Shown: positions 1 through 64,000 of the stretch, piece after piece
Numbering within the stretch: position 1 is the first letter of the stretch
Layout of the letters: each line of letters starts with the position of its first letter
The notes under the pieces: generated by a model
Told to the model about the DNA's origin: nothing
Databases searched by the model: none
Seen by the model: the letters and a program-made list of their open reading frames with translations, nothing else
Made by a program: the position numbers and the translations under genes
Source of the DNA: Antedon mediterranea
Taxonomy: Eukaryota > Echinodermata > Crinoidea > Comatulida > Antedonidae
DNA length: 64,000 nt
Assembly (NCBI RefSeq): GCF_964355755.1
Contig: NC_092676.1
Coordinates: forward strand, 1,036,288 to 1,100,287
Reading direction: 5' to 3'

Positions 1-89
1 AAAATAAAAAGGTCGAAAATTTGCAATTTTTTTGAAAAAATCCTTGTCAATTGTGCTATCATAACTATATATTTATATCTCCTAAAACG

Positions 90-232
90 CTAATCGTCGT
101 TAGACATTGCGCGTCTCACTTGTGTTCGCCACTCAGTACGTTTTTGAGCAAGCATGTGTATATGTCCGCGTTTGAAAAGTTCTGTTTCCTTTTTTATGTT
201 TGCCATCCATGTTGTTTTTGGTCTTCCTTTTA
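90..232 (-). mobile_element. LINE ORF C-terminal fragment (RTE-like)
   Basis: The minus-strand frame ends GRPKTTWMANIKKETEL, then HMLAQKRTEWRTQVRRAM and a stop. This resembles the extreme C terminus of RTE-type and related non-LTR retrotransposon polymerases (GRPRKRW..., then A.DR..WR..V). Only the tail is present; upstream sequence is unrelated. Confidence 0.55.
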
Positions 233-645
233 TATTTATATACTCGTATATAAATATTATTTGTTTGTGTGAGTGTATTATTCTGTTATAAAAAAGGGAG
301 AAAGAATAAAACATCAATATAATATTAAGGTTGATATTTGTTGATTTAGCTAGGCCTAGTATACAATGAATCAAATACCACACACAATGTATATATTGTC
401 TTTTATTTTCCCTGCCAAACCCAATAAAACACAAAAAGTATAATAACGAAAATCAACTTAACACTAACAATCTAAAATGTGGTGCCGCTTCTTGTAATAC
501 AGTATCTAATAATTGTAAGTTATAGTAAAAACAAATGCATGTACAGTATATAATAATAATGATATACTATTGCGAACATTTAATATTAAAAATTAATTGA
601 ATAAACTATTTTGGATGATAAATTAATTATTACAGATTCGTCAGA

Positions 646-815
646 TTGCGCGTACAGCATTAGTGCAGATTGCGCGTACAGCATTAGCGCAGATTGCGCG
701 TACAGCATTAGTGCAGATTGCGCGTACAGCATTAGCGCGCGCAGAGATTGCACGCAAAGCTTTAGCGCAAGTTGCGCGTAAAGAATTAGCGCATATTGCG
801 TGTAAAGCATTATAG
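646..815. repeat. 24-bp CpG-containing minisatellite, about 7 units
   Basis: Units of the form GATTGCGCGTACAGCATTAG plus four bases, alternating GTGCA and GCGCA; the later units degenerate. Because 24 is a multiple of three, several frames read as peptide repeats, but nothing supports coding. Followed by a poly-G tract at about 824-837. Confidence 0.85.
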
Positions 816-1825
816 GAAAGGTGGGGGGGGGGGGGGTGGCGGTTAAGTGTGTGGAATATCTGTGCTTTGTAAGTATATCTCATGGTAGGCTCGTTAAGTA
901 CACGAAAGTGCCTAAGTAAACGAGTATATAAATACATGTAGCTTCCTATCAATTATAGAAGTACTAATATTAGCATTATTATACTTAATATTAAATGTAA
1001 TATTATTTTAAACCATTTCCATAATACATAAACATAATTTATATCTATAAATTATTTGAATAGATGCGTTAACAAAATTTATAGTAGAATTTAAATTGAA
1101 TAATCCCAGGCTTAGATCAAAACACATTTACGGCTTTGTTAATAAATCATACTCAAAGTCTGAACAATATTTATAAAAAAACTAAATAAACGAAACGTTG
1201 TAATGAAAAAAAATCATGTAACCAAATAAAGGTTTATGACAAATAAATTAAGGTTATCAATATTATCAACAGGAAGTAAAACAGTTTTAACTGTTTTAAA
1301 TATTTGCTTTCACTTCCTGGAAATAAATCACATAAAACATTTATTCTAATTCATTTGAAAGTAGTTCATATATTGCACCATTTTGGAACCTAAATCACAC
1401 ATAGTAAAGCACAAGTTATAATATAAGGAATGTCAAAAATAATTTAAAAATAATTCCGGTATTAAGTCAACTTAAGTACACCAGAACAAACAAAAGACAA
1501 TAATTATACAAGTATAGCCTCTTTTCTTTTTTCTGTTGTTCCAAACATTTTAAATTTGATAAATAAGTTATACTAGAAATTATAGATAACAGATAGATAC
1601 CGAATAAATATAAGAAACAAATGTTATTAATATTAAATTACAGTATAATAAATTATATTATTAGAAAACATTTTTATACAGTAGTAACATTATTTGAATC
1701 AAATGGTATTACATTATAAACCATGCCAAATGATTCTACTGCAGTTACTGCAGGAGAATCATTTTGAAATGATTCCTTAGGAAGGAACTTCAAGGTATAC
1801 AGTTAATTGTATTCATCTTCTCTAC

Positions 1826-1831
1826 TTTATT
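1826..1831 (-). terminator. Candidate polyadenylation signal for ARFGEF3
   Basis: TTTATT on the plus strand (AATAAA on the gene strand) about 315 nt past the stop codon. In sequence this AT-rich the hexamer is common, so the assignment is weak. Confidence 0.25.
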
Positions 1832-2144
1832 ACTACAAACTAATAACAGTAAATTATTAAATAATTGGAAATATTTCTTAGCATTTTACTTGAAAATTGA
1901 ATGGAATGATTATTTTGTTACAAAATATAAAAGAAATGATGGCGATAATAAATAATTAAATATTAATGTACTTTATAAATGTTTTACCTCCACTGTGTAC
2001 TGGAATAATTTCTTTAATCAAAGTAATAAAAAAGTCAATAAATATTGCTTGTAATAAAATTCAAATTAAAAAAAAAATATTGATATAATAAAACAAAGTT
2101 GCAAGCATGTTAAAAAAATGTATGAAAATTAAATATTTTCTTGA

Positions 2145-3624
2145 TTAGATGACACCATAAAGGTGTGCGATTCGTTCCATGAATTCCATGACGGCGTGAC
2201 GTACAGTTTCGTTCTTTACCTGACATACTAACTGATTAACACACGGGAAGACTATTGGCAAGATACTCTGGAACTGGAGATCTGGTAAAAGCTGAAGCAG
2301 TTGCATTAAAGACAGGATCATGTCAGACCAAGACTTCAACAGCGCATCGTGATCCTTCATTATCGACGACTTCTGCTCTAGTTTGATTTTCTCCTGTTTA
2401 CGTCGATCATCCGATGACATGTGTTCATTCTTTGGTTTTGTCGGCTGCTGAGTGTATTTCCATTCTTTGTACGTTGCTTTTTTTACGAATACGGATCGCG
2501 AATGATGAGTCTTTCTCTTTTTGTATTCCTGCATCAAACTCTTGATTGTCTTGGTCGTGGCTAACGTGTAGATCTTACTGTCTTTTGGTGATGAAGGTTC
2601 ATCATACATCTCTCCTTGTTCTGGAGTCGACTCGTCTAGCTCGTTGTGTTTAATCTTTGGGGTCCACTGCGATGCAAACAATCTCTTTGGTTCGCCATCA
2701 TGGTAATGAAAATAAGGATCTCGTCCGGCTGTCGACTGTTCTGGAGATTTAGGTGCAACGAAGAAGAAGAGAGGCACTTCTTCCTCCTTCTTGTTTGAGG
2801 TATCTGAATCTTTTTCTGTGTGGAATTGTAAGTATGAAGCAATAATATCGTTACAAATGCCATATAACCTTTTAACAACCCACTCATAATTTGTGTTGTC
2901 TTCATTAGGATAGAAGCTCAGGTCACAGTTCAGATGTAAGCTTTCAATACTACTCTTTACACTTGGGCACAGCTGGATGGAAGATGATTGTTCACTAGAG
3001 GTAGAAGTTGTACTTCTTGTACGAAGTCTTGGTGATGATTTTACTTCAGCATTTGTATCTTTGACATCATCTGGTTGATTGTCAGCGGCATCACTAGAAG
3101 GAACCACATCTTCATCTCCATACAGAGGAAGGTCTGGTTTGGAACGATGAGAAAGTTTGTTCACAATGCCTTTCACAAGTTCCACATTCAGGTTGTCTTT
3201 TTTGGCATGGTGACAGAGTTCAAGAAGTGTGTGACTGTAGAATGTGAAGCTCATACACGCTTGGTAATACATATTGACGGCAACATCCAGTTTGGCAACT
3301 TTCTGTAGAAGGAATTTCATCCCAGGACGGATGTTAAACTCACAAGCCGTTTGGTATGAGTCGACAAAGCATTCCAACAACAGAGCTAAGTTCTTAGGAG
3401 AAAGGTACGGTAGAAGTCCTGGTAAAGAACTCTCACCAGTGCTGACGTTGCTAGATCCATTAACAGAGTCGTGTAAACTCAATGTAGATGACATACTGCC
3501 TTTGGCAATAGCTTGTACCTCATTTTCTGTCTGGCTCTGTGCTCCATATAACAAGATTGTACCCAGTGTTTGGATCAGCAACTGGTGTGCCAGAAGGCCA
3601 AGGACAATATTTCGATAGTGAACT
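2145..3624 (-). CDS. ARFGEF3: ARFGEF3 exon 27 (last coding exon, stop TAA)
   Basis: Residues 1747-2239 plus stop at 2145-2147. Starts VHYRNIVLGLLAHQLL, continues through LLPYLSPKNLALLLECFVDS, RPGMKFLLQKV, WVVKRLYGICNDI, then KIYTLATTKTIKSLMQEYKK and a final LLPDLQFQSILPIVFPCVNQ to HLYGVI. The end matches the BIG3 C terminus (vertebrate RVYDIIV). One large exon, low-complexity Ser/Thr and Glu/Lys loops between blocks. Confidence 0.95.
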
Positions 3625-6600
3625 CTAAAAAAAAAACCAAAATCATCTCAATGTAAAATAAAAAACAGGACATGTAGGATAAAGCGGACACTAAAAGTGT
3701 AAATGAGGGGGAACAACCTTTGGCTTGCAGCCTAGTAACTGAGTTGAGTTGTGCACAGGTGTGGACATACTTTAGGGGTTATTTATCAATGTATATTATT
3801 TTTTCTTCTATGGTAAAAATGATCTGGGTTTAAACGAGAAATTTGAATATTACACCATACACATAAAGTGTAGATTGGCAATAAAATATATTTTATATGG
3901 AGATTGTCAAATGGAACGAGAAATGAGTCATATGACCTTTTGTTCTAATAAATGTTTTGAAGGTCAAATTCACGGTTTATGATTTAGGTTTATTTTGGTA
4001 GCTCAAAATGACATATTTGATAATGTACAATTTGGATACATATACTGTAATAAAAGCAATGCTTGTTTGAATTAAATATTAGGAAATAATCCTGAATTGA
4101 CATATTTGCAAATCTAAAGTTTATTTTGAGAACATTTATTTCATTTTCAATCAAATATAAAGTTTTACTTTAAAAATACAAATATAATGAGTGAGAAAAA
4201 GCATGACTTTCTGGCTTTTTTTCACTTTATCGTTTTGATTGAGATTTTTACTTTTTAATTGTTTCTTCACTGAGATCCAGCCACAGTATTGCCATTGTTT
4301 TTCAATATTTTGCCTTTGGATTTGTATAGTATAATAATGATTTAAATATAGAACACAATCGCAAGTGAATTTATTCCAAAAATCAATTAAAGATAACATT
4401 ATTCATGTAAAAAACAGATGAATTCTTACCTTGTATGAATAAGGTCCAGTTTCATTGTCGTGTCAACCTCCGGAGGATACAAGATAAAGATGAACGACCG
4501 GCTTGATTCCTCGTTTACGTCAAAGTTTGGACTTCGTTGACATTCAAGGAGAAATACCTGGAATACATCATTAAATATAAACATTAAATTAATTGCAATA
4601 GATACTAAGTATACTATTTTCATTTGAGCACATTAAGTACGTACTTACAAGTAATTAATAAAGATTACCATTACAAAGTGATTTTTTTATTCAGGGTTTT
4701 TGATATTAAACTTGTAAAATTGTAACTACTACCCTCTGGACATATACACACTAGGATAATAAAATTCCACAAAACCATCTCATTTTATAATATTTCATGG
4801 TTTGTTAAAAACTTTTAACTTTGGCAGAGAGAACTTGTACAAAACTACCTTAAGATTCTTAACAGCTGTCAATCCTTTCAAAGAACATATATTCCTGTTT
4901 AATCATAATGACAACTTTCCAAGTTTTAAAATGTGACTGACCGATGAATTCCAATTTCTCAAATTCAGATTACTAAATACTAAATGTCATTTTTCTATCA
5001 ATAAATCTATCTACATAAAGTTTTCGTTTGATAGCGGACAGAAGCTGTTGATTTAGCATACATGTTATTTTAGTCATCAACAAAATGTTCTAATCTAAGT
5101 AAATTTAAACATACAAATGAATTAGAAAAAGTTGTAAATTCAGAATTTGAAAATTTTAACATGATTCAAAGTCTTTTCTGTAATCATGGGCTTTTAACGG
5201 GACAGGTAGGGATAAACAGAATTAGCATCTTCATGTTACAACTCCTAACCTACATTTCTCATTCATTCCCAAAAGCAATAGGTCAACGGAGGTCAATAAA
5301 CCAATATAATCTTAACATCAAGTATTATTAAAATTATAAAATGATTACTAATTAAATAAAAAACCATATTTTATTATATAAAACACAAATATTAATTATT
5401 AAAATTAGAAAATTATTATATAATTATAAGATAACAAATCATATTTTATATAATAAATCAAAATTATTGAGAACCAGAAGCTGGAACTCAAATTAAAAAC
5501 AATAAGAGAAAATAGATAGTTCTTTGATGCACAATAAAAATATATAAACATCATAGTTATTTTTATTACATTTTATTTTTAAAATAAAAAACCAACAGCA
5601 CATCCACCACTTACAGCATGAAACAGAAAACAAATTACAACTCAGAAACATTTAAACTACAACAGAACAGATTAAGACTGGAATTAAAAATGTCAATATG
5701 GGGATGGGCCTGGACTAAACTATTATAAGATAAATTTAATCTACTAATGTAACCATATTTAAGTACATTGACTCTACTAACGAGAACACAGAGGAGATTG
5801 CATAGAATTACCTGTTGTGCTAAGTGTTGCAGCCTAAAATAGTCCATTGGTTTAATATCACGCCTGGCTGCTACTTTAACTTGTCCAACATCACCCATGA
5901 AATCATCCGAGCCTGGATGGAAGCACGCCATCAAGCGCTTCAAACTATGTAGACTTGTCTCTACCGCTTGCTGCATTCCCTTACAGGCAAACGTCCACAT
6001 TTCGTGGGTCAAAATAGGACCGGCACTTAACAACATGTGCCTGCAATTGAAACAATAAAATAACTCAATAATAGCACATGCAGATGTTAAATAGTGATTT
6101 GTAGATTTTAAAAAGAACAATGTTTTAAGTTCAATTAATTTGTTTTAAATAATACAGTTTGAATACTTTGGTTGGCATGGTGTAAGCTCTGTCCACACTA
6201 TAAATCACTATATTCATGGAGGGAAAAATAAAAAAAATTTCCTCCATGCTATATTTAAGTGACAAAAAAACATGATGATATCATATCACTACCATATTTG
6301 GGCACATCATTTATGTCAAACTAGTTTGATAGTGAAGACAGAAATTTAGAAAAGTAAAACATGTGCTTAGAAATCATACATGCTGTGGTTAAAAAATGTC
6401 CATTTAACAAACCTTGGGTTTAAAACAACCACTACAAATCTATTTTTATTAAACAGTAAACTTGAGGTTCATTAATAATAATATAAAACACGTGTTCCAG
6501 CGATTTTGAAATTCACTATTTATGCACTTTCAAAACTTTCCCACTATGTTAATCACTATAATAGTCAATGTGTTTAATTCTCCAGATAATAAACATATTT

Positions 6601-9600
6601 AATGGGTTGTCAAGGCTCTTAAACTGTATTCTATTTATGGATAATTTTATTGGGATGTGTTACCTGATACATGAACAGCCAAGCCTTGATACCGCTTCTG
6701 TTGTTTGTCCAATACACTCTACCAGCAGATCCACAAGCTGTTTTATCATCAGGTACACCCCATCTAAACAGCTGTTATTCTTAACAAAATACGAAATCAA
6801 ATCAACTATCAAATCAGTAGTCAGACCACAAGCATGTTTGAAGTTTGCGATACTGGTGTCCCAAAACGACGGCGATTGTCGTCCACGTCGTACCCACGAT
6901 TGCAGCATTGGTAGGAGTAAATGAGAGATTGAGTAAACTGCAAATTGTGGACCTAAAATTGTAATAAAAACAGACATCATTTAGTTACAGTACACCTCAG
7001 AAATATTAACTAAACTTTGTTAAGCATTATCATAATTGATCATCATGATTATTTTTATTCTTATTATGGCTTTTATTTTCATACTCTTTGGCAAAAAAAA
7101 TTGAATTGCGAGTTGATTACAAAAATATAAACATTAATAATTAATTTCAAGGAGAAAAACTTTGATACAGTATATAAAATTTAACAATATTATTATACAG
7201 ACTAAAAAACATTATAATACAAAAGCACAAATCTCATTGAGGTATAAACAACCAATTATTTAAAATTCATTATAATTTATATTAAAATATTTTTCTTCCA
7301 CCTCTCCATGTTGTAGAGTTATTTTTTATTTGAGAAATAAATGACCTTATATACCAAGTCTTTTGAACATTAAATCACAGCAGAAAATCTACACATTGTG
7401 TGTTTGTTTTTCAAATATCTTGGAAAGATATCTTTCAATAAGCTATAATTCTTGTACAAAATGACAGCAAACATTAAACTGATACTACACACCTGAAAAA
7501 CAAGTTAATTTGTAAAATCGCCAGCTTGCTTGTAAAACTCATTGACATGTGACGGATTAACTAACACTCACAAAACACATATATAAATATTTCAAATGTG
7601 ATCTCGCAGCAACATTTACTTATTTACATTTTTTTAAATGTCTAAAGTGACATTGCACTCAGACATATTGACATATTGTTGTCTGTGATCATCTTTGATG
7701 AAAAACTGGATGTGTTACTGTTATGTATTGAAATATGTTTAGGTTTGTTAAAAACTTAGTGTAATGTTATAAAACATACTGTTATTGGCATACAATGTTA
7801 AATATTAATTAATTAGTGTTTAATGTTATTAATGAATGTTAATGTCTTGACACATTGTAAGCATACATTTCTATTTAATCAATAAGGAACAATCTGTACA
7901 AACGTTGATTTTATTCATGTATACGATTTTTGAGGAGGAAAAAAAAATTACTTTAGATACATAGGCTTTCACACCAACATACAATCATTGAAATGGAATA
8001 CAACTCAAGATGATTTAACCCTAGCATTATGGGGGGGGGGGGGGACTCTTAATCTCTGAACAGATTTGTAATGTTTAATTGACACACAAATATCACAACA
8101 TATTGAACACAATCATTTTAATGATGTACATTAATGTTAAACCTTAAAGCTATACTTATAGTTAATTTAATTTAGTACATGATATTAAACCTCAATGACA
8201 TAACTAACGTCACCAAGTGACAAAATGACAGAAGAGATGTGAATGGTGATAAATGCCTAAAGATATCATAAGACAATTTAAATCCATTATTTTTTCTGAA
8301 GAATTAGAAGCTCTTCATATAAACTAAACTTTTTATGAACTTTTTTTTTCTTTGTGTAAAAAAACATTTTTTAATGTAGACAATATGTTTTTTCACTTTT
8401 TTAATATGCCATTTTAATGTTTTATTAATTCATTTTTGACCAAAAATTGGATTGAAAAAAAAATGTATCTAAAATGTAATTTAAACTAAAGCAAAAAATA
8501 GTCAAATAGTCCGTCAGACAACAAGTTTTTGATTAAAATTCATCGTTCATTTTGTATTTTTAGAAGTAAAATTATGGAATATTTTTCTATGGAAGTGATT
8601 AACTGAAAAACTGCAAAATAACCTATACAAAGTCTGATTTTATTTATACATCTTTAATTCTTATCCTGTCACAAAACAAATATTTCAATTGTTTTGAAAG
8701 AGAATGAATGAATAAGAAAATATTTAATTCTAGAATTAAATATTAGCTATGTAATTGGTGACTATCTGTTATAAAACTAAAACAACAACATTTAGTGGAG
8801 TTGTAGCTTGGTGGTTCAATTAAATTAAATTCAATTCAATCAACTTTATTGTCAAACTCAAGAATGGCTTGAAACTTTGGCTGAAAGTACACATATTAAA
8901 ATTGTCTAAAAACATTGTCGCACAAACAGTAAAAAAGAATAAAATCACATAAAACTGAGAACAAGATGTCATATAAAAAGTTAAAAGAGGGCACAAAAAA
9001 TACAATGCGCTTGCCTTCCAATCCCAAGGTCCGAGGTTCAATCCTGACCTAGTGCCAGGGTTGTATTAACTCACAATTCTTTCAACTCCACTCCCTAAGC
9101 CTCAAATGAGACTTAGTTTATAAGCATGATAAATTATTAAATAGTTTATCCATCCTGTAATTGACGCTGTTGGATGAGTATGAAATAAAAAATAATAAAA
9201 AAGTTTAAAGTATGTACGGTTGATGCTCTTTCAACTGTTATTCCTAAATAATTTTAATGTGAAGTGATTCAAACAAACACATTATTTGTAAACGGATTAT
9301 ATAACCTTCATGTTTATTTTCTGTTAATTATTATCAAATGTTTTATATTTGTTTTTTGAGTAGCTTATTTGTTTGCTCTGACCTTTCACATTTCAAAAGC
9401 AATTTATCGGTTATAATCAAAGCGAGAGTTTTGAAACAGGTGAACGGAAACAAAACATAAACAAATAGTTGGTTTCAGGTGTATAAATACTGCTTTAATG
9501 GTGGCGCCACCACTGATTTTTATTTTATTTTTATTTATTCTCTCTTTAAACTGAATTGCATTTTCAGTAACATATTACTGCTTTTCAAAATGGTCCAGTT

Positions 9601-12600
9601 ACAGAAAATAAAAGCAACAAATTAAAAATAAATGAGTATAATATTGTAGGCGCTGTATAGCAACTTGGCCCCAGCTGGTTATCTGCCAGTTTTGACTTAA
9701 ATGTGATCATAATTTATATCTGGGCATTGTTTCTTTATTTATTAATTATGTAAAAAAAAAAAGAAAATAACAATAACAACAACAAATGCTTTCCAATTTT
9801 TGGTTGATTTTACAATACAAGAATCTCTAGCACATAGAGGTACTACACAACTAGACAGTCAAATGAAATGAGAGTCACTATAGAGCTAGTTTCCATAGCG
9901 TCCTTAAAAATGTAACTATAATAATATTAATAATGGGCATGCTCACTGAAGTCTGGATGTAAACATCAATGTTCCTATTGTTACATGTACAGTAAATTTA
10001 TGGTATTTTTTTTCAGAGTAAACGATAAGATTATTATCTACAGTTTTTTTTTCAATAGTTATTTTTCTTTTTTCATATTATATTATTTTATTTTTTATAG
10101 TGTACTGCTTCTAAAATAAAAAGGATGAAATGAAATTTGGAAGAATAAAATATTTACCTGGTGTTTGATTGACTGATCTTAGAACCTCAAAAAGCAGCTG
10201 CAAAGTCTGCGGCTGATAATGTCTTGGACAAGTTGTAACAGAGCCAGTTAAACCTTCCAGAAGAAGGAACCAGACACAAATGATCCCGCTTTCATCATCG
10301 ATGTCCTCGATGCACACTGGTTTCAGAAGTTCCATTTCTTCTGGTGAATACACGATCTTAGAATCAAGAACAACAAACGTCTCGCTCGATCCAAGCTCCT
10401 GGATTGGAGACTCAGAGGGCGGGCTTAATCCCTTAGTACTCATTTTAATGGACTGTGAGCCTCGGAATGATGGTGACGTTGGCATGTTGTAGATAGAACT
10501 AAGGATCTTATGACATCTGTGAAGGTAGTCTAATGCTGGTAGGCAGAGGTCAACAGCCTGAAGAGTCGTGCCGACACTGTAAGCGCAATTTGTATCTGGT
10601 TCAACTGTAAAAGATTGTATACAATATTAAATTTAATTATTACATAAAAAAAACAACTTTATTCAATTATTTAAAATATATATTGTTCACAATTTTATCA
10701 TAATGTAGTGCAAAATATAAAAAATATATATATGCCATTAGTATTCACAAATTATATGTAAATTAAAAAAAACATTGAGCATAAAATGAATGTGTTAATT
10801 TCACTTCACTTAAAACAAAAGGCATACTTCAACAATCACTATCTGTAATTTAAGAATAGATCAATATTGTATCATAAAATTGCAGAGAGAACAAACATTA
10901 AATGATAAAAAATGTACAATATTAATTACATAATTATCGTCAGCATGAACATGTTGACGCAGGCTGGATTGCGCAATGGGAATTCAAACCCCCATGATGA
11001 TTACAACCTGTTAAGCTTTGTCTACACTATCAAATTTTATGTGACAAAAAAATGTGATGTACCCATATATGAACATGATGATGTAATATGTCACTACCAT
11101 TTGTGGGCATATCACTACCATATGGCCACATCACACTTTTTTGTCACATAAAGTTTGATAATGTAGACAGAGTTTTAGTAGCCATTGTGCTTGCTTCCTT
11201 TAAGTTTGACTTTTCCAGAGTGTGTAACTTAGCACTGTAGTATGTTACTTTTCTAGAATTATGTTTGTTAAAGCAAATATAAATGTTACACAGGTTATGT
11301 ATTGTTATTGAAACTAGCTATTATATATGTTTAAGTAAGCCGGAGCTTAAGGTGTGGATTACACTGTTAAGCTCGCTAAACTAAATGACAATATTTCACT
11401 CATTTTAGTGATGGATACTGTCACAAATTGGCAACTAAAATCCAAAACTTTGTGTAATGAATAGTGAATTGTATTAACACAACACAATAAGGAAAGTCAA
11501 AAGTTCATTTCAAACAGACAGCACAAACAAAAATGAGTTTTTTGTTAACATTGTTGAAGAATTGGATTAGATTTCAGGATTTTGAGGAGATTTATCTTCG
11601 TTAACTTGTTTTGTTCCAATCAAATTTAGACTTTACTAAAACATTAGTATATAACATATGTTGAAGAAATTGAAAATTTAAAAAAATTCTGTTTTTTCTC
11701 CTTCTATCATTGTTTCTATATCTTATGGCAGTCTTAGTTATTTCTTTGCTCTGTAGCACTTTCTTCTGCCCATCTCGTTCAGATGCAATAGGTAGAAGTG
11801 ATGACTAAGCAATGGATAAAATATTTAAACTTTTAGCTAGCTGCGTATATTAGTAAAATAACTCAATTCACAAACCCTTTACAAATTTCAAACATATTAA
11901 GAATAATCAGTGCAAGCTCAGGAGTATGAATATCTGACTGGTGATCTGGGGGTCAAAATTACAACTCCACTCCCAAAGACTTGTAATAAAACTTTGTTTA
12001 TGTAGAGCATCTTGTGTATATGTTTGTTTTGTAAACATTTGAGGGTCCCTAATGATCAGAAATTGCTGGATGGATCATCCTCATTAAATATGGTAAAAAA
12101 AACAACAACAAAAACCTCAGGGTTAGGACAAACTATCTGATTAAACTGACGCAAATCTACTTTGCAGTAGTTAAACAATTATTCAGCATAGTTATTAGTA
12201 AACCATCCAATTACCAATTAAGTGTAGACTTAAGTACCCATCACCTTGCATGCAGACACACTTAATGTTACCTGAATTCACTAAAACAAACTCATCATCT
12301 GTATCTAAAAGAGGCTCAGGTTTGACAACAAAATACATTATATTTCCTAAAGGGTATTTGGAAAGGAACAAATATTAAAATAATATGCATGCAAATAAAA
12401 GAAGAACACAAAACATGAAAGTACATACAGTGCATTACTATGTTCAGCTTTTAAAGATATATTGTCCCCCTGAATAATGTTTAAAATTATTGTTTTTGAA
12501 TATGGCATTTTAATGTCACATAATAATTATTCAAAAATTGGATCGAAAAAAACATTATCTAACTGAAAAAACTGTAATTTAACGGGAAAAAAATATTCAA

Positions 12601-15600
12601 ATTTAACTGTTTATTCTATCTTTTTATAAGGGAAATAATTATTCTTCTTTCGTTTTTTTTTTCTATGGAAGTACAGTAAATAACTTCATTAAAACTGCAA
12701 AAAGTCTGATTTTATAAAACTTTATTTTTCATGATTTTGGGGGACAATACCTCTTTTAAGAAAAAAAGTCACTAATAAAACAAATTTCTAATTGTGAAAG
12801 TACATTACAATATGATTGCATTCATGATTTCTTAATTTAGCTTTTTTTTTAAAACAGGCTTTCATGAAATTGAGACAACTACTAACTCAACTAAAAAATA
12901 AATGGTATAAAAAAGTTTTTGACCTTTGACATACCTGGGCCTTTGACAAACTTCAAAAGACATAAAATACAGTCAATAGCAGCATTTGAGAACACAGCAA
13001 CATTCTCTGTATTCAAGAAAGCCTCAAAAACATCAAACACAGGAGCTGTTGGGTGTTCTGTCCTTTCGCTTGAGTCACCATAACCGGTATCGTCCATATT
13101 TTCAAATTTCTGTCGATGAACACGAACGGCACGCAATGTTCCAAATAGAGGGCGCCATCCTGATTTGATATTCGTGTATGATTCTTCTACTATTTCACAA
13201 ATTGATGTTACAACCTGTAGAAAATAGATACTGATTATGTAATGTAATTTGTAAATGTAACTTTGTGGTATTTTTTTTGGGGTTTTTTTGAGAATTTTTC
13301 TTTGATGTAAACAAGAAGCATGCACATGATTGCATTATTATGTAAAGGGCTTTTGAACATGATTCTTCCACGAAAAGGGCACTACATAAATATACATATG
13401 TCCTAGGTCGAGACAAAAGCTCCTAAATCATACCTGGTCCTGAACGTCTTCATCGCAAAGTTCAAGACGCAAAAGGCTCTCAAACGGTTTGAACAACGAC
13501 TCGTTGAAGTTAAAATGATGCAATTCAGATTTGTCAGTCAATAGTTCTGTAAGGACGTCATGGATAGATGCGATAGCTTTCTTGGAAACATGACGATCCT
13601 TATGACAAGCCACCTGAAACACAATAAACATCAAATCAATAATATTGATAAAGTAAACAAATATTTCGAATTCATGACACATTCACGGAAATGTAATGTT
13701 TCCCGCAATGCAGATAAAATATGATGATTTTGCTATAGGCACTAATAATGGCGTAAATGATAAAAATGTTGATATTTGGACAATGATTTAGGATTAAGTT
13801 CTGTCTACATTATCAAATTTTATGTGTCAAGAAAATTTGATTTGCCCAAATATGGACACGATGATATCATATCATTATCATATTTGGGCACATCGCACTT
13901 TGTTTTGTCAAACTAGTTAATTTTGATAGTGTAGACAGAGTTTTTAAGTATGAAGACATTAAAAGTAATGATAATAATAATAATAATAATACGAATTTAT
14001 AACGCGCCAATTCCAGCAGTAAATAATCGAAGGCGCGGTGTATGAGAGAGCTCAATCTGAAAGAAAAAGATGAGTTTTCAAGGCAGATTTAAAGGCGATA
14101 GTAGACGAACATGATCTAATAGAGGCGGGTAGGTCATTCCATAAGCGAGAGGCAGCAGAAGTGAATGTGCTTAAGCCATATGTTTAGTGTTAAAAGTCGG
14201 AATGGAAAGGAGATTTTTTTAAGACGAGCGAAGGTGCCGGGAAGGTATGTGAAGAGGAGAAGGTCAGAGAGATATGAAGGGGATTTGAACGTGATATTAA
14301 TTACAAAATGTTATCATTTTGTAAGGTCTTGTTATCGTGTTATACTGTATTTAAACATTATTATTACAAAAACAAAAGGTAATTTAATGATAATCTCACC
14401 TCTACAAAATGTGGTGCTACTATATTCCAAGCCTGCATGATATGAAGCAAAGGCCGACTCCTACTCCTGCTGCAGCGTAGCATAACATCAGCCATCTTGA
14501 ATAGATGTAGCGACGTACTAGAATAACACGTAGTCTGTAGTGACTTGCTCGGTGACGTTGGACTTATGATTGAAAACTCGTCATCTTTGGCTACGCTGCT
14601 GAACAACTGCAGCTGTGACGTAGCACGTAGTTCTCGCAAAAATCCAAGTAAAGCTTTTAGGTTCAAGTTTCCAGCTGCTTCTTCAAAAAGTCTACAAACA
14701 GAAATTAGTTTTTTGATCAGAAAAAGACTACAAATTTTATAGAGAGATCAAGTGGTGTACATTTATTAGCGTTTTTAAGTGTTTAAACTTTATGTTGCAT
14801 CCAACAGCAACTAGTCAAAAAGATGAGAATTTTAAGTGTGTGGTAAAACTCAAAACCTGCATTCACTAGAAAATGGAAGGCAACGAACAAAACAAGTCAC
14901 ATTATAGAGTTCGTAATTCACCCAATCTACTTTGCTTTAAATTAAACTTAAAAACACACTTTTTTCACAAAGTTTTTTGACCTTGCTTTACTCTTACACT
15001 GCACCTTTGATAAATTTCTGAAGTAGCGCTATATAAATTTATGTTATTATTATTAACAATAAAGGACAGAATGACAAATCTTGTAAACAATGTTTATGAG
15101 GCCATGCGTTATGTATGTGTATGACTATAGTTAAACATAATAAATGAAAAAGAGGATTATAATGATGATGATAATGATGATTATAATGATGATAATGAAG
15201 ATGATAATAATGATGATTATGATAGTGATGATAGATGATAATAATGATGATGATATAACACTGATGATGATGATGATAATGATAATGATGATTATAATGA
15301 TGATGATTATGATGAAGATAATAATGATTATGATGATAATAATGATGATGATGATGAAGATGATGATAATGATGATTATAATGATAATGATTATGATGAA
15401 GATAATAATGATTATGATAATGATAATAATGATGATGATAATGATGATTATAATGATGATGATTCTGATGAAGATAATAATGATTATGATAATGATAATA
15501 ATGATGATGATAATGATGATGATAATGATGAGTCTCACCTGTCCACATCTGAGGACAGTGCATACACAGCTTTAGCAGCGTTAGCGACACTCAGTATTCC

Positions 15601-18600
15601 ACCTCTTGCAGAGTTCATCTCAAAACCAGACTCCTGACTGTTCTGTTGGATGATGTCTTGAACGTTGACAGTAGCTGCCATCGGAGCAGGAACCGACATC
15701 TGGGAGTACGGTGTCATCAGATCATCGTCGTCGTAGGTGTCGTGATGATCTTGGTGGTCTGGCATCTTGGGTAAACTCAATGAGGGTTGGTGACCACTAT
15801 TACGGCTGAAGTGAGAATGCTCTAACTGTGCTACGTAAGCACAACATCTGATAACAAAACACAATTAAATGTTACGGCTGATATAATTTTTATTTTATTA
15901 TGAAATACTAAATTTTTACTGCTCTTTTTAAAGAAACTTGATTCCTTTATAAATATTTCAAATAAAACAATGACTTTACTAATTTAGAAAACTTGAATGG
16001 TATAATGATTATCAATTAAATAATGCCTTTCATTGTATCCTTGTTGTTTGACACAACTGACTTATTTAGATACATACAAAATGACAAATGAAATGCCTTA
16101 TTCTGTACATATCTAAACACATGTACATATCTAAACACATGTACATATCTAAACACATGTACATACCTAAACACATGTACATATCTAAACACATGTACAT
16201 ACCTAAACACATGTACATACCAAAACACATGTACATACCTAAACACATGTTTCCAACAGGGGGCAGCATGGCTTCCCATCTCCAATCCCATTGACAGCAG
16301 AGCATCCATGTTCATAACATGAGCTGCATGCAACCTAACGCCACCTTTGCTTGCGCTCTTACGTGACCCCTTCTTGCCTTGCTCTCCCATTGGTTGAGAG
16401 ACTTCCTCGCTGACGCATGAGGCATTGGCAAGATGGGCGAATACTGCGGCACATCGATCTTGGAGTCCTAGAAAAACAAAAAAATTGAGAATTATTTATT
16501 TATTTATTCTTTATATTGGGTAGCCTCTTCAGTCTAAGACTGTTCTCCCAGAGGGCCCAGTGTATATATATGATGAGGTGTGACAGTGGCTGTGTGTATA
16601 CTAGTACACCAGGGTAACCCCCTACTCGTCTCAAAGGTTGTACTAGCAATTAAGTTTTCAATCTGTATGAATTATAGTTACTGGATACATTTAAAAATGG
16701 CTGTCTTTCCTTCTGAAAACATTAATTTATTTATTTATTTGCATACACTGTGTTAGTAATAATAGAAATAAGCAGTTAAAGACGCTAGTAGTAACTTGGA
16801 CATTTTAATGCACTACAGGCTGTTTCATGACGAGTACATCAATACTCAGGTGCTTGGCTCTGAATGTTAATAATAGTATAACAAGCTGATATATTTAAAA
16901 TAATATTAATAATATTTATTCGGTCACCAATGAAAAAAATATCCAGGAGTGAGAATAGGCTAAAGTCCAAACAGATTCTGCACTCACTCCATAGAAATAA
17001 ACCTGTGAATGTGTTTGTTATCAAAATAACTAGGATAGGTGAAATATATTACCTAAAAGACAACTGAGTCCAGCTGCTTTGCGAAGAGCATCCAAACTCA
17101 TACAGATTGAATCGCGATCACGCGAGTTCTGTTCTTTAGCGCCATCTGTACCCAGTAGAAACGCTATGCTGCCGATCCCTTTAATTCCACGCATTGAGAG
17201 AGGAGCGGCAAGAACGGTCAAGATCTGGTTCCACATTGTCACAAGAACGCCACGGGTAAACTTCATACCTAAAAGAAAGATGAGTGATTTGTGCATATTC
17301 ATTCATTCATCATTTTCGGAATACCATTACATAATATATCCATAGCAAAAGAAAAAAAAAATCTTAATCTAAGAACTCATAGTACAAAAACAAACAAATT
17401 TAAATATATAAAGTCAATGCAACAAGGCATTCCATTGTTATGTGCATTCTTGACACATTAAGAACATGGTGATTAATGGCCATGATCAAAGAAATACTAC
17501 TTGTGTTCACACGATTTTTAAAACTAAAAACACATTTTCTAATGAATTCATCAAAGGATGAAATTTATCATACTATGATGTTTTTTTTTATTAACCATAA
17601 CATTTATTTTAATACCAGACCAAAATCGTGGTATTATTTATAAATTACTACTGTACCATCACAGACCCCCCACATTATCAACCTACAAACAAATACTAAA
17701 TCACACCCAGTCCACTTAATCTGACTCACCTGCTTCCGAGGCTTGATCGGTGCCATTCGACACAATCTGTAACACAACTTTACTTGGTGATGTTGCATCA
17801 TGCATCATTTGACCACCAATTTCACGGCTCACTAATCCATCTATTTCTGTAAGATGAAAACATGAATGTTGATTGAGAAATTATTATCTAGAGCATGAGG
17901 TAACAAATTTTCATTAATCACTAAAAAGACCTTTTCAACCTCCAGAAAAATTGATTTCTTTTCATTTTATTTGATATCAAAATCACAGCCTTAATATGAT
18001 AATACTAATACAAGTATTAAAACATTTTAAATCAGGAATACAGTACAATAGAGAAATTGAAGAAAGAAACAGAATTTTGTACCAGCTAGGCCATGCAACT
18101 TGCTTATACTCGCATGCAACTTGTTTCCACCCTTCAAGCTATCAAATAATATGTCTACCTAAACTGTAAGGCAAGAGAACCTTGCTTAAGTAAGGCAAGA
18201 GAAGATTGTAAGTTTAAACTTACCTGTAAGCAGTGTGATAAGAGCCTTATTACATTGGACTGATTCTGGCTTGTATCCTGCTAGGCCTAGCACATTCTTC
18301 TGCAGCAGTTGGTTGTACAGTTCTCCTAGCCACGTTGATGACAGGTAGATCAATATTCCACTGTCATGAACTTTGTTTACAAATTGTTGCTAAAAAATAT
18401 AACAATTGATGGATGTCAGTTTTAATGTGATGTTCAAATGCTCGAGAGCAGACGTGCTGGAAGTGAGCTCAAGCAACACTATTTCTGTAGCTACATGGAA
18501 TCTGTCATCCACTTGGATGCAACACAGGGACATTAGCGCACCAGAAGTAATTTGACCAATCGTGACTCATAACATCATCCAAACTTACATTGCGTCGAAG

Positions 18601-21600
18601 TGGGATCACCAAATTGTCCCTTGAGATTGGTAGTCGTGCTGCGAGTACGTTAGGTACCCAAGCTTTAGTTTATGTTGGTTCATGCTGATTGTGACTATAA
18701 TCTGTTGTACTTTGCTTTATGGGTAATGTTGTCATGCATGGCATGTAAATCAGAAGCAGTTGTAAATTGGTTCATCTATCTTACCTTAGTCATAGGTATC
18801 TGTGCCTCCTCAGCCCCATAATGCCCGCTCCTTAACAACTTGAGATTGAGGAGTAAGGCATAGTATGTTGCTACATATATACCATCAGCATTGATGACTG
18901 GAGTGAGGTTAAGTCTTTTGGTCGGTGATGAATTATTACTGCCTTTCTCTTGCGTTGTCTGTTGGCGCTTCATAGTATAATCTATATAAAGACAAGGTTT
19001 ATAGAATTTATAATTTCTGCTACAAACTTTTTTAGGCTAATTCAGAAGAATAGCAAACTGTTATATTATTTCTCATCTTAACAGAGATTCTTTAAAGTGT
19101 AACATTAAATTGATTACAGTATATGTAATAAATACATTTTTTTAAATTCTCTTATTACCAATTAAATTATAAACACATGAAATAAACAAAACAAGGACTG
19201 AGGATCAGTGAACCCAATCACTATAACATACTGTAGGTATGTTGTTTTTTCAGCTGTAATTAAATTTAATAGAAATTATGAATGATACAAAAAAAAATAT
19301 TATTGTACTTTATTTCTTAAGTACTTACTTCCAACAAATTTAGAGGCGAACTCCAGCAGCATCTCATCAACATACTTAGGATCTCCCTCTGGAATGATTG
19401 ACGGAAGCAACTGAATTAAAGCTTCCAAGTACTGCCTTGCGCCATTCCTTTCCTCTTCTTCATTCTTCTCTGCCAATTTTTCCATCTCTTGTCTTCTTTT
19501 TAACTGCCTTTCATCAAGTTCCGTCAACTTTGGTTCATCTTCAACATTTTCATCAACTCCATCATCGTCGGTCAGAGCCGCCAATTCTTCCTCAACATCG
19601 TTTGATTTTTCTTTCTCTGTGTTTTCATCCTCAAGATAAACGCTTTCAATAACTTCTTCTGATTCTATGACTTGACTTTCAATTATCCCATCTGGTAGGT
19701 CAGAGTTCACTTTGCTTTCTTCTAGTATTACCTTCTCTACCGGTTGTTCGCCATCATCCTCACCATCCTTCTCTTCTGGATTGTCTTCAGATGGGTGACT
19801 GTCTTCATCTTCCTTCTTTTGTTCATCACCTTCAACAACCAGCCATGTGTCACTAGGTTTACCTGGCTTATCAATCTTCTGTCCTGCCATCTCGACACAC
19901 ATGTAGTCATTACTGGTCGGTTCATCCTCTTTAATCACCTCAATCTTTCGGACAACCTCAACAACCTTTTGAGTTGGTTCCGTAGATGGCGCTCTTTCAA
20001 TGACTACCTCTTTCATCTTGTTGATCTCTTCAACTTGATACTTTGATAAATGCTTTCCTTGAGTGATCTCTTCAAGTGATGTCAGGAATCCTAGAACGCA
20101 GACAACACCAGAATGACACACAGCACTGTCCTTGCAATTACTGGAATCAGCAATACCATCTAGTAACCTGCAAGTAGTAGTAGTATACAAATAATATCTT
20201 AAATGGAATGTTAACAATAAACGAGTATTAAATATAACTACTCAGCCTATATTCATTAATTTTTTTATTTTGGAATACCATGATTACATAATGAATCCAT
20301 AGCAAAAAAACAAAGATGCTCAATCTAACAAATCATTGTACAGATAAAAAAAATTGAGGTTGTACAGGATAACAGACAAAACATATGTATAAAGTCAATG
20401 CAAGGAGGTATTCCACTATATATGCATTCTTGACACAAACTATTTTTCATTACTGAAATTATTTATCAAATAAATACTACACTATCCAGAGAAGTGTTTC
20501 AACAGAATGACTACTAGCTATCAGTCTAAAGAAGTTCATAAAATATTTACAATTTTAGTAAATCTAAATCTGGATTTCGTTCTCTGGTTCCATCATTCAG
20601 ACTGGACTTGCTTCCTTTGACGTCATGCAGAGGAGGGCCTGCCATGTCAAGTACCCTTTGAGGATTCGACAGCATCTGAAAAACAAAATTATTTCATTAT
20701 TCCATGGTCATATTGAAGTCAATCCATTATTTTATTCCCTAAGCATACAATAATTTATGAATACAGATTATTAATGTTTTATGCCTACTGAGCATTAATG
20801 GGAAATAAAAGTAAAATTAGACTGCAAGAAAAATGTCTTTTTTTGTAAAATGTGTTCTTTTTTTATATATTTTTTAAATTATGATTTAAACTTAGCTTTG
20901 GAATCTTGATATATTATATTTTAAGATGGTATATTCATTGCTTGTGAAACTGGGTGAGTGGGGAACACAGGCTTTAAGTCATAGTGATTAAGTTCGCTTT
21001 TGTGTCCCATGCCAGCTCACTCAGTTGGTTCTATTGTTGTTTTTTTTTGTATGTCGTGTTTTTCATGTATTTTATATTTGGCAATAAAAGAATAAGAATA
21101 AGAATAAGAAAAACACAACTATCAATATTAGGACATTTTGCCTAATTTGCATAGTTTAAAATGACGGCCACCCTCATCTTGTAAACCAATTGGTCAGAAT
21201 ACTGGCGAGATTATTTATGGATTAAAAATGTTATGGAACTCAAGGGTTGGAAGTTAAATCCTACCTCTTTAATAACCTTAATGGCTTCATTCCTCTGTAG
21301 TGGTGGTGGATACAACAAGATCCTATGGAACAAAGACCCTAAAACTGGTCTTAAAGACTCCACCGTGCCAACCAGTCTCACCAACTCAGCAGCGATGCTG
21401 TAGATCACTCGACTGGAGGAAGTAACTGATGTACACGTCGTTGAGTAGCTAGAACCACGTCCTTGGTCTGGGACGGAAGTGGCATCTGTCTCTTGTGACA
21501 ATGACACTAGGTCTTTGTCATCTTTTGGTATACCAAGTATGGCAATTAGTGTTGGACATAGCTTTTGCCTGCAAGAGAAGTACACAAATATTGATATTGT

Positions 21601-24600
21601 AATCACAAGCATATTATTATTATCTGGAGGTTATTCATTCTCAAATATACTGTATTCAGTACTATCTATGTCAGCATTAAGACAACATCTTCTTTTTTAT
21701 TTTGTTTGTCATTTACATATGTTGATGTAGACAGGTGAATGATCGCTGTTGCATGGCACTGCTGTATGACATGATGGGACCCTAAGGAGACGGTTGTCAC
21801 CTCCACTATTGCGCAATTCAGCCCAGTAAATTATTCGATGTTTTCAAGGAAAAAGATCTGCATTCTTATAATCCACGGCATGCACAAGATTTGAATTCAG
21901 AATTTGGAAGACAACCATCTTTTATTGGACACCAGTTGTGTTTAATATAAATAATAAAAAAAATAATAAAAAGTTCTATTAGTAAATAAATACATATAAT
22001 ATCACTTGATTTGCAACTCACCAGACAATCTTAATAAAGTTGCTATTGTTGCCTAGCTCTTGACTGGAGTTGCTTAACATTGATAATATGGCTTCTAATA
22101 ACATAGTTAATACTGGCTGCTTTTGTTGGTTGTTGTTCAATCTAAAAAAAAAATAACATTACAGTTGAGATTAAAGCCTAACATTGTTTTTTACTCTTAG
22201 TTTATTGTACAATTTTTGATGTTTTTTATATAATATTTTTTCCCTGTGTTGGGCTAAATAAATATGAAATAAGTAATAAAGGCCTTTATGGCACAAACTT
22301 GTGGAGTACCAGGCAATATAGTATACTACTTACTTTTGATTGTCAGATATTTTCTCGCAAAGAAATTCAAGTACTTTGTTCATATCCTGACAAAGAGAAG
22401 CTGTTGGACCTAGATCATCATCTGAAAATGATAAAATATTAAAATAAATAAATATACTAAATACAATACGACAAATTGATATGTATCTAAACATGCATTT
22501 TACCTGTCTCACAAGTTGATTTTTAATATTCTGATAACATAAAAAATTATTCTTGATTAGGTTGATAATTTTGCAACAAAAAAATAAAAAACTATACACA
22601 CACTGAATTAACATCACAGAGGTGGAAGTTATAATAAACAACATGCTATTTGTGATAATACTACAAAACATATTACATCACATACATGCAAAAATAAACT
22701 ACATTTGAGCACATTACAACTGTGGCCTTACCCAGGTATAACTTCATGGACCAATTATTGCTAATTCTGGTGGGTAGGTCACCATCTTACCTGGGTAGGT
22801 CACCATCTTACCTAGGTAAGTCACTATCTTACCGGGGTAAGTCAGCATCTTACTTAGGTAAGTCAGCATCTTACCCGAGTAAGTTAGCATCTTACACAGG
22901 TAAATTATTAAGCCTGAACATGCCCTATGTTGACAAACTTTACGCAATATTACTACAATGTTAAATACACATGCTACAAAGACACACACACACAAAATTA
23001 AGTTAACATAAATTTATTTTAAAATGTGTTGTTTGTACTTACATTATTGGAAGCAGAGGTTTGCGTGAAGGGGTGCAATTTGGGTTTTCGAAGGAAACAG
23101 ATTAATAAAGTATGAAAAAGAAAAGAATCCAGTTGATTGGGGAAAACATTGCAACAAATAAAAACATTTGTCTACAACTTATACTACATAAATATATTCA
23201 TATACACACACTAAAACAACATAAATTTATAGACAACCCTTTCTTCATGTTAAATTTTCTCGTGTCAATGTTTGTAAAAATGGTATTTTCTGTAGACTCT
23301 CGTCATTGTACAATTCTTGTATTTTAACAAATAATTCTTTAGATATTTTTAACTGTAATTTTTCTCAATTTAAATGTATTATTAATGAAATTATTTAAAT
23401 TTTCTTTTTCATTTGTATATATTTATAGGCTCATATTTTATAGTTTAGCTTTTATTTTCAACCTGTTATTGGTGTTTTACACTGTTGGTTTGATATAAAG
23501 AATAAAAAAAAAAAAACAATAAAATGCCAAATGTACGTAAGCATACCTTTGAGGATTTATATACTGTAGATATTTTTCATTAAAACCATTAAATAATTTC
23601 ATAATACGAATATTGTGTATATAATATATTGTGAAAATTTATTTATTCATTGTATATTTATTGTTTTAATTTATTTATTACAAATCTGAACTTTAGTCAT
23701 TTATATAGCAATTATTATTACGTTTGTGATAAATATTTTGGAATGTGCAGTGTCAAATTGCAACCAAAAAAACCTCAATAAAGCCACAAAAAAAGTTGTT
23801 AAAAGTCAAAGAGGTAATATGTATTGTAAACATTGTATATAGAATTGAAATAATCTTTACCTTTACTACTGAACTCAGCCATCACATCAGCTATATCTTC
23901 CTTCTGTAAAGACAAGTTATAAATGTGTGTAAAAAATTGTATAATGTGTACAGTATGTGTGTTTCACCCTTCCCCCGGAAATACCGTTCACAAGACAAAC
24001 ATTATACACAAGATGCTCTACATAACAAACTAAGTCTTTTGGAGTGGAGTTGTAAATTGTCATCGTTATAAAAAATCCTGGGTTCAAGTATGACAGGAAT
24101 TGAACTCAAGACCCTTGGATTGGTAGTCAAGCGTCATAGCCACCAAACCACAACTTCACTCCGCTATATAATTATAGCAATTGATATAAATAAGCAATAC
24201 AATCATATATTTATTAAAAATTAAAAATATATTGTGTATTTTTTTTAAAGAAACAAAAATGGTTATGTTGTTAAATGTAGTTATCTGATTTTAATTAATA
24301 CAATTATATTATAGTTCTTTGGTTATAGTACAGATTAAGATATATTTGTGTGTATGCATGTGTATGTATATGAGTATTATTTATTATTGCTATGTAAAGA
24401 CAAAAAAAAATTAATATGTTAGTAAATGTATATCTCTGGCTAATTTGATTAATACAATTATATTTAGTTAGATTAGTTACATAATTGTGGAAAACACAGC
24501 ATTTACCAAATTAATTAATTATTTACTTAAAAAAAAAAAATGGAATTAATAATTTATAGTTTTTAATATTGTTTGATCACTGTAAGATACTTTATTTAAA

Positions 24601-27600
24601 CGTTCATATAATGTTGATACCTATTACTTTATAGTTAAGTTTGTGTTATGGTTGTATTTTTTGAAATGAATAAAAAAAAAAAAAAAAAAAAAAATACAAT
24701 CATATATTTATGCATATATTTCTCCTTTGCAACAAAATATCATGATTAACTGTTTTGAAATGTCTTTCACGAATCATTAACGGTCTGAATCCATTAGATC
24801 AGTACTGTACCAATGACATACATAATTAACAAGTAGATTTTATCAAGTAATGTGACTGTCTAGCTAGGTACAAGTAGATTTTATCAAGTAATGTGACTGT
24901 CTAGCTAGGTACAAGTAGATTTTATCAAGTAATGTGACTGTCTAGCCAGGTACAAGTAGATTTTATCAAGTAATGTGACTGTCTAGCTAGGTACAAGTAG
25001 ATTTTATCAAGTAATGTGACTGTCTAGCCAGGTACAAGTAGATTTTATCAAGTAATGTGACTGTCTAGCTAGGTACAAGTACTGTAGATTTTATTATCAA
25101 GTAATGTGACTGTCTAGCTAGGTACAAGTAGATTTTATCAAGTAATGTGACTGTCTAGCTAGGTACAAGTAGATTTTATCAAGTAATGTGACTGTCTAGC
25201 TAGGTACAAGTAGATTTTATCAAGTAATGTGACTGTCTAGCTAGGTACAAGTAGATTTTATCAAGTAATGTGACTGTCTAGCTAGGTACAAGTAGATTTT
25301 ATCAAGTAATGTGACTGTCTAGCCAGGTACAAGTAGATTTTATCAAGTAATGTGACTGTCTAGCTAGGTACAAGTACTGTAGATTTTATTATCAAGTAAT
25401 GTGACTGTCTAGCTAGGTACAAGTAGATTTTATCAAGTAATGTGACTGTCTAGCTAGGTACAAGTAGATTTTATCAAGTAATGTGACTGTCTAGCCAGGT
25501 ACAAGTAGATTTTATCAAGTAATGTGACTGTCTAGCTAGGTACAAGTAGATTTTATCAAGTAATGTGACTGTCTAGCCAGGTACAAGTAGATTTTATTAT
25601 CAAGTAATGTGACTGTCTAGCTAGGTACAAGTAGATTTTATCAAGTAATGTGACTGTCTAGCTAGGTACAAGTAGATTTTATCAAGTAATGTGACTGTCT
25701 AGCCAGGTACAAGTAGATTTTATCAAGTAATGTGACTGTCTAGCTAGGTACAAGTAGATTTTATCAAGTAATGTGACTGTCTAGCCAGGTACAAGTAGAT
25801 TTTATCAAGTAATGTGACTGTCTAGCTAGGTACAAGTAGATTTTATCAAGTAATGTGACTGTCTAGCTAGGTACAAGTAGATTTTATCAAGTAATGTGAC
25901 TGTCTAGCCAGGTACAAGTAGATTTTATCAAGTAATGTGACTGTCTAGCCAGGTACAAGTAGATTTTATCAAGTAATGTGACTGTCTAGCTAGGTACAAG
26001 TAGATTTTATCAAGTAATGTGACTGTCTAGCTAGGTACAAGTAGATTTTATCAAGTAATGTGACTGTCTAGCTAGGTACAAGTAGATTTTATCAAGTAAT
26101 GTGACTGTCTAGCTAGGTACAAGTAGATTTTATCAAGTAATGTGACTGTCTAGCCAGGTACAAGTAGATTTTATCAAGTAATGTGACTGTCTAGCCAGGT
26201 ACAAGTAGTTATTGATTCTGTCACAGTTGTCTACACATATTCTATTAATGTCTTTAGAGAGGAAAAGAGAGGAATAATTATCATTGAGGGTAACAGAGGA
26301 AAACCTATTCCCTTAACTTGTCTTTCATATAGAATATTATTATTAAGCTCTGTCTACACTGTCAAACTTTATATGACAAAAAATGTGATGTGCCCATATA
26401 TGGACATGATGATGTCATAGCACTACCATAGTTAAGCATATCATATTTGGGCACATCACATCTTTTTTGTCAAACTAGTTCGATAGTGTAGACAGAGCTT
26501 CAGATGCTGATGAAACTGAACTGTGTTCTGTTCTATGTACTGTAGGTGGCCATGATACTATCTTTAAAAAATAAAAAAAACAGTTGCAATTTATGTGAGT
26601 CATTTGATCATCCATCATTCAATATACACTTGATACCTTTGTTGTCACTGCTTTTTCCTGATGCTAAAAACAAGTACTGGTAATAACAAATGTATACAGA
26701 AGTTAAAATAAACAACAAATAATAGGTTAAAAATATCTTATAGATATTAAGCATGGTCTTCATTGTTTTTGTATTAAAGTATAGTTTAATTTAATATTAA
26801 AAAGAACTTTTTTTACTACACACAAATTTTCCTAGAAAAATTATATTCTCAATGGACAAGTTTTATGAAATTTGTCTAATATCATAGCATGTGCTTACTG
26901 ATACTAATAGGAAAATGTATTTACTATAAAAACATAAAATCAGGCATCCATTTGAGCTACAATGGGATTATGGGGTGTTCACTATAATTAAATGCAAAAG
27001 CGCATTATTTTAACGAGTAATATACGCAGCAGCTGTTGGCTTCACAACACTGGCTTTCAAATTCCCTTTTAACAACTGAATTCAAAACTCAGAGCTATAA
27101 TTTATAATAAAACAGTTGACATTCAATGGGAAAAATTGCACAAATAGTTGGTTAATTATCCCTTTATGGCAAATACAATAAAGAGACAGTAATGCTGCCA
27201 TTAATCCATGGTTTAATTACTAGACGCTTTTGTGATTTTTTTCAACAGAAATCAATACAATTTATTAATAGCTTTGTTTTGATTGTGATGTTGAATGGAA
27301 ATCCCGGGGTTGATTTAGTAACGTGTGAAACAATACAAAACGAAATCCAATAATTTACTATACACGCTTATTTAGACTAAACTGTCGTGCTAGAATAGCT
27401 GGCCGAAAAAAAAATTTTGGAAATTCTATTCCATGTTACTTTTACTACTACAGTAGATGACAGTTTTAACATAATCTTCATAATTATTAATATAAATAGG
27501 CCCAAATATCTTCCTATTCATAAATATACACTGAAAAAAATCCAAAATAAATTATTTAATGCAATTAATGTATTTGTTTTCCAACAATATTCTTTACTAA

Positions 27601-30600
27601 TGTTATAATGACACTACCTCATGTACCTATTTTTTTTAATAGAAAGTTTGTAATATTCAAAATTATTTGCAAATAACCCAGAAGATAAAGCCACGGTATA
27701 AAACAGAAGTAGATATTGAAAGGTTTAGTTAAAAGAGGGATTATGTTTTTTTCTTTATTTGTATTTGATTTAGACTAAACTATTGTGTACTGCTATAATA
27801 GCTAGCCGAAAAAAAAAATGTTGGAAATTCTATTCCATGTTATTTTTACTACTCGATGACAGTTTTACTTTTACTTACATAATCTTCATAATTATTAACA
27901 TAAATAGGCTCAAATATCTTCCTATTCATAAATATACACTGAAAAAAACTAAACTTTCCAAAATTAACAATATGTACAACAACAAGACTAATGTATCAGT
28001 ATCCAATAAGGTATTTGTTTTTCCAATATTCTTTCATAATGTTAATGTTATAAAAAATACACAAACTATTTTTTTTAATAGAAAGTTTGTAATTCAAAAT
28101 TATTTGCAATGAGCCCAAAAGATAAAGCCACGATATAAAACAAAAGTAGATATTGAAAGGTTTAGTTAAAAGAGGGTTGTTTTTTTTTTTTATTTGTATT
28201 TTGGTATGTTAATTGTAAGTTATAGGTCCTCTGTACTTAGGATGTTTGTATGTTAGATGTATTGTAAGTTATAGGTCCTCTGTACTTAGGATGTTGGTAT
28301 GTTAAATGTATTGTAAGTTATAGGTCCTCTGTACTTAGGATGTTGGTATGTTAAATGTATTGTAAGTTATAGGTCCTCTGTACTTAGGATGTTGGTATGT
28401 TAAATGTATTGTAAGTTATAGGTCCTCTGTACTTAGGATGTTGGTATGTTAAATGTATTGTAAGGTATAGGTCCTCTGTACTTAGGATGTTGGTATGTTA
28501 AATGCATTGTAAGTTATAGGTCCTCTGTACTTAGGATGTTGGTATGTTAAATGCATTGTAAGCTATAGGTCCTCTGTACTTAGGATGGTACTACAGTATG
28601 TATGAAAGATAAAATAAATATAAATCATAAAATTAAAAATTAATTATTTAGATGTTCCTAATATAAAATGTATTCTCCTCATCTTCCTTAATTATATTGA
28701 AATCCCACCAAATTATATTATATAATTATTATTTATTCTATATACTATGCTAAGCCACGTGGATTTGAGTGCAATGAAGCGTGGAGACATATGGTACTTA
28801 GTCAAGTGTGATCCAGGTTGCATTCAACATTATATTGACATGCATTTTTTACATTCACCAATTCTTGCCATAAAGCATTGTCTACACTATCACACTAGTT
28901 GAACAAAAAGTGTGATGTGCCTAAATATGGCAGTGATATGCCCAAATATGGTAGTGATATGATGACATCATGTCCATATATGGGCACATCACATATTAAG
29001 TTTGATAATGTAGACAGAGCTTTAGACATTTATTCCAACATAGTACCTATCATGTTTATCATGTTTTCTTTCAATATTTGCACCAAAACAATGTGACATT
29101 TTTGTATGTTTATAGTGATGTGAAATATTGAGTCATATAAATTATAAAAAAATTATATGGAATGTATTTATCATATACTGATGAATTGAATTTTAAAAAT
29201 CTATAATATAAGTAAAAAAAGGTAGATTTGAACAAGTGCTTTTTCAAGTGGAAACTGAACACTGGCTATACATACCAGTATTTAGTTATAACAACATTAA
29301 GTATACCTTTGAAATGCATGTAGAGTAATTGATGAACCAAGTAAAAATCAATACTCATTGAATATTGTAGTATTAATAGGCATTAAGCTCTGTCTACACT
29401 ATCAAACTAGTTTGACAAAAACAGTATGATGTGGCCAAATATGGTGGTGATATGACCAAATATGATAGTGATATGACATCATCATGCCCATATATGGGCA
29501 CCTCACATTTCTTTGTCACATAAAAAAGTTTGATAGTATAGACAGAGCTTTACAATGATTACTATAATACCATAATCTACTCTATATTTGCTTAAAGATG
29601 TATTGTCCCCCAAAAACATGAAAAATGAAGATTAATTAAATCAGACTCTGAATAGGTTATTTTGTAGTTTTAATAAAGTTAATCACTTCCGTAGAAAAAA
29701 AAAAGAAAAAAATCAATGTTTTCACTTATAAAATGACAAAATAAATGGTTAAATTTAACCAAAAATCCATTGGCTGGCAGCCAATTTGACTATTTTTTTG
29801 CTTTAAATTACAGTTTTTTCAGGTAAATACTATCTATTTTTTGGTTAAAGTGGATAACTATTATGTGACATTAAAATGGTATATTTAACAAAAAAAATTT
29901 TAAAAATTATTTTTTCAGGGGGACAATACATCTTATACAGTTACCATTTGAAAAATAATATTGTCCAAAATAAAGTTGTTTTTAACTATAAAAGAAAATA
30001 TAATATACATATTGTTTGCAAAAGTTGTAATATTCAGGAAAGGTGGTAATACATTTTTTTGACAAAAGCTATCTCTGACTTGTATTATGTTATACTGCAC
30101 CCATTAATATCTTACTTTACAATGAGATAAATATGCTGCTATACAAAGACATTTTTTACCTGTTACTATTACAAAACCCCTTTATTGTAGTAAACATGGA
30201 TTATACAAATCAATAGTGAAATTCAATACATACCATTTTAACTTTAGAGTTATGACGATCTTGTAGGAACTGACAGACATGACTAAGTGTCTGGGTCAGC
30301 GTAACTTTCACAGCGGTCCTTACGCTCATTTGAGGTGTGCTTTTGAATGTGTTTGTACACAGCTGAAAAACAAGAAATAGTTTTTTACTTTATAAAGGAA
30401 AGACCAAAGCATATGGTCACAAGGACTTTAAAAGAAACAATATGGTTTCAAAATAAAGACATCTACTTTATCTTTTATTTTATCATTAATATCAAAAAAA
30501 TAATATAGTAATATTTAAGTAAAGATGGCAAATGTATAATTGCAGGAAAACATTGATCACATTTTGTAAATTTCAAAATCTTAAATAAGTCTTAATGCCC

Positions 30601-33117
30601 CACATCAAAGACTAATTGTTTATGGTTATTAAAAAATATACACTCAGTAGAAAGAAAGAACACATGATTTTTATAGAATTTTAAACACTGTTCTGATAAA
30701 CAATTTTCTAATGAGTGCTAATATAATAGAGCTAACATATCTTACTTAAATTATTTCAAAATGGCAGATATAGGTAATAATGTTACAGCATACTTGATAC
30801 AAACTGATAGTAACAAGTTGAAGTACACTACAGCAAATACTGATTACAATGTAAATACTGTACTAAATACATCAGTTCTACAAATGTTTACAGGTCTACC
30901 TTAGTTACTGATAATGGGATGACCTATGAGGTCAAAGGTTGATTTCAAAATATGATAACACTGTTATAAATTACTTTATTCATTGTCGTCATTATTGTCT
31001 TTATAAGAAGCAAGTAAATAATACGAAATACAATTTATTTTTAGACCTCCTCGTCCATTAAAAAAACACCAATTAATCAAGAACACTTATTATTTCCTCA
31101 ATTGTTTTCTACGATTTCAGGCGTAAAAGGAAGCTAATTTATCAATTTAAATGTCAGTTGAGAGTAAGGCTAGTTCTAATCTGTGACATCATCAATACTG
31201 TCTAGCAACCAACCTTCAAATAGCCTAACATGCAGTTGTACAAACGTGTCACCTAAACACCAGTATGTTAATTACAGAAGAGAGTTAATAAACACATCAA
31301 GTAACATTTTAAATATATTTTGATTGAAATAATCTGGATCTAGAAAACGCAGATATATCTGAGATCTGAATTTTATAGATCTGAGTTTTCTAGACACCCA
31401 AATAATTTTATTCATTATAAAATTCTTTTCATTTTTTTTATTCAGACAGAAATAATTCATTCACTACTGAAGTTGGTTGAACTGTGTCTTTTATACAAAA
31501 CAATTTCTGTACTATTCATGTAGTTTAATTATTGTCATTATAACGACTTACCTCAATTAAAGCATTGACGTACGCACTGTGTAAGGGACAGGCTTCAGAT
31601 GAACTTAACGTCACTAGGAACTAAAAAAACAAATAACTAAATGATTATTCTTTTGAAAATGTCACAAATATTGGAACATTAAAAACATAAAACAAGGTGC
31701 AAATACTGTAATATTAATAAGGTATTCTAATGTTTCTTTAAAACAATAATAATATTAGTAAAGTTCTCTTTACCAGAGTCTCACATCGCAACATGAAAAG
31801 AATAACCTATTTTATGTCAATAAGCCCTAGGTGTCCTCTTACATCTTGCTTACTACTTGAAAATGTAACTTTTACAAATAAATCCTCTTGTATTTCAAGA
31901 TACAATGAAGTATAGTAAACATCTAGACCATGAATATAATAGTGTGTTTTCCTCAGACAATGAGTTGTTGTTATCATTATAGGAAAAGGTTTGGCAGGAA
32001 ACACATGGTAAACCATCAGAGTAGTAGAGTGCAGTAGACAAACAAAGAAAAAATAAGAAATTACAAGGAATTTAAAGCTCTGTCTACACTAACAAACTAG
32101 TTTAACAAAAAAGTGTGATGTGCCTAAATGTGGTAGTAATATACCCAAATATGGTAGTGATATGACATCATCCATATTTGGGCACATCACATTTTTTGTC
32201 ACAGAAAGTTTGATAGTGTAGAATAAATAAGGCTCATAGAACCTGATAATACTGAATTAATACTGTACCTTCATGATATCAACTTGTGTATCCTCTGTGA
32301 GTGATGGAGAACCTGATAAAGCCCACAGAACTTGCATAAACACAGTCTGCTCCAACTCTTCATTTGTTTCATCTGATTTGAAAGTCTCTTCATCTAAAAC
32401 TTTCTGTTTTACGAAATGAAATAGTTTTATTTACAAAAACAATAAATAAAAAACTAAACAACAAAAATTACGGGTCACATCACTCTCGTACGGTATACCG
32501 ACAAGCATTCAGTGACCGAATGGCAGCTGGATAGAAGCTGTTATGAAACTACTTGTACGAGAGATGATGGATTGGTAATGTCTACAAACTGCTACGTAAC
32601 ACATCAAATACATTATGCATGGGATGAGTAGAATCTTCCAATTTTACCTGAATTCCCTCCAAAGCCAAGGCTGCTAGTTTAGAGTTTTTCGACTCCAACG
32701 CTAACTTCAAAGGAATTAAACATATCATTCGCAGTTTGTGTTTTTCACTTGTACCTCTCTGCGCCTCCAGCGTATCTGAAATCAGAATAAAGTGTCAATT
32801 TCATTTTTTTATTTTATTTTCATTTATTGTATGTTTTATGAAAATAAAAAAATAACAGAAAAAGTTCTTTGTGTGGATATTCAAATAAGCCAATAAACAA
32901 GTTAACAAGTTTGTGAATTATGTACAAAATTAAATAATACATTAATTATTACAATTTTTTACTTGCATGTAGGCCTAATACTAAACATTTTATGTTTTTT
33001 TAAATTAAATTTAAGTATTATTTATAAATAAAACTTACCACAAGCATTGTTACAGGCACTTCTTACAGGTTTATTCTTGGACGCTGATGCGATTATATGT
33101 GTAAATATATCTTCCAT
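2145..33117 (-). CDS. ARFGEF3: ARFGEF3 (BIG3)-like large Sec7-family protein, complete gene, 27 coding exons
   Basis: Spliced gene running right to left. I joined 27 exons by GT-AG boundaries with matching codon phase; the total is 6720 nt, giving 2239 residues (vertebrate BIG3 is about 2180). Similarity to BIG3, as I remember that family, is clear along the whole length: an N-terminal MEDIF start, the ESKNSKLA block, AAELVRLVG (exon 10), ALLLNLKL (exon 13), KEQNSRDRDSICMSLD (exon 16), GLEMGSH (exon 17), FNESLFKPFE plus ELCDEDVQDQ (exon 20), APVFDVFEAFLNT (exon 21), SRLGCSCIR (exon 24) and KSLMQEYKKRK (exon 27). In vertebrates BIG3 is a relative of the BIG/ARFGEF Arf exchange factors with a degenerate Sec7 region, linked to secretory-granule biogenesis and to PHB2, PKA and PP1 binding. 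No exchange activity is inferred here. The start ATG at 33117 is preceded in frame by TGA two codons upstream, which fixes it. Exon 12 adds a long acidic linker. Two small exons (27 and 75 nt) are phase-symmetric and could be skipped. Confidence 0.93.
4430..4557 (-). CDS. ARFGEF3: ARFGEF3 exon 26
   Basis: Residues 1705-1747: VFLLECQRSPNFDVNEE and FILYPPEVDTTMKLDL. It aligns with the vertebrate VFMLDTQCSPK and ELPPDEK segment. Phase 0 to 2. Confidence 0.88.
5812..6040 (-). CDS. ARFGEF3: ARFGEF3 exon 25
   Basis: Residues 1628-1704: HMLLSAGPILTHEMWTFACK, then MACFHPGSDDF and QVKVAAR, ending LQHLAQQ. Matches vertebrate TAGPVFTEEMWRLAC and the following CFHSGTESF. Phase 2 to 0. Confidence 0.93.
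6183..6345. mobile_element. MITE family 1, copy 1 (diverged)
   Basis: Begins AAGCTCTGTCCACACTAT and ends TTTGATAGTGAAGACAG. Contains the family core CACTACCATATTTGGGCACA. Lies in the intron between exons 25 and 24 of ARFGEF3. An internal part is replaced by a local inverted repeat around a TCCTCCATG motif. Confidence 0.7.
6664..6952 (-). CDS. ARFGEF3: ARFGEF3 exon 24
   Basis: Residues 1532-1628: FAVYSISHLLLPMLQSWVRR, SFWDTSIANFKHACGLTTDL, then SRLGCSCIR. Strong match to the vertebrate protein. Phase 1 to 2. Confidence 0.94.
8330..8650. mobile_element. MITE family 2, interior copy without clear ends
   Basis: Shares the interior of the elements at 12452 and 29594: ATATGCCATTTTAATGT, AAAAATTGGATTGAAAAA, then TCTATGGAAGT and the CTGCAAAATAACCTA region. 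The ATTGTCCCCC ends are not recognisable here. Confidence 0.55.
8793..9190 (+). mobile_element. tRNA-derived SINE (family A), interrupted
   Basis: A tRNA-like head with box A (TAGCTTGGTGGTTC) and box B (GAGGTTCAATCCT), followed by a body including CAACTCCACTCCCTAAG. About 180 bp (roughly 8823-9002) interrupts the head. Related pieces are at 11935-12075 (+) and 23990-24175 (-). Confidence 0.6.
10158..10604 (-). CDS. ARFGEF3: ARFGEF3 exon 23
   Basis: Residues 1383-1532: VDLCLPALDYLHRCHKILSS, a Ser/Pro-rich loop, then DIDDESGIICVWFLLLEGLT and CPRHYQPQTLQLLFEVL. Matches vertebrate TDLCLPALDYLRRC and CPRQHQPPTLDLLFELL. Ends in phase 1. Confidence 0.94.
11011..11177. mobile_element. MITE family 1, copy 2
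   Basis: Bounded by AAGCTTTGTCTACACTATC and GATAATGTAGACAGAGTTT as inverted ends, with the interior CACATCACACTTTTTTGTCA. In the intron between exons 23 and 22 of ARFGEF3. Confidence 0.85.
11935..12090 (+). mobile_element. SINE family A, body fragment
   Basis: Shares TTACAACTCCACTCC, AAGACTT and GTAGAGCATCTTGTGTATA with the minus-strand copy at 23990-24175. The tRNA-like head is largely lost. Confidence 0.5.
12272..12346 (-). CDS. ARFGEF3: ARFGEF3 exon 22 (75-nt symmetric exon)
   Basis: Residues 1358-1383, phase 1/1, encoding NIMYFVVKPEPLLDTDDEFV and a short tail. It joins exons 21 and 23 in frame but both also join without it, so it may be a cassette exon. The surrounding sequence (GDCAP-like stretch in vertebrates) is not conserved. 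Confidence 0.72.
12452..12757. mobile_element. MITE family 2, full copy
   Basis: About 305 bp with inverted ends AAAGATATATTGTCCCCC and GGGGGACAATACCTCTTTT. The internal sequence is shared with copies at 8330, 29594 and 51652. In ARFGEF3 intron 21, about 100 bp from exon 22. Confidence 0.8.
12935..13214 (-). CDS. ARFGEF3: ARFGEF3 exon 21
   Basis: Residues 1265-1358: IKSGWRPLFGTLRAV, then APVFDVFEAFLNTENVAVFS and CLLKFVKGPG. These are the classic BIG-family SGWRPLF and FDVFEAFL signatures. Ends in phase 1. Confidence 0.95.
13434..13613 (-). CDS. ARFGEF3: ARFGEF3 exon 20
   Basis: Residues 1205-1264, phase 0 at both ends. VACHKDRHVSKKAIASIHDV, LTELLTD, HFNFNESLFKPFE and ELCDEDVQDQ are near-identical to vertebrate BIG3. 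The most conserved exon of the gene. Confidence 0.95.
13795..13946. mobile_element. MITE family 1, copy 3
   Basis: Inverted ends TTCTGTCTACATTATCAAA and TTTGATAGTGTAGACAGAG; interior GCCCAAATATGGACACGATG. It abuts the LINE tail that follows. Confidence 0.85.
13955..14290 (-). mobile_element. LINE 3' tail fragment
   Basis: The minus strand reads SRLWNDLPASIRSCSSTIAF, then KSALKTHLFLSD and a stop, followed by GGCGCGTTATAAATT and an (ATT)n run. This is the characteristic C-terminal tail of many non-LTR retrotransposon polymerases (W..LP..IR......FK..LKTHLF). 5'-truncated; some frames broken. Confidence 0.7.
14400..14691 (-). CDS. ARFGEF3: ARFGEF3 exon 19
   Basis: Residues 1107-1204. Contains LFEEAAGNLNLKALLGFLRE, then RATSQLQLF, SLHLFKMADVMLRC and RPLLHIMQAWNIVAPHFVE, matching the vertebrate helical repeat (HDS) region. 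Confidence 0.93.
14880..15058 (+). mobile_element. LINE 3' tail fragment, plus strand
   Basis: Plus-strand sequence reads SLLCFKLNLKTHFF-like and ends GTAGCGCTATATAAATTTAT plus (TTA)n, typical of a LINE 3' end with a simple-repeat tail. Only about 180 bp remain. Confidence 0.5.
15131..15534. repeat. GAT/AAT-rich compound microsatellite
   Basis: About 400 bp of interrupted GATGATAATGATTATAATGAT-type repeat (a 3-bp period with A/G changes). It fills the intron after ARFGEF3 exon 18 and begins eight bases inside the intron. Open frames through it encode only poly-Ile, poly-His/Tyr or poly-Met and are not genes. Confidence 0.95.
15539..15847 (-). CDS. ARFGEF3: ARFGEF3 exon 18
   Basis: Residues 1004-1107. 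Starts CCAYVAQLEHSHFS (vertebrate VCEYVGTLEHNHFS) and ends ALSSDVDR. The donor GTGAGA is followed eight bases later by a long GAT/AAT repeat within the intron. Confidence 0.92.
16105..16248. repeat. 18-bp minisatellite spanning an exon end and its splice donor
   Basis: Eight contiguous 18-bp units, plus-strand form GTACATACCTAAACACAT or GTACATATCTAAACACAT. Units 4, 6 and 8 carry ACCT and unit 7 carries ACCA, giving GT donors on the gene strand; units 1, 2, 3 and 5 carry ATCT and lack GT. Unit 8 overlaps the end of ARFGEF3 exon 17. Confidence 0.95.
16239..16467 (-). CDS. ARFGEF3: ARFGEF3 exon 17, with tandem alternative donors
   Basis: Residues 928-1004, ending GLEMGSHAAPCWKHVFR, which matches vertebrate GLEMGSHNPDCWPHVFR. 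The donor used here (exon end 16239) is the first of four GT-bearing units of an 18-bp minisatellite that repeats the exon end and splice site. Alternative use would add 6-residue YVHVFR-type units in frame. The chosen boundary gives exact family alignment to exon 18. Confidence 0.9.
16496..16645 (-). mobile_element. SINE family B, 3' body fragment
   Basis: Shares CTCCCAGAGGGCCCAGT and GGGTAACCCCCTACT with the larger copy at 41197-41512. The tRNA-like head is missing. Confidence 0.6.
17053..17268 (-). CDS. ARFGEF3: ARFGEF3 exon 16
   Basis: Residues 856-928. Contains FLLGTDGAKEQNSRDRDSIC then MSLDALRKAAGLSC, one of the best conserved blocks of BIG-family proteins directly after the Sec7 region. 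Phase 1 to 1. Confidence 0.93.
17313..17465. repeat. Interspersed repeat family C, copy 1
   Basis: GGAATACCATTACATAAT, ATCCATAGCAAAA, then AAGTCAATGCAACAAGGCAT and TGCATTCTTGACACA. The same order is seen at 20266-20430, and its start at 41511-41620. Class unknown; at 41511 it directly abuts a SINE head. Confidence 0.65.
17730..17846 (-). CDS. ARFGEF3: ARFGEF3 exon 15
   Basis: Residues 817-856, IDGLVSREIGGQMMHDATSP and onward. Matches the vertebrate IDGLESSAIGGQLM segment. Phase 1 to 1. Confidence 0.88.
18224..18389 (-). CDS. ARFGEF3: ARFGEF3 exon 14
   Basis: Residues 762-817 (QQFVNKVHDSGILIYLSSTW, then LYNQLLQKNVLG). It lies in the Sec7-like region. Phase 0 to 1; the Thr-Glu join to exon 15 reproduces the vertebrate MLTDIDGL motif as LLTEIDGL. 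Confidence 0.9.
18785..18981 (-). CDS. ARFGEF3: ARFGEF3 exon 13
   Basis: Residues 696-761. Contains VINADGIYVATYYALLLNLKL, shortened here to its key part ALLLNLKL, which is nearly identical to vertebrate BIG3 at the start of the Sec7-like region. Phase 1 to 0. Confidence 0.9.
19329..20167 (-). CDS. ARFGEF3: ARFGEF3 exon 12 (acidic linker exon)
   Basis: Residues 416-696. It opens with the conserved VVCVLGFLTSLEEITQGKHL, followed by roughly 150 residues dominated by Glu and Asp (poorly conserved linker), then a charged helix around LDERQLKRRQEMEKLAEKN and the conserved ALIQLLPS and FASKFVG. The vertebrate protein also has a long unstructured insert here, but without this degree of acidity as far as I recall. 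Confidence 0.9.
20266..20430. repeat. Interspersed repeat family C, copy 2
   Basis: Same motif order as the copy at 17313, with GGAATACCATGATTACATAA and AAGTCAATGCAAGGAGGTAT. In ARFGEF3 intron 11. Confidence 0.65.
20551..20675 (-). CDS. ARFGEF3: ARFGEF3 exon 11
   Basis: Residues 375-416 (MLSNPQRVLDMAGPP through DLDLLKL). Human BIG3 has the equivalent SPQRLCDLAGP and LDLLKL. Phase 0 to 2; the Leu codon is split across the junction to exon 12. Confidence 0.9.
21265..21568 (-). CDS. ARFGEF3: ARFGEF3 exon 10
   Basis: Residues 273-374. Strong family blocks: LCPTLIAILG, then a Ser/Thr-rich loop ending in VPDQGRGSS, then YSIAAELVRLVGTVESLRPV and LLYPPP. This matches the HUS-like helical region of BIG3 very closely. 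Confidence 0.93.
22022..22141 (-). CDS. ARFGEF3: ARFGEF3 exon 9
   Basis: Residues 233-273, including LLEAILSMLSNSSQELG and ending at a split Trp codon, as in vertebrate RFTDLIW. The acceptor follows a run of T. Phase 2 to 2. Confidence 0.87.
22334..22421 (-). CDS. ARFGEF3: ARFGEF3 exon 8
   Basis: Residues 204-233, including DDLGPTASLCQDMNKVLEFL, corresponding to the vertebrate segment around VESLCDDVVSVLTVLCEK. Phase 1 to 2, GTAAGT donor. Confidence 0.82.
22764..22905. repeat. 21-bp minisatellite, about 7 units
   Basis: Diverged units of the form GGGTAGGTCACCATCTTACCT to AGGTAAGTCAGCATCTTACTT, shown here only by type: each pairs GTAAGT or GTAGGT with CTTAC. Donor-like hexamers therefore occur on both strands. 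In the intron between ARFGEF3 exons 7 and 8. Confidence 0.85.
23861..23903 (-). CDS. ARFGEF3: ARFGEF3 exon 7 (43 nt)
   Basis: Encodes KEDIADVMAEFSSK and ends in phase 1. Its length is not a multiple of three, and it is needed to bridge phase 0 (exon 5 or 6) to the phase-1 start of exon 8. That makes it likely to be real and constitutive. Confidence 0.72.
23990..24175 (-). mobile_element. tRNA-derived SINE (family A)
   Basis: Read on the minus strand: GGAGTGAAGTTGTGGTTTGG, GTGGCTATGACGCTTGACTA, then box-B-like GAGTTCAATTCC and the body ACAACTCCACTCCAAAAG ending in GTAGAGCATCTTGTGTATA. A tRNA-related head plus an unrelated tail, so it is a SINE and not a tRNA gene. Confidence 0.65.
24829..26208. 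repeat. 41-bp satellite array, 33 units
   Basis: Near-perfect head-to-tail repeats starting ACAAGTAGATTTTATCAAGT and ending CTAGCTAGGT or CTAGCCAGGT. The span 24829-26200 equals 33 x 41 plus 19 inserted bases: two units carry an extra CTGTA plus TTA (near 25076 and 25372) and one an extra TTA (near 25596). It sits in ARFGEF3 intron 6. There are no spacers, so it is not a CRISPR array. Confidence 0.97.
26343..26502. mobile_element. MITE family 1, copy 4
   Basis: AAGCTCTGTCTACACTGTCA at the left and TCGATAGTGTAGACAGAGCT at the right form the inverted ends. Lies close to the satellite array and 135 bp from the candidate micro-exon. Confidence 0.88.
26637..26663 (-). CDS. ARFGEF3: ARFGEF3 candidate micro-exon 6 (27 nt)
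   Basis: A 27-nt phase 0/0 segment encoding HQEKAVTTK between a strong acceptor (CTTGTTTTTAG) and a GTATCA donor. Exons 5 and 7 are also phase-compatible without it, so it is either an optional micro-exon or a chance match. It is supported only by splice-site quality and an open frame. Confidence 0.5.
27369..28185. repeat. Tandem duplication of about 405 bp
   Basis: The segment starting TTTAGACTAAACTGTCGTG at about 27369 recurs diverged at about 27771 (TTTAGACTAAACTATTGTG), including GGAAATTCTATTCCATGTTA, AATATCTTCCTATTCATAAA, and GTAGATATTGAAAGGTTTAG near the end of each copy. No coding potential is evident. In ARFGEF3 intron 5. Confidence 0.85.
28200..28588. repeat. 49-bp minisatellite, 8 units
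   Basis: Units contain TTGTAAGTTATAGGTCCTCT, GTACTTAGGATG, then TTGGTATGTTAAATG. Eight occurrences of GTCCTCTGTACTTAGGATG are spaced by about 49 bp. It directly follows the 405-bp tandem duplication. Confidence 0.95.
28871..29025. mobile_element. MITE family 1, copy 5
   Basis: Ends AAAGCATTGTCTACACTATC and GATAATGTAGACAGAGCTTT; internally a duplicated AAATATGGTAGTGATATG motif. Confidence 0.88.
29384..29552. mobile_element. MITE family 1, copy 6
   Basis: Ends TAAGCTCTGTCTACACTATC and GATAGTATAGACAGAGCTTT. Interior includes CATGCCCATATATGGGCACC. Confidence 0.9.
29594..29937. mobile_element. MITE family 2, full copy
   Basis: About 340 bp with ends AAAGATGTATTGTCCCCCAA and CAGGGGGACAATACATCTTA as an inverted pair. 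It has the same interior as the 12452 copy but in the opposite orientation. In ARFGEF3 intron 5. Confidence 0.85.
30234..30362 (-). CDS. ARFGEF3: ARFGEF3 exon 5
   Basis: Residues 138-180, phase 0 at both ends. It contains RTAVKVTLTQTLSHVCQFLQ, the segment that in human BIG3 holds the PHB2-contact helix. Two of the three reported contact residues are changed here (see findings). Confidence 0.88.
31552..31620 (-). CDS. ARFGEF3: ARFGEF3 exon 4
   Basis: Residues 115-137 (FLVTLSSSEACPLHSAYVN and onward), 69 nt, phase 0 at both ends. Acceptor TTTTAG, donor GTAAGT. Confidence 0.85.
32074..32222. mobile_element. MITE family 1, copy 7 (right end truncated)
   Basis: Left end AAAGCTCTGTCTACACTAAC intact; the right inverted end stops at GATAGTGTAGA and then passes into unrelated AATAAGG. 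In ARFGEF3 intron 3. Confidence 0.85.
32269..32403 (-). CDS. ARFGEF3: ARFGEF3 exon 3
   Basis: Residues 70-114, phase 0 at both ends. It continues the DCB-like region with the motif SPSLTEDTQVDIMK, which aligns with TPSLNEDLQVEVMK of the vertebrate protein. Confidence 0.9.
32648..32775 (-). CDS. ARFGEF3: ARFGEF3 exon 2
   Basis: Residues 27-69. It carries the block LIPLKLALESKNSKLAALAL, which matches the N-terminal dimerisation/helical (DCB-like) region of BIG3. Acceptor TTTCAG, donor GTAAAA, phase 1 to 0. Confidence 0.9.
33039..33117 (-). CDS. ARFGEF3: ARFGEF3 exon 1 (start codon)
   Basis: Encodes residues 1-27, beginning MEDIFTHIIASASKNKP. An in-frame TGA lies two codons before the ATG (33121-33123). 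The exon ends in phase 1 at a GTAAGT donor. The BIG-family N terminus also starts MEEI and has a similar basic and Ser-rich segment. Confidence 0.88.
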
Positions 33118-35169
33118 TTTTCAATAATTCCTATTTATCCCACAGTTAACAATAATAACAATTCTAAGGAAACTGTTCAATTAATCCTATGAATACTACT
33201 ACAATTTACAAAAACAATCCTTCTTTTCAAGAATTAAAATTCACTTTCCTCAATAATACATCTTTTGGTCAAAATGTAATTATACACAATACGCATAATA
33301 TAGCAAAGAAGCCATTAACTAGCCAAGCATCTTACAAACAATAAATAAGCTAGGCTAGGCCTAGATTTGTCAATATGTTTGTTGACGTGGGCCTCGGCGG
33401 ATGTGAGCCAGCTGTTGTTCAAAGGAGCTCACGTAAACAATCCATCTACCTGGCCTGGCTTTTCCAAAACAAAAGCATTTCTACCTTTCTTATTCTAATG
33501 AAAACAATCAACGTTTGCATTTGTATATTCCATTATAACTATCTCACTACCTATATCAAGAATTAAAAGTTTCCTCAGAGGCTCATATAAATAGCAGATG
33601 ATAAAAGACAACGTTCCATCAACATCCTCCTCTCTCGCTCATCACTCTTCTTCACTACCTCTAGACCTGTCGTTCAATCGACACAAGGCCGCCGTGTTTA
33701 CAACTCTCTCTAAATCCGGCCTTCAGTATAGTGTAAGCTATCTGCACAGCCGCTATGCTGTAAAGTTCAAGTTGTCTATTAACACGACTACCAAATGTTT
33801 TTGTATACACTTTTGTTGTGCAAAAACATAGCCTTATCTTGTTGCATCCCTTTGTATTTGTGTATAGATAATAAATCTTGATTCAGATAATTGAAATTAT
33901 TTAATCGTGATGTCAAGATATGATTTATAGTAATTTATTCGAAATCTTTGCAATTAGTCTAGTGATGGCGCTCTTGAAGACGGACGATTAAAGAGCTCTT
34001 TTGCATAATAAGCAACATCATATTGATGGAGTGATGAATGCAAGATACCACACAATAGTAAATCATATCTTTTATTCTTTTACCTTAAATTTTTTTTCAT
34101 AATTTATATACACACATAGAGGGCTTTTTTGTCTATCAATTGTTGAGACTGTAAATAAGTGAATGTGTTTATCAAACACGATACAGGTACAGACAAAAAA
34201 ATATCACAAATTAATTGGGGATTGCACAATTTAATAACTCCATAGAACAACACAGTATAACATAACATTTAAAGCAAATACAAAACCATGTATATAAAAG
34301 CATTAAAATAATCAAAGTGTACAATAAATTTAATTATGTTTCATGCTATATTGCTATTTTTGCGATTATACTTGGTTGAGTTTGTTTCTTCACAAATATA
34401 TAATAATTACAAATTAAGTAGAAGTTTTCAAAGTAAATTACTTACAAGCTAAATCTTAGTAATCTAAGTATGGATGGAGATTAAAACTTTTAAACAAATT
34501 CAGCACACAAAAAAAAATAAAACTGATCAACTCAACATTTACAGGCATACACTTAACATAATAAAATGGATATACAAATAAATATCTTTCTACAATATCT
34601 GTAGGTACAAAATGCAAATTAACAATTCAATAGCAGATTGTTTTATCATATAAAAGTTATGTTAAAGTTGTGTTTAATATATTTCACACAAACAAGGCAG
34701 GATACTAACATAGCAAGGCAAGGTTTGCAAATGTTGCAAAACAAATTGTGTACTTGAATACTTTTCTTTAAAATTATTTGCCAATAAGATAAAATTTCAA
34801 TTATTTTAACAACACTAAATAATTCTATAATTAGATAATAATAATAAGTCTATATGATGATTTTCTTACTTTAATTAATTCTACTTATAAGTAAGTAATC
34901 AGTTTACTTTTTAGTGTTAGTGTACTTAATTAATTTTCCAATAATTTTCGTTGTGAAAAAGAAAAACTCTGAATGTATACATAAATTGGTCCGCCATTTC
35001 TTCACAAGTAAGTTTTATCTTTGTCTTGTGGTAAAAATTTATTTCAACAATTCTTTTTGGGAAACATATAAAACTGTAAACACTAAAATATTCCTTATAA
35101 ATACAAATCTTGAAAGCTTTCATGGGTCACCCGTATGAACTCAGAAGACAGAAAGATTTTCACTTCTTT
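33118..35169. other. Intergenic region between ARFGEF3 and DPY19L3
   Basis: This must hold the ARFGEF3 promoter and 5' UTR (right of 33117) and the DPY19L3 3' UTR (left of 35170). A TAGGCTAGGCCTAG motif occurs at about 33350-33363. No ORF with family resemblance is seen, and I cannot place the transcription start or the poly(A) site. Both genes read in the same direction, so the 2 kb separates a 3' end from a 5' end. Confidence 0.5.
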
Positions 35170-35355
35170 TTAGATTTGTTTTTTTCTGTTATTTTGATCT
35201 TTATTTAATTTATACAATCTGAATGTTTTATTTTTGAACACCATTTTGAAATACTTTGTGTATTCCTTTGAAGCTCGTTGGATGGCGTCACAAAACCTAG
35301 GAGTAGTCACACTCTTGAGATCTGGTTCCTCAGTGGGATCCGCACCAGAATACAA
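35170..35355 (-). CDS. DPY19L3: DPY19L3 exon 16 (last, stop TAA)
   Basis: 61 residues: LYSGADPTEEPDLKSVTTPR, FCDAIQRASKEYTKYFKMVF and KNKTFRLYKLNK with a basic tail. Human L3 ends FQNKTFHVYKLSRNK. Confidence 0.94.
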   Translation of the reverse strand: MYSGADPTEEPDLKSVTTPRFCDAIQRASKEYTKYFKMVFKNKTFRLYKLNKDQNNRKKQI

Positions 35356-38300
35356 CTGCAAAAGATAAAGAGATGTTATTAATATTAATACTCGTTCTTA
35401 TATAGCTCTTAATGCACAAAGTGGGTGGAGAGAGGCAATCGCAAGTACAATATAGTGTCTTGCCTAAGGATACAAGCAATGCAACAAGCGTTGGATTCAA
35501 ACTCGCTTCATTACTCTATTAATCATTAAAAATTATTTATAAAGAATTCCACAGAAATGAATACAACATTGAGCAAGCATAGAACATACATCAGCAATGC
35601 TGTAATACAGATAGCTAATAGGTGTAATTTGTTGATACAAAGTTTGCGCTACACCATGTATGTTAAGCTCTGAAAAGAACTGTTGAGTTTCTCGACGTTT
35701 CAATTAATATACTTTGATTGTCCTCAGGAGTGAGAAGGCATAAGTTGCCAACAAACAGCATTATTGCCACAAATGATTTGTCATTTCATATAAAAATTTT
35801 AGACAAATGCTACCTACATGGCCGTTGGTGATGTCAATAATATCTGGCATACGACACCCTTGAGCAGAAGCTCTGGCGTAGCAGATGCTGTCTTCCAGAA
35901 TGATGTAATCTGTACCAATGCTGTGATGAATGTCAAACACTTCTTTAGGAGTTCTTCTTCCATAATACTGATACAGCTGCAATTTAACATGTACACATAA
36001 GTCTTTAAAAATATCTAGTTAATACTGTAATTAAAAATTTGAGGCTTCAGAAAATATTGTAGATAAAAAAAGACAGTGCAAACAGAGTGCCTGGAACCTA
36101 CATTCAACTCTCTCAATACCGGACACCAACTATGTCTGGTTTTCCAGAAAGTCTGGTATTCGGAATATGTTTTTAATGATAAAAATGAATTTGGGACTGT
36201 TTGGAAGTGTGGTATTGGGAGAGTTTCTGGTTTTCAGAGAGTACGGTATTAGGAGAGTTGACTGTAAAACCTAATAAGCACAAGTGATGCTTGACTTAAT
36301 CGAATCTTCAATCTTTTGCATTATATTTTTCTAAATTTAATGGGTGTGAAGGAAGCCTGTGACAGCTGCAGGCAGAATGGAACACTGACAAGTTAATCTT
36401 TAGTCTACATTACTTCATTTTTCATTATCTTAATTACATTTGTACTTACTTGTCTTGTCTTCTCTCTCAAAGCCTTATCCTCATAATGTGGATGATTTGT
36501 CAGCTTTCTACCCGTACACAGCTTGACCCCTGCTAGCAGCTGCATACTGCCACTGAATACTGCGGTAACAGGTGTCTCCTTCCTAAAAAGAGATATTATT
36601 TATATTTGATCAAAGATACTTTGTTTCAACATACAAACCATTAACACATTGCATCAGTGAATGAAAACCTCTTCAGTTTGAAATAGACAGCTTATGACAC
36701 AGTCAATTTAAATAATAAACCAAAACAATTCTGTGGTCAATTATCTTTGGTTATCATAATGCCAGCCTGTTTCTATAGAATAGAAGAAGGTCAAGTTCTC
36801 AAAAGGCTTAACTGGTGCTAACCACAGTTCTTTAATTCAAACCCTGGTCAATGCAAGGCATATCCCCATACTTCAGTTTGGGTGCTGGCATAATTTTTAC
36901 TCCTTTTCCCCCTTTTAACTTCAGTGCTTTATACCAAATCACAAGCGATTTTAATGGTAAACTTTGTTATTACTTAAATAATGACACATCAGTTAGGTCG
37001 GTTAAATCTTTTTTGAATAAATGAATACTTACTTGATCCAATTCATTAATTCAACTGTGTCTGGATCATAGAATTCTCTTAGTAAAGATAACTGGTGTTG
37101 TACTTCTGGTAAACACTGTTGAAAAAAAAAACACAACAAATTTTATATTTATTGTCTTACATTAAGTACATATTTATTGAACAAGAATATCTAAACATAT
37201 TGTTTTCTATGTTTAACATCTTTAGCACATAAAAAGGTAATTAAATACCTTCATTTCATGTTCACTCTAAAACTTGTTATTGTTTAATAGTAGGGCGGCC
37301 AATGTGAGCTTTTTCATCATGGGGGGCATTTTCTGTTAATAGCAGGCAACCATGTGGAATATATCCCTTATGGGATGACAAAAAAGATAGGGGTGGATGC
37401 CGCTCTCAAATTTCAGGTCATAGGTCATTTTCAAGGTTATAAGGTCAAATATGGTAAAATAGAGGTTTAAGCTGTTTTCAACAACATATAAGCTAATTAA
37501 AAGAAATGTAACCATTATTGGATCATTATTGACATATTGCTGCAGATGGTGAAGTTCATCAATTTTTCAACTTACAAGTTTAAAGGTCATTTTCAAGGTC
37601 ATAAGGTCAAATAGAGCACAGACCTGTTAATTATCGGTATTAATAATTGAAATAAATATAATTTTCATGATAGCCTTGGGCTGATGGTTATAGTGTGGTG
37701 TCAAAAGAGACCAGAATTGTACTGGGAAGATTTTAAACTTTTTGAGTCACTCCTGGAAGGTGTTCAAGGAATGGAGAGGATGAGTCCTGGAGTATCAAAA
37801 TAACCGAAATTGGAGGCCTACTGGAATGTCTTAAATTTCAATTAAAAACGGTCACACAGGATTTGTGGGTTGGGAGTAATGGGTGGCATGGGCACATGCC
37901 AATATTCGAAATTTTTCTGGGATGGAAGGAGGTAACGCTCTGAGGTGGGCATTTCTTCAAGCACTGATATATAATGCCTACTGGCCATCTGGGCATGGAG
38001 TAATGATGATGATCTGGGTAACGGCAACGATTGAATCACAACCACATATGCATGCTTTCTGTAACAACTTCATCTGGCTCTTTAGTTTACATACACATGT
38101 AACAAGTTCCAAACTGACAACTGGGTTAGGGGCTTCCAAACGACCCGATTCATTTAGGCCACATACTGATCTCTGCCTGATAGTTGGCTCGTATGTTTAG
38201 GTTCTATGATATCTGTATTCACCATAGGTGAGTTTTTTTAATTTTAAGTGTTTCCCGAAGTAGAAATACAGGTACTTAAATATTTATTGAGTGAAGTGAA

Positions 38301-41300
38301 ATACTTAATATTTAAGGGAAATATATATATCACTAGTGTTAATGGTATATGGTCACTGAGTCTAGATGGAGGTAGCACCAAAGAGTAGTCTGTTATTATA
38401 CAGTTGTCTGCTCAATAGTACCATATATTTGGCAATACTAAACTTTTGTGTACACTGTACGTGGAAAGTCTTAATCTTAATCAATTCCATTTACAAGGAG
38501 TGGATGCGTTACAAATGATTTCCAGTATGACCTCTTCCCATAACCAGCAAATAATGACGTGCTGCAACCTGTAATGGCATGGAAGCTGGTTAGATTATTC
38601 TTAATAGGTTTTCAACCACTTTATTGTTCACTATACCAGACATCGTCCATACTTTTGAAGGCTACTGTTACAAAGTGCATATCATTATTAACATCAACTT
38701 TCATGTATAATTGCAAGCTCTTTGTTGTTGACATAAAGAATATCTAAAAACTGTGTGATATTTGTTCTCCTCCAAACCGATGAGTGTGGCCCAAAACACA
38801 TACGGAAGTACAGATTAGTACATTGGGACTATTCTTTCAATCGTGTCACTGCTTTTATCCACCCTTTCCAATGTAATGATCAAATACAACAAAATGACGA
38901 AATATCTAGGTAACTTTCATAAATACTTGCATAGTCACCAAATGTTTACAGCCATGTTTACTGCATCCTATAGTGCATGGCCATCATGTTTTTACTGTAA
39001 GTTTTCTTCTGGAAGATCTGTGGGTATTTCAACGCCATCCATCAAGATATGTGAAGTCATATTTGGTTAAAGATATTAAAATTGGGCTATGATCATACTC
39101 CAATGGTTGATCAGCAGATTTTCTGTCAGTTTTTATATACTTTATCGAAACAGTTGCCTTATAGAAATCCGCAAAGGTTTAGAGCGACGCTTTCTCAGTG
39201 GCTCATGAAGTTCTAAGTTCTACTGTTTTTTTTTTCTTTCAATAAGTTGTTACTTTAAATATAAGATCTTCCTTATCATCTGTCAGTTCGAAAGAATATT
39301 GTGTATTATGTGTGATTCGTGATCAGTCTGACCATGTCATGCAGAACCTATCAATGAATTACAGCGTTTCTTGTTATACCAATGATTCTATTTTGAATTG
39401 ATCAATCATCCACTCAGTGTTTAGAATATTGGTTCTGATAGTTTAGATAGGTAAAATTGTTTACCCTTTTAACCTCATTTCTACAACGAATCCAATCGGT
39501 TTTTAAATGACGACTTTGGTTGGCAAACTATTAAAATATATTATAATTACTAATTGTGAAAAAATGGATCTCCTATCAGTCCTTTGTGAAATTTAGGTTT
39601 AAAAAGTCTAAGCTGATGTCCTCGTGTATTTCTGCTTAGATTGCATCTTATTTGAAGTCTTCCTTGGCTACATCCTCGAAATCTTTTGAAAATTTTCAAT
39701 CAAGTCACCATGAATTCGTCTGTCATACAGGGTTGTTAGGCCAAGAAACTTTAAACGATCTTCATATGAATAAGAATGGATAGCTGGAATTTGATTTGTC
39801 GCATGACGTTGTCCTCTTCAAGTGCGTTTACTTTTTGGGAGAAATGGATTTCATACGGTACCTGGACACAGTACGTAACGTAATGTTTGTAAATAACGTT
39901 AAAACCATCTTTATCCATGTGTATAAAGGACTTCTTAATTACTTAAGGAGTTTTATATTTGTTATCACCGTCAGCCATGATAGCATAGATGCGAAGGCCT
40001 CAAGAAGAAGTCCCCAATTACCACTCCTTCCAACCTTGATAAAGTCCAACAGTTAGAGTTTTTGAAAACAAAGACTCGATACCCAGGTTTTTCTTTCGAG
40101 ATTTCTTGAAACAACAAACTTCAATAAAAACTTGTATCATTGAAATAATGAAAAAAATGTTTAAATAATTACATTTGTCTCTGACCCAAACAAAACCATC
40201 TCGACATTAGGTCATATAGGGGGTCTCTGTTTTCTAAATTTTTCTAAAAACAAATTTCTAAATATTATTACATTATTATAGGTAATATTAATAATTTTTC
40301 TAAAAACAAATTTCTAAATATTACTGTATTACATTATTATAGGTAATATTAATATTATAGTAAAAGACCAATCTTTTGGCACATATGGCGTTTCATACAT
40401 ATAACACTTGACCTATTTTTTCCGACAAAAATCAAAACGATGACTGGTGGACAACATGAAAAAGACAAATTTACAACAGACTGGGAAAAGCCTATTAAAA
40501 AACTGTGTGTACTTTACAGAAATATGTGAAAACAACATTTTGAGAAAATGACACTTTTATATTTAATTTCCTATGTTTTTATGTGTAAAATTAAATGTTT
40601 ATCTCATAATTACTATAATATGAAGTATCAGTTGATCTTCAGATATACCTTTTTGGATAGATCTGATGATGTAGATGATTTTCCGTGAATAAAAAAAAAT
40701 CCTATATTTTGACCTTGTTTGACCTCTTGACCACATAAACTGACCTTAAAACCCAAAACTGAAGATGGCATCCACCCCTATCGTTTTTGTCACCCCACAA
40801 AGGACACATTCAACATGGTTGCCTGCTATTAACAAAAAATGCCTCCTAAACTTTTTATAGAGGACTTTTGTGTATTTGGCCTCTCTACTATAACACTTAC
40901 CATGTATGTCAGCACCACAATGACACACAGTGTAGCAACGTGCTGAATAAACTTAACCTAAAGAAGAAAAAAATGTAATTTATCAATTTATATACTGGAA
41001 ATAAAAAGAGTTTAAACTATCTAAATAATCATTAATCTGTTGTTGAGGACCCAAATGGAAATAAGCTTTATATTTATTTATAACTTTCTTTGGTTCAATT
41101 AGTTTGTTTTGTAGTGTTCCATTTTTGTGTGTCATTCTATTCAAATCAAAGTGTATCCATTTTTAGGCTGTGGCCTTTAATTCCTTCATCTTTTTATTGA
41201 TTGATTGAAATATATATTTATACTGGGTAACCTCTTCAGTCAAAGACTGGTCTCCCAGAGGGCCCAGTTGGTGATTAGTGGCTGTGATGTACTAATACAC

Positions 41301-44300
41301 CGGGGTAACCCCCTACTCATCTCAAAGGATGTACTAGGTTCTTTAAAGTGCACACGAGCTAGATGTGTACACTGGACCTACGATTTATAGTCCTTATCCG
41401 AGAAGACTCTACCACCAGAACCATTGAGTAAGTGAGCCTCGAACCCCTGCCGATGTTATGGCTACGTAATTATGGTTCCACTGTCTTAACCACTCGGCCA
41501 CTCACTCATGGAATACCATGATTACATAAAATATCCATAGCAAAAAAAAGCTTAATCTAAGAAATCATTGTGTACAGAAAACAAACTGAAAAAGACAAAC
41601 TATTATAAACTTATAAAATTTAAAATAAATCTTTAATTCAAATGCAGCCCACTGATAAAATCAAATTATAGAATGATTAATTCACTTACATATTGTTCTG
41701 AAGTAATCCCAAACATTTTGAAAATAAACCTCCAAACATGCGGACTACCAACACCAAATGCAGCCAATACACACATTTGAGGTGTCCATAGATACTTCAT
41801 ACGGAGGACAGTCAGGGCCATGACACCAAAGAACACTGACTGGATGGCATGGTACGCAAGTTCTGGATGATCTTGCAGAAGATGACCATTGTAATCATCA
41901 TCTGTCTTCTCTTTTAAACTGTAAGATGATTGTAAGAATTGTTATCAAAATATATATACCACAAAATAATAGTTTATTATTTTATTTAATCCTTTATTTT
42001 ATACCCAATTCACAGGTTGTACAGAAAATGCAATCAAATCTAACAAATTAAAATGGATATATCTTTGAAAAATCTGTGTTACAACTCTTTCACACGCTAG
42101 TTTATCATGGTGTGATGGCTGTAACGTAAACAAAACTTACTATATCCCATTCACACGTAAAATAACCTTACAAATTGTTACAAGATGTTTGTATGTGTGA
42201 ATCAGATGTTCTCTCACAGGGCCCATGACAATTACAAGCAGAGAACAAACGTTTTAACAATACAGATGCTTTATTTAGTGGAAAAGTGGTATTTACCAGA
42301 ATTTTAACCCACAATCCTGGAAAAACACAAGTGCAATGTTTTAATTTTATCTAATAATTAGGCCTACTGTTCTTCCAGCAAGCCCTTGTAAATTACAATG
42401 AGTACGAACTTTCTAAACAATACACAGTAGTGTTGTTTAGTTTGGGGCAATCTTCACTGTAACACTGTAACTGGATCAGGATTTGAACTCACAACCTTGG
42501 AATTAAAGGTTAACCACCCAGCAACAATGCCACTGATTCTACAACCTTACCTCCATTTTTGGATGACTGATATTAGCACGCATATTAACAGTGTTACTAT
42601 GGTAACAAGGTAAATAGGGAAGAGAAGACGACTTGAAGTCCTCTGAAAGAAGTCATAGGTTAAAAACTGGAAGGCACCGTTACATTTGTACACCAAGGCA
42701 TCAAAATCTCTAAAATATAAATTTCAAAATCAATCTTTATTTCAAGTAATTATGTACTATATCTTATTAATTATTTAAGAACAACAATTTCATTTTAATT
42801 CCAAATAATAATGAAATACATTTTCATCCGGAGGTAAACAAAACTTTAAAAATGATAATTATTAGACAAAAATGTTATTTTAGTGTTTTGTGCTACATAT
42901 ATGATTAGTGCATCTTTGAACATATATTTTATGGAATTTGCACAATACAGATGAAATAAATATATTATTATCAGAATGAAAGAGACAAATAAATAATATA
43001 GTGAACAATACCTTGCACTTGAAAGTTGAAATTTTGCCAATAGAAATTTGAAAATATGTTGATCATCATCTAAATTGATTAAGTACTATAAAGAAAAATA
43101 AAACATATGATGTAATGAATTAACAAACATTGCTTGAGTGTATCTCTTCAGAAATGAAGTGTTAAAACAAATACAACATTGAAAAACAGAAGAAGATAAT
43201 AAGATTTATAAAGTGCACATATCCACAAAGTGCACAAGGCGCTTAAAAAAACAAGCCTTGATTACTAGGAATGCCAAGAAAAGTTAAACTAAAACTAAAA
43301 GAGTTTTTAAATGCAATTAAAAACTTGTGAAGCAGTATTTATATATAAAAAACTATTGTAGTATTTACAGTAAACAGAAAAAAAAATAAGATTACCTTTA
43401 CAATGACATTAAAACAGAACGTCAACAACATCACTAGAACACCGTAACCAAGAACCTTCATAATATTTACACCAATATTAGTAGAGGTATGACTGCGTTT
43501 CTAGGAAGATAAAAATATATTATGCATCTTTTGAGATGATCTTTTTTTTCAATAACAAAAATTCACATGAATATATCTTTTTAGTAGTAGTAGGAGTTTA
43601 TATTTGAATTCTATTCAATGAAAGTTTTTATATGGTGCCCTACAAAGAACAGAGCGCCTAACAATACTAGTAATTTAAAAGTTTTAAGTTGACATTTAAA
43701 TAGAGGTGCCGAATTCGCTCCTCTCAAATCGACAGGAAGCGCGTTCCAGATCCACGGAGAGGTGACTGAAAAAGGATTGTCACCAGCTTTCCGATAAGAT
43801 CGTGGAACGAAAAGTCGGGTGAATAATACGTTAAATTGTATAATAGGATTTAGGATAGGACTTACTTGTAAATGTAGAACAATAAAAGCAGCTGGAATGA
43901 AACTGAGCACTAAGGCTCCAAGAAGCATCTCATTACAAAATTGTAGAATGCACACAAGAATAATGGAGACACCTTGAATACCTAGTATGTACCGGATCTG
44001 ACAAAAAACAAAATAATTATTTAAATAAAGAGACATGCATTTTGAACTTCTTTCTCCCTCACTTCTATAATTCTCCTTAAAATCCTTTCTTGCACTTAGT
44101 CTCTTGCGTTATAAACTATGAATACACAAATTCAATTAAAAACAAACAAGTTGTATTCAATTAGTTCTAGAATATTAACAAATTGAAATACAGTACACAT
44201 TGATACTAGGACCACCCTTTGATCAGAAATAGTTCGATTTGAAACGGTTGAAAAACGGGTGAAAACGCCATTGTCTCAAACCTTTTGGATCACAATCACT

Positions 44301-47300
44301 CTCTTGAAAATAACAAATATAAATTAAATTTCATAATTATAAGATAGTTTACCTTAGACAACGGGGCTAAACCCAGCGTGACAGTGCCATACAAAGCCAT
44401 AGCTTGCAAGAGGAACACAAACTGAGCAAACTGCCAACTTAGCACAAATAGGAATGAACACAAAGAGATGCCAAGTAATGTAACAATCTAAAAATAAAAC
44501 AAGCATTCATTGTTTAATTATTACATTTGGAAAATAGTTCACAAACTAAATCACAACATTAATTTTTAAGCTAATAACTTTATTGAAAAACAAGAAAAAC
44601 ATAGTTTACAGGATTGTCCAAAATACCAACAGTCACCGTTTTATAATTATTAATGACATCATCAACAATATTATTATTATTATTATTTATACTTTTTATT
44701 TTGATTTAAATTTGCAACTGTTCATTCAAACATAGATTATTATACTTAACATTACAAGAATGAATAAGTACATATTACATCTGTTGATATTGTCACGCTG
44801 TGTATTGTGTTTGTTTCATTTTAATGTGTCAAACACAATTTGCTTCAGGAACACTACGTGTGAAAATGGCGTTCAAAAAGCAAACTAACTGTTGATTACC
44901 CTGGAAATGTCATTAAGCATTTGATATGTAATCAAGCATAAAATCATACACTTGCAATACCGTACCTGGGAGTTCCTGGAAATGGTCGGTCGAAGGTAGT
45001 ATGTTATCAATGTGATTTGAAGGAATATGAACGGTAACGCAAAACTCTCCCTCAATGGAATAGTGTACTCCACTCTGGTGGTGTCATCTCTGAAAGAAAA
45101 AATTATTTAATCTTTATTTTATTATACAACAGATTACTCTAGCAGTGGTGAACGGTGAGGTCAACTTATTTTGACTTGTTATTTTGATATAGAACATTTT
45201 GCTAGGTTGAAAATACAAAATTTAAGTGATGGCAAAATTGCTTTTAATATTTATACTGTAAACTGCAAAATTAATTAAGTTAATAATTTATTCATGATTG
45301 AAGAAGCAAAGGACAGTAGTGCTAAATTATTAAAGAACTTACTTATTAAAAATATAAAAAGCAGAAGCAAGAACAGCAGTGAACCATGACCCAGACAGTA
45401 GCCAAGCCATTACATATAAAGATATGATATAGACACCGTGCAGTGCAAATACTGAGTTAATGTACAAGTACACAGGTTCAATGACACTCTGTAATAAAGA
45501 CATTTTGATTCTCGTTTAGAATGTTTATTTAAATGTGATACATAGCATCCAATTTACAATTTGTATTTAATAGTTATTTTATTTACAAATATCCTACTGT
45601 ATTAAATAAACTTATTGCTATTTTGACAGTAGAAATACAGCCCAACTGACAGTAATATATGTATAGTGGTGTTGTTGATTGATTATCATTAACAGTAATA
45701 TTTGCATTAATAAACCTACTGTATTTGTTGTAGCAATACTGCATGTATAGAGTTTATCAGTGTAATAATGGGAAATAAACATATAGCATGAATGAAAACA
45801 ACAAGGTCAGATTTATTAAAACTTGCTTTAAAAACAGAAAAAAAATATTTTGCGTATGTCTTATTTTTAGTCACGTGCAACGCGACTCTACAGCTCACTA
45901 TGTCAGTTGGTTGGTCGGTCACTAACTCACACTAAATTTGACCAGCGACTGCAGCCATGTATTTGGCTTTGTTTTTTTTTTCTACTTCAAAAGTGCGACC
46001 TACAGAAAAGTTGATTCTGTTTTTGTATGGAAATGGTACAAAATGTTAAATATATTCAAAAGTGCTACTTTTGTACATTTTTATTGAATAATAAAGTAAA
46101 TAAACATATTGAAAATAATTCAAACCATACCTGAAGACAAAGTGATATTACTTTATATAGTGTAGCAAGGTAAACTTCTTGGTAAACATTGAACCTCTTT
46201 AAGATGTTTATGGTACGCCAACTCTCGGTGTTATTATCATTTATTAAATCATGAAGACCTGTGACCAACAACAAAGCAAGATTTTTAATATTTATTGGCA
46301 TTTCATACTACTAAGATATAAGATATATGTCGCTGCACGTGTGGTCGACGCTGCTCGCAATTTTTGTGTATTTTTGTATATTTCTAAACGTTTATGATGT
46401 CTATGATAGTTTTTTTATATTAGTAATATTGTCCTAGTGACTGTGAATATTATTTCAAGATAAGTTGGTGATATTTTAGTGGTTTTTATTGATGAATGAC
46501 TGCATTATACTATGGATCTGGCCCAGGCTCTAGGATATGCTATTCATCGAACGAATTGCATTCCATTGGACAAAAGGTGCGCGGACAACCGCTGTCTAGA
46601 CCCACCATGGACATACCAAAGGAAGCGAGACGGAGAAAACGGGGTAAGGCAGGAGGCATTAGGAAACGTTTACGTGCTCGCAAAGCAAGACCATACATTC
46701 CTACAATTATTATGGGAAATGTTCAGTCGATATCAAATAAAATGGACGAACTTAGAGCGAACACGAAATACTTTCGTGAATTCCGTGATGCCAGTATAAT
46801 GTCATTCACTGAAACATGGTTGCAGGATAGGCATGATGATTCTCATATCGAAATAAATGGTTTTAAATTACTTAGGGGAGACAGAACATGTGAATCAGGA
46901 AAGAAAAGGGGTGGTGGTATCTGTATTTACGTCAACGAAAGATATTGTCATCAAAATAACGCAGTCGTGAAGAAGCACAGATGCTCACCAAATTGTGAAA
47001 TTCTTGTTGTAAGCGTACGCGCCTATTATATACCCAGGGAATTTTCACACGTTGTCATTGTTACTGTATATATTCCCAAAACAAATCTGGTTAATAATGC
47101 ATCGACAGAGATTGCAGAAGTACTGTACGACATAGAAGCTACCTCGCCCGATGCATTCGTTGTCATAAACGGAGATTTTAATCGCGGATCATTGAAGAAG
47201 ACAAGCGAGTACTACTACCAACACGTTACATGTCCTACGCGAGAAACAAGTATATTAGACCTTTGCTACACAAACGTGAAAAACGCATATGTTTCAACCC

Positions 47301-50300
47301 AGTGGCCGTGCTTGGGAGATCATTTTTTAATCGTACTAAACCCGAAATACATTCCATTAGTTAAACGAGAGAAGCCAAGGACTATTAAAGTAAAGAAATG
47401 GACAACGGAAGCAACGGAACGCCTACAAGATGCATTTGATGATACGGACTGGGAGATGTTTATTAATAACGCTAATGATCTGAATGAACTTACGGACACA
47501 GTGTCTGAATATATAAACTTTTGTAGTGATATGCTTATCCCAACTAAAAAGGTTAAAGTGTTTGCGAATAATAAACCGTGGATAACCAAAGATGTGAAAA
47601 TTATTATTAACCGGAAACAGAAAGCATTTGCTGAAGGTAATAAAGCGAAATTAAAAGAGGTCCAAAAAGAATTAAAATGTGCAATACGTAAAGAAAAATA
47701 CAAGTTTAAAAATAAAGTTGAAAAGAAGTTCACGGAAAATAACATGAAAGAGGTGTGGCAAGGAATGAGGTTAATGAGTGGACATATAAATAATAAACAA
47801 AAATCTGTATCGCTACCAAAAATTGACAAAGAATATGCAAATGAATTAAATATATTTTTCAATCGTTTTAACAAATATGATTTTTCAAAAGAAATTAAGG
47901 AACGGAAGTGTCAGCTTGAATCAAATATAAATGACATAAAAATTGATACAAATGAGGCTGAAGTATATAAGTATTTTAGAAATTTGAATGCTAAGAAAGC
48001 TCCCGGGCCCGATAAACTTAAACAAAATATTTTAAAATCATGTGCAATGCAGTTATCGTATATTTTCTCAATTATTTTTAATTTGTGTTTCACAACTAGT
48101 TCACTTCCAGAAACATGGAAACAATCATCTATTGTTCCTATTCCAAAAAGCCGTGTTATTAAGTATATGAATGATCTCAGGCCAGTTGCCTTAACATCAG
48201 TTGTATAGTAAAATATGTGAGAAAATTGTTTTAAAATGCTTAAAACCAATAGTCACTACGCATACTGATCCCATGCAATTTGCATACAGAAGTGCTCGAA
48301 GCACAGAAGATGCGATTGTCGTTAAACTTGAAAGGCTGTATCGTCATTTAGATAAAACAAAGGTTGGAAATTCAGCCCGTGTTATGTATTACGACTTCTC
48401 CTCTGCGTTTAACACCATTCAACCCCATTTACTAGTAGATAAGCTGTGTAAGATGGCCATTCCCCTTAATTTGATTCTTTTTATTCTGAATTTTCTAACA
48501 AACAGAAAGCAGTATGTGAAGCTTAGCCCAACAGTATGTTCTGATGTTAGTGTTTCCAATACAGGTGCGCCACAAGGCACTGTATTAGCCCCTTTTTTGT
48601 TTACCTTGTATACAAGTGATTATAGATCTAAATATGATTCTTGCCCAGTTGTACGATTTGCTGACGATACGGCGATGATTGGCTTGATTCAGAAGGACGA
48701 TTGCACTTCATATTTAAATGAGATTAATAATTTTGTAAAATATAGTAATGATAACTTTTTAGAATTGAATGTTGAAAAAACAAAGGAAATGATTACAGAT
48801 TTTAGAAAGAAAACGAATAAATGTGATCTAGTTGATATAATGGGTAGACAAATTCAGAGGGTGGAAACATATAAATATCTGGGGGTTGTATTTAACAATA
48901 AATTGACGTGGAGTAACCACTTGGATCTCGTTATGAAGAAAGTAAATACTAGAATGTACTGTTTAAGACAACTAAACAAGTTCAGTGTAAATAATAATAT
49001 TTTGATTACATTCTATCAGTCTATTATTGTTGGGGTTTGGAAATATTGTATTGCAGGGTGGGGTGGAAATGTTACAGAGGGAGATAAGGGTAGAATTGAT
49101 TGTGTGGTAAGAAGGGTTGAGAGGATGTCTGGTTTGTGTCAGCAGTCGGTGGATTAAGTTTATTGCGAGAACCTGGACAGGCTTTTTGGGATGGTGTTGA
49201 GGGATGAAAGTCATCCTGTGAATTCCGATTTAGGCAGTCTCAGGAGTGCTCGTAGTGGAAGATTGCGATCCGCGGCTGCTGACACAAACCGATATCTTTT
49301 CTCCTTTCTGCCCACAGGTATCAGGAGACATCAGCGACATTCATCCAGATGAGCACCATGAAATAATATGTAATAATATGTTCTTGTTGTGAGTTTTTAA
49401 TATTGGTATTGTTGTATTGTCATGTTATTTTATATATTGTAATTATGATGTATTTGAAGACGAGCAATGTAAATTTTCTCCTTGTGGGAACGAATAAAGA
49501 TTATACTTGATACTTGATACTTGATACTATTTAAGATGTTTATGGTACGCCAACTCTCGGTGTTATTATCATTTATCAAATCATAAGACCTGAGACCAAC
49601 AACAAAGCAAGATCTTCATATTGGGTGTATCACTACCATATTTGGGCACATCACACTTTTTTTTTCGAAATAGTTTGATAGTGTCACAGAGGTTATTACT
49701 AAATGCAGCCGGACAAAGTAGGTCACACCGTTAATTTGGTGATAAATTATGAAAGGTTTGGTTATCTTAATACAATAGTCTTTATGACAATTACTGTATG
49801 TAGGTATAAAGTACATTCAAGTATTTAATTAAAACTACATGTAATTAAAAACACAAAGAAGAAACAAATACAAACAAGTTTAACCACTCATTGGCCACTA
49901 CATCTCTGCCAATCTGTGTGACACCAGCTGGCATGAAAGTTTAAAATGATCATTAAATCCACAATAATATGTACTACTGTACCTTGTGATATTGATGGAC
50001 TAAGTATCATCTGTTTGTAGTAGGAATAGTAAAGACCAGCTTCTGTGCGAAATGATATCTCTCGTTCAACTTCCTGTAAGATACAAATAATCAATAAATA
50101 TGTTAGTATTTTTTATCCCTCGAATTAAGTAATTATGGAGTTACTGTATTACACTGTAGTGGATATAACAGTTTATTTTTTGTGGGGCGAAAAACATATT
50201 GCATATTATTTTTACGGTCAATCATATCAATCAATATCAGTCAATGTCAGCCAATATCAATCAATATCAATCAATATAGTTAATATCAATGAATTATAAC

Positions 50301-53300
50301 TACAGATTTTCTTGTTATTCTCACCTTAATATTTGAAAACCAAAGCCTGTTCTCATGTAAGGTGTGCAGAAAATTTGCAAAATGATACCCAATATAAATG
50401 CTGATTATAACACCAATCAAAAAATAAACAAAATTCATCCACTGTGATTTTCCTAATTGCCTGATCTCCGATTGCTGGAATATTCCATTATTTACAACGG
50501 GAGTTTTTCCATTCCTGCCGTTTACTCTTGATGAATGTTCTTCTTTGTGTTGTATTCTCTTCCGTGATTTTGACATGGTTTCAGTTTATATACATTCTTT
50601 AAAACACAATTTGATACTAACATATTTACAGAATACTAACATATTTACAGAATACTAACATATTTACAGAATACTAACATATTTACAGAATACTAACATA
50701 TTTACAGAATACTAACATATTTACAGAATTCTAAAAGGAAAGGAATGATTTCTTTTGTAAATAAACCTGGACATCGCTCCAAGCTAATAAACTTTTAATG
50801 AATACAGAAACGTTATGGTACAATAGCTATAGATCTTCACAAAAGGTTGTTACTTAGTCGTTACTATTCATTCACTATATTCTAACTTTATGATGACCAT
50901 AAAAGTCTTTATAAATATTGTATATCACTAAACTAGGCACTGAAGTGAAATTATAGTTGAGTGAAAATTATATTTACTGTACCTATACAGTCAAAATGAG
51001 GGGACAGGATATAAGGGCTGTATTCAAACGTTTGCCTATCTAACAAAAATTGATGGGAAATACAGTATTTTGCAAAGTGAAAAGTCTCAGTGATATATAG
51101 ATAAATCAATCAATTCTTTTCAATAATTGATAAATTATTTAAGGCATAAATATTGTTGTTAATGTTGCAATTTTATTTAACCGACAGTATTTGGTGTTTT
51201 TTCACCTTTTAAAAGTATAGCATAAATAAATATACTTTTTTTTTTTGTTCAGAGATGAGACCAACTTTTTTGTCTTGTGTGGGTTCGTCCCACTTTGTCG
51301 GAAAGTAAATAAATTTAAAAAACATGTTAATAATTAAGATCTTAATACAATCTTATAACATTAATATTTCAGTATGGATATCATAAACTATAATGAATAA
51401 ACAATGGCAATCTGTTGAAAGTGAATCCCATTATTTTTGTAATTTATTGTAACAATATCCAGATACTAGAGAGCTAGTAGCACATGGTACTACAGTATGC
51501 CAGCTGAGGTTGATATAATTGGCCAATTACCACTAATTGAAAATCAATCCAACTATCAAGTCATCATATTACAAGATGACATCAATTGTCTGTGAGGACA
51601 GGTATTACCAACATTCTGTCAACCAATCAATGAGAATGTATTAGACTTAAAGTTGTATTGTCCCCCAAAAACATGAAAAATGAAGATTAATAAAATCAAA
51701 TATTAAACAAAAATAATTTTAATTTCAGGGGGACAATAAACCTTTAAAGCTCATTTCATTTATTTAATAAGAAAAAATAGATCTCCTCCATGATTCCTAC
51801 AGGAAAAAGAACTTTTCTACCTCTTCTACACAAGCAATAATACTCATAACGCTAAATGCATGCAAATTAAGGTATCAATTACTATTAAAGTTTCGAACAG
51901 AAACGTGCAAAAATAAAAATATCAAAGACCAATATTCTAAAACAAAAACTGACATGTCTGAAAAACATTCATAAATTGAACAGTTTATGATTTATGGGTA
52001 AAGAATATTAGAAAGGCAATGAAGCATTATCAAGATTACTTTCTAAGCTGTTGCTAAGTTTCACTGAGAATTTAAAAGCATATGTTATTGAGGTTATGGT
52101 TTTAGGGGCATGTCTTATTATTGCAGAATGGCTACTGTACAGTTAAGGTCAACTCAGACAGCAAAGATGAGTCAAGACGTTTCTTCTGGTCTCGTCATAC
52201 GATGCTGTCTGAGTTGGCCTTTAGTACCAGCAGATTCTTGAGGTGATGACGTCGTTGAATCCTAAAAATGAAGGCACAAATTTTATAACTTATGTCCCAC
52301 CTACAGTAGCCTATATTCTAAATGACGATTTGGCTTAATATTATTCGTAAAAAGATATACATTTTGGCACAAATGGCGTGTTATATCTTGAGCTGGAATC
52401 TCCCAGTTTTAAACAACAATCAAAATGCATGAGTGCATCTACGTAAAACAAAACAATACCTACACAAATCTAGTCCTACCTAAGCTTGCAAGGAAATCTG
52501 TTTTAATCCTTCTCCAATTTATTACTACCTAACAAATTTTGGTAAATTACTTTTAACTACTTAACTGTCACAGAGTTCCGCCAACTGGCAGTTGTAGCCT
52601 GCTGGACCGTACCTACTGTGGTTTTTATCATTATCTACACTACTGATTGATCTTGATGGTCCGCATAAATGATGCACTTTACTGACTTCCTTTCAGGAAA
52701 GATTAAAAAGGTACGTTAAACTTTTAGTAACTCAAGAAATGATGAGAAAAACTCACCAGATAAGTCATAATACTTCAAACTTAAAAGAACTGATACATGA
52801 TTAACATGCACAATATAAAACATCAGTCAGTGTAGTACATGTAGAAAGCCATTAATTGTTTGAAAATAAACTTTGCTAAATTGAACTAATACTAGAAATT
52901 GATGTAAGAAAATCTATAGTATGGAGTAAATTTACCTGATTCTCTGTACTTGTATATAGAAAAACGCATGCGTAACATGGGAAGTCTGTATTATTTGATT
53001 AAACTGAAGCCTTCTTTTAATAGTGTATTTTAACATGGATAAGAAAACATATAGGAGATACTGTTTTAACTTGCTGGTCTAACAAAACGGTTCAACAAAC
53101 TCAGTCACCTCATTTTGACTGCTTCCTTCATTCACACCTATAGTAATTGTCAATTTTTTATAAATTACTGCAGTAACATGATTTGCAGTTGACAATTTAT
53201 TGTACTTTTTACTGCAGTAACATGACCTACAGTTGACAATTAATTGTACTTTTTCAAAAGATAAATTCTTCAAAGAAAGCGTTTAATCCGACAGTTGAAA

Positions 53301-54439
53301 CAAACTGGTCACACAATTATTAAAATAATGCCAGGATAGATAGACTAATTAACATACAAACATAATTCAAACATTGTATTTACAGGTAAGTTTACAGGTT
53401 AAAATCGTAAGGCATGTGAACGAGGCAAACTGCCTTAAAAGTTTAAGTTTACAGGTAGATTTAATATTATAATGAAAATGAATTTATGTTAATTTATGTT
53501 AATTTATGTTAATTTATGTTAATTATAGTTCTACAAACAAAATTATCAATACCTCAATAAAAATTGTGAATATTACATAAAGTAACACAATATAAAATTA
53601 ATATACTATATTTATTTATTTTTTTAAATACAATGTTTAACATACAATTTGAAATCAACTAACCCTATCTATTACCCAATTAGCATTATCCCAAATGATT
53701 TCTTCTGCTCACTAAAAATACAATAAATGTTATTTATAAATATTCACTTTCCTCAATAACAATAATGCAAAAACCTATACAATCAAACCTGAAAAAGAGA
53801 AACCTACAAAACCAAACAAAAATCAAGAATAAATCCAGTGTAGAGAAAACAAAATAGTCCCTTCCTCGTTGACTTTCAGAGCTGGTGTGTCTGTTGATTT
53901 TGCAGGCAATTCGTATAGTACTGGAACATTCTATTTATGAAGGAGGGGTGTTGAAATGTACAGTATAACACAAAGTCATTCTTTAAATAGAATACAACAC
54001 AATTTAAAGCTTCATGTTATGATGACAGTTAAAAAAACAATTAAAACAGATTTTATAAAAAATGTTTACTCACCAATATTTTAGAAAACCAAAGTCTGTT
54101 TTCATGTAATGTCCAAATATAGAGACTGTAGTGATATCCCATAATGATAGCTAATGCAGTACCAACAACTAAACTCAGAGACTTGAGAAACCAACTTAAA
54201 TTCTCTCCTGTTGCCTCCTCGTCTTCTGACACTTCATCCTCCTCAGAATCCTCCTCAGAATCCTCCTCAGAATCCCCCTCCTCTTCCTCTTGAATTGGCA
54301 CCTCATTATCTTCTGTGTCTTCCTCTGTGGAAGTGCAATTTGTGGCATTGTGGAGACCTCTCAAATCATTGTCTTTTTCTGGAGATGATCTTGGATGTAA
54401 GCGTTCACTTCTCCTTTTTCGTATTCTCTCAGACATCAT
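35170..54439 (-). CDS. DPY19L3: DPY19L3-like protein C-mannosyltransferase, complete gene, 16 coding exons
   Basis: Spliced minus-strand gene. The exons join in phase to 2307 nt (768 residues) with first exon 1a, or 2193 nt (730 residues) with 1b; human DPY19L3 is about 716. The family is ER multi-membrane GT-C-fold enzymes that attach mannose to Trp in thrombospondin type 1 repeats, with DPY19L3 reported to act on the third Trp and on R-spondin. Key matches: LHENRLWFSNIK, EVEREISFRTEAGLYYSYYK (exon 2, with the family EREISFRTE motif of the active-site loop), DTTRVEYTIPLRESFALPF, WQFAQFVFLLQ, DDDQHIFKFLLAKF, MKYLWTPQMCV, REFYDPDTVELMNWI, FSGSMQLLAGVKLCTGRKLT and TDYIILEDSICY. The pattern fits L3 rather than L1/L2/L4. 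Hydrophobic segments are spread over exons 1 and 4-12; the C-terminal third is the soluble lumenal domain. A LINE and a TIR transposon sit in its introns. Confidence 0.94.
35818..35976 (-). CDS. DPY19L3: DPY19L3 exon 15
   Basis: Encodes LYQYYGRRTPKEVFDIHHSI then GTDYIILEDSICYARASAQG and ends at DITNGH. Phase 0/0. A second GT four bases further would break the phase, so the first is used. Confidence 0.93.
36099..36266. mobile_element. MITE with TACAnTCAACTCTC ends
   Basis: 168 bp with inverted ends TACATTCAACTCTCTCAATA and TATTAGGAGAGTTGACTGTA. One copy in this window, in DPY19L3 intron 14. Confidence 0.75.
36450..36582 (-). CDS. DPY19L3: DPY19L3 exon 14
   Basis: Encodes ETPVTAVFSGSMQLLAGVKL then CTGRKLTNHPHYEDKALREK. 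Nearly identical to human L3. Phase 2 to 0. Confidence 0.95.
37033..37115 (-). CDS. DPY19L3: DPY19L3 exon 13
   Basis: Encodes CLPEVQHQLSLLREFYDPDT then VELMNWIK, near-identical to human LREFYDPDTVELMNWI. Phase 0 to 2. Start of the lumenal C-terminal domain. Confidence 0.94.
37288..40890. mobile_element. 3.6-kb DNA transposon with long terminal inverted repeats, decayed
   Basis: The left end (TAGTAGGGCGGCCAA, then TGTTAATAGCAGGCAACCAT and GATAGGGGTGGATGCC) is mirrored at the right end (GGCATCCACCCCTATCG, ATGGTTGCCTGCTATTAACA, TTGGCCTCTCTACTA) over roughly 170 bp. TAA flanks both ends and may be the target duplication. The interior has no intact transposase. It includes a decayed, coding-like stretch near 37850-38200 that I cannot name and an inserted LINE fragment. 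The superfamily is undetermined; TAA duplications occur in PIF/Harbinger, but that is only a suggestion. Confidence 0.8.
39480..40050 (-). mobile_element. LINE reverse-transcriptase C-terminal fragment nested in the transposon
   Basis: The minus strand reads YCVQVPYEIHFSQKVNALE, then with a frame change QRHATNQIPAIHSYSYEDRL, KFLGLTTLYDRRIHGDLIEN and later RNTRGHQLRLFKPKF. This matches the thumb and C-terminal region of CR1/Jockey-like polymerases (YCVQVWNPY... QRRAT... SYEERL..LGL..L..RR..GDLI). Several frameshifts; inactive. Confidence 0.75.
40901..40957 (-). CDS. DPY19L3: DPY19L3 exon 12 (57 nt)
   Basis: Encodes VKFIQHVATLCVIVVLTYM, the last membrane segment. 57 nt, phase 0/0. The donor GTAAGT is followed within 10 bp by the end of the transposon at 37288-40890. 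Confidence 0.82.
41197..41512 (-). mobile_element. tRNA-derived SINE (family B), full copy
   Basis: Minus-strand head GAGTGGCCGAGTGGTTAAGA (box A) and GGGTTCGAGGCTC (box B), spaced as in a tRNA-Leu/Ser-like sequence, followed by an unrelated body with GGGCCCTCTGGGAGACCAG. The long non-tRNA body argues against a tRNA gene. A partial copy lies at 16496-16645. Confidence 0.8.
41511..41620. repeat. Interspersed repeat family C, copy 3
   Basis: GGAATACCATGATTACATAA, ATCCATAGCAAAAAAAA, then CTTAATCTAAGAAATCATTG. Directly joined to the SINE family B head. Related to 17313 and 20266. Confidence 0.6.
41690..41918 (-). CDS. DPY19L3: DPY19L3 exon 11
   Basis: Encodes ELAYHAIQSVFFGVMALTVL then RMKYLWTPQMCVLAAFGVGS. 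MKYLWT.HMCV is typical for L3. Phase 2 to 0. Confidence 0.93.
42478..42545 (-). mobile_element. SINE head fragment
   Basis: AGGATTTGAACTCACAACCT and a following GGTTAACCACCCAGCAACAA look like the reverse of a tRNA-like box B to box A stretch. Short and diverged. Confidence 0.35.
42551..42709 (-). CDS. DPY19L3: DPY19L3 exon 10
   Basis: Encodes DFDALVYKCNGAFQFLTYDF, then a membrane helix (YLVTIVTLLICVLISVIQ). DFD..LY.C is a family motif. Phase 2 to 2. Confidence 0.9.
43012..43085 (-). CDS. DPY19L3: DPY19L3 exon 9
   Basis: Encodes YLINLDDDQHIFKFLLAKFQ. Human L3 has LKSDEHIFKFLKAKFG. Phase 0 to 2. Confidence 0.9.
43396..43500 (-). CDS. DPY19L3: DPY19L3 exon 8
   Basis: Encodes KRSHTSTNIGVNIMKVLGYG then VLVMLLTFCFNVIVK; the last part is a membrane segment. 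105 nt, phase 0/0. Confidence 0.88.
43600..43850 (-). mobile_element. LINE ORF2 C-terminal fragment
   Basis: The minus strand reads FTRLFVPRSYRKAGDNPFSV, TSPWIWNALPVDLRG and PLFKCQLKTFKL, the conserved non-LTR retrotransposon tail (VPR.....G...F....P..WN.LP..LR....F...LK). It runs on in frame from DPY19L3 exon 7 only by chance. Confidence 0.8.
43866..43997 (-). CDS. DPY19L3: DPY19L3 exon 7
   Basis: Encodes IRYILGIQGVSIILVCILQF then NEMLLGALVLSFIPAAF, matching human YGIQITSLLLVCILQF. Phase 0/0. The reading frame stays open beyond the GTAAGT donor into a LINE remnant, which is not part of the protein. Confidence 0.92.
44353..44487 (-). CDS. DPY19L3: DPY19L3 exon 6
   Basis: Membrane exon: IVTLLGISLCSFLFVLSWQF then AQFVFLLQAMALYG. 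WQFAQF is shared across the family. Phase 0/0. Confidence 0.93.
44966..45089 (-). CDS. DPY19L3: DPY19L3 exon 5
   Basis: Encodes DDTTRVEYTIPLRESFALPF followed by IFLQITLITYYLRP. TRVE..PLRE is a family signature. Phase 2 to 0. Confidence 0.94.
45343..45488 (-). CDS. DPY19L3: DPY19L3 exon 4
   Basis: Encodes IEPVYLYINSVFALHGVYII, then MAWLLSGSWFTAVLASAFY; two hydrophobic segments. Phase 0 to 2. Confidence 0.92.
46131..46258 (-). CDS. DPY19L3: DPY19L3 exon 3
   Basis: Encodes LHDLINDNNTESWRTINILK then RFNVYQEVYLATLYKV. Human L3 has DNKTESMKTINLLQRMNIYQEV in this place. The acceptor (GTTGGTCACAG) lies within an 85-bp sequence duplicated on the far side of the LINE insertion. Phase 1 to 0. Confidence 0.93.
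46198..46282. repeat. Direct repeat A flanking the LINE (contains the DPY19L3 exon 3 start)
   Basis: About 85 bp, TTTAAGATGTTTATGGTACG to AACAACAAAGCAAGAT. It matches 49530-49613 with two substitutions and one 1-base gap. It includes the first 61 nt of exon 3 and its acceptor. Confidence 0.9.
46496..48208 (+). pseudogene. LINE ORF part 1: APE-type endonuclease and N-terminal RT
   Basis: 570 codons open from 46496. A basic N terminus (RRRKRGKAGGIRKRLRARK) is followed by the endonuclease: IIMGNVQSISNKMDEL, MSFTETWLQD (catalytic Glu in TETW), GGGICIYVNERYC, VVINGDFNRG (catalytic Asp) and LGDHF in place of the usual SDH. The RT begins with NAKKAPGPDKL, then WKQSSIVPIPK and LRPVALTSV. A stop follows at 48206-48208 owing to a frameshift; the frame continues from about 48201 in another register. 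Confidence 0.85.
48201..49157 (+). pseudogene. LINE ORF part 2: reverse transcriptase palm and thumb
   Basis: About 318 codons. RT blocks in order: FAYRSARSTEDAIV, MYYDFSSAFNTI, GAPQGTVLAPFLFTLYTSDY and the catalytic VRFADDTAM (FADD), then LELNVEKTKEMI and YKYLGVVFNNKLTW. A second frameshift at about 49155 separates the last ~60 residues (recognisable as DRLFGMVLRDESHPV, then RYLFSFLPTGIRRH) at 49160-49351. Confidence 0.85.
49530..49613. repeat. Direct repeat B flanking the LINE (broken copy of exon 3 start and acceptor)
   Basis: Second copy of the 85-bp repeat. On the gene strand it carries an intact-looking acceptor (GTTGGTCTCAG, exon edge at 49589), but a one-base deletion right after it brings TGA into frame four codons in. 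It is therefore a pseudo-splice site and pseudo-exon. Confidence 0.88.
49624..49692. mobile_element. MITE family 1, copy 8 (right half only)
   Basis: TATCACTACCATATTTGGGC and AGTTTGATAGTGT remain. It starts next to direct repeat B, so it was at the target site before the LINE arrived. Confidence 0.65.
49983..50073 (-). CDS. DPY19L3: DPY19L3 exon 2
   Basis: Encodes EVEREISFRTEAGLYYSYYK then QMILSPSISQ, the most conserved motif of the DPY19 family (lumenal loop 1 with catalytic acidic residues). Phase 0 to 1. Confidence 0.94.
50325..50576 (-). CDS. DPY19L3: DPY19L3 alternative first coding exon 1b
   Basis: 84 residues starting MSKSRKRIQHKEEHSSRVN, with a transmembrane segment (FVYFLIGVIISIYIGYHFAN) and LHENRLWFSNIK, closer at its end to vertebrate LHENDLWFSNIK than exon 1a is. 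An in-frame TAA precedes the ATG. Ends in phase 0 at GTGAGA, so 1a and 1b are interchangeable and joining both would not make sense. Probably its own promoter. Confidence 0.82.
50610..50745. repeat. 19-bp minisatellite, about 6 units, just upstream of exon 1b
   Basis: ACTAACATATTTACAGAAT repeated about six times, ending 34 bp from the ATG of exon 1b. It occupies the position where a 5' UTR or promoter of that exon would lie. Confidence 0.92.
51652..51740. mobile_element. MITE family 2, deleted derivative
   Basis: Only about 90 bp: TTGTATTGTCCCCCAAAAAC at the left and TTTCAGGGGGACAATAAACC at the right, with nearly all of the interior seen in the 29594 copy missing. In DPY19L3 intron 1. Confidence 0.8.
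52134..52231. ncRNA. Long imperfect hairpin, miRNA-precursor-like
   Basis: AAGGTCAACTCAGACAGCA pairs with TGCTGTCTGAGTTGGCCTT (19 bp, one G-T pair). The stem continues inwards with GATGAGTCAAGAC against GTCTCGTCAT and outwards with CTGTAC against GTACCAG. The terminal loop is about GTTTCTTCTG. Size and shape suit a pre-miRNA, but a small MITE would look similar. In DPY19L3 intron 1. Confidence 0.4.
53163..53260. repeat. Two-copy tandem repeat (about 56 bp)
   Basis: TTACTGCAGTAACATGATTTGCAGTTGACAATTTATTGTA is seen here in two adjacent copies (key words TGCAGTAACATGA and AGTTGACAATT). Nothing else recognised. Confidence 0.8.
54074..54439 (-). CDS. DPY19L3: DPY19L3 first coding exon 1a
   Basis: 122 residues starting MMSERIRKRRSERLHPRSS; human DPY19L3 also starts MMS followed by basic residues. 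A 25-residue acidic run (EEEEGDSEEDSEEDSEED) precedes a transmembrane segment (SLVVGTALAIIMGYHYSLYI) and LHENRLWFSKIL. An in-frame TAA lies upstream of the ATG, inside what looks like a 5' UTR exon starting after TTATTTCAG at 54462. Ends in phase 0, compatible with exon 2. Confidence 0.85.
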
Positions 54440-54540
54440 CAAGATTTATTAAATATTACTGAAATAAAAATAATTTTTTTAAATGCAAATGTTGTTAGTT
54501 ATAAAAAGATTTTGAAAGATTTTTTTTTTTATCAAAAAGA

Positions 54541-54620
54541 AAGAATTTAAAAGCATATGTTATTGAGGTTAAGGTTTTAGGGGTGTGTCATTATTAATAT
54601 TAGTAATTACAGCGTGGCTA
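54541..54620. repeat. Segment shared with 52065-52133
   Basis: AAAGCATATGTTATTGAGGT and GGTTTTAGGGG followed by GTGTC and GTGGCTA occur in both places. This copy lies just upstream of exon 1a, the other in the intron upstream of exon 1b. Confidence 0.8.
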
Positions 54621-54980
54621 GCCTAGGCCTACTACTAGCCTACTAAGTCTAAGGCCTAGCTAGGCTAGGCCTACTACTACTAGGCCTAGGCTAGCTTGGC
54701 TTATAGAAGGTTATTTACTTTTAGGAGGACCCTACACCTAGCCTACACTACTACTAGCCTAGGCCTAGTCGAAATAATAGCTACTGTAGGTAGGACCTAT
54801 TGATGAGTATCTAGTGATTCACATTTACCTATTGTATTTTACCCTAGGCCTAGTAGGGTAGGCCTCACTTCTTTCATGCCCAACTAGACTCACGTCGCCA
54901 GGCAGTATTTTCTCTCTCCGTCTCCGATCCTCCTCCTCCGCGCCGCCACCGACGACACGACGAACGTCAAAAAAAAAGGA
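54600..54980 (-). promoter_or_regulatory. Probable DPY19L3 promoter and 5' UTR region
   Basis: A cluster of TAGGCCTA-type palindromic words (54625-54870) next to a GC-rich, CpG-containing stretch (about 54890-54970: TCCGTCTCCGATCC, CGCGCCGCCACCGACGACAC), unusual in this AT-rich window. An acceptor-like TTATTTCAG at 54462 implies an upstream non-coding exon here. The transcription start is not determinable. Confidence 0.45.
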
Positions 54981-57404
54981 AAAAAACACATGGAACCTCG
55001 TATGGAGTGCAACCCACGACAAAACGTTTAAAGTATTAATTTCCCATCAGGTATGGAATGGCAATGTAGCAAAAACAAATGTAACCACATTGAATCTTAC
55101 CATTTTGTACAAAGGAAACTTTTGAAAAACATAGACATCTGCAGTGTTTGAATGTAGAATTAACAGTATAATCAAATTGTTACTCATTTCGATATTTCAG
55201 GTACCGTAAGGTAATACTTCAGCTACTATATTATAAAACTATTATTAAATAAATTGTTTTTCTTGATTTGAACTTCAACTGGAACATAATGTCAAACTAT
55301 TTGTTCAAAGTCATCAGTATGTCGTTAATCAAGTAGATCACTGTATTGTAGTCGTTATTTGTGAAATATCATGAAAATATTAAATATTACAAGAAAATAA
55401 ATTTAAAACACTGTTTTTTTTAATCTTTTATTCATCTATTCATCTTATCTAGTAATAGGTATAAAAAAAGAAAAATCCATTCAAGTAAAACCAACTACAG
55501 GCATTTATGTTCACAGATTAATTAACCAATAAGCTACTATCAAATGTACAAAACACTTTATCATCAGAACAATTGAACAATAAAAACTAATTTCATCTAA
55601 AATACTATACTAGTTAAATTAATGCTTAAACCTTAAACTTAATAGCAACAAATGAACATAATGCAGTATTGTTTATTGTAGGCATAAGCTATGCATATTA
55701 TTGTTCTGAGATAAAATTGGTAATAATAAACCATTCAATTAATATCTAATTGTTCAGCCATTATATTCTGACTGAATCCTTTGTATGCCTCATAAAGTAT
55801 GCTCCTACTCTATGCCGGTGAAACTCCAGTATATAGAGAAATATTTCTGTCTCGTACACAGACGAGACAACGATTTACAACGTATCAACTTCAAATTATA
55901 ACTAAAAAATGTATAGGTATTTCATAATAAACCATTAAATTAATATCTAATTGTTCAGCCATTATATTCTGACTGAATCCTTTGTATGCCTCGTAAGGTA
56001 TGCTCTTACTCTATGCCGGTGAAACTCCGGTATGTAGAGAAATTTTTCTGTCTCGTACACAGACGAGACAACGATTTACAACGTATCAACTTCAAATTAT
56101 AACTAAACAAGAATATTTCTTACAAAAAACGCTGCTCGCTTATTGTTATTGCTAAGGTCCTATTACAAACAAAAACTTCAATGGACTGTTTTGATAATAA
56201 TTCAATGATTATCTGACAGCGAATTATATCATGGGACTCATAAATACCAGAATGCTTTGGGATTTGTCATTAGACTCTTTTCTCAGCCGTTTTTGGATTC
56301 AACAGGTGGTACCAATAAATTATAGTGGAGTTTCCATTTTAACAAAAATGTCAAAGTGTAGTACTATAAAGCTGCTTGATTTCATCTAATGAATGAGTCA
56401 TCTCGTGTGACGTAGCGGGCTAGAGCAGCAGCGTGAAAATGTATAGGTATTTCATAATAAACCATTCAATTAATATCTAATTGTTCAGCCATTATATTCT
56501 GACTGAATCCTTTGTATGCCTCGTAAGGTATGCTCCTACTCTATGCCGGTGAAACTCCGGTATGTAGAGAAATATTTCTGTCTCGTACACAGACGAGACA
56601 ACGATTTACAACGTATCAACTTCAAACTATAACTAGAATTTATAGGTATTTCTGCCCTGTTTAACAACGAAACAAGGGCAACGTATTCCAACGTATCTAT
56701 AAGCAATAAAAACCAACTCGACTTCTGAATTTAGAATTCTATCATTCTCATCAATTTGTGCTGTCTTCACGACGGTACGAAAAGAAATGAAGGCGGTAAT
56801 ACATGGAAGTGGTCCCACGCTATAGCGGACTATCCCATTTATTAAGGAGGTGAACTACTGTAAGATTATTCTTTTCGTAATTGTTTTCGCACTTCGCTGA
56901 AAAGGGCTACTGTCGGGTTTATCCAGGTATGAAGGCACGTAATAGACTCTGAAATTATGCAATAAGTATTATAAAGACAGAAACTATTCACAGATTCTTT
57001 ATCTTTTTTGTCTAAAGTGACATAACAATGCAGTGTCAACAAATTTCAGAACATTCCAATGTTTACAAGTCAGAAATTCTTTTTTAACATACTGTACGTC
57101 TCTATTTTAAAATGTATACACTTTTATACCAAAAGCAGATCCAAGTGGATATCTGCACATGCTCATTCATCCCTTTGACCAAATGACAATTTTATTATTC
57201 AACTCATTCAAATATTTTCAAATGTTTAAAAGATGAAAGTTGTTTGGGTATGTTGCTTCGTCAATACCACAATAATAAAACTATACACAAAGATGTGCTA
57301 TAACTAACTTTAATAATAAGTCAAGTCAAACGAACAATATGGCGGTCTACGCACGTTGTTTCTCTCTCTTCCTTCAATTACATACGTCATACGTATGGGC
57401 GGCC
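54980..57404. other. Intergenic region between DPY19L3 and the LRR gene
   Basis: No ORF with family resemblance. It holds the three hairpin repeats and, at 57191-57196, TTTATT (AATAAA on the minus strand), 209 bases past the LRR stop and a plausible poly(A) signal for that gene. Confidence 0.5.
55720..56640. repeat. Three copies of a ~200-bp hairpin-bearing repeat
   Basis: Copies at about 55722-55907, 55907-56107 and 56437-56637. All contain AATATCTAATTGTTCAGCCA, TATTCTGACTGAATCCTTTG, CTCTATGCCGGTGAAACTCC and TGTCTCGTACACAGACGAGACA. The last word alone forms an 8-bp stem with a six-base loop, and CTCTATGCCGG with CCGGTATGTAGAG forms a second hairpin. Copies 2 and 3 are separated by about 330 bp of other sequence. 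Function unknown. Confidence 0.85.
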
Positions 57405-60400
57405 TTAAGGGCTCACAAAAGTAATGTGTAAAAATGATTCCATATATATTGTACTATTGTCTATGTCCATGACATTATCAATTGACAAGTTATAATCACT
57501 CAATTTGAAAAGATCATAGCAATATATTACATTTATCAACTTGGAAATTGAAACACCTGAAAGATCATTCCCCCTCAGGTCAAGCATGCCAGGTTTTAAT
57601 ACCACTTCATTTAATTCACAATCCTTCAATAAGTCTCTAATAATAGTACCTGAGAGATTACAATTAACCAAGGTAAGCCAATTAAGTTGTGGAGAAAATT
57701 TCAACAAACAAGCTAATTTGGCTACTCCAATTGAAGTCAAGTCAGTTCCAGTTAAATCTAAATGTTTCAATGTCAACCAACCATGTTCATGGCAAGCATC
57801 AGCAAGACTTTCTAGATTATAAACTGACAAGCTATAATCACTCCATTTGAAATACGTATTAAATACGTTTACCAACTTTGAAAGTGAAACACCATCTATA
57901 TCTGATAGATCATTTCCCTTTAGCTTAAGTATGCCACTTTTTAGTATCACTTTGTTTAATTCACACTCCTTCAGTAAGTCTTTTATAATAGTACCCGAGA
58001 GATTACAATTATCCAAGACAAGTTTACATAATTTTGGTGAGAATTGTAATAACCAAGCTAATTTGGATCCTTCAATTGCAGCTAAATTAAGACCACTTAA
58101 ATTTAAACTGTTCCATGTCAAATTTTGACTATGTTCATGGCAGGCATCTGCGAGACTTTCTAGATTACCAACTGACAAGCTATAATCACTCCATTTGAAA
58201 AGATCACTCCATTTGAAAAGATCACTCCATTTGAAAAGATCATCGCAACATATTAGATTTACCAACTTGGAAAGTGAAACACCATCTATATCTGAAAGAT
58301 TATTATCCTTTAGATTAAGCATGCCAGGTTTTAATACCACTTTGTTTACTTCACATTGCTTCAATAAGTCCCTTATAATTGTACCTGAGAGATTACAATT
58401 AACCCAGTCAAGCCAATCAAGTTGTGGAGAGAATTTCAACAAACAAGCTAAGTTGGATACTCCAATTGAAGCCAAGTCAGTTCCAGTTAAATCTAAATGT
58501 TTCCATGTCAACATACAACCATGTTCATGGCAAGCATCTGCGAGACTTTCTAGATTACTAACTGACAAGCTATAATCACTCCATTTGAAAAGAAAATCAT
58601 ATATTAGATTTATCAACTTCGAAAGTGAAAGGCCATCTATATCTGAAAGATCATTTCCCTCTAGTCTAAGCATGCCAGTTTTTAATATCACTTTGTTTAC
58701 TTCACATTCCTTCAATAAGTCTCTTATAATAGTACCTGAGAGATTACAATTAACCAAGTCAAGTTTACGTAATTCTGGTGAGAATTGTAATAACCAAGCT
58801 AATTTAGATACGTTACTTGCAGCTAAGTGAAGACCACTTAAATTTAAAGCTTTCCATGTCAACTTATGACTATGTTGATGGCAGACATCTGCGAGACTTT
58901 CTAGATTACTAACTGACAAGCTATAATCACTCCATTTGAATGGGTTGTAATTGTACATTAGATTTACCAACTTGGAAAGTGAAACACCCTCTATATCTGA
59001 AAGATCAATTCCCTCTAGCCTAAGCATGTCAGGTTTTAATACCACTTTGTTTACTTCACATTCCTTCAATAAGTCTCTTATAATAGTACCTGAGAGATTG
59101 CAATTAACCAAGTCAAGTTTACGTAATTCTGGTGAGAATTTCAACAAACAAGCTAATTTGGATACACCAATTGAAGCCAAGTCAGTTCCAGTTAAATTTA
59201 ATTGTTTCCATATCAACACACAACCATGTTCATGGCAGGCATCTGCAAGACTTTCTAGATTATCAACTGACAACCTATAATCACTCCATTTGAAATACGT
59301 ATGTAATACGTTTACTAACTTGGAAAGTGAAATACCATCTATATCTAAAAGATCATTTCCCTTTAGCATAAGCATTTTAGGTTTTAATGTCACTTTGTTT
59401 ACTACACATTCCTTCAATAAGTCTCTTATAATATTACCTGAGAGATTACAATTAACCAAGTCAAGTTTACGTAATTCTGGTGAGAATTGTAATAACCAAG
59501 CTAATTTAGATACGTTAATTGCAGCTAAGTGAAGACCACTTAAATTTAAACGGTTCCATGTCAACTTATGACTATGTTCATGGCAGGCATCTGCGAGACT
59601 TTCTAGATTATCAACTGACAAGCTATAATCACTCCATTTGAAAGGATAATCCCAATTTATTAGATTTATCAACTTGGAAAGTGAAACACCGGAAAGATCA
59701 TTCCCCCTAAGGTCAAGCATGTTAGGTTTTAATGTCACTTTGTTTACATCACATTCCTTCAATAAGTTTCTTATAATAGTACCAGAGAGATTACAATTAA
59801 CCAATTCAAGATTATGTAATTTTGGTGAGAATTGTAATAACCAAGCTAATTTGGATACTTTTATTTCAGCTAGATGAAGACCACATAAATCTAATGTGTA
59901 CCATCTCAACTTATGACAATTTCCGTGGCAGGCATCTGCGAGACTTTCTAGATTATTAACTGACAACCTATAATCACTCCATTTGAAATACGTATGTAAT
60001 ACGTTTACTAACTTGGAAAGTGAAACACCATCTATATCTGAAAGATCATTTCCCTTTAGCATAAGCATATCAGGTTTTAATACCACTTTGTTTACTTCAC
60101 ATTCCTTCAATAAGTCTCTTATAATAGTACCAGAGAGCCCACAATCAACCAAGTCAAGTTTTTGTAATTCTAGAGAGAATTGTAATAAACAAGCTAATTT
60201 GGATCCTTTAATTGCCGCTAAATGAAGATCACCTAAATCTAAACGTTTCCATGTCAACATACTACCATGTTCATGGCAGGCATCTGCAAGACTTTCTAGA
60301 TTATAAACTGACAAGCTATAATCGCTCCACCTGAAATCAGGAATCATTACATTTACCAGCTTGGAAAGTGAAACACCATCTATGTCTGATAGATCATTTC

Positions 60401-63400
60401 CCTCTAGCCTAAGCCAACGCATACCAGGTTGTATAACCACTTTGTTTACTTCACATTCCTTCAACATGCATCTTATAATAGTACCAGTGAGATTACAATT
60501 TATCAAGTCAAACTCATTTATTTGTGGGGAAAATTTTAACAAACAGGCTAATTTGGATCCTTCCATTGACCTCAAGTCATGTCCACTTAAATCTAATTGT
60601 GTCCATGTCAACGTAGTGCCATGTTTATGACATGAATCTATCAGACTTTTTAGATTATCAACTGACAAGCTATGATCACTCCATTTGAAAGAACTGAAAT
60701 CCATTAGATTTACCAACTTGGAAAGTGAAACACCATCTATATCTGATAGATCGTCATTTCTATTTAGCCTAAGCATGCCAGGTTTTAATACCACATTGTT
60801 TACTTCACATTCCTCCAACAAGTCTCTTATAATAGTACATGAGAGACTACAATTAACCAATTTAAGTTCTTGTAATTCTGGTGAGAATTGAAATAACCAA
60901 GCTAATTTGGATCCTTTAATTGCCGCTAAATGAAGATCACCTAAATCTAAACGTTTCCATGTCAACGTACTACCATGTTGATGGCAGGCATCTGCAAGAC
61001 TTTCTAGATTATAAACTGACAAGCTATAATCGCTCCACCTGAAATCAGGAATCATTACATTTACCAGCTTGGAAAGTGAAACACCATCTATGTCTGATAG
61101 ATCATTTCCCTCTAGCCTAAGCCAACGCATACCAGGTTGTATAACCACTTTGTTTACTTCACATTCCTTCAACATGCATCTTATAATAGTACCAGTGAGA
61201 TTACAATTTATCAAGTCAAACTCATTTATTTGTGGGGAAAATTTTAACAAACAGGCTAATTTGGATCCTTCCATTGACCTCAAGTCATGTCCACTTAAAT
61301 CTAATTGTGTCCATGTCAACGTAGTGCCATGTTTATGACATGAATCTATCAGACTTTTTAGATTATCAACTGACAAGCTATGATCACTCCATTTGAAAGA
61401 ACTGAAATCCATTAGATTTACCAACTTGGAAAGTGAAACACCATCTATATCTGAAAGATCCGCATTTCTATGTAGCCTAAGCATGCCAGGTTTTAATACC
61501 ACATAGTTTACTTCACATTCCTCCAACAAGTCTCTTATAATAGTACCTGAGTGACTACAATTAACCAAGTCAAGTTCTTGTAATTCTGGTGAGAAATGGA
61601 ATAACCAAGCTAATTTGGATCCTTTAATTGCTGCTAAATGAAGATCACCTAAATCTAAACGTTTCCATGTCAACATACTACCATGTTCATGGCAGGCATC
61701 TGCAAGAATTTCTAGATTATAAACTGACAAGCTATAATCACTCCACCTGAAATCGGGAATCATTACATTTACGAACTTGGAAAGTGAAACACCATCTATG
61801 TCTGATAGATCATTTCCCTTTAGCCTAAGCCTACGCATACCAGGTTGTATAACCACTTTGTTTACTTCACATTCCTTCAACATGTCTCTTATAATAGTAC
61901 CGGAGAGATTACAATTAACCAAGTCAAGTTGACGTAATTTTGATGAGAATTGTAATAACCAAGCTAATTTGGATCCTTTAATTAGAGCTAAATTAAGACC
62001 ACATAAATCTAAACGTTTCCATTTCAACGTACTACCATGTTGATGGCAGGCATCTGCAAGACTTTCTAGATTATCAACTGACAAGCTATAATCACTCCAT
62101 TTGAAATACGTAATCATTACATTTACCAACTTGGAAAGTGAAACACCATCTATACCTGATAGATCATTTCCCTTTAGCTTAAGTATGCCACTTTTTAGTA
62201 TCACTTTGTTTAATTCACACTCCTCCAATAAGTCTCTTATAATAGTACCTGAAAGATTACAATTAACCAAGTCAAGTTTATGTAATTTTGGTGAGAATTG
62301 TAATAACCAAGCTAATTTGGATCCTTTAATTGCAGCTAAATAAAGATCACTTAAAGTTAAAAGTTTCCATGTCAACTTACGACCATGTTCATGGCAGGCA
62401 TCTGCGAGACTTTCTAGATTATTAACCGACAAGCCATATTTATCCCAAATGAAAGGTTCATAACTATAATCAGGGGAATAGTAACAAATTAGATTAACAC
62501 ACTTGGAAAGTGAAACACCATCTATATCTGAAAGATCATTTCCCTTTAGCTTAAACATGTCACGTTTTAATATCACTTTGTTTACTTCACATTCTTTCAA
62601 TAAGTCTCTTATAATAGTACCCGAGAGATTACAATTAACCAAGTCAAGTTGACGTAATTCTGGTGAGAATTGAATTAACCAAGCTAATTTGGATCCTTTA
62701 ATTGCAGCTAAATAAAGACCACATAAATCTAAATGTTCCCATGTCAACTTACAACCATGTTCATGGCAGGCATCTGCGAGACTTTCTAGATTATTAACCG
62801 ACAAGCTATAATGACTCCATTTGAAATACTTATTTAATACGTTTACTAACTTGGAAAGTGAAACACCATCAATATCTGAAAGATTATTTTCCTTTAGTCT
62901 AAGCATGTTAGGATTTAATACCACTTTGTTTACTTCACATTCTTCCAATAATTCTCTTATAATAGTACCAGAGATATGACAATCAACCATGCTAAGCCAA
63001 CATACATCTGGTGACAATTGTAATAACCAAGCTAATTTGGATCCTTTAATTGCAGCTAAATTTAGACCATATAAATCTAATCTGTTCCATCTCAACTTAT
63101 GACCATGTTCATGGCAAGCATCTGCGAGACTTTCTAGATTATCAACTGAAAAATTATAATCACTCCATTTGAAAGAATAATCGTAATCCACTAGAGGTAC
63201 CAATTTGGAAAGTGAAACACCATCTATTGCTGAAAGATCATTTCCCTCTAGTCTAAGCCTTGTGTATTTCAATAGAACCTTGCCTTTCTTATTGAATAAT
63301 TTATTAAATACTGCACCAGATAATTGACAATCACTCAATATTATGCAATGAGTTATGTTCATCAAAATTCTTAGTGAACCTACAGAAATATTACTTAGAT

Positions 63401-64000
63401 CATTATGACTGAGATCAATCTGTCTAAATTCTAAGGAGATATCATTTACTTGATCAATAACATGATTCAATACATCAATACTACCAGGTTTGAACTTCAG
63501 ATACAGTGGTTTGGAAGAAAATTTCAACAAATGAATCAAAAATTTACGATTTGTTGACTTCATAACATTAATCCGCTTTAAACTGTATTTAAATTGAAAA
63601 TTAACCATTACAGCTGAAAGGGTATCAAACTCTTCTAACATTGAATGCAATTTAAACAACCGGTCACTAACATCATAAACAGACGAACGTACGATATCAC
63701 AATCACTTAATTCATGTCTCGGATTGTGATAATCTATCAGATTGTCACTCATTAGTCCATGTATAATTATATAGATATGAACTAACATAGAACAAAATGT
63801 TTCTGTTGGTTTAGTGTCTTTTGTTTTTATGATCTTTAATAATGTATCTACAACACTCATTGGATCTTCCTTAACCCTTTCAAAACAAATGTTCATAAGC
63901 TGTACCAAATGTTTGTTTTCAAATTGTTGTTTTGCTTTTTGATTATCCAAATCATCATAATCAAGAACATTCTTAAACATCTCACAAACAGCATCAGTTG
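57405..64000 (-). CDS. Giant leucine-rich-repeat protein, putative NLR-like receptor (5' end outside window)
   Basis: One open frame from the right edge to TAA at 57405-57407, more than 2190 residues. The first Met in the window (63980) is not a demonstrated start, since the frame stays open to the edge (residues TDAVCE precede it). About 200 mostly helical N-terminal residues (FENKHLVQLMNICFERVKED and onward) look like the region after a NACHT domain, but no nucleotide-binding motifs are visible. Then come irregular LRRs and 16 blocks of about 118 residues (354 bp). Each block contains LVNCNLSGTIIRDLLKECEV, LKGNDLSDIDGVSLSKLVN, FKWSDYSLSV and NLESLADACHEHG; each probably makes four ribonuclease-inhibitor-like LRRs. 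No signal peptide or membrane segment is seen, which suits a cytosolic sensor. There are no introns across 6.6 kb. The NLR assignment is inference from the layout; it could be another LRR protein. Confidence 0.75.
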   Translation of the reverse strand, partial: TDAVCEMFKNVLDYDDLDNQKAKQQFENKHLVQLMNICFERVKEDPMSVVDTLLKIIKTKDTKPTETFCSMLVHIYIIIHGLMSDNLIDYHNPRHELSDCDIVRSSVYDVSDRLFKLHSMLEEFDTLSAVMVNFQFKYSLKRINVMKSTNRKFLIHLLKFSSKPLYLKFKPGSIDVLNHVIDQVNDISLEFRQIDLSHNDLSNISVGSLRILMNITHCIILSDCQLSGAVFNKLFNKKGKVLLKYTRLRLEGNDLSAIDGVSLSKLVPLVDYDYSFKWSDYNFSVDNLESLADACHEHGHKLRWNRLDLYGLNLAAIKGSKLAWLLQLSPDVCWLSMVDCHISGTIIRELLEECEVNKVVLNPNMLRLKENNLSDIDGVSLSKLVNVLNKYFKWSHYSLSVNNLESLADACHEHGCKLTWEHLDLCGLYLAAIKGSKLAWLIQFSPELRQLDLVNCNLSGTIIRDLLKECEVNKVILKRDMFKLKGNDLSDIDGVSLSKCVNLICYYSPDYSYEPFIWDKYGLSVNNLESLADACHEHGRKLTWKLLTLSDLYLAAIKGSKLAWLLQFSPKLHKLDLVNCNLSGTIIRDLLEECELNKVILKSGILKLKGNDLSGIDGVSLSKLVNVMITYFKWSDYSLSVDNLESLADACHQHGSTLKWKRLDLCGLNLALIKGSKLAWLLQFSSKLRQLDLVNCNLSGTIIRDMLKECEVNKVVIQPGMRRLRLKGNDLSDIDGVSLSKFVNVMIPDFRWSDYSLSVYNLEILADACHEHGSMLTWKRLDLGDLHLAAIKGSKLAWLFHFSPELQELDLVNCSHSGTIIRDLLEECEVNYVVLKPGMLRLHRNADLSDIDGVSLSKLVNLMDFSSFKWSDHSLSVDNLKSLIDSCHKHGTTLTWTQLDLSGHDLRSMEGSKLACLLKFSPQINEFDLINCNLTGTIIRCMLKECEVNKVVIQPGMRWLRLEGNDLSDIDGVSLSKLVNVMIPDFRWSDYSLSVYNLESLADACHQHGSTLTWKRLDLGDLHLAAIKGSKLAWLFQFSPELQELKLVNCSLSCTIIRDLLEECEVNNVVLKPGMLRLNRNDDLSDIDGVSLSKLVNLMDFSSFKWSDHSLSVDNLKSLIDSCHKHGTTLTWTQLDLSGHDLRSMEGSKLACLLKFSPQINEFDLINCNLTGTIIRCMLKECEVNKVVIQPGMRWLRLEGNDLSDIDGVSLSKLVNVMIPDFRWSDYSLSVYNLESLADACHEHGSMLTWKRLDLGDLHLAAIKGSKLACLLQFSLELQKLDLVDCGLSGTIIRDLLKECEVNKVVLKPDMLMLKGNDLSDIDGVSLSKLVNVLHTYFKWSDYRLSVNNLESLADACHGNCHKLRWYTLDLCGLHLAEIKVSKLAWLLQFSPKLHNLELVNCNLSGTIIRNLLKECDVNKVTLKPNMLDLRGNDLSGVSLSKLINLINWDYPFKWSDYSLSVDNLESLADACHEHSHKLTWNRLNLSGLHLAAINVSKLAWLLQFSPELRKLDLVNCNLSGNIIRDLLKECVVNKVTLKPKMLMLKGNDLLDIDGISLSKLVNVLHTYFKWSDYRLSVDNLESLADACHEHGCVLIWKQLNLTGTDLASIGVSKLACLLKFSPELRKLDLVNCNLSGTIIRDLLKECEVNKVVLKPDMLRLEGIDLSDIEGVSLSKLVNLMYNYNPFKWSDYSLSVSNLESLADVCHQHSHKLTWKALNLSGLHLAASNVSKLAWLLQFSPELRKLDLVNCNLSGTIIRDLLKECEVNKVILKTGMLRLEGNDLSDIDGLSLSKLINLIYDFLFKWSDYSLSVSNLESLADACHEHGCMLTWKHLDLTGTDLASIGVSNLACLLKFSPQLDWLDWVNCNLSGTIIRDLLKQCEVNKVVLKPGMLNLKDNNLSDIDGVSLSKLVNLICCDDLFKWSDLFKWSDLFKWSDYSLSVGNLESLADACHEHSQNLTWNSLNLSGLNLAAIEGSKLAWLLQFSPKLCKLVLDNCNLSGTIIKDLLKECELNKVILKSGILKLKGNDLSDIDGVSLSKLVNVFNTYFKWSDYSLSVYNLESLADACHEHGWLTLKHLDLTGTDLTSIGVAKLACLLKFSPQLNWLTLVNCNLSGTIIRDLLKDCELNEVVLKPGMLDLRGNDLSGVSISKLINVIYCYDLFKLSDYNLSIDNVMDIDNSTIYMESFLHITFVSP
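60273..61453 (-). repeat. Recent 708-bp (two-block) duplication within the LRR array
   Basis: The sequence 60273-60745 appears identical to 60981-61453 by eye, an offset of exactly two 354-bp blocks. Flanking blocks show many differences. The unit order around it is A-B-A-B-A, where B has LKSLIDSCHKHGTTLTW in place of LESLADACHEHG. Confidence 0.88.

Follow-up and report, generated by a model that had tools for sequence, protein, structure and literature searches.

The window, the whole stretch of 64,000 nucleotides from Antedon mediterranea analysed here, carries on its minus strand a gene in which one exon-intron boundary lies inside a short tandem array. The array, its flanking exons and the domain matches in the same gene are as follows.

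16239 to 16467, minus strand: coding exon upstream of the array (exon 17 in the first-pass annotation), with acceptor TTTTTCTAG and an open frame, ending ...CWKHVFR in phase 2.
16107 to 16250, minus strand: eight-unit, 18-bp array of ACATGTGTTTAGGTATGT, straddling the exon-intron boundary.
16233 to 16241, minus strand: donor 1, TAG/GTATGT, first intron base 16238, U1 duplex -8.1 kcal/mol; it joins the next exon without an insert.
16215 to 16223, minus strand: donor 2, TTG/GTATGT, at +18 nt, U1 duplex -6.7; its use would add YVHVFW.
16197 to 16205, minus strand: donor 3, TAG/GTATGT, at +36 nt, placed by its sequence and U1 duplex.
16161 to 16169, minus strand: donor 4, TAG/GTATGT, at +72 nt, placed in the same way.
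16107 to 16187, minus strand: stretch holding the four AT units (first bases 16184, 16148, 16130 and 16112; U1 duplex -1.4) and also donor 4.
15848 to 16238, minus strand: intron as read with donor 1, 391 bp, GT...AG.
15539 to 15847, minus strand: next coding exon, starting (R)CCAYVAQLEHSHFSR, its 3' end read as AG/GTGAGA.
12894 to 13334, minus strand: Sec7-like_HDS (PF09324) match in an open stretch of the same gene, Pfam E 1e-5.
2148 to 3647, minus strand: BIG2_C (PF20252) match in an open stretch of the same gene, Pfam E 2e-13.
32585 to 32794, minus strand: weak DCB (PF16213) match, probably in the gene's N-terminal part, E 0.018, 15.3 bits against a curated cut-off of 25.6.

Read on the minus strand from 16250 to 16107, the array consists of eight 18-bp units of ACATGTGTTTAGGTATGT that run across the boundary. 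TRF places it at 16104-16250 (period 18, 8.2 copies, 96% match) with a score of 259, against a best score of 68 across 20 first-order Markov sequences of 64 kb each; TRF and direct reading thereby both bear out the unit number and length given in the first-pass annotation. That annotation had the array starting exactly at the exon end. The first unit instead takes in the last 12 bases of the exon, beginning at 16250, which makes the exon end itself the first copy of the repeat; counting from GT gives seven full units and a 9-base partial. From the exon outward the donor dinucleotides are GT, GT, GT, AT, GT, AT, AT and AT, with first intron bases at 16238, 16220, 16202, 16184, 16166, 16148, 16130 and 16112. 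GT is kept in four of the eight units, the same four as assigned earlier, and AG/GT in three of the eight.

Differences between units are confined to the first base of the donor and one base of unit 2, and the AT units are identical to one another. If the units are read as coding, the GT-to-AT change turns AGG into AGA and is synonymous (Arg), while unit 2 (TTTTGG) is the only one to change a residue, from Arg to Trp. The reading frame, HVFR-(YVHVFR/W)n, is open across all eight units and meets a stop just after 16019, in agreement with the earlier claim that the donors are spaced in frame without an intervening stop. Extra donors 2, 3 and 4 all lie in frame, and their use would add 6, 12 or 24 residues.

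The host gene looks like a BIG/ARFGEF relative without a detected Sec7 domain, which fits ARFGEF3, the identity proposed from the first reading. ARFGEF3 (BIG3) is not known to have a canonical Sec7 domain, only a degenerate one. BIG2_C and Sec7-like_HDS match the gene above their cut-offs, and DCB matches it weakly, below its own. A whole-genome profile search for Sec7 (PF01369) placed none of its 14 matches inside the window, and Sec7 was not matched in the scanned minus-strand open stretches at 16.2-32.8 kb (overlapping sets of 5 of 9, 10 of 10 and 10 proteins). The corresponding search for Sec7-like_HDS gave three matches, which lay on C11 and C9. Since the HDS match inside the window was not among them, a Sec7 domain that is weak or split between exons could likewise have escaped detection. 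Within the same gene, window 22771-22895 holds a 21-bp array with minus-strand GGTAAG and CTTACC in one unit; it seems intronic, with no adjoining exon seen.

A gene with both Sec7 and HDS (BIG1/2 type) on C11 is a paralogue in the same genome. Exon 17 alone gave no Pfam or PDB match. Joined at donor 1, exons 17 and 18 read ...CWKHVFR-CCAYVAQLE..., and BLASTP aligns them with the paralogue's W-LEILKC-ISQLE (one 3-residue gap, 8/53 identical, E 0.002), which is consistent with the conserved protein region claimed for this stretch. The paralogue segment in turn matches 8ucq_B, the solved structure of a SEC7 domain-containing protein, at E 1e-19, and we take the stretch that would receive the 6-, 12- or 24-residue insert from donors 2-4 to be helical. 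An ungapped alignment of exons 17 and 18 with the paralogue gave 6/40 identities and was dropped as evidence. The paralogue has an intron near the exon 17/18 junction but in phase 0, as against phase 2 here, and we therefore do not claim a shared old intron.

Repeats that duplicate exon-intron boundaries have precedents. Lancelet mirages are minisatellite-like tandem duplications of such boundaries, many units of which carry AG/GT, according to the accessible part of the globin study (PMC3087553). In the globin gene, the same part of that study reports that unit number differs between haplotypes, that RT-PCR suggested undisturbed regular splicing and that the repeat copies could act as cryptic splice sites (PMC3087553). 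The lancelet Adh and TnC mirages are said, in the accessible part of the PGBD5 paper, to yield no aberrant mRNAs (PMC3902484). Between them, the available portions of these two sources name mirages in Adh3, globin, troponin C and PGBD5, with unit sizes of 10-72 bp in Adh3 (PMC3087553, PMC3902484). The ARFGEF3-like array is likewise a head-to-tail minisatellite-like repeat that spans an exon-intron boundary and carries splice signals in several units. It shares the arrangement of the lancelet mirages in a different gene, and is known here from the genomic sequence of one assembly. A literature search of titles and abstract openings, with subscription papers mostly beyond its reach, named no mirages outside lancelets. 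The term was coined for cephalochordates. Lancelet genomes have a GC content of about 41%, and the loci sampled in this genome lie below that figure (32% in the window and 35% over 45.6 kb sampled elsewhere). A search for the GFP family gave no match in this genome, nor did it give one in any control genome.

Close tandem donors of the GYNNGY type consist of two donors 4 nt apart; the donors here are spaced 18, 36 and 72 and form a different arrangement. A nearer human case is IFI6, whose donor minisatellite, described by Turri et al. in 1995, reportedly has a 12-bp in-frame unit and extra donors that are used, as compared with a unit of 18 bp here, known from DNA alone. The ARFGEF3-like array has the same pairing of features as IFI6, a unit length that is a multiple of three and an open frame. 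A title cited in PMC4526556 presents IFI6 (6-16) as a minisatellite providing multiple donors. Human boundary tandem repeats in segmental duplications are described, in the accessible part of one study, as variable, as possibly altering transcript structure and as tied to novel introns (PMC2812944); the ARFGEF3-like array also sits at an exon-intron boundary, here at the start of an intron. The minisatellites in the available part of an earthworm metallothionein paper are intronic and are not donor copies (PMC12783039).

We searched the genome for three donor-like 8-mers in a row, using AGGTATGT and AGGTAAGT and then AGGTGAGT and AGGTAAGA. The first pair of patterns gave at least 18 arrays, of which 13 were examined, leaving aside four more loci of a C3 23-bp satellite and one GTAA-rich C4 array; the second gave at least 14, of which nine were examined, leaving aside four more loci of a C3 34-bp family and one of a C4 36-bp family. 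Among the 22 other donor arrays examined, four begin at exon ends supported by homology, those of DHX8, TDP2, UTP6 and a CMP-sialic acid transporter. L007 makes a fifth, placed where an exon whose TPR-like matches are weak comes to its end. Another four (L008, L028, L031 and L032) resemble exon ends but are unsupported by homology: L032 had no PDB or Pfam match, and L028 and L008 had no Pfam match. A Pfam scan of seven array-side exon fragments gave no match, and 13 of the 22 arrays had no convincing exon alongside. Overlapping matches to forward and reversed patterns numbered 400 against 113, 177 against 232, 271 against 53 and 202 against 147, totals dominated by a few large arrays among the matches listed. 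Given these mixed controls, and since real donors probably make up a large share of such 8-mers whatever the genome, we claim no enrichment at exon ends. Two dispersed donor-like repeat families, one of 23 bp with AGGTATGTACACACTATAACAAA and one of 34 bp with AGGTGAGTAACATTAGATCATTAGGGACAGGTAT, occupy several listed loci on C3 at about 20.1-23.7 Mb.

The supported boundaries closely resemble that of the ARFGEF3-like gene. In DHX8 (L009/L017/L021, C1:17775565-17780500), an array of 37-bp units starts with the exon end ...QIHLTEPP as its first copy; eight units were counted, with AG/GT in all of them. The exon upstream of the array matches residues 186-226 of 6hys_A (PDB match, E 1e-19), and the exon after it, GDILMFLTGQEEID, matches residues 227-288 without a missing residue. 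In TDP2 (L011/L018/L022, C1:41207268-41212400), the exon end GGDTNLRDSE likewise opens a 31-bp array as its first copy, with 29 units counted, all with GT; the exon before the array matches 6ca4_A residues 106-159 (E 1e-10) and the next exon, VKSIGGLPGG, matches residues 161-249. Because the flanking exons of each gene match successive segments of one chain, splicing from the first donor gives the conserved protein with nothing inserted.

At UTP6 (L004/L024, C1:454094-457600), a 31-bp array with nine units counted again has the exon end, KIHGNNP, for its first copy. The exon before it has a PDB match (E 1e-7), and the array is followed by an open stretch, MWIMASKFEMED, which we take to be the continuation of UTP6. 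The exon of the CMP-sialic acid transporter (L030, C1:16038300-16039000; PDB match E 1e-20, Pfam Nuc_sug_transp) ends by entering a 25-bp AGGTAAGA array. The TPR-like gene (L007/L019/L023, C2:631200-638900), which we presume to be TRANK1-like, has a 39-bp boundary array with a first spacing of 40; beyond the array lies an open stretch 1077 codons long, the first part of which has no Pfam family match. Exon-boundary repeats have precedents in lancelets and in one human gene, and several conserved genes of this genome join them.

Unit length at the supported boundaries is 18 bp in ARFGEF3, 37 in DHX8, 31 in TDP2, 31 in UTP6 and 25 in the transporter, and 39 in the TPR gene. Over four arrays, 13 of the 48 extra GT donors keep the frame of the first (DHX8 2/7, TDP2 9/28, TPR gene 0/5, UTP6 2/8) and the remaining 35 do not; the DHX8 and TPR counts end at the first break in the walk, short of the full arrays, and the transporter array lies outside the count. 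GT is retained by all 48 of these extra donors and lost in four of seven downstream units in ARFGEF3, a contrast that is biased, as the comparison arrays were found by their intact donors.

We asked what might set the first donor apart. Predicted pairing with U1 is -8.1 kcal/mol for donors 1, 3 and 4, -6.7 for donor 2 and -1.4 for the AT units. The 9-mers of donors 1, 3 and 4 are identical, as is their predicted pairing, so by sequence alone none of the three is preferred. RNA of the array region is predicted to fold unusually well (z -5.5), and the predicted fold leaves donor 1 more open than any of the other seven, with an unpaired value of 0.69 where theirs range over 0.00-0.40. This accessibility advantage is absent from the predicted folds of the DHX8, TDP2, TPR-gene and UTP6 arrays, and the openness of donor 1 in ARFGEF3 may therefore be incidental. 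We accordingly rejected RNA folding as a general cause of first-donor use, as donor 1 stands out only in ARFGEF3 and not in the other four.

We think it likely that the ARFGEF3-like array is a mirage formed by duplication of the boundary, with the first donor used in most cases and the extra donors mostly passive. A tandem duplication would have copied the last 12 bases of the exon and the first 6 of the intron as one unit, which slippage or unequal exchange would have multiplied to eight. Donor 1 (16238/16239) would be ancestral and would serve in most splicing, as we infer. In favour stand the paralogue alignment at the donor 1 join, the insert-free joins at the first donors of DHX8 and TDP2, the mostly out-of-frame downstream donors of the other arrays and the lancelet mirages reported to leave splicing undisturbed; against it count the equal U1 pairing of donors 1, 3 and 4, the cryptic-site role allowed for in lancelet globin and the reported use of extra donors in IFI6. 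The extra donors would be mostly passive, with occasional use of donors 2-4 inserting 6, 12 or 24 residues, without a frameshift since the unit is 18 bp, and the AT units would be ordinary point changes spread by copying. Some leaky in-frame isoforms alongside first-donor splicing are possible. The 13 of 48 in-frame donors elsewhere indicate that keeping the frame does not characterise arrays of this kind in the genome, and the in-frame spacing of the ARFGEF3 array is probably luck; with one unit length in three preserving the frame, chance may be explanation enough. The mostly out-of-frame donors of the other boundary arrays speak against a designed switch, and the array looks like a tolerated accident rather than something built in. 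The tunable, length-polymorphic switch of the first-pass annotation is still only a proposal.

Were the array instead a generator of in-frame isoforms, donors 1-4 would compete to give 0, 6, 12 or 24 extra residues, in shares set by the repeat number and by which units have GT. Four GT donors, all in frame with no stop between them and three of them with equal predicted U1 pairing, suit this account, and the human IFI6 minisatellite, by the title cited in PMC4526556, offers a precedent. We nevertheless regard it as unlikely: the extra donors of the other four arrays follow no frame-keeping rule, the insert would hit a stretch that aligns with the BIG/Sec7 family, and lancelet mirages are reported, in the accessible part of PMC3902484, as not disturbing splicing. 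Far less likely still is that selection has switched off decoy donors, favouring AT units because GT copies mis-splice. The loss of GT in four of seven downstream units here, against none of 48 in the four other arrays, would agree with such selection, but those arrays were found through three intact donors in a row, which biases the count. The AT units are identical and probably stem from one or two changes, and DHX8 and TDP2 retain many intact, mostly frameshifting donors.

That a dispersed satellite landed at the exon end is the least credible account, and we give it almost no weight. Arrays on C8 and C1 share a common core, TGTACATGTG, with the array, as a dispersed repeat might; their units are different, however, at 19 and 22 bp, no exact copy of the 18-mer turned up outside the ARFGEF3-like array, and the exon part of that array encodes HVFR, which is aligned with the paralogue. 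Boundary duplication with use of the first donor remains the reading that we prefer.

A first-donor rule, if true, would mean that the spliceosome chooses the exon-side donor from a series of as many as tens of copies, near-identical and for the most part frameshifting. Taken together, the arrays form a natural experiment in donor choice, in which near-identical donors stand in series and mostly only the first gives a working protein; the series available for comparison are eight units, as counted, in DHX8 and 29 in TDP2. The ARFGEF3 array is the in-frame case, where leakage would appear as insertions of 18, 36 or 72 nt without a frameshift. The interest rests more on the set of arrays than on the ARFGEF3 locus, the DHX8 and TDP2 series being mostly out of frame. 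A broader proposition, which we hold to be improbable as a whole, is that recurrent boundary minisatellites, perhaps outside lancelets, expose a first-donor rule in essential genes such as DHX8, from which rare multiple-of-three arrays such as that of ARFGEF3 would escape as length-variable isoform generators.

Two further repeats lie elsewhere in the window. An open frame of 2197 codons at 57408-63998 contains leucine-rich-like repeats of about 118 residues with a period of 354 bp, and its Pfam matches are only to DUF5983_N, Pentapeptide and DUF2498. At 50614-50734, a 19-bp array repeats TACTAAC and TTTACAG on the plus strand, resembling a branch point and an acceptor. It lies just upstream of the start of a minus-strand gene, presumably DPY19-like.
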